Positions 1 to 32,576 of a stretch of 32,576 bases of DNA are shown piece after piece. The stretch spans positions 1-32,576 of the forward strand of contig JAGLIM010000006.1 of NCBI GenBank assembly GCA_023142995.1, given 5' to 3'. The notes under the pieces are model-generated. The model ran no database searches. It worked only from the letters and a program-made list of their open reading frames with translations, and was not told where the DNA came from. This DNA comes from Minisyncoccota bacterium. GTDB taxonomy: Bacteria; Patescibacteriota; Minisyncoccia; JAHIHE01; JAGLIN01. Positions within the stretch are counted from its first letter, which is position 1. The number at the start of each line of letters is the position of its first letter. The position numbers and the translations under genes are program-made.

Positions 1-1
1 A

Positions 2-457
2 ATTGCCAGTAAAACCAGAGCTGTCAAAGCCAAACCATTGATTAACTTAGTGGTGGACAAGACTGTCTTAGGTAAGTTCTTGGTGGACACACTCGAAGGC
101 CATGAACCATTAGGCGATGGTTCAGTTATCTGTATAGGCGAAGCAGGAGATGTATGGCAGCAAATGCCAAACAAGCTTTTGGAAAAGTACGATGTTACTT
201 CTATTGATAATGATGGATGGATGATATGCGATCCCCGTCCGGATAACGCAGTAGATGTGATAGAAGTAGATTCCGCCCAATGCGATATCGATGGGTCATT
301 CTATGTTATTGGTCAATGGGGTGCAACAATCGGAGACGAGAAGAACGTTCAGGTTGGTACTGCTGGAGATTTCATCTGCCGTAATCGTACTGACCATACT
401 GATGTTTGGATCGTTTTGAGAAATCTCTTCCTAAACACCTATAACATCAAGTCTTAA
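2..457 (+). CDS. Hypothetical protein, 5' end cut by window edge
   Basis: The frame stays open to the left edge (in-frame codons from base 2), so the TTG start in the ORF track is probably not real and the true start lies outside the window. The visible part is about 151 residues with no membrane segment or signal peptide. It is rich in Asp, Gly and Trp. Its C-terminal part (GTAGDFICRN, then DVWIVLRNLFLNTYN) vaguely recalls PGDYG-type uncharacterised proteins, where a Gly-Asp turn precedes a conserved Trp-containing strand. That resemblance is from memory and weak. The gene is followed at once by a strong hairpin terminator, so it ends its transcription unit. No function is assigned. Confidence 0.7.
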   Translation: MASKTRAVKAKPLINLVVDKTVLGKFLVDTLEGHEPLGDGSVICIGEAGDVWQQMPNKLLEKYDVTSIDNDGWMICDPRPDNAVDVIEVDSAQCDIDGSFYVIGQWGATIGDEKNVQVGTAGDFICRNRTDHTDVWIVLRNLFLNTYNIKS

Positions 458-480
458 ATTTTTCACAGTTTCCAACAAAA

Positions 481-515
481 GCCGTTAGTATCAACTGACG
501 GCATTATTTTTTTTT
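481..515 (+). terminator. Rho-independent terminator
   Basis: An 8-bp stem GCCGTTAG / CTGACGGC (one G-T pair) with loop TATCAA is followed by ATTA and a run of nine or more T. It starts 23 bases after the stop of the partial first gene and should end that transcript. Confidence 0.9.
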
Positions 516-610
516 CGAAATCTAACAGATTCAAACTTTATATTTTCAAGATTATATGCTATAGATTATCCAAGCAGGTTCGAACGTCGTGTACTCAGCG
601 GAGCTAGTTG

Positions 611-638
611 AATAGCCCCTTATTTTAGGGGTTATTTT
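611..638 (+). terminator. Hairpin terminator with no gene before it
   Basis: AATAGCCCC / GGGGTTATT form a 9-bp stem (one G-T pair) around a short AT loop, with T-rich sequence in and after the 3' arm. No ORF lies between this and the previous terminator about 100 bases upstream. It therefore either ends a small non-coding transcript or acts as a barrier before the 100-aa gene. Confidence 0.6.
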
Positions 639-725
639 ATATAACCACAAAAAGAGGTTGGAACTTTTAACATTGATTATTGACATTTTACTTTTTTATT
701 CTAATCTGTTATTGGAGGTGAAAAA

Positions 726-1028
726 ATGCAGAAATTAGTTTGTATAATTGTAGAAGCAAGACAAAATAAAGGAGTAATAGAAAAAAGATATCGATTGTTT
801 GAAAGTTGTATGAGAAAGTTTTCTCATGCATCTGATCCTGAAACAAGACCATGGGTTATAGATGATAGCGATAGTCTTGAGATTATAACAGATTCTATTT
901 TATTATATCGTGAGGGACCAGTAATAAAATTTGGATTACCTGAAGAACTTGATCCAAAGATATTTTTCCCACTTTATGGAGTAGATTTGATTATAGCCAG
1001 GGAGAAACTTGGTTTACCACCAAATTAA
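726..1028 (+). CDS. Hypothetical 100-aa protein
   Basis: A small soluble protein with no membrane segment and no recognised family. It begins with a beta-strand-like stretch (KLVCIIVEA), is charged in the middle, and ends with hydrophobic LYGVDLIIAREKLGLPP. The ATG has a very good ribosome site, GGAGGTG with a 6-base gap, so it is likely translated. It stands alone between two hairpin terminators, not in an operon with either side. Its strong Shine-Dalgarno site contrasts with the defence genes that follow, which mostly lack one. Function unknown. Confidence 0.65.
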   Translation: MQKLVCIIVEARQNKGVIEKRYRLFESCMRKFSHASDPETRPWVIDDSDSLEIITDSILLYREGPVIKFGLPEELDPKIFFPLYGVDLIIAREKLGLPPN

Positions 1029-1194
1029 AATTTGGGATATACTCTTTTCCTTAAGAGCTATTTTTTTTAACTATTTTTTGCTGGAAAAAGTTCTAATATC
1101 CTTCCCAAGGCGGACAGGTGTTCCAAATCCCGAGCAGACATTTTTATGATAGTAATCAATATGTGTCGCTGGATTATATAGAATTTCATACAAG

Positions 1195-1222
1195 AACCAC
1201 CTTATTAAAGGCGGTTTTTTTG
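1195..1222 (+). terminator. Hairpin terminator before the defence island
   Basis: AACCACCTT pairs with AAGGCGGTT, with one A-C mismatch and loop ATTA, followed by a T-run. It lies about 170 bases after the 100-aa gene and 65 bases before the methyltransferase. It would isolate the restriction operon from upstream transcription. Confidence 0.75.
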
Positions 1223-1286
1223 TTATTTCTTCTTGATTTTTTAGTTAAAAAGAGTAGAATAGAAGTATAAGTTAATTTAGTATATT

Positions 1287-2987
1287 ATGAAGAGTAAAAA
1301 CAAAAACAATCTAAGAGTAATCGATTTTTTTTGTGGAGCTGGCGGTTTTTCGGAAGGGTTTCGTCAGCAAGGTTTTGATATTGTAAAAGGAATTGATTTT
1401 TGGAAACCTGCAATTGATACGCATAATCTCAATCATAATCTCAATGATTCCACAAAAGACATTTTGGATTTTTGGGGTAAAGATTCTGCTGATATTGAAG
1501 AAATAAATAATATTCCAAATTCTGAATTTATTATTGGAAGCCCTTCTTGTGTTTCATTCTCAATGTCTAATAAATCTGGTAAGGGAGACAAAACTTTAGG
1601 AATAAAACTTATTGAAGCATATCTTCGAGTGATTGTTGTAAAAAAACATCAGAAGAATCCAATATTATTGAATTGGTATATGGAAAATGTTCCAAAGTCT
1701 AGGGAATATATAAAATCAGAATATACTTTTGAAGATTTGAATCTAAAAAAATGGGCAAAATTAATAGGCAAAAACTTGAAAGATATTGCTCTTAAGATAA
1801 ATGGCGGGATTTTTAATGCGGGAGATTATGGTGCGCCACAAGAAAGAAAAAGATTTATTGCGGGAGAATGGATAAGGACTGGAGAATTTATTATTCCGCA
1901 AAAAACATATAAAGTTCATATAGAATCTTGTGAGGTTCGTCAAAAAATGCCGAAGCCAGATAATAAAAAATCTAAAAAGTGGTCAGATCCTAATTATCAA
2001 AACTTAAAATTAAAAACGAGTGAATTAACGGATCATTTTTATGATACTGGACTTTATGAAATTGAATGGGAAAAAGCTGAATACCTTAAAATAAACCATC
2101 CGTTTATGGGAAAGATGTCTTTTCCTGAAAATGAGAATAGAACTTGTCGAACAATCACAGCAACTCGTTCAGCTATTACGCGAGAATCTATTATTTATAA
2201 ATCTGAATATGATAAAAAAGGAAATGGTGAATATCGTTTACCGACAATTAGAGAAATTGCTAGTTTAATGGGATTTCCATATGTGTATCAATTTGTGGGA
2301 ACGGAAGGTACAAAATGGAGACAAATTGGAAATTCTGTCTGTCCGCATATGAGTTCAGCACTTGCTGTGGCACTAAGAGAAAAAATGAATCTTTCAAAAA
2401 TCAAACTGGAAAATGTTGATTTTTCCTTATTGACAGAAAATTATCAAAAAATAAATAATTTAAATTCTTTTCAAAAGAAGCAATTTGATAATCCCAACAA
2501 AAGGAAAATAAATGCTCGCTTTAGACGGCATCCATTGAAAATTGGAAATATGACTGTTGATCTTATGAATTATCATCCCGAGAAAAAAGATGAAGTTGCT
2601 CAAAAATGGTATTTAAGTATCTATTTTGGAAATGGTGACGGATATGGGTTAAAAGTTCTTAAGACAAAAGATTTTAAAAAAATTGAAAAAGTTCTAAAAA
2701 ATAATTTTTCTCATTTTTCTTCTTTTAAAAAGGAAATAAAAAGTCATATTGTCACAAAAAAACAATTGCAAAAAATCTATGAAAAAGACTTATTGTTGCA
2801 AGAAAAAGATAATCCTCTTAAGATAGTAAAGCGATTGGCTCAGATTATTAAATCTTATGATTCTTATGGGGAAAATGTAGAAGTTAATGGAATTTTTCCA
2901 AAAGATAATATTCCTATGGCACAGCTAATGGCAATGTATGGTTTATTAGAACTCATTCAATTTAATTCTTTAATGCGAAAAATATGA
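1287..2987 (+). CDS. DNA (cytosine-5) methyltransferase with C-terminal extension
   Basis: This enzyme would transfer a methyl group from S-adenosylmethionine to cytosine C5 in a DNA target. Motif I (DFFCGAGGFSEGF, residues 13-25) binds the cofactor. Motif IV appears as GSPSCVSFS, with the catalytic Cys near residue 88; PSC replaces the common PPC, as in a known subset of the family. Motif VI is MENVP (Glu 133), motif VIII is APQERKRF, and motif X is QIGNSV near residue 348. About 200 residues follow motif X, a Lys-rich extension that matches no domain I know. There is no evident Shine-Dalgarno site. The gene overlaps the next by four bases (ATGA), so it heads an operon with the ParB-like, SNF2 and DUF3883 genes. 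It probably protects self DNA in a restriction-type system. Confidence 0.95.
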   Translation: MKSKNKNNLRVIDFFCGAGGFSEGFRQQGFDIVKGIDFWKPAIDTHNLNHNLNDSTKDILDFWGKDSADIEEINNIPNSEFIIGSPSCVSFSMSNKSGKGDKTLGIKLIEAYLRVIVVKKHQKNPILLNWYMENVPKSREYIKSEYTFEDLNLKKWAKLIGKNLKDIALKINGGIFNAGDYGAPQERKRFIAGEWIRTGEFIIPQKTYKVHIESCEVRQKMPKPDNKKSKKWSDPNYQNLKLKTSELTDHFYDTGLYEIEWEKAEYLKINHPFMGKMSFPENENRTCRTITATRSAITRESIIYKSEYDKKGNGEYRLPTIREIASLMGFPYVYQFVGTEGTKWRQIGNSVCPHMSSALAVALREKMNLSKIKLENVDFSLLTENYQKINNLNSFQKKQFDNPNKRKINARFRRHPLKIGNMTVDLMNYHPEKKDEVAQKWYLSIYFGNGDGYGLKVLKTKDFKKIEKVLKNNFSHFSSFKKEIKSHIVTKKQLQKIYEKDLLLQEKDNPLKIVKRLAQIIKSYDSYGENVEVNGIFPKDNIPMAQLMAMYGLLELIQFNSLMRKI

Positions 2988-4444
2988 ACAAAGAAACCAG
3001 AATTCGGAAAATTGCTGAAATAATTCAGTTAACAGAGAAATCTGATAAGCCTGAGAGAATTGGTGTTTATTGGAAAGATGTTAATAGATCAATGTTGGTT
3101 TGTCAAATTCCACTTGAATGTTTGATTTATAATAAGTATAATGGTCGTATTTTGAGTCGAACAAAATCTTTGGAAAGTCAGGGACACATTATTGACGCTG
3201 AAACAAAAGAAGGAGAAAGAAAAATAGATGAGCTTCTTTGGCAATCAAAAAAAAATAGAAATGAAATTACTAAAATAGATATCGAAAAAAAAGGACAATT
3301 AAAAGTAGGAATTATAACAAAAGATGGAATTATTATTGATGGGAATAGACGTGTAATGCTTTTGAATAGAATTAAAAAATACGATTATTTTATAGCGGTT
3401 GTATTACCAGTTGAGTTAAAAGATGATCCTATCGAAATAGAGAAATTGGAAACAACCTATCAAATGGGGGAAGATGAAAAATTGGGATACAATCCTATCG
3501 AAAAATATTTGAAAGCGAAACAGCTTTATAAGAAATTAAATGAACAATTTGATCATAAGGAATCTATAAATAAGATTGCCGATTGGATGGGAGAAAAGCC
3601 ATCTGAAATAAAACATTATTTAGGTGTAGTCGATATTATAGATAGATACTTGGAATATCTTGGATATGATGGAATTTATTCTATGGCAGATACACATAAT
3701 GACGGTAAAGAGGATTTGTTTCTCTATCTAAAAAAATGGATTGATACTTTTAAAGATAAAGATGTAAATGGTAAGGATATAAACAAGGAAAGTGATAAAG
3801 GCTTTGATAATTATAGTTTGTCTGATGTGGATGATTTAGAAATAATATGTTTTGATTATATCCGAGCAAAAATAGGAAAGTCATATGATGGGAAAATTTT
3901 TAGAAGTATTGCTAGTGGGCAAAAGAAGAATCATTTTTTTGGAAACAAAAAAATATGGGATAGTTTCCAAAATTATCATATGCAATATATTTTTCCATTT
4001 TTGGAGAAAATTGATAACACAATTCCAATTGATTACAACTCGGAAAGACTAGAAGCACATCTGTCTGATAGAGATTCAAAATATAGGGATGCGGTACTTG
4101 AAAATCTTACTAAAAACATAAGGACTCACAATACAGAATTAGGATACAACAAAGCTTCTGACGAGCCAATGGAACTAGTGAGTGATGCAAGGAAAGCGTT
4201 AGAAACAACTAATCAAAAGCATAAATCTTTTTCTTCCTCTAATGTTTTAAATCAAGTAGAAGTTATAAACCAAATAACTACAGATATGTTAAATAATGAG
4301 TCTCCGAAAAGACTACTTTCTCAAATTATTAATTCACTTGAATCTGTGAAGCTTGACTCGTTAGAATCAAGAGAAGAGCTTCTTGAAAAAGTTGCTCAGA
4401 TTAATAAAATTTCTTTTGAGATGAAGAAAAAGTTAGGCGGTTAA
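2984..4444 (+). CDS. ParB/sulfiredoxin-fold protein of the restriction operon
   Basis: The N-terminal third resembles the ParB/Srx fold. A predicted beta-rich region leads to GIIIDGNRRVMLLNR (about residues 115-129), which matches the DGxxR signature of that superfamily. The remainder is mostly helical, with a plausible helix-turn-helix (KIADWMGEKPSEIKHYLG, about residues 192-209) like the DNA-binding part of ParB proteins. It overlaps the methyltransferase by four bases and ends three bases before the helicase, so it belongs to the defence operon rather than to chromosome partition; no ParA is nearby. ParB-fold proteins in defence loci can be DNA-binding specificity factors, NTP-dependent clamps or nucleases. 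Which applies here cannot be told from sequence. Confidence 0.8.
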   Translation: MNKETRIRKIAEIIQLTEKSDKPERIGVYWKDVNRSMLVCQIPLECLIYNKYNGRILSRTKSLESQGHIIDAETKEGERKIDELLWQSKKNRNEITKIDIEKKGQLKVGIITKDGIIIDGNRRVMLLNRIKKYDYFIAVVLPVELKDDPIEIEKLETTYQMGEDEKLGYNPIEKYLKAKQLYKKLNEQFDHKESINKIADWMGEKPSEIKHYLGVVDIIDRYLEYLGYDGIYSMADTHNDGKEDLFLYLKKWIDTFKDKDVNGKDINKESDKGFDNYSLSDVDDLEIICFDYIRAKIGKSYDGKIFRSIASGQKKNHFFGNKKIWDSFQNYHMQYIFPFLEKIDNTIPIDYNSERLEAHLSDRDSKYRDAVLENLTKNIRTHNTELGYNKASDEPMELVSDARKALETTNQKHKSFSSSNVLNQVEVINQITTDMLNNESPKRLLSQIINSLESVKLDSLESREELLEKVAQINKISFEMKKKLGG

Positions 4445-4447
4445 ATT

Positions 4448-6448
4448 ATGAATAATTCTATTACAATTCATGCAGATAGTGAAAAGTCCTGTTTTGTTCT
4501 TACAGGGAATATTGTTGATGTTCTTAAAAATAGAAGATTCATTTTTTCACTTAAAAGGTTAAACTTTTTCAAAGAAGATAAAAAAATTTTAATTCCATAC
4601 GAAGAAAAAACACAGATAAGAATTCTCAAAGAACTCCAGGAATTTTTAGTAAAATTTAATTTCTCAGAACAGTTTACAGAAGAAACAAAAAAAGATGTTG
4701 CAAGTTTCCATCGAGAACAAAAAACTTTTAAAGAATTTTCTGAACAAGCGAGAAAAATACGAGATAATGAAATTAATAAAGATTCAAAATTATTTAAAAA
4801 TCTCATTGAGTTTGAGGAAGTTCTCAAAAAACGGTTATCCAGGCAATTATATAAGAACAAAGAAGATGATAATCCATATCAACTTCTCGCTGCTTATCAT
4901 ATGGCATTTTCTCAAAATTCATGCAATTTTGCTGTACCAGGTGCAGGAAAAACTTCTATTGTCTATGGAGCGTATGCATATTTAAAAAATCTTTCAGAAA
5001 ACGATTTAAGACATGTTGATAAAATTTTAGTTATTGGTCCGATTTCTTCTTTTGCACCATGGGAAAACGAATATGAAAAATGTTTTGGAAAAAAAGTAAA
5101 TGTACAAAGACTCTCTGGTGATAGTACAATTTCACGAGACCAAAAAGAACAACACTTATATTCAGGTAGTCCTGTTGAACTTACGCTTGTTTGGCACGGA
5201 AGTGTTGAAGGATTACAACAAGAAATTGTAGATTTTCTAAAGAAAAATAAAACAATGGTAGTAGTTGATGAGGCGCATCGCATAAAAAACCATGAAGGAC
5301 GTTGGGGTAAAAGTGCTGTAGAAATTGCCAAGGAGGCAAAATCTCGTGTGGTTCTTACTGGAACCCCTGTGCCGAATGGCTACGAAGATTTATATAATTT
5401 GTATCAATTTATTTATCCTTATAAATTTAAAGATATTTTGCGATTTCATCATGGAAACTTGGTGGATATGACTAAAACTTGTGATTTTGACGATGAACGA
5501 GTAAAACAATTTACCAAAAATATTTCTCCTTACTTTATTCGTATTAAAAAAAAGGATTTAAATTTACCATTAGTAAAAAATAAGATTATCTTTGTTGATA
5601 TGGATGAATATCAACGGGAGATTTATGATTTCATTGAAACAAAATATATTTCATCTTTCCAGCAAAATAGTTTTGCCACTGTCAAAGATGTTTTAAATAA
5701 AGCAAAACTTATTCGTTTGCGACAAACCGCTACTAATCCAGCGCTTTTGAAAAAGCCGATTCAAGAAACTTTAAGCAAGGACGACTATGATTCAAGAATA
5801 GCTTTGAGTGACCAGATTCCAGAAGAGTTTCAAGATGATTCAGAAATTCTTTCTAAAATCTATGATTATGCAGAAAATGCAACTCCTCAAAAGTTTAAAA
5901 CTGTAAAAGAAATTGTAGAAAAAATAATTACTGAGAAAGGAAAGGTTATTATCTGGACAATTTTTATTCAAAATGCAAAAGGATTGCAACAATATCTTTT
6001 TGATAATGATATAAAATCAAAACTTCTAATTGGTGAAGTGGAACAAACTGAACGAGAAATAATTATCAAAAAATTTAACAATCCTGAAAATCAAGATTTT
6101 CAGGTTGTAATTGCAAATCCATTTTCCGTAGCTGAATCAATTTCGCTTCATAAGGGATGTCATAATGCTATTTATATGGAGCGAGATTATAATTGCTCTA
6201 ATTTTTTGCAATCAAAAGATCGTATTCATCGTGTCGGTTTGTTAAAAAATCAAGAAACAAATTATTATTATATTTTGTCAAAAGATTCTGTAGACGAAGA
6301 TATTCATAAACTTTTAAATATTAAAGTGGAAAGAATGGAAAAAATTATTGATGAAGATATTCCACTTTTTGCAAGAATTAATGATAAAGGAACTGACGAA
6401 ACTGATATTATAAAATCTCTTTTGGAAAGTTATGCTAAAAGAACTTAG
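4448..6448 (+). CDS. SNF2-family superfamily 2 helicase/translocase
   Basis: This is a DNA-dependent ATPase of the SNF2 type. Walker A is VPGAGKTS (about residues 163-170) and Walker B is VVDEAHRIKN near residue 275. Motif III is TGTPVPNGYEDLYNL, the typical SNF2 form, and the C-terminal lobe ends with motif VI QSKDRIHRVG. The first 140 residues are a charged, helical extension. There is no clear Shine-Dalgarno site, but it starts three bases after the ParB-like gene and overlaps the DUF3883 gene by 17 bases, indicating translational coupling. SNF2 translocases in restriction and DISARM-like loci move along DNA to find or process foreign duplexes, and I infer that role here with the adjacent DUF3883 protein as likely effector. 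Confidence 0.93.
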   Translation: MNNSITIHADSEKSCFVLTGNIVDVLKNRRFIFSLKRLNFFKEDKKILIPYEEKTQIRILKELQEFLVKFNFSEQFTEETKKDVASFHREQKTFKEFSEQARKIRDNEINKDSKLFKNLIEFEEVLKKRLSRQLYKNKEDDNPYQLLAAYHMAFSQNSCNFAVPGAGKTSIVYGAYAYLKNLSENDLRHVDKILVIGPISSFAPWENEYEKCFGKKVNVQRLSGDSTISRDQKEQHLYSGSPVELTLVWHGSVEGLQQEIVDFLKKNKTMVVVDEAHRIKNHEGRWGKSAVEIAKEAKSRVVLTGTPVPNGYEDLYNLYQFIYPYKFKDILRFHHGNLVDMTKTCDFDDERVKQFTKNISPYFIRIKKKDLNLPLVKNKIIFVDMDEYQREIYDFIETKYISSFQQNSFATVKDVLNKAKLIRLRQTATNPALLKKPIQETLSKDDYDSRIALSDQIPEEFQDDSEILSKIYDYAENATPQKFKTVKEIVEKIITEKGKVIIWTIFIQNAKGLQQYLFDNDIKSKLLIGEVEQTEREIIIKKFNNPENQDFQVVIANPFSVAESISLHKGCHNAIYMERDYNCSNFLQSKDRIHRVGLLKNQETNYYYILSKDSVDEDIHKLLNIKVERMEKIIDEDIPLFARINDKGTDETDIIKSLLESYAKRT

Positions 6449-7415
6449 CCATTATGAAAATTTAGGAACGCCGCAATATTTTTGGGAACTTTTTGATATT
6501 CTTGAAAAGAGTAATCAGGTATGGACAAGAAAAGAAGTCCAGGAGTATTTTTTTAATCGTCTCATTGATGGAAGAAATATTTTTGATGGTTGTCTTCCTT
6601 TCATGGAACTGATGGGAATAATCAAAATTAATAAAGATGAAGAAATCGTTTTAGATGTTTCTCTTCTTGAGTTTCTCAAAAGCCAACAATATTTAAGCGG
6701 AAAACTAATAGAAATGCTTTTTCAAGAGCTCAAAAATGATGAAATATTTTATGAGATTTTTTGTTCACAAAATATTTCCTATGATATTATCTATCATTCA
6801 ATTCAAATTAGTAATTCTGCTTTTCATTTCAAATATGCGAATTTCAAACAATTTCTAATTGATTTTGATTTTTTACTTGTTCATCCAGATAAGCAAGTAA
6901 ATAAACTTGTTATAAATTCAAGATATAAAAAAGTTTTTGACAAAACGGTTTTATTGGAGATAAGAAAAAGAAAAATTGGAATTGAAGAATTAAAAAAATC
7001 ATTAGAGCAACAACAAACTTATGGAGAAGAGGCAGAAAAATTTGTTTTACATTTTGAAAATCAAAGACTTAAAAATCAGAAGAATATTGATTGGGTTGCT
7101 GAATATTGGGCAAATGCAGGATATGATGTTGCTTCTTATAATAATATTGAATCTAAAAAACAGGACAGATTTATTGAAGTGAAATCATATTCAGGACAGC
7201 CAAACTTTTTTTGGTCAAGAAACGAAATTGAAACAGCTCGTATTAGAAAAGATAAATATTTTCTTTATCTCGTGGATAGAGATAAGATAAAATTTGAAAA
7301 TTACACACCAAAAATTATTCAAAATCCTTATCAGTTAGTGTTGAAGAATAATATATGGGACAAGAGAGTGGAAAAATATTTTGTGTTAAGTAAAGAAAAC
7401 AATAAAAACTATTGA
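6432..7415 (+). CDS. DUF3883-domain protein, probable nuclease subunit
   Basis: The first 200 residues are helical and unrecognised. The last third (about residues 215-310) matches the DUF3883 pattern: DWVAEYWANAGYDVASY, then DRFIEVKSYSG, then a polar stretch with FFWSRNEIETA and YFLYLV. DUF3883 is regarded as a relative of the PD-(D/E)xK nuclease fold. The visible Asp-x(3)-Glu-Val-Lys arrangement (DRFIEVK) would supply the metal-binding residues. The gene overlaps the helicase by 17 bases and is last in the operon. I infer that it is the cleaving partner of the SNF2 translocase. A DNA-recognition role without cutting is the alternative. Confidence 0.82.
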   Translation: MLKELSHYENLGTPQYFWELFDILEKSNQVWTRKEVQEYFFNRLIDGRNIFDGCLPFMELMGIIKINKDEEIVLDVSLLEFLKSQQYLSGKLIEMLFQELKNDEIFYEIFCSQNISYDIIYHSIQISNSAFHFKYANFKQFLIDFDFLLVHPDKQVNKLVINSRYKKVFDKTVLLEIRKRKIGIEELKKSLEQQQTYGEEAEKFVLHFENQRLKNQKNIDWVAEYWANAGYDVASYNNIESKKQDRFIEVKSYSGQPNFFWSRNEIETARIRKDKYFLYLVDRDKIKFENYTPKIIQNPYQLVLKNNIWDKRVEKYFVLSKENNKNY

Positions 7416-7535
7416 TAAGTTTGTGTAGTGATTCAAAAAAATAACAAAATAAATTTATGATGCAAAAACAATTATAAAAAGAATAACAAAAGTTTTTTAA
7501 AAACTGCAGAGAATAAATTAAAGAAGTTTAATAAA

Positions 7536-9707
7536 ATGAACGATTTAACGTCTAAACAAAAGATCAATATATTCAAAAACCTTTTCAAAGGAAGAGAAGA
7601 TGTCTTTGCTGTTCATTGGGAAAAAGCCGATAAATCAAAAAAGGGTTATACCCCAGTTTGTCTGAACGAATGGAAAAATGGAATTTGCATCAAACTTCAG
7701 AGAGAAAAATGTAAAGATTGCAAACACCAAAGATATGCCATTTTTAATGATTATTATGTTGAACAACATTTAAGAGGAAATAAAATTTATGGAATATATC
7801 CACTTTTAGAAGATAATTCTTCTTTTTTTATTGTTGCAGATTTTGATGGCGGTAACTGGAAAAAAGATGCTGGAAATTTTATAAAAAAATGTGATAAATA
7901 TCATTTGCCTGTATATTTGGAAAGGTCAAAATCCGGAAACGGAGGGCATGTCTGGATATTTTTTGTTCAAAAGTATCCTGCCTATAAAAGCAGAAATGTT
8001 GTTATCAATATCTTGAGGGAAGCAAAAATTATTGATCAGTTTGAGAAGGAAGACAGTTTTGACAGACTTTTCCCAAATCAGGATAATCTTAGCGGTAAAG
8101 GGTTTGGAAATCTTATTGCTCTGCCACTTCAAAGACAAGCAAGAAAAGTAAACAATTCTATTTTTCTTAATCCTACTAATAATTTTGAGCCGTTTGAAAA
8201 TCAGTGGGAGTTCTTAAATAAAATTGAAAGAATTTCTCTTGAAAAGATAAACAAGCTTTATGAAAAATTTAATAAAACAGAAAAGACGATCAAAATCGTT
8301 TCAAAAAGTTATGTAGCAATAACCCTAAAAGAAAAAATATTTATAAATAAAAATAATTTACCAAGAACGCTTGTTAATTTTTTAAAAGAAGAATTAAACT
8401 TTTTTAATTCTGAATATTTGATTAAAAAGAAAATAGGGGTAAGCACTTATGGAATGGAAAGATATTTTAAACTGATAGAAACAGAGAATGGCAGTGTTTC
8501 TATTCCGAGAGGATTTATTAACAGGTTAATAAATTTTCTAAATGACGAAACAATAAAATTTGAGATTGTGGATGAGAGAAATAAATTAAAACCAATTGAA
8601 ACAGAAACAAGCGCTAAATTATTTCCCTATCAAAAAGAAGCAATAGATGCAATACTGATGGAAGAAAATGGAATTTTAGTAGCTCCTCCTGGATCAGGAA
8701 AAACAATAATTGGAATCGAGTTAATTGCAAGATTATCTCAAAGTACATTGATTTTGGTTCATAAGAAACAAATATTTGATCAATGGGTGGATAGAATTGA
8801 AAACTTTCTTGATATTCCCAAAAAAGAAATCGGAAAATTTTCTTCTGGCAAAAAGAAAATCGGAGATAAAGTTACTGTAGCTATGGTTCAGACATTAAAT
8901 AGAATGGATAATTTGCAAGATTATTCTGATAGCTTTGGTATGATTATCGTTGATGAGTGTCATCATATGCCAGCTAAAATGTTTCGGAATATAATTACCA
9001 AACTCAATCCTTATTATCTGTATGGTTTAACTGCTACGCCTGAAAGAAAAAATAATGATGATAAATTAATTTTTATATATTTAGGAGAAGTTTTGTATGA
9101 AATTGAAAAAAACTTTTGTGATAAAAAATCTTTTTCAAATAAGAATAGTATAAATGGGAAATCTCAAAAACCGAAACTGATAATCAGAGAAACTAATTTA
9201 AAAATACCGTTTAAAATAAAAACAAACGATTTTCAAATATTATCCAAAATAATGATTTTTGATTCAAATCGTAATGAGCAAATTATTGGTGATATAAAAA
9301 ATGAAGTGAATAATGGTTTAAAATGTCTGATTCTAACAGAAAGAAAAGAGCATGTTGAAGTGTTGAGTTATTATTTAAAAAAGGAATATGAGATTATCAC
9401 ATTAACTGGAGATTTAACACAGCGACAGAGAAATGAAAAAATAAAACAAATTGAAAGTGGCAATTTTCAAGTTTTAATCGCAACAGGACAGCTTATTGGA
9501 GAGGGTACCGATTTCCCAAATCTTGATTGTTTATTTTTAGTTTACCCTTTTTCTTTTTCAGGAAAACTTACGCAATATATAGGCAGAATACAAAGAGGTT
9601 CAAATGAAAATAATATCATTTATGATTACAGAGATTCTAACATTGATTATCTTGAGAAATTATTTAAAAAAAGAAAAAGCTATTATACAAAAAACTTTGG
9701 TTTATAG
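7536..9707 (+). CDS. TOTE-type archaeo-eukaryotic primase fused to SF2 helicase
   Basis: Residues 35-65 hold a Cys cluster (C42, C51, C59, C62) typical of the front of this family. The primase-like domain follows: FFIVADFDG gives the paired Asp residues 102 and 104, and RSKSGNGGHVWIFF gives the conserved His at 138. DRLFPNQD and FGNLIALPLQ are further landmarks of the TOTE conflict-system primase. The C-terminal half is an SF2 helicase with APPGSGKT, VDECHHMP, LTATPERK and a final QYIGRIQRG. TOTE systems were described by Aravind and colleagues as conflict systems joining primase, helicase and nuclease modules. Here no separate nuclease follows, unless the preceding DUF3883 protein serves. 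The gap of 120 bases and lack of a Shine-Dalgarno site leave its co-expression with the restriction operon open. Confidence 0.93.
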   Translation: MNDLTSKQKINIFKNLFKGREDVFAVHWEKADKSKKGYTPVCLNEWKNGICIKLQREKCKDCKHQRYAIFNDYYVEQHLRGNKIYGIYPLLEDNSSFFIVADFDGGNWKKDAGNFIKKCDKYHLPVYLERSKSGNGGHVWIFFVQKYPAYKSRNVVINILREAKIIDQFEKEDSFDRLFPNQDNLSGKGFGNLIALPLQRQARKVNNSIFLNPTNNFEPFENQWEFLNKIERISLEKINKLYEKFNKTEKTIKIVSKSYVAITLKEKIFINKNNLPRTLVNFLKEELNFFNSEYLIKKKIGVSTYGMERYFKLIETENGSVSIPRGFINRLINFLNDETIKFEIVDERNKLKPIETETSAKLFPYQKEAIDAILMEENGILVAPPGSGKTIIGIELIARLSQSTLILVHKKQIFDQWVDRIENFLDIPKKEIGKFSSGKKKIGDKVTVAMVQTLNRMDNLQDYSDSFGMIIVDECHHMPAKMFRNIITKLNPYYLYGLTATPERKNNDDKLIFIYLGEVLYEIEKNFCDKKSFSNKNSINGKSQKPKLIIRETNLKIPFKIKTNDFQILSKIMIFDSNRNEQIIGDIKNEVNNGLKCLILTERKEHVEVLSYYLKKEYEIITLTGDLTQRQRNEKIKQIESGNFQVLIATGQLIGEGTDFPNLDCLFLVYPFSFSGKLTQYIGRIQRGSNENNIIYDYRDSNIDYLEKLFKKRKSYYTKNFGL

Positions 9708-9815
9708 TGCTAGAACGAGATGCGAAGCAATTTTTTTATACTGTTCCATTTTCATTTTCAGATTATGATCAAGATGCATCATTTTAATCAGCAACCCTTA
9801 AATAACAAAAAATTT

Positions 9816-11147
9816 ATGGTAAGAAAAAACTTAAAAATTTACAGTAACTATTTTCTATGGGTAATTGCCATGATCAGTATTTTGATATTGATAGGAATGA
9901 TCTTGTGGAATTTGAATAAGAAGGAAGTACCTTCTCAAACTCAAATACTTACAGAAGAGTCTGTCGAAATAAATAATATTTCTGAAGGTTCGTTGATGCC
10001 AGTTAAAATTTTTGTTAGTCATCTTAAGCATTTTGAAGACGAAAGAGCGGGTAATTGTCAGCAGATAGGAGCTTATCCTCTTACTAGATATATTAATAAA
10101 TCTGGTTCTGTAGAAGAAGATGTTTTTCGAACACTTGATGAATTGTGGAAAGGTGTGACATTAGAAGAAAAAATAGATAGATTTCATCTTTTTAATGGTT
10201 TTCCAAATCGTTTTGGTGTTGAAGATCATAAGAAAGAAATGATTGAAAAGGGATTAGACGTAAGCGCTTTTGAACAAGGTAGAGGGGATTGGGTGATAAA
10301 AGTAAAAAGTTTGGAAATAAAAGACAAAATTGCTTATCTTGATTTAAATTTGGCAATTAATGTTGGCAGTGAAACAACTTATGCCTGTACTGTAAATCCT
10401 TTCAGAATGTCGGTGATCAATACGTTGAAACAGTTTTCAGAAATTGATGATGTTGTGATCACAGCAGAGGGAAAAAGATTTCCCTGTCTTGGCTCAAATT
10501 GTGTGAAAAAGCAAGAATATGAAATTGGTAGAACAAAAGTTTTTTTAGAGAATGTAGGTAAAGGAGAAGGAATAACACATTTGTCCAGAAGAGCATTGGG
10601 CAAATATTTGAAACAGCGTAGTCATTTAGAAGAGCTAGAATTAACAGTTGAACAACAAATTTTTATTGAGGATCACATTCAAAATAGACTTGGTTCAGAG
10701 CAGTTGAATATTGGTGATACAGTTGAGATTTCCAGTGATCTTATTTCAGAAGCGATTGAAATTTCTCGATTTCTTGATTTGCAAGCAATAAAGAAATATA
10801 TTTTACCTACTAGTGTTAAAGCGGATGTAATTCTTGATTCTGATAAGACTGGTGTTTTTGTTTATGTGCGATATTTGGATCAAAAAGACACAATAATTAA
10901 AAATGCTAAAATTATAATTGAGGCGGAATCGGAAATGCTGGATTCTGGGATTTTAAGTAATCCTTATACTTGGATATATGAAGCGGAATTTTCTGAAAAT
11001 GGTAATTATTACTTTTATCATTATTTGGTCGGTGAAGGTGCAATTGAAGAAAATGTTTGCTTTAAAGTAATTGCTACAGCAGAAGCTCACTTATCTCAAT
11101 ACAAAAAATTGCAATGCGTTCAACTATATGAGAATTTAGGTATTTAA
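9816..11147 (+). CDS. Membrane-anchored GerMN-domain protein
   Basis: One N-terminal membrane helix (FLWVIAMISILILIGMILW) after a short basic segment suggests anchoring with the rest outside the cell. The next 150 residues match the GerMN pattern: VKIFV start, a Cys region leading to PLTRYI, LDELWKGVTLEEK, then a Tyr-rich strand and INTLKQFSEIDDVVI before a Gly. The last 200 residues look beta-rich and may be an immunoglobulin-like domain. The ORF track starts at 9720, but the first 32 residues look like read-through of upstream DNA. I prefer the Met of MVRKNLKIYS; neither start has a clear ribosome site. GerMN domains occur in germination and lipoprotein contexts, and in non-spore-formers the role is unknown. 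Confidence 0.75.
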   Translation: MVRKNLKIYSNYFLWVIAMISILILIGMILWNLNKKEVPSQTQILTEESVEINNISEGSLMPVKIFVSHLKHFEDERAGNCQQIGAYPLTRYINKSGSVEEDVFRTLDELWKGVTLEEKIDRFHLFNGFPNRFGVEDHKKEMIEKGLDVSAFEQGRGDWVIKVKSLEIKDKIAYLDLNLAINVGSETTYACTVNPFRMSVINTLKQFSEIDDVVITAEGKRFPCLGSNCVKKQEYEIGRTKVFLENVGKGEGITHLSRRALGKYLKQRSHLEELELTVEQQIFIEDHIQNRLGSEQLNIGDTVEISSDLISEAIEISRFLDLQAIKKYILPTSVKADVILDSDKTGVFVYVRYLDQKDTIIKNAKIIIEAESEMLDSGILSNPYTWIYEAEFSENGNYYFYHYLVGEGAIEENVCFKVIATAEAHLSQYKKLQCVQLYENLGI

Positions 11148-11191
11148 TTGTTAAGATAGATTTTGTAGTATTGTTAACAAGATGTTTTTTT
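11148..11191 (+). terminator. Weak hairpin terminator after the GerMN gene
   Basis: TTGTTAA and TTAACAA form a 7-bp stem with a long 19-base loop, then GATG and seven T. The stem is AT-rich, so efficiency may be low, but the position just after the stop codon supports it. Confidence 0.45.
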
Positions 11192-11332
11192 GATTAAATC
11201 GTATTTGAAGATAAGGCGCAAATCTTTATTATTGACATTTTCTATTTTATATTTAGAATATAAAGTATTGGATAAAATAAAAACAAAAAGGAGTTGTAAA
11301 AAATTAGTAAAGACGAACAAAAATATTTAAGT

Positions 11333-11776
11333 GTGGATGATCTGATGAAATATTTGAAAGAAATTGGATCATTGGAGCAATCCTGTGCTGTGATTTGCTG
11401 TGCAGACGGTCGTTTACATGGAGAAAATAAGGAATTCCATAAATGGCAAGGGAAAGTAAAACCTTATTTGATCTCTATCCCAGGAGCGAGTAAAAGTTTT
11501 ATGAGCAATAATATAGCAATAATAGAACATAATATTGAACATATTGCTATTTTTGTTAATCATAATTCCGATGAAGAACTCATGTTATATATTATTCATC
11601 ATTCGTTATGTAGGGCTTATGAGGATTTTGGTTTTAACTCGTTTGAACAAGAGAAGGAAGTCCAAATAAGAGATATGAGAAAAGCTAAAAATATCATTCA
11701 GGATAGATTCTCCGAAGTCAAGAAAGTTATTCTGTTGTGGTATGATACGGAGGGCGGTTTTTTTGAAGTAATCTAA
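11333..11776 (+). CDS. Divergent beta-carbonic-anhydrase-like protein
   Basis: A small soluble protein. Near the N-terminus VICCADGRLHG matches the Cys-x-Asp-x-Arg signature of beta-carbonic anhydrases, and the following IPGAS, NNIAIIEHNIEHIAIFVNH order resembles the next strands of that fold. The second zinc pair (HxxC) is missing where expected (NHNSDEE). A later HHSLC could replace it or be chance. The 147-residue length is well below the usual 190-230, so this may be a zinc-poor relative of another activity. The GTG in the ORF track has no ribosome site. An in-frame ATT at 11303, ten bases after an AAGGAG, is better placed and would add ten residues. Promoter and terminator suggest a single-gene unit. 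Confidence 0.7.
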   Translation: MDDLMKYLKEIGSLEQSCAVICCADGRLHGENKEFHKWQGKVKPYLISIPGASKSFMSNNIAIIEHNIEHIAIFVNHNSDEELMLYIIHHSLCRAYEDFGFNSFEQEKEVQIRDMRKAKNIIQDRFSEVKKVILLWYDTEGGFFEVI

Positions 11777-11793
11777 AATTAAAAGTTATTAAT

Positions 11794-11822
11794 GGCAGAG
11801 TCTGACTCTGTCTTTTTTTTAT
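11794..11822 (+). terminator. Rho-independent terminator
   Basis: GGCAGAGT / ACTCTGTC is an 8-bp stem with loop CTG, directly followed by about ten T. It lies 17 bases after the carbonic-anhydrase-like gene and ends that unit. Confidence 0.92.
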
Positions 11823-11871
11823 ATTTATATCGTTTTGATCTTTAAGAATCTTTTAAGCTATAGTTAAAATT

Positions 11872-11903
11872 AAAACATTTTTTAAAACATTTTTTAAAAC
11901 ATT
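11872..11903. repeat. Short tandem repeat, period 12
   Basis: The unit AAAACATTTTTT occurs two and a half times in direct order. It lies in the gene-free region before the cobalamin riboswitch. The A-tract/T-tract phasing near one helical turn could bend DNA upstream of the promoter, or the repeat may be simple slippage. Confidence 0.7.
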
Positions 11904-11969
11904 GACAGAATTAAAAATAAAAGTTAGAGTCAATTTAGTTTTAACAAATTAATTTAAAAGTAGTTCCTC

Positions 11970-11997
11970 TTGACTTATAATTTTTCGAAAATATTCT
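11970..11997 (+). promoter_or_regulatory. Probable promoter of the cobalamin-riboswitch transcript
   Basis: A -35-like TTGACT and a -10-like TATTCT are separated by 16 bases. Transcription would start just ahead of the first paired element of the riboswitch, which is the expected layout. A second possible -35, TTGACA, lies about 65 bases further upstream with a poorer -10. Confidence 0.55.
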
Positions 11998-12014
11998 GAA
12001 AAATAATGAAAATA

Positions 12015-12131
12015 GAGGTTGGTTAGGAAAATCCGGTGATTTCTTATTTGGAAAAAATCCGGTGCTGTGCCGCAACTGTGATCTTTATCTTCCGCGGAAA
12101 GATAAAGTAAGTCAGAATGCTAGCTAACTAC
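12015..12131 (+). promoter_or_regulatory. Cobalamin (B12) riboswitch
   Basis: The order of conserved elements matches the cobalamin riboswitch: a GGTTAGGAAAATCCGGTG segment, then GGTGCTGTGCCGCAACTGTGA, then a variable hairpin (ATCTTTATCTTCC / GGAAAGATAAAG), then AAGTCAGAATGC. The ends close with GTTGGTTA pairing TAGCTAAC. The last B12-box part differs from the usual CAGGA..CCTGCC form, so it is a divergent member. A T-rich stretch about 40 bases downstream could belong to a terminator-type switch. The regulated gene is probably the transcobalamin-like protein starting 267 bases later. The family turns genes off when B12 is plentiful. Confidence 0.88.
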
Positions 12132-12236
12132 TTACAAAAAATAAGATCCTATCTTCGAGCTAAAGAAGGGCTTCGTTTTGTTTTTATGCTAAATTGCTTT
12201 TATGATTTTGTCTTTGCTGGTTTTATCAATTTATAG

Positions 12237-12298
12237 AATTATACAATAAGTATTATTTATTGAGATAAACTGGATTCCTGCATCCGCAGGAATGACAC
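12237..12298. repeat. Dispersed repeat, copy A, ending in a palindrome
   Basis: About 62 bases beginning AATTATACAATAAGTATTA and ending in the palindrome ATTCCTGC..GCAGGAAT followed by GACA. A second copy of the whole unit lies at 14278-14338. The palindromic end belongs to the widespread GGATTCC..GGAATGACA class of intergenic repeats. Confidence 0.8.
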
Positions 12299-12397
12299 GA
12301 TTAATTGAATTATTCTAGCAAGAGAGTATAATTGTGATAAAATGAACATTCTTCTTTGGTGGGGATGTTTTTATTTTTGTCTTAGAAAGGACATTAT

Positions 12398-14197
12398 ATG
12401 AAAAAGTTATTATCCATAATGCTTATTGTTACGTTGCTGTTTCCTGTGTTTCCTTCTTTGGAAACAAACGCAATTTACAATACGAGTACTGCGCAAGATT
12501 ATTTAATTGAAAATAGTGATAATCCGTGGAGCACGATGGCTTTGTCTGTGCTTGGAAATTCTTCTATTCCTACGGAGCATCTTACTTTTGTAAGCGGAAC
12601 AGATGCTATTGATTACGCCGCACCAATTTTGGCTATAATAGCTATTGGTCAAAACCCACGTACTTTTGCTTCAATTGATTATGTTGCCACTCTTAAAAGT
12701 TATCACAGTGAAAATCAAATAGGGGATTCTGTTTTACTTAATGATGATTGCTTTGGAATTTTGGCACTTATATCTGCTGGCGAATCTTCTGATGATGTGA
12801 TTATTGTTGATTCAAAAAACTTTATTTTTTCTCATCAAAATAGTGATGGCGGGTGGGGATATTCTACTACAGCTGGTTCTGATACTAATATGACTGCGTC
12901 TGCTATTTTGGCACTTATATCTGCTGGAGTTGATAGCGCTGATTCTCGTATTCAAAACGCTTTATCTTTTTTAGAAGCGTCACAAAATGATGATGGAGGT
13001 TTTTATTATAATTCTGCTTTTGGCTCTGATTCGGATTCTTCATCTACAGCATGGGTAATTTGGGCGCTTAATGCTTTGAGCGTTGATCCAAATAGCCTGG
13101 TTAAATCTGATAATACTCCTATCTCATATCTTGAATCAAATCAAAGCGATCAAGGATTTTTTAAATATCAAAATAGTTCTACAGAAGAAGATTCTTTTTC
13201 AGCGGTGACTACAGCTTATACGGTAATCGCTTTGCAAGGTAAAAAGCTTCCTCTTAATATTGTAGCGAATGATGTTCCAGAGAAATTTTCTTTTCGCATT
13301 GAAGGATCAGAGGAAACAGTTTGTTTGGGAGAAGTAGAAGGGCCGACTGCTCTTGATATTGTCAAAAATGCAAAAAGTATTTGTGGTTTTACTTATGAGA
13401 TCAAGGATACTGATTGGGGTCCATATTTGAAAAGAATTAATGCTGATGAAGCAGGAGGGGATTCTGGTTGGTTATATTTTGTTAATAACATTTCTCCTTC
13501 TGTAGGAGCGGCAAGCTATGAATTGCAATCTGATGATTCTGTTTTGTGGTATTATGGAGGTTTTGATTGGAAACCAACAAGACTATCGTTGTCAGCTGAA
13601 CAAATAGATGCTAATCAATCTGTAACAGCTACGGTAGAAATTCTTAGTGATAGTTTATGGATTCCTCTTGCTGACGCTTCTGTTTATTTCGGAGTAGATA
13701 CAATTGTCACTGGTGATAATGGACAAGTAGGCATTTCTTTGCAGGATGGATATTATAAAGTTTATGCGGAGAAACAAGGATATATTAGAAGTAATTCTAC
13801 TTTATTAAAAGTTGGACAAGGAGCAAACTCTTCTGTTGATCTAACTGTAACTGTTGGAGATGGAGATGGCAGTGATGACGGTAAAGATATGATCTCTTTT
13901 ATTATTGATACAGATAGTCTGGATTTCGGTGAGCTAGATCCTGGATCTTCTGCTTCTAGAAATATTACAATTAGCAATAATGGATCTTCAAATATACATA
14001 TGGAAGCTTTAGTTGAAGGCGATTCTCTTTTCAGCGAAAATTTAGATTTGGATAATGTATCCTGGAAGAATTTTGAAACTGATATTACTCAAAGTGATTC
14101 TCAGACAGTAGATGTGGAACTTTCTGTTCCTGCTAATTATTCAGATGGGAGTGGCGCGAAGTCAGCGCAGTTGACTTTCTGGGCGGTAGCACAGTAA
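12398..14197 (+). CDS. Secreted transcobalamin-like protein: terpene-cyclase-like repeats plus DUF4430
   Basis: Residues 1-25 form a signal peptide (MKKLLSIMLIVTLLFPVFP). Residues about 30-280 hold alpha/alpha-toroid repeats of the prenyltransferase/terpene-cyclase kind, seen as DGGWGYS and DDGGFYYN with following Ala-rich helices. Residues about 290-390 match DUF4430 (transcobalamin C-terminal-like), including DSGWLYFVN and a WYYGGF end. An alpha/alpha barrel plus this domain is the architecture of B12-binding transcobalamin and intrinsic factor. Two beta-rich domains follow: a carboxypeptidase-regulatory-like stretch near 425-475 and an immunoglobulin-like anchor domain to the end. An AGAAAGGA ribosome site precedes the ATG. 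The cobalamin riboswitch upstream supports B12 capture at the cell surface. Confidence 0.88.
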   Translation: MKKLLSIMLIVTLLFPVFPSLETNAIYNTSTAQDYLIENSDNPWSTMALSVLGNSSIPTEHLTFVSGTDAIDYAAPILAIIAIGQNPRTFASIDYVATLKSYHSENQIGDSVLLNDDCFGILALISAGESSDDVIIVDSKNFIFSHQNSDGGWGYSTTAGSDTNMTASAILALISAGVDSADSRIQNALSFLEASQNDDGGFYYNSAFGSDSDSSSTAWVIWALNALSVDPNSLVKSDNTPISYLESNQSDQGFFKYQNSSTEEDSFSAVTTAYTVIALQGKKLPLNIVANDVPEKFSFRIEGSEETVCLGEVEGPTALDIVKNAKSICGFTYEIKDTDWGPYLKRINADEAGGDSGWLYFVNNISPSVGAASYELQSDDSVLWYYGGFDWKPTRLSLSAEQIDANQSVTATVEILSDSLWIPLADASVYFGVDTIVTGDNGQVGISLQDGYYKVYAEKQGYIRSNSTLLKVGQGANSSVDLTVTVGDGDGSDDGKDMISFIIDTDSLDFGELDPGSSASRNITISNNGSSNIHMEALVEGDSLFSENLDLDNVSWKNFETDITQSDSQTVDVELSVPANYSDGSGAKSAQLTFWAVAQ

Positions 14198-14277
14198 ATA
14201 ATTGTCATTTTATAATATTTTCTGAAGTGGTAGCTTTAGAGAAAATGTCTGGAATTCAGTTAGTCTTGCTTAATAAA

Positions 14278-14338
14278 AATTATACAAAAATATTATTTGT
14301 TGAGGCTTACTGGATTCCCGTTTTCACGGGAATGACAA
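14278..14338. repeat. Dispersed repeat, copy B, ending in a palindrome
   Basis: This copy shares the AATTATACAA..TATTATTT..TTGAG body with copy A at 12237 and ends in ATTCCCG..CGGGAAT then GACA. It lies 35 bases before the next exported-protein gene. The palindrome loop differs between copies while the arms covary, so hairpin formation seems to be kept. Confidence 0.8.
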
Positions 14339-14372
14339 TAAACAAGAAAAATTTAAATATTTAATTCTCTTT

Positions 14373-14906
14373 ATGAAAAATTTTCTTATTCTTATTTCCA
14401 TTTTTGTCTTGTTTCCAATCCTATCGCAAGCAGCTGGAATTCAAGTTAGTCCGTCTAAAATGGATTTTATAGTAGAGATGGGTGGAGAGATAGTATCTAA
14501 AGAGTTAGTTGTTGCTAATCCGACTGCCGATGTTCAAGTTTTTGAAGTATATCCAGATGAATTTTCAGAAATTATAGAAGCAAACCCTGCTAGCTTTACT
14601 CTGGAAGCTGGAGCAAGGAAAGTTGTAATAGTTAAAGTTGATCCTGCTGAGATGGAAGGTTCTTCAAGAATTCTTAGAACAAACTTTTCTGTTTTAGGAA
14701 AGCCTCTCGTAGAAACACGTTTACAGACGAATACTGGAGTAAAAATTCCAACATCTGTTACAATAAATAATGAGATAATAAAATCGGGCAATAAGATCTC
14801 TTCTGAATTATTTTATATAATTTTGATTATCATTGCTTTTGGGTCTGGACTTGTAACACATCTTATTAAACATAGAAAAAAGAAAAAAAGAAATTATAAT
14901 GGTTAA
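14373..14906 (+). CDS. Exported beta-sandwich protein with C-terminal membrane anchor
   Basis: A signal peptide (LILISIFVLFPILSQAAG) leads into one domain of about 110 residues: IQVSPSKMDF, then KELVVANPTADVQVFEVYP and FTLEAGARKVVIVKV. This is the pattern of an immunoglobulin-like or DUF916-like beta-sandwich. A single membrane helix (FYIILIIIAFGSGLVTHLI) and a very basic tail (KHRKKKKR) close it, so the domain faces outward. It follows the transcobalamin-like gene by 175 bases, whose last domain is of similar type; the two may form a surface complex. Whether it shares the riboswitch transcript is uncertain, as a repeat lies between. No enzyme motif is visible. Confidence 0.75.
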   Translation: MKNFLILISIFVLFPILSQAAGIQVSPSKMDFIVEMGGEIVSKELVVANPTADVQVFEVYPDEFSEIIEANPASFTLEAGARKVVIVKVDPAEMEGSSRILRTNFSVLGKPLVETRLQTNTGVKIPTSVTINNEIIKSGNKISSELFYIILIIIAFGSGLVTHLIKHRKKKKRNYNG

Positions 14907-14950
14907 ACCGTATTTGTTATATTTAATTTATTGTTGTGGATAACTTTTTC

Positions 14951-14996
14951 TTGACGTTTTTTTTATTAGTGATACTATGTGTATAGACAACACTAA
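14951..14996 (+). promoter_or_regulatory. nrtR promoter with overlapping NrtR operator
   Basis: The -35 TTGACG and -10 TACTAT are 16 bases apart. Directly after the -10 is GTGTATAGACAACAC (14979-14993), of the same GTGT-N7-ACAC form found at three other places in the window. A repressor bound here would block the transcription start, giving autoregulation. The layout is nearly identical to the one at 25583. Confidence 0.75.
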
Positions 14997-15010
14997 GTAA
15001 TAAAAAAGAT

Positions 15011-15700
15011 ATGAACAAAAAAGAAAAGAAACCAGAGTTTGAGAAATATGAATATTCATCAGCAGCAGTTGATTTGGTAATTTTTTCCATAATAAACGGA
15101 GAGTTAAATGTTCTTTTAACTAAGATGAAATACAAACCGTTTGAAGGAAAATTGGCATTACCTGGTGGAAGGATCAGAGTTCATGAAAGTGTTGATGAAT
15201 GCGCAAAGCGTGAGATTAAAGAGAAGGTTGGGGTAAAAGATATTTATATAGAGCAACTTTATTCTTTCGGAGATGTAAAAAGAGATCCTTCGGTTAGAAT
15301 AATTTCCGTATCTTATCTTGCATTAGTAGATAGCATTGATAATATCAAGCTTGAAACAACTGAAAAGTATGAGAAGATCTATTGGACGCCAATTAATAAA
15401 GTTTCCAAATTGGCATATGACCATAATAAAATCTTAAAATATGCTCTTTTTAGATTAAAATCTAAACTAATTTATACAAATATTGTTTGCAATCTTTTAC
15501 CTAAAAAGTTTAGTTTAAGTGAGATGCAAAAGGTTCATGAAATTATTTTAGGCAGAAAACTGGATAAAAGAAATTTTCGTAAAAAGGTTTTGACTTTGGA
15601 TTTGATCAAAGAAGCGGGCAGGGAAGTAGGGGTTCCTCATCGTCCTTCAAAACTATATTCTTTTAAAACTAAAAAATTAATGATCATTGAAATGTTTTAG
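15011..15700 (+). CDS. nrtR: NrtR, Nudix-related transcriptional regulator of NAD genes
   Basis: The N-terminal 150 residues form a Nudix domain (VDLVIFSIINGELNVLLTK; LALPGGRIRVHESVDECAKREIKEKVGV). The Nudix box has REIKEK where active hydrolases have RExxEE, so one metal-binding Glu is lost, typical of family members that sense ligand without hydrolysis. The last 70 residues (FSLSEMQKVHEIILG, then KRNFRKKVLTL) form the winged helix that binds DNA. NrtR is known to repress NAD synthesis genes, usually responding to ADP-ribose or NAD. Here it sits directly before nadB, and matching operator sites lie before itself, nadB and the nadE operon. No strong Shine-Dalgarno site precedes the ATG. Confidence 0.92.
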   Translation: MNKKEKKPEFEKYEYSSAAVDLVIFSIINGELNVLLTKMKYKPFEGKLALPGGRIRVHESVDECAKREIKEKVGVKDIYIEQLYSFGDVKRDPSVRIISVSYLALVDSIDNIKLETTEKYEKIYWTPINKVSKLAYDHNKILKYALFRLKSKLIYTNIVCNLLPKKFSLSEMQKVHEIILGRKLDKRNFRKKVLTLDLIKEAGREVGVPHRPSKLYSFKTKKLMIIEMF

Positions 15701-15786
15701 CTTGTGCTAGCTTCTTAGGAGTTAGAATAATATTGTTATATGAGAAGATTGGAAAAATTAAAAGACTATTTTTTTAAAACTATAGT

Positions 15787-15805
15787 TAGTGTAAACATTA
15801 CACTA
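15787..15805 (+). promoter_or_regulatory. NrtR operator before nadB
   Basis: TAGTGTAAACATTACACTA is a perfect 8+3+8 palindrome, the best of the four sites in the window. It lies 30 bases before the nadB start codon, probably over its promoter or transcription start. Confidence 0.8.
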
Positions 15806-15835
15806 TAATCATTATATAAACCTAATAACAAATAT

Positions 15836-17407
15836 ATGAATAATCAGAAAATACTAAAAACAGATGTTTTGGTTTTAGGAACTGGAATTGCAGGATGTGT
15901 GGCAGCTTTGTGTTTGGCGGAAAATAAAAAGATAGAAGTTCTGCTTGTTACTAAAGATAAAGATATAAGACGATCGTCAACTTTGCGCGCACAAGGTGGG
16001 ATCATAGCAAGAGGTCAGAATGATTCAGCAGAAAAGTTGAAAAAAGACATCTTGCTTGCAGGTGATGGGTTGTGCAATGAAAAGGCGGTAGATATTTTAT
16101 CAAAAGAAGGTCCTGAACTTGTTGAAAGAATATTGATTGGAAAAGTTGGAGTGGAGTTCAATAAAAGCAAAGGAAAGTTAGATTATACAAAAGAAGCCGC
16201 GCATAGCGAAGACAGAATTCTCTATAAAAATGATCATACAGGGGAAGAAATAGAGAACAAGCTGACAAGAGCATTAAAGAGAAATAAGAACATTAAAATT
16301 CTAACAGATCACACGCTAGTTGACCTTTTGACTATGTCTCATCATGCGGTTGATAGGAGAAAAGTTTATCAGAATAAAAAGTGTGTTGGGGGCTATTTGC
16401 TTAACAATCAAAACGGTCTTGTTAAAACTGTTTTTGCCAAAAAAACAATTTTGGCAACAGGTGGGATTGGACAAGTGTATCTCAGGTCGACTAATCCTGA
16501 AATTGCAACTGGAGACGGACTCGCAACAGCTTTTCGGGCTGGAGCGGAAATTATTAATGCTGAGTATGTGCAGTTTCATCCCACTTCGTTATTTCATCGG
16601 GACGTAGATAACTTTCTTATTTCTGAGTCTCTCAGGGGAGAAGGCGCAAAGCTAAGGAATGAAAAAGGAAAGCTCTTTATGAAAAAATATGATAAGCGCG
16701 GAAGTTTGGCGCCGAGAGATATAGTTGCAAGAGGTATCTATGAAGAAATATTAAGCAGTAAAAAAGACTTTGTATATCTTGACCTTGCTTCTTATTTAGA
16801 TAGGAAATATATAGGGAAAAGGTTTCCTTTGATCTATAGAACATGTTTGAAATACGGTATAGATATAACAAGAGAGATGATTCCAGTTGCGCCAACTGCT
16901 CATTATTTTTGCGGAGGAATAAAGATTGATGAATTTGGTAAAAGCTCTTTGGAAAATCTATATGCAATTGGTGAAGTATCTTGTACGGGAGTTCATGGCG
17001 CGAATCGTCTTGCCAGTACATCTCTTTTAGAAGGACTTGTTTTTGCCAATAGATGTGCTGAAAATATATTAGGAAAAATAAGCGATAGTAGGTTAGTACA
17101 AAAAAGAGATATAAAACCGTGGATATATACAGGAGATCAAACTGTTGACCTTGCACTTATAAAGCAAGACTGGATGAGTCTGAAATCTATAATGTGGAAT
17201 TATGTAGGAATCGTAAGAACAGAAGAAAGGTTAGAAAGGGCCGTTTTAGATCTAAACTATTTGAAACACAGGATCGAAAAATTTTATTGTAATGTTTGTT
17301 TAGATAAAGATCTACTGGAATTAAGGAACGGTATTCAGACAGCGCTTATTATCGCAGAGGCAGCAAAGCAAAATAGGAAAAGTAGAGGATGTCATTATCG
17401 GAGTTAA
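15836..17407 (+). CDS. nadB: L-aspartate oxidase
   Basis: NadB oxidises L-aspartate to iminoaspartate, the first step of de novo NAD synthesis, and hands this to NadA. The FAD site is VLGTGIAGCVAALCLAE (residues 14-30). RRSSTLRAQGGIIA, HSEDRILYKNDHTG, EYVQFHPTS, SESLRGEGA and GVHGANRLASTSLLEG are the familiar landmarks of the family. The C-terminal helical domain ends SRGCHYRS, a slightly short form of the usual SRGxHxRxD end. At 523 residues it is close to normal length. A perfect NrtR-type palindrome lies just upstream. The enzyme can use oxygen or fumarate as acceptor; the sequence does not say which. Confidence 0.96.
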   Translation: MNNQKILKTDVLVLGTGIAGCVAALCLAENKKIEVLLVTKDKDIRRSSTLRAQGGIIARGQNDSAEKLKKDILLAGDGLCNEKAVDILSKEGPELVERILIGKVGVEFNKSKGKLDYTKEAAHSEDRILYKNDHTGEEIENKLTRALKRNKNIKILTDHTLVDLLTMSHHAVDRRKVYQNKKCVGGYLLNNQNGLVKTVFAKKTILATGGIGQVYLRSTNPEIATGDGLATAFRAGAEIINAEYVQFHPTSLFHRDVDNFLISESLRGEGAKLRNEKGKLFMKKYDKRGSLAPRDIVARGIYEEILSSKKDFVYLDLASYLDRKYIGKRFPLIYRTCLKYGIDITREMIPVAPTAHYFCGGIKIDEFGKSSLENLYAIGEVSCTGVHGANRLASTSLLEGLVFANRCAENILGKISDSRLVQKRDIKPWIYTGDQTVDLALIKQDWMSLKSIMWNYVGIVRTEERLERAVLDLNYLKHRIEKFYCNVCLDKDLLELRNGIQTALIIAEAAKQNRKSRGCHYRS

Positions 17408-17417
17408 AAAACATTTT

Positions 17418-17616
17418 TGTCATTCTGAACTTGTTTCAGAATCTGTTGACTATTACGGTAATTAAATCTATAAATCACAAACATTTTGATTAAATTGCAA
17501 ACACAGCTACTGAATAATAAAAAATGATTGTGTTTGCGTTGTAGATGAAAATATAGTGTAAGTAATATAAATCGAATCCAAAATAGAAAAGATCCTGAAA
17601 CAAGTTCAGGATGACA
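17418..17616. mobile_element. MITE-like element with 27-bp terminal inverted repeats
   Basis: The left end TGTCATTCTGAACTTGTTTC.. and the right end, read on the other strand, match at 25 of 27 positions, and each arm is itself a palindrome. The 199-bp element has no ORF and contains an inner inverted repeat (GCAAACACA / TGTGTTTGC). A related 109-bp element lies at 32102. No target duplication is clear. It separates nadB from nadA and may form hairpins that affect nadA transcript level. Confidence 0.75.
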
Positions 17617-17649
17617 ATTCTATTATAAATTTATTAATAAATAACAATC

Positions 17650-18558
17650 ATGAATAATTTAAATTTAATAGAAAAGATAAATGAGTTAAAAGAAAAGCGA
17701 AGCGCGATAATTTTAGCCCATAACTATCAATTGCCAGAAGTTCAGGATATTGCTGATTTTGTAGGAGACTCATTGGAGCTTGCGCAAATTTCTGCAAAAA
17801 CTGATGCGAAAGTAGTGGTTCTGTGCGGAGTACGTTTTATGGCAGAAACAGCGGCGATGATAAGTCCAAAAAAGAAAATTCTTCTTCCTGACAAAACAGC
17901 AGGTTGTCCGATGGCTGAAATGGTTAGCGTGGAAAAAGTGCGAGAAATGAAGAAACAATATCCTAAAGCTGCAGTGGTATGCTATGTGAATTCTACTGCG
18001 GAAATAAAAGCGGAAAGTGATATTTGTTGTACTTCAAGTAACGCACTGAAGATAGTTGAGTCTTTGAAAAACTATAAGCAGGTAATCTTTATTCCAGATA
18101 AATATTTAGGACATTTTCTGTCCTTGTCATCTGAGAAGGAATTTATTCTTGCGAATGGCTATTGTCCTACTCACGCAAAAATATCTTCAAAATTAATTGA
18201 TGAATTAAAAGTGAAATATAAAGATGCTAAAGTTCTTGTTCATGGAGAATGTACTCCAGAGATCAAAGAAAAAGCTGATAAGGTTCTTAGCACAGGAAAG
18301 ATGTGTGATTATGTTCAAAACTCTTTAAAAAAAGATTTTATAATCGCAACTGAGAAGGAAATAATGCACAGAATGAAAAAAGAAAATCCCAAGAAAAATC
18401 TTATTCAAGCAAGTCCATTGGCGATATGTCCTGGTATGAAGAAAAATAATCTGGAAAAAATATTAAATGTTCTTGAAAATATGAAAAATGAAGTTAAAGT
18501 TGATGAAAAAGTAGAACTAAAAGCCAGAAAGTGTATTGATCGGATGCTTTTAATTTAA
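17650..18558 (+). CDS. nadA: Quinolinate synthase
   Basis: NadA condenses iminoaspartate with dihydroxyacetone phosphate to quinolinate, using a [4Fe-4S] cluster. The family start IILAHNYQLPEVQDIADFVGDSLELA is present. The three cluster Cys are C86 (KTAGCPMAE), C172 (GYCPTH) and C260 (AICPGMKKN), spaced 86 and 88 residues as expected for the roughly 300-residue form. VNSTAEIKAESDICCTSSNA and IPDKYLGH are further signatures. It follows nadB after a 242-base gap largely filled by the palindromic element, with no strong promoter visible. nadC, the next gene of the pathway, is not in this window. Confidence 0.97.
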   Translation: MNNLNLIEKINELKEKRSAIILAHNYQLPEVQDIADFVGDSLELAQISAKTDAKVVVLCGVRFMAETAAMISPKKKILLPDKTAGCPMAEMVSVEKVREMKKQYPKAAVVCYVNSTAEIKAESDICCTSSNALKIVESLKNYKQVIFIPDKYLGHFLSLSSEKEFILANGYCPTHAKISSKLIDELKVKYKDAKVLVHGECTPEIKEKADKVLSTGKMCDYVQNSLKKDFIIATEKEIMHRMKKENPKKNLIQASPLAICPGMKKNNLEKILNVLENMKNEVKVDEKVELKARKCIDRMLLI

Positions 18559-18592
18559 ATGAAATTTAATTGTGAATGCCGTGTGAATGTCC

Positions 18593-18621
18593 TTGACAAG
18601 CATATTGATATTTGTTAGTTT
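18593..18621 (+). promoter_or_regulatory. Possible promoter of the PurA-like operon
   Basis: A perfect -35 TTGACA is followed after 17 bases by TAGTTT, a weak -10. A long stem-loop leader would follow in the transcript. The region holds no NrtR-type palindrome, so this operon is probably controlled separately from the NAD genes. Confidence 0.45.
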
Positions 18622-18686
18622 AATATGTTGTCGTAATTTATTTTACGGTGGTTTTATGTGAAGTATTTGCACTTTAACAAACAATT

Positions 18687-18733
18687 TTATGGTTTAAACA
18701 AGACTTAGCTCTGAAGTTTTGTTTAAGCCATAA
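18687..18733 (+). promoter_or_regulatory. Long leader stem-loop before the PurA-like operon
   Basis: TTATGGTTTAAACAAGACTT and AAGTTTTGTTTAAGCCATAA can pair over 20 positions with only G-T exceptions, around a 7-base loop AGCTCTG. No T-run follows, so it is not a simple terminator. It ends 77 bases before the first gene. It may be a protein-binding RNA, a dyad operator in DNA or an RNA-stabilising leader. Confidence 0.7.
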
Positions 18734-18810
18734 GATTTATATAAAAATTAATTCTTAAATGGCTGAAATAGTTATAAGGAAAGAAAATAAGAAAGAAAAG
18801 GAGTGATCAA

Positions 18811-19629
18811 ATGACAGAGATAATAAATGGCTCTAATCGATATAGAGTCATTAAAGAAGTGGCAAGGTCTGAACATTATCATCTCTACTTGTGTAAACAA
18901 AAAGAGACACAATGTCAGTGCTTGCTACAAATAGCAATTACGGTAGAACATAACGGTGAACTTCAGCGCGCAGCATACATTCTTAGAGAACTTGCATTTC
19001 ATGCTGATAGGCTTGAAGAAGAGTATAAGAATGTAAAAACTGATCCAAATGTTTTGCTTAATTATCAACTCGGATTTCCCGAGGTGGTGGATAGTTTTAT
19101 TTGCCAAGAGCAGGGCAGGCGACAAATCAACATTTTTGCATTTAGGAATGTAGATGATGTAGCTGATATGGTGCCGCTTGCGAATATTACAACCAAAGAC
19201 AATTTGCGTATTGATTTGCGCACCAGTGCGTGGATTATGGGTAAAGCTCTAAAACTGCTTGATTTTGTTTATGGTCAGGGTATTTCAGTTGATTTAATGA
19301 CTGGAGAAAATATACTGATCAATGCCAAACAACATTATGTAGTGATATTTGACTTGGTACAAGCACAAATATTTGAGCAAATGGTTCCAAAGGATATCAG
19401 AGGTCGCGAAATTTCGCAGACAGCAAGTGCTGTAATTATCGCTCTGGGGGGAGATGTGAAAACAGGAATTTTCCCAGAGAATGACAGTAGAGAATATATC
19501 GACTATTTATTGCAAATGGCTCGTGGAAATGTGAGTAATGCAAAAAGAGCGCACGAAGATTTCTATGAAATAGTTGATCGGATTTGGAAACGAGAATTCT
19601 ATCCTTTTACGGTTGAGCAATTGAAGTAG
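18811..19629 (+). CDS. Degenerate protein-kinase-like protein
   Basis: The layout recalls a protein kinase: a short beta N-lobe (RYRVIKEVARSEHYHLYLCK), a helix with Glu, then a C-lobe with GISVDLMTGENILIN in place of the HRDLKPEN catalytic loop and VVIFDLVQAQ in place of DFG. The catalytic-loop Asp and Asn and the DFG Asp are kept. The VAIK lysine is not evident (LLQIA), and His-Arg of HRD is Ser-Val. At 272 residues the C-lobe is short. It could be a pseudokinase or an atypical enzyme. It starts with a good GGAG site and heads an operon with a vWA protein 30 bases on. Kinase plus vWA pairs are known in TerY-type systems; this similarity is of arrangement only. Confidence 0.65.
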   Translation: MTEIINGSNRYRVIKEVARSEHYHLYLCKQKETQCQCLLQIAITVEHNGELQRAAYILRELAFHADRLEEEYKNVKTDPNVLLNYQLGFPEVVDSFICQEQGRRQINIFAFRNVDDVADMVPLANITTKDNLRIDLRTSAWIMGKALKLLDFVYGQGISVDLMTGENILINAKQHYVVIFDLVQAQIFEQMVPKDIRGREISQTASAVIIALGGDVKTGIFPENDSREYIDYLLQMARGNVSNAKRAHEDFYEIVDRIWKREFYPFTVEQLK

Positions 19630-19659
19630 AATATAAATGAAACGGAGGAATGATATATA

Positions 19660-20799
19660 ATGGGAAAATTAGTAGTAACAAGAGACACTTATGAAAAGGC
19701 GGTTGAGAAGCATGTATCGACAAAAGGACCAGCAACAAGAAGAGCGGAGCAAGAAGCTCACGCTACAGGCAAACTTCATTCGCTTGTTGATCCGGCTGGG
19801 TTTGGCGTAATTCGTTGTTCTTTGCCTCGATTTGAGAAACAAGGTGATGGTCTTTGGCGTCTCACAGTTGGTACGCCAGTACCAGTTGAAACTATTGTTG
19901 ATACAACTGGTAGCATGGGAGGCAATGTTGATGTAGCGTTACGCAGATTGCCAGACGCATATGCTTTATGCAGTGATATTTTACCTGAAGGCTGTGATCT
20001 TCAAATCGCTACCGGAATTTTTGGAGATGTGGTTGATAGATTTGTTCTATGTCGTCCACAATTTGAAATGGAGGCTGGTAAAATTGTTGAGCAATTAACG
20101 CTGATGGTACCAGAGCGAGCTGGGGGTGATTTTACAGAAGATCCTCAATATGGTCTCTTTGGAGCAGCATATCTTTCTAATTGTTATATCAACAGAATCG
20201 GTCTTAAGGAATATCATTTTGTGGTTACGGATGCACCGGCTCGTGATGAACTTGACGAAAGAGAACTTGTGCGGATTTTCGGCGATGAAATTTTTGAGAA
20301 GGTATCTGAGAATGGTCATCAAATCAATCGTCAAGGCTTGCCAACTACAGCTGAAGTTGTTCAGGATCTTTTGAAATATGCACACGCTTTTGTGTTGCAG
20401 GTTGATGAAGAGTTAAGAACAACCGAATTTTGGTCGGAAATATATGGTGTGAATCGAGTTGTGAAACTTCCTGACACCGAATATTTGCCACAGGTGCAGG
20501 CTGTTATTATTGGCCTTACCGAGGGAACGCTTAATCTTCAGGAGGTTAAAAAATTCCTAACAGACAACGGTATTTACGACAAAGATGCTGAGAAAATTTC
20601 TCGCTCTCTTGTCAATATTCCTTTGAGGGCGCAAGCAGATTTGCCAAATTTTGACAAGCGTCCCCGGAAAGGAGATCTTTTCAGGAATAAGACCGATGTT
20701 TGGCCAATTGACCAGGAAGATGTCGTAAAACTTGAATCCTCCGGAATAAATTCGGAGAGTGAGGATAATGATTCAAAAGAAGGTCTTGATTGGCTTTAG
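19660..20799 (+). CDS. von Willebrand factor A domain protein
   Basis: Residues 75-260 show a vWA fold: strand VPVETIVDTTGSMGG with the MIDAS metal motif Asp81-x-Thr-x-Ser85, followed by helix DVALRRLPDAYALC, strand CDLQIATGIFGD and later YHFVVTDAPARDE at the usual second acidic position. The first 70 residues are a distinct N-terminal region and the last 100 include a charged tail. There is no signal peptide or membrane segment, so it is cytoplasmic. A GGAGG site with about 10-base spacing precedes the ATG. vWA proteins with kinases act as metal-dependent binding scaffolds in several bacterial stress systems. Here the likely partners are the kinase-like and PurA-like proteins on the same transcript. 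Confidence 0.85.
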   Translation: MGKLVVTRDTYEKAVEKHVSTKGPATRRAEQEAHATGKLHSLVDPAGFGVIRCSLPRFEKQGDGLWRLTVGTPVPVETIVDTTGSMGGNVDVALRRLPDAYALCSDILPEGCDLQIATGIFGDVVDRFVLCRPQFEMEAGKIVEQLTLMVPERAGGDFTEDPQYGLFGAAYLSNCYINRIGLKEYHFVVTDAPARDELDERELVRIFGDEIFEKVSENGHQINRQGLPTTAEVVQDLLKYAHAFVLQVDEELRTTEFWSEIYGVNRVVKLPDTEYLPQVQAVIIGLTEGTLNLQEVKKFLTDNGIYDKDAEKISRSLVNIPLRAQADLPNFDKRPRKGDLFRNKTDVWPIDQEDVVKLESSGINSESEDNDSKEGLDWL

Positions 20800-20836
20800 G
20801 ACATAAGACGAGACAGAATCAGAAGAGGTGATTGAT

Positions 20837-22228
20837 GTGAAAAAAATCTATATTGTCACCGATCTTGGTCCTGGTGACGGTGGAAAAGGTGGTGTGGTGC
20901 ATAAAATCGCAACAATGATGAATGCTCATACTGTTATAAAAGTTGGAGGTAGCCAAGGAAGCCATGGAGTCAAAACTTCAGAAGGATTTAACTATGCATT
21001 TAGTTATTGGGGATGCGGTACATTTGAGGGAATAAGAACACATATTTCTTCTCGGATGATCGTTCATCCAATTGGTTTATTAAATGAAGCTGAATTAATT
21101 CGATATGGTGGATTTGGTATTTATAATCTTTTTGATCTATTAACAATAGACGAAGAAGCATTATGTGCTACTCCATATCATGGAATTGTTTCGCGCCTAA
21201 AAGAGATGGCGCGAGGAGACGATCCTCGTGGAACAATCGGCACAGGTGTTGGTGAATCCTATCGTTACTCACAGCAATATCCAGATCTTGCAATTCAAGT
21301 TCGTGATCTATTGCGACCGAATCTCCGGGATCAGCTTATTGCTGTACGAGAACAGATACAGAGAGATTTATCTCCGATAATTGAGGGAGAATTTTTTCCC
21401 GAAGACCGCAAAATTATGGAAAAGGAGGTTTATCTTCTTTATGATGATGGCTATCTTGACTTTATTTTGAAGCAATTTCAAAAAGCAGGACAGAAAGCTA
21501 AAACTGTTGATCACGACTATCTCGGAAAGAAAATTCTTTCCAAAAACGGCGTGGCTGTGGTTGAAAGCTCTCATGGAGTTCTTACGGACCATTATCACGG
21601 TTTTTATCCGCATACCAGTGCTATTCGGACATTGCCTTGCTTTACGCAAACAATGCTCAAAGAAGCTGGCTTTGATGGACAAATCGTGAATATCGGAGTA
21701 TTCCGGGCCTATGCGATCAGACATGGTGCTGGACCGATGCCGACTGCCGATCCAACGATGGCGGAAAATCTTTTGCCAGGAAGTCATAAGGAAGAAAATC
21801 GCTGGCAAGGGAAAATACGAGTAGGACCGATTGATTTGGTTTTACTCCGTTATGCAATCAATGTCTGCGGTGGGCCATCTGCATTTGATGGTTTAGCTGT
21901 CACTTGGTTTGACCAGATCGAAAGAAATGGACAGTGGAAGATATGTAAACAATATAACAATAAAGATACTGATAATCGAACATATTTTACATCTTCGGGT
22001 GAAATCAAAGTTCGACAAGGAATAGATGATGAACAATCGGAATACCAAAGGAATCTTGGTAGACGGCTTTTGAGCTGTAGACCTGAGATTACAACTTTGA
22101 AAATTCCATCAGACGCAAAGCAAGAAGAGCTTTACTCGTTTTGCGCTGATGTTTCAGGAAAAGAACTTGGTATTCCAGTGAGAATGGTTTCGCTTGGTCC
22201 AACTGAGCGGGATAAGATTTGTAAGTAA
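20837..22228 (+). CDS. Divergent adenylosuccinate-synthetase (PurA)-like enzyme
   Basis: PurA joins IMP and aspartate using GTP. This protein follows the PurA order with many changes. The GDEGKGK loop is GPGDGGKGG with the catalytic Asp kept (residue 14). GGHNAGH is GGSQGSHG with the catalytic His kept (residue 43). GTTGRGIGP is GTIGTGVGE, and VGAGPFPTE is HGAGPMPTA. The guanine motif TKLD has become TWFD, so nucleotide choice may differ, and the Arg-rich substrate loop reads RWQGKIRVGPID. The length is near normal. I start it at GTG 20837, behind GAGGTG; the track's GTG at 20828 lies inside that ribosome site. It shares an operon with kinase-like and vWA genes rather than purine genes, so a housekeeping PurA role is unlikely. 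Confidence 0.85.
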   Translation: MKKIYIVTDLGPGDGGKGGVVHKIATMMNAHTVIKVGGSQGSHGVKTSEGFNYAFSYWGCGTFEGIRTHISSRMIVHPIGLLNEAELIRYGGFGIYNLFDLLTIDEEALCATPYHGIVSRLKEMARGDDPRGTIGTGVGESYRYSQQYPDLAIQVRDLLRPNLRDQLIAVREQIQRDLSPIIEGEFFPEDRKIMEKEVYLLYDDGYLDFILKQFQKAGQKAKTVDHDYLGKKILSKNGVAVVESSHGVLTDHYHGFYPHTSAIRTLPCFTQTMLKEAGFDGQIVNIGVFRAYAIRHGAGPMPTADPTMAENLLPGSHKEENRWQGKIRVGPIDLVLLRYAINVCGGPSAFDGLAVTWFDQIERNGQWKICKQYNNKDTDNRTYFTSSGEIKVRQGIDDEQSEYQRNLGRRLLSCRPEITTLKIPSDAKQEELYSFCADVSGKELGIPVRMVSLGPTERDKICK

Positions 22229-22255
22229 AGCAAAGAAAAAATATAACAGGAGAAG

Positions 22256-23341
22256 ATGATAAGTATGGCAGAAGAAGATACAGTAGATACAGTAGATATA
22301 GCGAAGAACGTAGATATCAAGCCTGAATCAGGCGAAGAAATAACAACAAGCGTTGATGAGTCCGTGACAACTGTTGATCAAGTTACTGCTAAGCTTGAAG
22401 AGCTGGGCGTTGATAGCGATATGATCAAGAAGATCAAGGAAATGGGTGCTGAGATGGTAAAGGATTTAGCCGGTCTTCAAGAGAAAGACCTTACTGATGC
22501 CGGAATGCCAATACTTAAGGCAAGAAAGTTGATTGCCGTGCTTGTTCCGACCAGTGGTGCTAATATTGATCCGAACAAAGAATTGGCAGATAATGAAAAA
22601 CCTTCAAGCGCTCAAGTGACCGGATTTGCAGGTGCTCTTGGAATAGATCCGACTACTTTGATGCTTCTTATGAACGGTCAAGGTGGAGACATGGATCTAT
22701 CAAGCATGATATCAATAGATGTCGTGGTCAATGGCTACAATCCCAAGCTTCGTAATATGTTTCTGATGATTATGGGACAGATCGAAGAACGTCTTGGTGT
22801 GCCTATCGTGGTAATTGATAGTGATGGTGCTGTTAATCGATCTCTCACAGCCGAGTATATTGAAGGTCTTGAAGAAAGCCGTGATTCTGCGGAAAATAAT
22901 ATCTACTTTGATATAGAAAGCGTTCCGCATGAAGTCATTAATGTCGGTGTAGATGCTCAAAGCATCTATGATGCTGATCCATTAATGCCTGATAAAGCTC
23001 TTCAAAAGAGTGGTATGGGTACTGGTCGGGTAAATTGGAATGGTGTTCCTCTTGAAGTACGGCAGGTAGCATATTTTGCTGTAACTGAAACAAAGGAGAT
23101 CAAACCAACCAGTGATGGACATCAAACATGGCTTCGTGGTCATATGAAGCCCGGTGTTAACCGTTTGATCTTCCATGGTCGAGCTCCGCAAGCAATCAGC
23201 GCATATAACGAAGCTGCTCGTACTGGTTCGTTGCCCACGCTTCGAGTTATGCTTTCGCGTAATCCGCGTAGCAAGGAGATAATGCCACGTCGTCGTAAGT
23301 CAAATCCTTCAGATTTGCTGACAGGAATTGGCAGCGAATAA
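22256..23341 (+). CDS. SAM/HhH-domain protein of the PurA-like operon
   Basis: After an acidic, Thr/Val-rich N-terminus of about 35 residues comes a small helical domain (VTAKLEELGVDSDMIKKIK, then LQEKDLTDAGMPILKARKLIAVL) that resembles a sterile-alpha-motif or helix-hairpin-helix domain used for oligomerisation or nucleic-acid binding. The rest, about 220 residues, is unrecognised. It includes DVVVNGYNPKLRNMFLMIMGQ, a conserved-looking TGRVNWNGVPLEVRQVAYFA segment, and a very basic end (MPRRRKSNP). AGGAG lies three bases before this ATG and twelve before a second Met (22265), so either start is possible. It is the last gene of the operon, followed by a terminator. Function unknown. Confidence 0.75.
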   Translation: MISMAEEDTVDTVDIAKNVDIKPESGEEITTSVDESVTTVDQVTAKLEELGVDSDMIKKIKEMGAEMVKDLAGLQEKDLTDAGMPILKARKLIAVLVPTSGANIDPNKELADNEKPSSAQVTGFAGALGIDPTTLMLLMNGQGGDMDLSSMISIDVVVNGYNPKLRNMFLMIMGQIEERLGVPIVVIDSDGAVNRSLTAEYIEGLEESRDSAENNIYFDIESVPHEVINVGVDAQSIYDADPLMPDKALQKSGMGTGRVNWNGVPLEVRQVAYFAVTETKEIKPTSDGHQTWLRGHMKPGVNRLIFHGRAPQAISAYNEAARTGSLPTLRVMLSRNPRSKEIMPRRRKSNPSDLLTGIGSE

Positions 23342-23375
23342 TCAAAAAATATTAAACCCGTAAAAAAACGGGAAT

Positions 23376-23410
23376 GGTCAAGTAGCTTCGTGCGCTTGGC
23401 CTCTTTTTTT
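23376..23410 (+). terminator. Terminator of the PurA-like operon
   Basis: GGTCAAGT pairs with GCTTGGCC (two T-G pairs), with an inner GC..GC pair and a TTCGT loop, directly followed by TCTTTTTTT. It lies 35 bases after the last stop codon. Confidence 0.8.
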
Positions 23411-23419
23411 ATAAAAAAT

Positions 23420-23444
23420 AACCGTCAGGTATAAGCCGACGGTT
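23420..23444 (-). terminator. Terminator of the minus-strand nucleotidyltransferase gene
   Basis: AACCGTC / GACGGTT is a perfect 7-bp stem. Read on the minus strand it begins one base after the TGA stop and is followed by ATTTTTTAT. It may also act weakly on the plus strand as a back-up between the convergent units. Confidence 0.8.
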
Positions 23445-23445
23445 T

Positions 23446-25353
23446 TCATTTTGTTATTTTAGGGACAGGAATTTTTGGCAAAAATACTTTACTAACAAAG
23501 AGTTTTGTTGCCAGTTGCCGATATCCAGAATCCCAGAACATACTCTTGTCATCAATTCCTCCAGCATGTAATGTATTAATGCCTCCATATTGAGGAAAGA
23601 ATTGCTCATATCCCTTATGCATCAATCTATATTGTAGAGTATCTTTCTCCAATTCCTCCAAATATAATCTTCGTGCATTAAGTCCATAGATTACTTTGTC
23701 AGTATCATATAGATAGGGAACTAACAATTTTTCAAGCAAATCATATATTGTCTTTTTATCACCAATCCAAGCGGAACCAAAAAGGACATGTGTCCAAGAG
23801 CTTTCACCAAGCGATACATCTAAATCATTAAAGTCACGGACTTGAATTATCCCATCTTTTTCTTCAAGCCAAAACTCAACAATTTTATCTTGAACCTTTT
23901 CATGCACGAAATGCTTTTTAAGCAAGTCTTGCAATTTTGCCCGATTATCAAAAGATATTCCCGGTCGTACAAATACGCCTAAATCAATATCGGCATTTTG
24001 CGCTCCATATCCTTTAAGACGAGAACCAAATACTAAGACTATCGGATATATAAGTTGTGACAACTCAGGATCTGATTTGATCAATGTAGTCATTTCTTGT
24101 ATATCGCATATTTCTTTTTTGATTAGCTTCAAGTTTTCTGAAAATGGTCCAGCCAATTTGGGAATAACAATATTTAATCTCGCCAATTGTTCATTATCAA
24201 TAATTCTTAGATGATAAAGATGACGAAAGGTTTTTGACAATGTCTCATTGATTTGATCATTATCATTTTTCCAAAGTCTCAGCATAGTATCCCGATATTG
24301 TTCGTAGATTTTCAAAGCTCTATTAAGATCGATTGACGCCATGAATTCAATTGCTTTTCGAATTCCTTCAATCAATACTTGTATGCTTGCGATATTGATC
24401 TCTTGATCAAGAAATTTTGTTATTGATTCACTTGTTATATCATCTTCGATAGCTGCTGTGCTGACAATTTCTGCCAAAGTTTCAATAGCTTTTTGTTTCT
24501 TGCTTTCTTTCAACCAATTCCTTCTTTTCTCTGTTATATCACTATATATTGTCGTATCTATACGGAGAAATTCCTTAATTATCTCTTCTTGAACAAATGA
24601 AAGTACTGTTGTTCTCGGTGCTACCTTGATTTTTCTGTCTTTTATATACATATCTGTCTGAATAATTCGAGCAATACTGCTAATATAATAATCAGTAGAT
24701 TTTTCCATAAACTCAAATTCTTCTTCTGTGATCAGACATAGATCAGCTAGAACAGGAAGTGTAGCAACAATGCTATCTCTCAGCGTTTGATCATTACTTT
24801 CCTCCATAAACGTAACAATATCTTTAACTTCTATCAATCCATTTTCAATCAACTTTGGTATGAGATGAGCTGCTTTTACTACGCGAGGTAAATCACCAAT
24901 GCGTTGTTCAATCTCGAGCACATCTCCATCCAAAAAGTTGGCGCGTACATCCTGAACCAAAAGTAAATCTTTCCAAGCTTTTAGATATATTCGTTTAAAT
25001 CGATCCAAAGTTTGTTGAAGTATTCGTTTAGAAGGATGCCACGTTTTGCTTGGCAAGAATTCAAACGGGAGATAAAGGATAAGGCGTTTATATTCTTGAT
25101 TGTGTTCTAGTAAATCGCTTAAAGAGGTAAAGAGTTTTGCCACCTGTTCTTCGTTAATATACTCTTGTTTAATTGCAGTTTCAAGAGATATATCTGGTCG
25201 TGGTAAATAATTTATGATCTCATTAAGTCGATCAAGTAATATTTTTCTTTGTTCTGTCTGTTTCCAGAAAACTTTACTAGCCGTAATACTTTTGGGCCAA
25301 ACCTTGACCGTGTAAACAGGATCAAGGAATGATTCGTTAACTACCAGAATCAC
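23446..25353 (-). CDS. Large helical protein with minimal nucleotidyltransferase core
   Basis: The first 430 residues are mostly helical and unrecognised. Residues 438-465 (PIVLVFGSRLKGYGAQNADIDLGVFV) match the GSxxxG..DxD signature of the polymerase-beta-like nucleotidyltransferase superfamily, with metal-binding Asp 455 and 457. DFNDLDVSLG near 507-516 could give the third acidic residue. The C-terminus (YEQFFPQYGGINTLHAGG..) looks conserved and specific. The GTG start is well supported by AAGGAGGT at seven bases. Enzymes of this fold transfer NMP groups to proteins, antibiotics or tRNA, or make oligonucleotides. It lies convergent to the PurA-like operon and divergent from nadE, so a link to either is possible. 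The target is unknown. Confidence 0.82.
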   Translation of the reverse strand: MILVVNESFLDPVYTVKVWPKSITASKVFWKQTEQRKILLDRLNEIINYLPRPDISLETAIKQEYINEEQVAKLFTSLSDLLEHNQEYKRLILYLPFEFLPSKTWHPSKRILQQTLDRFKRIYLKAWKDLLLVQDVRANFLDGDVLEIEQRIGDLPRVVKAAHLIPKLIENGLIEVKDIVTFMEESNDQTLRDSIVATLPVLADLCLITEEEFEFMEKSTDYYISSIARIIQTDMYIKDRKIKVAPRTTVLSFVQEEIIKEFLRIDTTIYSDITEKRRNWLKESKKQKAIETLAEIVSTAAIEDDITSESITKFLDQEINIASIQVLIEGIRKAIEFMASIDLNRALKIYEQYRDTMLRLWKNDNDQINETLSKTFRHLYHLRIIDNEQLARLNIVIPKLAGPFSENLKLIKKEICDIQEMTTLIKSDPELSQLIYPIVLVFGSRLKGYGAQNADIDLGVFVRPGISFDNRAKLQDLLKKHFVHEKVQDKIVEFWLEEKDGIIQVRDFNDLDVSLGESSWTHVLFGSAWIGDKKTIYDLLEKLLVPYLYDTDKVIYGLNARRLYLEELEKDTLQYRLMHKGYEQFFPQYGGINTLHAGGIDDKSMFWDSGYRQLATKLFVSKVFLPKIPVPKITK

Positions 25354-25465
25354 TATTCATACCTCCTTACAATTATTATTTCTATTCAATGTTCTATTCA
25401 TATAAATTGTCAAAAAACAGTATCCTTTTTTATGTCAATTACGGACGTACCTTAAGTGACTTTTC

Positions 25466-25494
25466 AATTTATCATATTTGTATTTATATGTCAA
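25466..25494 (-). promoter_or_regulatory. Promoter of the minus-strand nucleotidyltransferase gene
   Basis: Read on the minus strand there is a perfect -35 TTGACA, a 17-base spacer and a -10 TAAATT. Three direct repeats carrying AGTGT half-sites lie just upstream of the -35, an activator-like or cooperative-repressor position. Confidence 0.6.
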
Positions 25495-25501
25495 CGTATC
25501 T

Positions 25502-25540
25502 AGTGTTTACCCTTAGTGTTTGTATTCAGTGTTTGACATA
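25502..25540. repeat. Three 13-bp direct repeats with AGTGTTT cores
   Basis: AGTGTTTACCCTT, AGTGTTTGTATTC and AGTGTTTGACATA follow each other without gaps. The AGTGT core equals the half-site of the NrtR-type palindromes found nearby. The array sits between the divergent promoters of the nucleotidyltransferase gene and the NAD operon. Confidence 0.75.
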
Positions 25541-25582
25541 TCCAATATATATACGCATTTGACCAATGTAGATAACTTTCTC

Positions 25583-25625
25583 TTGACAATATCTTCAGTA
25601 ATGATACTATGTGTATAGTCAACAC
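25583..25625 (+). promoter_or_regulatory. Distal promoter of the NAD salvage operon with NrtR operator
   Basis: The -35 TTGACA and -10 TACTAT are 16 bases apart, and GTGTATAGTCAACAC (25611-25625) follows the -10 directly. Spacing, -10 and operator are almost the same as before nrtR at 14951. It lies about 340 bases before nadE, implying a long leader. Confidence 0.75.
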
Positions 25626-25666
25626 TAACTATATTAATTAAAGCTTTTTATTTTTAAACTGACTTA

Positions 25667-25681
25667 GTGTAGATAATACAC
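25667..25681 (+). promoter_or_regulatory. Second NrtR operator of the NAD salvage operon
   Basis: GTGTAGATAATACAC has the same 15-bp GTGT-N7-ACAC form, with extended pairing to AGTGTA..TACACT. It is centred 56 bases downstream of the first site, so a repressor could bind both sites together. Confidence 0.7.
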
Positions 25682-25773
25682 TTTAATAATAATTTAATAT
25701 ATAGGGATCTCGATTTTGAATTATTGAATAAAAAAATTGAGGTCTGAACTTAAAAAATAGTTGGGAATGTTGG

Positions 25774-25801
25774 TTGACAATTAAAAGAATTCCGCTATAA
25801 T
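25774..25801 (+). promoter_or_regulatory. Consensus proximal promoter of the NAD salvage operon
   Basis: Both hexamers are perfect: TTGACA and TATAAT, 16 bases apart. No NrtR-type site overlaps it, so it may give a constitutive level of nadE operon transcription. Bound NrtR at the upstream sites could still affect it. Confidence 0.8.
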
Positions 25802-25854
25802 GTAATGTTTGAGTTGGAAGTTTAGAAAGGCTTAATACAACTTCAGATTTGGAT

Positions 25855-25910
25855 AAGTTTAGATTTTAGTTCCGAATAATCGAGACTAAAACCTGAATTT
25901 AACAATCAGG
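25855..25910 (+). promoter_or_regulatory. Structured leader with two competing hairpins before nadE
   Basis: AAGTTTAGATTTTAGT can pair with ACTAAAACCTGAATTT (15 of 16 positions counting G-T pairs). The CCTGA in that second arm can instead pair with TCAGG at 25906-25910. The two pairings exclude each other, as in a riboswitch or attenuator. No T-run follows, so any control would act on translation or RNA stability. The ligand, if any, is unknown. Confidence 0.5.
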
Positions 25911-25966
25911 TAGTTCATTGATAATTAAATAGGGATAACAAATAAAAAAATAAAGTAGGTGAAAAT

Positions 25967-26842
25967 ATGAATGGAAATGAAGTAAAAGAAATCTATGACT
26001 TATTTGAAAGACAGATTCCTTTTTATGAGGAATTTAGAGATATTGGTAGAGATAATCTTGAGATCATAGTTGACGAGATTGTAGCTTTTATCAGGTTTCA
26101 TCACATTAATGTTAAAAATGGTGAAATCGCAAAAGCTGTTGTTGGTATTTCAGGAGGAGTAGATTCTTCTGTTGTATTAGCACTGGTTAAAAGAGCTTTA
26201 GGTGCGGAAAATGTAATTGCAGTAAAGATGCCATATATTGGAATAAGTTCAAAGGAAAGTATATTTTATGCGAATTCTCTTGTTGAAAAATTTGGGATAC
26301 AAGATGTTCGTGAGATATCAATAAATGAAGCTGCTGATGCAATTATTGGTGGTGTTGGGAGATCTGGAGATGATCTTACTTCATTTGTCAAAGGAAATAC
26401 TATGGCAAGAATGAGAATGTCTATTCTCTATGCTATAGCTGGAGCAAGTGGTGGCAGAGTTATTGATACTTGCAACGTGACTGAAATCCGTATGGGTTAT
26501 TATACTAAACATGGAGATGGTGCTAGTGATCATAATCCTGTAGGAAATCTGTATAAAACCTGGGTTTGGGATCTTGCAAAGTTTCTTGAAGTTCCTCAAA
26601 AGATCATTGACAGGGCTCCTTCTCCTGAATTAGAAGAAGGGCAAACTGATGAGGATGATATGAAGATCACTTATAGGGCCTTGGATCTGCTTTTATATCT
26701 TATGTATGACAAAGGTATAAGCAAACAAGACTTAATTAAGGATTATTATTTTCCAGAAGAGGTGATCGATATGGTTATCGGAAAAATAAGAGGAAGCGAA
26801 CATAAGAGACATCTTGCACCTGTTTGCAAGATCGATCTGTAA
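25967..26842 (+). CDS. nadE: NAD synthetase, ammonia-dependent type
   Basis: NadE adenylates nicotinate adenine dinucleotide and amidates it to NAD, the last step of both NAD routes. The PP-loop is ISGGVDSSVV (residues 61-70). TCNVTEIRMGYYTKHGDGASDHNPVGNLYKTWVWDLA is the family core, including the TEIxxGYxTxxGD substrate-binding segment, and RAPSPELEEGQTDED follows. There is no N-terminal glutaminase domain, so free ammonia is the likely nitrogen source. It is the first gene of a seven-gene NAD operon and has an AGGTG ribosome site. Two NrtR-type operators lie upstream. Confidence 0.97.
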   Translation: MNGNEVKEIYDLFERQIPFYEEFRDIGRDNLEIIVDEIVAFIRFHHINVKNGEIAKAVVGISGGVDSSVVLALVKRALGAENVIAVKMPYIGISSKESIFYANSLVEKFGIQDVREISINEAADAIIGGVGRSGDDLTSFVKGNTMARMRMSILYAIAGASGGRVIDTCNVTEIRMGYYTKHGDGASDHNPVGNLYKTWVWDLAKFLEVPQKIIDRAPSPELEEGQTDEDDMKITYRALDLLLYLMYDKGISKQDLIKDYYFPEEVIDMVIGKIRGSEHKRHLAPVCKIDL

Positions 26843-26880
26843 AGAATATTGAATAAATTTATTTCCATGGAGGTGAATTA

Positions 26881-27777
26881 ATGGCAATCCAAATACAATC
26901 AGCTTCATTTGTCATTGAAGATGTTGACTGCAATCAAGGATGTAAATTTTGCGTTGCAAGAATGACATTTTCTCCTAAAGTTAAAGAGTTTGATGAGGAG
27001 AAATATCTCAAAAAGATGAAGAGAGTATTGAAATATGTAAAAAGTGGTGGTGCTCAAACAGCAATTATTACCAGCAAAGGAGAAACTCTTCTTTCAAGCA
27101 AAAGCTATCTCTTGAAGGCCATTGGTCTTTTAGAGAAAGATTTTGGTCAGATCGATCTTCATACTAACGGCTCTTTGCTTACCAGAGAAATGGCCGAAAG
27201 TTTCTATGATGCTGGTCTTACTAATATAACGCTGTCCGTTCCAAGTTTGGATAAAGATAGTTTGGTAAGTATTACTGAAGGTTTTGTGGACTATAAAAAC
27301 ATTATCGCTTTTTGCAGAAATGTTGGTTTGGCGGTTCGTTTAAGCTGTGTCACAAATAAGCAAGGTGTCAAAGATCTTGATTCTATGCTTGAATATATAG
27401 AGAAGGCAAAGCTGATGGGAGCTCATCAAATTGTTTTTAGAGAACTATGGATTCCTGAAAATTCAAAGAAGAATAATCCAGAAGTTTATAAATGGAGTAA
27501 AGAAAATTTTGTCCCGCTTGGAAAATTTAGAGAATATGTAGAGTTACTCAATGAAGAAGGAAAGGCTCATTACATATTTACCCTTCCTTGGGGAGAAAAA
27601 GTCTATGACATAGAAGGAATGAATATTACTTGCGCAACCTGTACGACAAATTATTATAATTCAGGATCGTGCGGTGATGACAGTACAAATGTCAGCAACA
27701 CTATAAAAAGCGTTGTACTCCTTCCAGATGGTCATTTATATTCCAGTTGGGAACTTGGAGGGTCAATGATCTTCTAG
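26881..27777 (+). CDS. Radical SAM protein of the NAD operon
   Basis: The cluster motif is DCNQGCKFC (C17-x3-C21-x2-C24), the standard radical-SAM CxxxCxxC. IDLHTNGSLLT and NITLSVPSLD are typical of the barrel strands in MoaA/PflA-like members. Near the C-terminus C251-x2-C254-x9-C264 could hold a second iron-sulfur cluster, as in SPASM/twitch-type enzymes. GGAGGTG six bases before the ATG gives strong translation. It lies 38 bases after nadE and 77 bases before nadK, within the NAD operon, yet no standard NAD pathway step needs such an enzyme. It may modify a cofactor or peptide, or replace a missing step. Substrate unknown. Confidence 0.9.
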   Translation: MAIQIQSASFVIEDVDCNQGCKFCVARMTFSPKVKEFDEEKYLKKMKRVLKYVKSGGAQTAIITSKGETLLSSKSYLLKAIGLLEKDFGQIDLHTNGSLLTREMAESFYDAGLTNITLSVPSLDKDSLVSITEGFVDYKNIIAFCRNVGLAVRLSCVTNKQGVKDLDSMLEYIEKAKLMGAHQIVFRELWIPENSKKNNPEVYKWSKENFVPLGKFREYVELLNEEGKAHYIFTLPWGEKVYDIEGMNITCATCTTNYYNSGSCGDDSTNVSNTIKSVVLLPDGHLYSSWELGGSMIF

Positions 27778-27793
27778 TATAGTATTGATCAAA

Positions 27794-27819
27794 CCTGAGA
27801 ACTTGTTCAAGTTTTCAGG
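27794..27819 (+). repeat. Palindromic hairpin inside the NAD operon
   Basis: CCTGAGAACTTG and CAAGTTTTCAGG pair at 11 of 12 positions with a minimal loop. The sequence resembles the CCTGAA..TTCAGG arms of the MITE-like elements, so it may be a solo arm. It lies between the radical SAM gene and nadK, where it could stabilise or process the mRNA. No T-run follows. Confidence 0.65.
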
Positions 27820-27854
27820 GGGAAACATCTATTTTATCTTTTGAGGTGGCAAGA

Positions 27855-28751
27855 ATGAGAATTGGGATTGTATATGACTCGCATAAAAAAGAAGCAAGAA
27901 AGCTTGCTTTAGAAGTTGATAACTGTTTGCGAGAAAAGGTTGAAGAAGTTTCTGTTTACGCTGAAGAGGTGTTTCTGGAATTGGATAACAGTATAGTAAG
28001 AACTTTCACAGAAGTAATCACTTTCGGTGGAGATGGACTTGTTCTGCATATAGCGAACAAAGTTGCTCCTTTTGGAATCGGAATGCTAAGAGTTAATTTT
28101 GGAGAAGTTGGCTTTTTAACCAACGTGGAATCAAATGAAGTGTTTCCTGAACTGAATAATTTTCTTGAGGGTAAATATAAAGAAGTTGAAAGAGTTCGAA
28201 TGCAGGGAACAGTCAAGAGAGGTGTGGTCATTGATGAAATAAAAAAAGAAGTGACTGGAGGAAAAGTAAAATCAAGACTTGATTCTCTAAACGAACTTTA
28301 TACCGGTGGCATAACAAGTACTGTTTTCTTGAGACTAATAGTTGTCGGAAAAGAATCTTTTGAGGTTACAACAAAAGGAGACGGAGCGATATTTTCTTCT
28401 CGGACGGGGTCAACAGGTTACAACCTTAATGCTGGAGGTCCAGTATTGCATACTGATTTGGTTTTTGCTGTTACAGCAAGTAATGGACTGTTTAGCTATA
28501 AGGCACCAATGCCTAATAGCAAACTTGTAAACGAGAATTCATTTGTTCTAGAGACTGGTTTTCTAGAGACTGGATTTAAAATACTTGTTCAAGTAACTAG
28601 GCAATGGAAAAAAAATATGCCTTATCTGATAGCGGATGCTGATTCGAAATTCAAGCTTTTGGAGGGTGATGTTGTTCTGATAGAGAGATCGCCACAAAGT
28701 ACGATATTTCTAGAAAGAGAGAGGGAAGCAGAGAAATGGAAGATATTATGA
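27855..28751 (+). CDS. nadK: NAD kinase
   Basis: NadK phosphorylates NAD to NADP with ATP or polyphosphate. The GGDG motif is in EVITFGGDGLVLHIA. INFGxxGFLT appears as VNFGEVGFLTN, and the glycine-rich SSRTGSTGYNLNAGGPVLH is the NAD-binding segment. The length is normal. I start it at ATG 27855 (MRIGIVYDS), eight bases after GAGG; the track's GTG at 27846 overlaps that ribosome site. A segment around residues 115-140 is more Lys-rich than usual and may be a loop insertion. It is the third gene of the NAD operon. Confidence 0.95.
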   Translation: MRIGIVYDSHKKEARKLALEVDNCLREKVEEVSVYAEEVFLELDNSIVRTFTEVITFGGDGLVLHIANKVAPFGIGMLRVNFGEVGFLTNVESNEVFPELNNFLEGKYKEVERVRMQGTVKRGVVIDEIKKEVTGGKVKSRLDSLNELYTGGITSTVFLRLIVVGKESFEVTTKGDGAIFSSRTGSTGYNLNAGGPVLHTDLVFAVTASNGLFSYKAPMPNSKLVNENSFVLETGFLETGFKILVQVTRQWKKNMPYLIADADSKFKLLEGDVVLIERSPQSTIFLEREREAEKWKIL

Positions 28752-28767
28752 ATGATTGGAGGATATG

Positions 28768-29319
28768 ATGAAAGATAGAATTATAGGACAAGGAAGTCAT
28801 TTGAAGCTAGTAGAGATTAATTGGATTGATGACGAGGGAAATAAAAGAAAATGGGAAGCTGTTAAAAGAATGACTACTGGTACGGGTATTGTATCTGTTA
28901 TGGCAATTACTGATGAAAGCGAAATCATTTTTGTTAGTCAGTATCGTCCTCCAGTTGGAGGAGAAGTGATTGAATTCCCAGCTGGTCTTTGTGATCAAAA
29001 AGGCGAAGCGTTGGAAGAAACAGCCCTGAGAGAATTGCAAGAGGAAACTGGATATCGGGCCAAAAAGATTGAAAAACTTTTTGCTGGTCCTGTTTCCGCT
29101 GGACTTTCTTTTGAGTTTCTAACTGTTTTTTGGGCCACAGATCTTGAATTTGTCGGCAAGAAAGATGGACGAGAAGAAAGAGGGATTACTGTTTATAAAA
29201 TCCCATTTAAAGAAGCAGATGAATGGCTTCGTGGTATGGAAAAAAAAGGTATGCTTGTAGACGTCAAATTGTGGGCGCGTATAAGCTATATCAAAGATAT
29301 TTTGAGTGTTGCAGATTAG
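28768..29319 (+). CDS. Nudix hydrolase, ADP-ribose pyrophosphatase type
   Basis: The Nudix box is complete: GLCDQKGEALEETALRELQEETGY has Gly-x5-Glu-x7-Arg-Glu-x2-Glu-Glu-x-Gly. The preceding QYRPPVGGEVIEFPAG is typical of ADP-ribose pyrophosphatases (NudF-like). Such enzymes split ADP-ribose to AMP and ribose 5-phosphate, clearing a product of NAD breakdown. Since ADP-ribose is a known NrtR ligand, this enzyme could also tune the regulator. I choose ATG 28768, six bases after GGAGG; the track's TTG at 28756 overlaps that site. It lies between nadK and the adenylyltransferase. Confidence 0.93.
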   Translation: MKDRIIGQGSHLKLVEINWIDDEGNKRKWEAVKRMTTGTGIVSVMAITDESEIIFVSQYRPPVGGEVIEFPAGLCDQKGEALEETALRELQEETGYRAKKIEKLFAGPVSAGLSFEFLTVFWATDLEFVGKKDGREERGITVYKIPFKEADEWLRGMEKKGMLVDVKLWARISYIKDILSVAD

Positions 29320-29355
29320 TTTGTGGCGCTAAATTTTCAGGAGGATGATAGTAAG

Positions 29356-29832
29356 ATGAAAAGAATAGGATTGGTAGTAGCAAGAATGCAACCATTACAT
29401 CTCGGGCATATTTCTTTGATAGAAACAGCCATACGAGGGAACGATGAGATTGTGATTTGCATTGGATCTGCTCAAAAAGCTGAGCCTCTTCCTATAGAGG
29501 AACGGCGAGAGAGGATAGCTGAGAAACTTAATTCTCTTGGATATGACACAGGGCTATATAGAATCTTTGAATTGGATGATATTGAGTCTGACGAAGAATG
29601 GCCTTTGTATTTGAAGAATGGATGTGAAATCACGGACGGAACCGAAAACACTTTTTACACTTCGGACAGTCTGCCGGAAAGCTATCTGAAAGCAATGAGA
29701 GATCTTGGCTTTCGGATAAGAACTATTGAAAGAGGTTCGTTTGATTACGAAGCTTCTAACGGTATGGTTTATAAAGTATCTTCAGCAACGAAGATTAGGG
29801 AGATTTGTAAAAGGCTTGGTTTGAGAGTATAG
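29356..29832 (+). CDS. Nicotinamide/nicotinate mononucleotide adenylyltransferase (NadM-like)
   Basis: This enzyme joins NaMN or NMN with ATP to give NaAD or NAD. The nucleotidyltransferase motif is ARMQPLHLGH, and the C-terminal motif is SATKIRE, matching the (I)SSTxIR of NadM/NadR-type enzymes. IGSAQKAEPLPIEERRERI is the expected strand-helix connection. At about 158 residues it has the compact archaeal-type size rather than that of NadD. The first Met after AGGAGG (29356) is the likely start; the track's GTG at 29323 lies ahead of the ribosome site. With PncB before NadE in the same operon, NaMN is the likely main substrate, though the family often accepts both. Confidence 0.92.
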   Translation: MKRIGLVVARMQPLHLGHISLIETAIRGNDEIVICIGSAQKAEPLPIEERRERIAEKLNSLGYDTGLYRIFELDDIESDEEWPLYLKNGCEITDGTENTFYTSDSLPESYLKAMRDLGFRIRTIERGSFDYEASNGMVYKVSSATKIREICKRLGLRV

Positions 29833-29856
29833 GAACAGAATGTAGGAGGAATATAT

Positions 29857-31323
29857 ATGATGGATATAAATAATTGGGAATACGATGAACAAAAGACACG
29901 ACCAGGCGATCCGTTGATTGCCGACAAGTATCATTTCACTCAAATAAAAACAATTTGGGCATTAGGATTTTCTGAAGTCAAAACAGTTCATGATTGTTTT
30001 GTCAGAAGAACTCCTTTTGGTAGCTATCTGCTGGTGAATGGAATTGAAAGAGTGATAAAGCATCTGCATAATTTTAGATTTACTGCTGAAGATATTGAAG
30101 CAATAAGTTTAATGGATCCGCTCAGTTTAACGCCAAAGTATGATGGATATCTTGACTATCTTGCAAATCTTCGATTTAAAGGAGATGTATGGGCCATTCC
30201 GGAGGGAAATTTAGCTTTTCCAAAAGAACCCATTTTGAGAGTTGAGGGCAATTGGGCTGAAACATGGATGGTTGAAAGTGCGATCTTGAAAGCGGTTGAT
30301 GATGCTTCTTTGATTGCAACTTATGCGTCAAGGGTAAAAGAGGCGGCAGGTCGAGTTCCATCATTTGATTTTGGTTTAAGAAGATCAAAAGGTGACGGGG
30401 CTAATGTAAGTTCTGCAAGAGCTGCTTATGTCGGAGGGTTGGATGCGACCTCGAATGGTAGAGCTGCGAGCAATCTTAAAATTCCATGGGTAGGGACAAC
30501 ATCTCATGAAGGAATTGCTGGTTTGACGGCTTTATTGGGATCAGAAGTTGACGCTTTTGTGGCTATGATGACACATAACGAAGGAAATGACGTACTCATC
30601 GCAGACACTTTTAGCACAATGTCAGGAACTGAGAATATAAAAAGAGCGGCTAAGATTGTTGGCAGACCGGTAAAAGGGGTGCGAACCGACAGTGGCGACA
30701 CAATTGGATATGCTTTTAAGATGAGGGAAAGTGATCCAAATAAAGAAGGTTTTGAAGGAATTATGCCTACTGGCGACTATACTTTTGAATTGATCCACGA
30801 GGCCATAAAAAGAGGAGCTCCGGTAACGGGATTTGCTGTTGGAGGAAAAATGGTTGCGCCATCAAATCCAACAACCGCGGGTTCTGTGTATAAGCTTGTC
30901 GCAATGAATATTGACGAAGAAATGGTTCCAGTCATCAAAATATCTGATGACGAAATCAAAACTCTTCTTCCTGATAGAAAAAATACCTGGCGAAAAGTAG
31001 ATGGTGGACAGATCATTGGCGATGTCATCGCGTCTGATAATGAAGGGAAGCCAGACGGAGAGTATGAGCCAGTTTTGGTTCAGGTAATGAGGGGAGGTAA
31101 CACTAGAAGAAGTAAGATACTCATTGAACCTAGAGATTTGCAGGACATTCAGGCATTCGCGCGGGAAAACATCGCGATGTTGCCGACAAAATATCGCCGA
31201 ATAGAAAATCCTGTGCCATATCCGGTTAGGATCAGCGATAACCTGAAAGATCTACAGAGAAAGATAATTTCAGAGATTAAAGCAAAACAAGCTCAGATTG
31301 ATGAGATTGTGATAATCCAATAA
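29857..31323 (+). CDS. pncB: Nicotinate phosphoribosyltransferase
   Basis: PncB converts nicotinate and PRPP to NaMN. Landmarks are DKYHFTQ, FVRRTPFGSYLLVNG, FDFGLRRSKG, GTTSHEGI with the phosphorylated-His position, and GVRTDSGDTIGYAFKMR, with the late VGGKMVAPSNP loop. The length of 488 residues fits the longer bacterial PncB type. AGGAGG precedes two adjacent ATGs; either could be used. It is sixth in the operon, 24 bases after the adenylyltransferase and 14 before the nicotinamidase, so the salvage steps are encoded together. A nicotinamide-specific (NAMPT) activity is less likely because the nicotinamidase follows. Confidence 0.95.
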   Translation: MMDINNWEYDEQKTRPGDPLIADKYHFTQIKTIWALGFSEVKTVHDCFVRRTPFGSYLLVNGIERVIKHLHNFRFTAEDIEAISLMDPLSLTPKYDGYLDYLANLRFKGDVWAIPEGNLAFPKEPILRVEGNWAETWMVESAILKAVDDASLIATYASRVKEAAGRVPSFDFGLRRSKGDGANVSSARAAYVGGLDATSNGRAASNLKIPWVGTTSHEGIAGLTALLGSEVDAFVAMMTHNEGNDVLIADTFSTMSGTENIKRAAKIVGRPVKGVRTDSGDTIGYAFKMRESDPNKEGFEGIMPTGDYTFELIHEAIKRGAPVTGFAVGGKMVAPSNPTTAGSVYKLVAMNIDEEMVPVIKISDDEIKTLLPDRKNTWRKVDGGQIIGDVIASDNEGKPDGEYEPVLVQVMRGGNTRRSKILIEPRDLQDIQAFARENIAMLPTKYRRIENPVPYPVRISDNLKDLQRKIISEIKAKQAQIDEIVIIQ

Positions 31324-31336
31324 GGAGGAAGATGAA

Positions 31337-31894
31337 ATGACCAGTAGGACAATGATAAGAGGTATAATACTTGTAGTAGACGATATAGATGGGTTTCTCA
31401 AAGAAGGAATTCTTGCCGATAAGAAGAACATGGTGGTTGTTCCAGAGACAAGAAAGCTCTTGAGAAGGAAAATTTCCGAAGGATGGGAAGTTATATTCCT
31501 ATGCGATAGTCACAAAGAGGGAGATCCTGAGCTTCAAATATTTGAGGATCACTGCATGGCTGGGACAAAGGAAGCTAAGGTAGTTGATGAATTATTTGAG
31601 TTTGTCACTCCAGAGAACTATATTCCAAAGCCTGGTCATGATGGTTTTTATGGCACTAATCTGGAAGAAATCATTAAGCAGAAGAATCCAGAGAAGATAG
31701 TTGTTGTTGGTGTTTGTACGGATGTCTGTGTATTGTACACAATAATCGGTCTACGCAATATCAAATTGCCAAATCCTGATTGTCAAGTAATAGTTCCAAA
31801 AGATTGTGTTAGAGCGTTTGATGTAGCTAACACAGACGTGTGGTTTGCTCACATGAAAAATGTTTTGGATGTTCAGGTAGTTAAAAAACAGTAG
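31337..31894 (+). CDS. pncA: Nicotinamidase, isochorismatase-like hydrolase
   Basis: PncA hydrolyses nicotinamide to nicotinate and ammonia. The catalytic triad reads Asp15 (LVVDDIDGF), Lys98 (IPKPGHDGFYGT) and Cys131 (VCTDVCVLY). The metal site fits CDSH (Asp57, His59) with EDHCMAGT (His72), matching the usual DxH..H arrangement. The region between these is shorter than in E. coli PncA, where a WHPANH segment sits. The ammonia released could serve the glutaminase-free NadE of the same operon. AAGGAGG precedes the ATG. It is the last gene of the operon, followed by a strong terminator. Confidence 0.92.
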   Translation: MTSRTMIRGIILVVDDIDGFLKEGILADKKNMVVVPETRKLLRRKISEGWEVIFLCDSHKEGDPELQIFEDHCMAGTKEAKVVDELFEFVTPENYIPKPGHDGFYGTNLEEIIKQKNPEKIVVVGVCTDVCVLYTIIGLRNIKLPNPDCQVIVPKDCVRAFDVANTDVWFAHMKNVLDVQVVKKQ

Positions 31895-31946
31895 GAAATA
31901 TAAAAGAATAAAAATAAATTAATAAAGAAATTACAAAATAAGTAAA

Positions 31947-31979
31947 AGCTATCTGCAACGCAGATAGCTCTTTTTATTA
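31947..31979 (+). terminator. Terminator of the NAD salvage operon
   Basis: AGCTATCTGC / GCAGATAGCT is a perfect 10-bp stem with loop AAC, followed by CTTTTTATTA. It lies 53 bases after the pncA stop. Confidence 0.93.
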
Positions 31980-32014
31980 TCTAAAAACATGTTGATTCCA
32001 TATTCCGTTGTGTT

Positions 32015-32042
32015 GGCTCCATACTCCATGTGGAGCCTTTTG
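32015..32042 (+). terminator. Second hairpin after the NAD operon
   Basis: GGCTCCA / TGGAGCC is a 7-bp stem with a 9-base loop, then TTTTG. The T-run is short; it may be a back-up terminator. Confidence 0.5.
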
Positions 32043-32101
32043 TGATTTAGAAAAAATTATTTGTTTTGTGTATTATATAGTACTACTATTCTAAACTTTT
32101 C

Positions 32102-32210
32102 TGTCATCCTGAATTTATTTCAGGATCTTTTAATTACTACAATTAGCTTGTGATTTGTAGGTTAACTTAACATAAAATACAATAGATTCTGAACTAAATT
32201 CAGAATGACA
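32102..32210. mobile_element. MITE-like element, shorter relative of the one at 17418
   Basis: The ends TGTCATCCTGAATTTATTTC.. and, on the other strand, TGTCATTCTGAATTTAGTTC.. match each other and the 27-bp ends of the 17418 element. An inner stretch (CTTGTGATTTGTAGG) resembles, inverted, AAATCACAA of the first element. No ORF is present. Decayed arms of the same type follow to about 32272, so the stretch between pncA and the last gene is mainly terminators and these repeats. Confidence 0.72.
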
Positions 32211-32297
32211 TCTATTGTGCAGTTGTTATTCCTGAGCTAAATTTAGGACAGACCTTGAACCAAATTCAGACAAACTGGTGAATTTAGAATAATATCA

Positions 32298-32576
32298 CTA
32301 TACAACTCCCCACAAAATTGTTATTCCCATACCAAGCATAATTAACCCAGCAATCAGGTGTAAGAATTTTATTTTACTGCTTCTTAATTTTTCCAGTTTT
32401 TTAGGATCTAAGCCCTTGTAAACTCCTATAGTAATTAAGACCATTGGGGAAATAAAGATTAGATTGTAAAGTAAGAGCATCCAAAGGGCGGTGCTGAAAG
32501 TAGCAGTGTTGCCGAGCATTCCCATAACAACAATATACGGACCAGAGGTACATGGGAGCAAAAATAAACTTACCAA
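32298..32576 (-). CDS. CcdA/DsbD-like membrane protein, C-terminal part
   Basis: The frame is open to the window edge, so this is the C-terminal 92 residues of a longer protein; the start in the track is not real. It has three hydrophobic segments. LFLLPCTSGPYIVVMGML places a Cys after Pro in the first, as in the CcdA/DsbD family that moves electrons across the membrane through a Cys pair. A charged loop (GLDPKKLEKLRSSKIK) and a final helix (LIAGLIMLGMGITILWGVV) follow. The partner Cys would be in the missing part. A related transporter family is the alternative. Confidence 0.65.
   Translation of the reverse strand: MVSLFLLPCTSGPYIVVMGMLGNTATFSTALWMLLLYNLIFISPMVLITIGVYKGLDPKKLEKLRSSKIKFLHLIAGLIMLGMGITILWGVV

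Follow-up and report, generated by a model that had tools for sequence, protein, structure and literature searches.

What does a radical SAM enzyme do in the middle of an operon for NAD salvage? The question is raised by a gene, here called rSAM, in a 32,576-nucleotide stretch of the small genome of a Minisyncoccota bacterium of the Parcubacteria (contig JAGLIM010000006.1, assembly GCA_023142995.1), referred to throughout as the window. Radical SAM chemistry is, to our knowledge, not used at any step by which NAD is made or salvaged; the recurrence of rSAM beside NAD genes thus suggests that NAD metabolism includes a reaction not yet known. Depletion of NAD is a main antiphage strategy, and any enzyme able to alter or repair the pool of NAD would therefore be of importance to the biology of phages and the chemistry of cofactors alike. 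NAD operons with rSAM also nominate a short list of directly assayable substrates.

A first-pass annotation, made from the sequence alone, had placed the gene within an NAD salvage operon, and this placement holds: seven genes in the order nadE-rSAM-NADK-NUDIX-NMNAT-like-NAPRT-pncA, with rSAM second, run co-directionally on the forward strand from nadE (25967) to pncA (31894). The relevant features of the window are as follows.

15011..15700, + strand: NrtR-type NAD regulator, NUDIX and winged helix (PF21906 NrtR_WHD, 8e-23)
15836..17407, + strand: nadB-like L-aspartate oxidase (PF00890, 4.4e-76)
17650..18558, + strand: nadA quinolinate synthase (PF02445, 1.7e-117)
25603..25628, + strand: 26-bp element common to the nrtR upstream region (14971-14996)
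25665..25682, + strand: TAGTGTAGATAATACACT, a palindrome resembling an operator, ahead of the nadE-rSAM operon
25774..25801, + strand: promoter-like TTGACA-16-TATAAT before the operon (12/12 consensus positions, consensus scan only)
25967..26842, + strand: nadE, NH3-dependent NAD synthase, first operon gene (PF02540, 6.3e-64)
26881..27777, + strand: rSAM, the subject of study (ORF of 298 aa; Pfam Radical_SAM)
27846..28751, + strand: NAD kinase, NADK (PF01513, 1.2e-9; PF20143, 1.1e-6)
28756..29319, + strand: NUDIX hydrolase, ADP-ribose pyrophosphatase-like (PF00293, 1.8e-11)
29323..29832, + strand: NMN/NaMN adenylyltransferase-like (NF002243, 1.4e-13, below the curated cut-off; PF01467, 2e-5)
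29857..31323, + strand: NAPRT, nicotinate phosphoribosyltransferase (PF17767, 7.8e-25; NF006695, 1.2e-92, below the strict cut-off)
31337..31894, + strand: PncA, isochorismatase-family nicotinamidase, last operon gene (PF00857, 3.6e-26)

The gaps between these operon genes are short (38 bp and 68 bp flank rSAM). From rSAM to pncA the operon strand shows no terminator-like site; such sites are located after pncA. The same two gaps, like the overlapping genes of the viral locus L105, leave no room for a precursor peptide gene, which argues against a RiPP maturase. The consensus of the TAGTGTAGATAATACACT palindrome has four matches in the window against 0.14 expected and recurs before nadB (15787-15804), and the 26-bp element, which overlaps a promoter-like site at 25583-25610, has two matches against 0.00 expected. 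Since the palindrome precedes nadB and the operon, and the 26-bp element precedes nrtR and the operon, the nadE-rSAM operon probably belongs to a putative NrtR regulon.

Several other gene sets lie in the window. Four co-directional genes at 18811-23341 resemble an unclassified multi-gene system. Their products are, in order, a 272-aa protein of no family, a 379-aa protein that has a vWA-like DTTGSM motif, a divergent adenylosuccinate synthetase paralogue (20828-22228) and a 361-aa protein, again of no family. The gene at 23446-25353, divergent from the NAD operon, encodes 635 aa ending in a Polbeta nucleotidyltransferase domain and has a homologue (53%) near rSAM in genome G037 (L035:1304-3007). 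A C5-cytosine methylase, an SNF2 helicase and further helicase/nuclease-like genes at 1287-9707 form a probable restriction/defence island, within which 6432-7415 matches PADLOC PDC-S36 and TmtA.

The rSAM reading frame is intact and preceded by a GGAGG ribosome site (sequence inspection), and its product matches the Radical_SAM superfamily model above threshold (PF04055, E=2.5e-12, 47.7 bits against a cut-off of 29.5). An AF2 model (mean pLDDT 92.1, pTM 0.90), whose Foldseek matches are radical SAM enzymes, contains the partial TIM-barrel SAM domain; its nearest solved folds are MoaA (2fb2; E 2.1e-13, TM 0.68) and, second, viperin (5vsl; E 1.6e-11, TM 0.66/0.74). The CxxxCxxC motif at C17/C21/C24, which the first-pass annotation had described as intact, is invariant in 40/40 full-length relatives, and the family alignment also contains a GKGE/T motif (residues 65-69), an invariant W290 and conserved basic residues at positions 153, 187 and 276.

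The further suggestion, that C251/C254/C264 mark an active two-cluster enzyme, did not survive the alignment. All three cysteines are present in the window protein, and only C254 is near-invariant (39/40). The C251 column holds cysteine in fewer than 3 of the 40 relatives, with a separate column, 250, holding it in 27/40, and C264 falls in no conserved column. Residues 260-270, including C264, are modelled with pLDDT below 50 in an otherwise confident structure. The cysteine motif of SPASM/twitch auxiliary clusters is thus missing, and a two-cluster radical SAM enzyme was rejected on two grounds, the lack of conservation among the C-terminal cysteines and the apparent disorder of this segment. 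The C-terminal stretch follows the pattern C...C...R-x-x-I-x-x-P-D-G-x-L-x-x-x-W and, judged from the aligned sequences, looks like a degenerate MoaA auxiliary-cluster region minus its last ligand. A second cluster is no trait of the family.

The closest relative, 81% identical, is found in a Parcubacteria genome (G001, contig JAGLXN010000043). The remaining relatives, 21-43% identical, are found in Patescibacteria (three more in the first search), in a 735-kb phage and in dozens of IMG/VR contigs, many of them 100-460 kb long. Among 384 genomes of the window's class, nine match rSAM, eight of them strongly. The single window protein gave no match in the search of viral contigs, and the viral rSAM loci were retrieved with an alignment as query. 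In INPHARED, the full-length matches to two viral queries (E<=1e-4) all came from one uncultured phage of 735 kb, LR756501/LR756503, a third found no match at 1e-10, and the window query gave weaker partial matches in four other records; a plasmid search gave no rSAM match at 1e-8. Terminase genes are present on some rSAM contigs (6/15 with a match); the remaining contigs are taken as viral from their listing in IMG/VR. No model in Pfam, NCBIfam, PHROGs or PADLOC names the family above cut-off, and the main texts of open-access papers gave no description of such a protein when radical SAM enzymes were sought in connection with huge phages, nicotinamidase, NAPRT or the salvage of NAD. The family is apparently undescribed.

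Recoding of TGA/TAG in some viral loci, raised by their ORF density, was rejected, as translation with table 11 gives open rSAM frames except in L076 (one TAG) and L067 (TAA and TGA). The copies in L067, L223, L082, L084 and L166 carry in-frame stops, frameshifts or truncations, some at contig edges.

In the rSAM tree, the window protein and its G001 orthologue cluster with a viral member, L039 (support 100/100), and the remaining bacterial members form a separate set that includes two viral rows (96/82 at its core). Linkage to NAD genes requires at least 12 state changes on this tree, and host type requires 3. Both bacterial branches show a neighbourhood adjoining NADK, which therefore arose or was kept in two branches.

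The first-pass annotation had proposed to look for homologues beside NAD genes in many genomes, and they are found there: six of the eight strong bacterial members, over the two separate branches, and 9/53 non-redundant viral members adjoin NAD genes. The window and G001 share the complete order nadE-rSAM-NADK-NUDIX-NMNAT-NAPRT-pncA. On the other branch, G128 and G647 have NADK-rSAM-[PF15891:NUDIX] with NAPRT and nadA nearby, and G610 has nadC, nadA, NADK, rSAM, [PF15891:NUDIX], NAPRT and pncA; NADK, NadE, NrtR and rSAM lie together on one 8-kb contig of G711. The two remaining members are that of G037, which is near the homologue of the window gene 23446-25353 mentioned above, and that of G146, which has no NAD gene nearby in a genome (98% complete) without NadE and NadA. 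Across the 384 genomes, with kinship ignored, NadE (E<=1e-14) is present in 7/9 genomes with rSAM versus 28/375 without (Fisher p=9e-7), and NadA in 6/9 versus 15/375 (p=1e-6, kinship likewise ignored). The outcome that the annotation had set against its own proposal, a known and unrelated family lying beside NAD genes here alone, is not what was found, given that no named family scores above cut-off and the context recurs.

The PF15891-NUDIX fusion (nucleoside 2-deoxyribosyltransferase-like and NUDIX-like) adjoins rSAM at L034:7682-8869, L154:4410-5627 and L153:11619-12791, and is also present in NAD clusters without rSAM (G163, G582, G606, G640).

Most of the family is viral, and the window copy clusters with a viral one, as would be expected if a phage-derived gene had come to lie within NAD operons by chance. 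Such neutral hitch-hiking is disfavoured and highly improbable, however, in view of the association repeated over the whole tree, the genome co-occurrence with NadE, and the purifying selection on rSAM between the window and its G001 orthologue (dN 0.105, dS 0.66).

The viral loci extend the link to NAD. Among 58 non-redundant rSAM loci, 53 of them viral and mostly from large phages, NAPRT lies within 4 kb of rSAM at 12 (9 viral), a PncA-type gene at 10 and NadE at 6. L105 and L115 contain an apparently complete pncA-rSAM-NAPRT-NMNAT-nadE operon with overlapping genes, and shorter arrangements are found in L135 (rSAM-NAPRT-NUDIX-pncA), L138 (pncA-NAPRT-rSAM) and L103 (NAPRT-YopX-rSAM-pncA). 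The viral NAPRT and PncA proteins retain what we take to be their catalytic residues. On seven whole viral contigs with a PF04095 NAPRT, four of the NAPRT genes lie within 4.5 kb of rSAM, above chance (p=9e-5). A reverse scan from PncA found a family rSAM at 6/28 loci with NAPRT versus one weaker match at 38 loci without (p=0.036); control scans with RtcB and DnaB queries returned too few loci for use. The combination of NAPRT with PncA and/or NadE is common in large phages, at a minimum of about 67 non-redundant NAPRT loci (L158-L237 range), and viral operons of this Preiss-Handler type are apparently little described.

For about 80% of the viral members, no NAD gene was recognised within 7-8 kb, and some viral members lie near RtcB, Thg1-like, RNA ligase or UDG genes. 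Both observations would suit an enzyme acting outside NAD chemistry, on RNA, tRNA or another small molecule, and found in the same islands as NAD genes through a common role against host defences. We consider this unlikely: strong recurrence beside rSAM is limited to NAD genes and does not extend to those repair genes, and the Patescibacteria operons and the shared NrtR-type operator would be left unexplained.

Is rSAM then a step that the pathway requires? G010, a sister genome from the window's own family, keeps the gene order nadE-NADK-NUDIX-NAPRT but lacks rSAM, and at the rSAM position carries only a 127-bp spacer resembling the window's rSAM-NADK spacer. The reverse scan from NAPRT similarly found a family rSAM at about 8 of 67 viral loci among the matches listed (6 full-length, 2 broken or truncated), leaving about 59 of those 67 without one. 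A gene that is under purifying selection, yet absent from G010 and from most viral NAPRT loci, is kept without being a required step of NAD synthesis; rSAM is an accessory gene and not a missing pathway step. The idea that it supplies a missing activity, also put forward in the first-pass annotation, is accordingly disfavoured, as G010 and most viral NAPRT/PncA/NadE operons manage without it.

One specific version of a missing step was considered because NadC is missing from the window genome (G000, 96% complete) and from G001 (100%), where neither QRPTase domain was detected although NadA and NadB are present, which leaves this lineage with no evident route for using its quinolinate. rSAM might then replace NadC by turning quinolinate into nicotinate for NAPRT. 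This, too, is highly improbable, since G128 and G610 carry both NadC and rSAM, G010 has NadA/NadB with neither NadC nearby nor rSAM, and the viral operons have no NadA.

A role upstream of the pathway, in which rSAM converts another pyridine (a methylated, oxidised or damaged nicotinamide derivative) to nicotinamide or nicotinate for PncA and NAPRT, deserves more weight as a minority possibility. PncA and NAPRT are the viral partners, with rSAM between the two in L105/L115, and between the window and G001 rSAM (81%), PncA (87%) and NMNAT (74%) are kept, whereas NadE, NADK and NAPRT (30-43%) have diverged or been replaced. In G010, which lacks rSAM, the interval from nadB to nadA instead holds PnuC-like and NadR-like genes (L243:6174-7803) that are absent from the window. 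Against this, bacterial rSAM adjoins NADK and not pncA, there is no recurrent transporter or oxygenase partner, and we know of no radical SAM reaction that converts a pyridine in this way.

Modification or repair of a nicotinamide-derived metabolite remains our best guess at the class of explanation. The tentatively preferred reading, to which we give somewhat less than even weight, is that rSAM is a single-cluster radical SAM enzyme with an intact SAM-cluster motif, of an apparently undescribed family, that has been recruited repeatedly, in large phages and in a few Patescibacteria, as an accessory to NAD operons of the Preiss-Handler type and acts on a nucleotide of the NAD pathway. A [4Fe-4S] cluster on C17/C21/C24 would cleave SAM, and the resulting 5'-deoxyadenosyl radical would attack an anionic nucleotide of the NAD pathway (NaMN, NaAD or NAD(P)), held by the conserved basic residues, and remove a hydrogen from its ribose (or its pyridine). 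C254 and W290 may complete the pocket, replacing the second cluster of MoaA. The product would be a modified or restored NAD-type nucleotide, for which NAPRT, NMNAT, NadE and NADK of the operon could supply the substrate or process the product, and in phages this step would go together with the restocking of NAD in the course of infection.

Support is good for the family and for its tie to NAD genes, and the intact SAM-cluster motif, the purifying selection, the recurrence beside NAPRT/PncA/NadE/NADK/NUDIX and the accessory status are shown directly; the chemistry we infer. The absence of a recurrent protein or peptide partner, the NAD operons, the nucleotide-ribose-enzyme fold and the basic residues make an anionic NAD-pathway metabolite the most likely substrate, with a nucleotide (NaMN, NaAD, NAD(P)) ranked first and nicotinate second. 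MoaA and viperin act on nucleoside triphosphates, attacking the nucleotide ribose, and these nearest folds, the shared NrtR-type operator and the recurrent NAD context speak for the preferred reading; G146 and the viral majority with no recognised NAD gene close by count against it. The similarity to MoaA and viperin is mainly to the generic SAM core (residues ~16-190) and so says little about the substrate, and PncA and NAPRT as the tightest viral partners fit a substrate at the nicotinate level equally well. A more speculative and rather doubtful extension is that rSAM makes a radical-modified NAD-type nucleotide with which large phages and certain Patescibacteria engage in NAD-based conflict. 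Such a product could be a deoxy or didehydro analogue of NAD, either resistant to hydrolysis by host NADases or incorporated by polymerases as an RNA cap. If true, this would represent a previously unknown branch of NAD metabolism.

Among known systems, rSAM is closest in structure to MoaA, the GTP 3',8-cyclase (TIGR02666), with which it shares the CxxxCxxC core, GGEP-like and TNG motifs, the best solved-fold match (2fb2) and a residual C-terminal C...C and DGxL pattern. It differs in scoring 46.6 bits against a cut-off of 284, over residues 17-177 only, in keeping just C254 of the three cysteines of the MoaA auxiliary [4Fe-4S] cluster (the third is absent and the second not conserved), and in having neither the C-terminal GG nor adjoining Mo-cofactor genes. 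Viperin (SAND; NF038283, PADLOC pVip), which works on nucleoside triphosphates (PMC9642334), shares the CxxxCxxC core, the overall fold and a possible defence-related setting. A divergent viperin producing 3'-deoxy-3',4'-didehydro nucleotides for defence or counter-defence would agree with the pVip match (E=7.5e-11) and the fold, but is very unlikely: rSAM reaches 38.3 bits against the NCBIfam cut-off of 180, the match is mainly to the generic core, the viperin-type C-terminal region is replaced by a conserved motif of its own, and its neighbourhood is one of NAD genes with no nucleotide kinase except NAD kinase. The QueE-like phage enzymes of PHROG 2076 also have a phage radical SAM core, and some viral members match them weakly (1e-9 to 2e-6). 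The window protein itself had no match in the PHROG search and scores 19.1 bits against 260.1 for QueE (TIGR03963), its C-terminus is longer and distinct, and no queuosine/7-deazaguanine genes are among the recurrent rSAM neighbours. Phage-encoded NAD salvage genes are also known from NAD+ salvage and reconstitution systems (NadV/NadM/NadR; NARP1, PMC12774641). A survey of viral NAD-ADPr genes describes phage NAD synthesis via NadV, NadM and NadR, and the terms radical SAM, Preiss-Handler and nicotinamidase are absent from its main text (PMC9503650). The operons described here differ from these systems in encoding a Preiss-Handler route, pncA-NAPRT-NMNAT-nadE, accompanied by rSAM.
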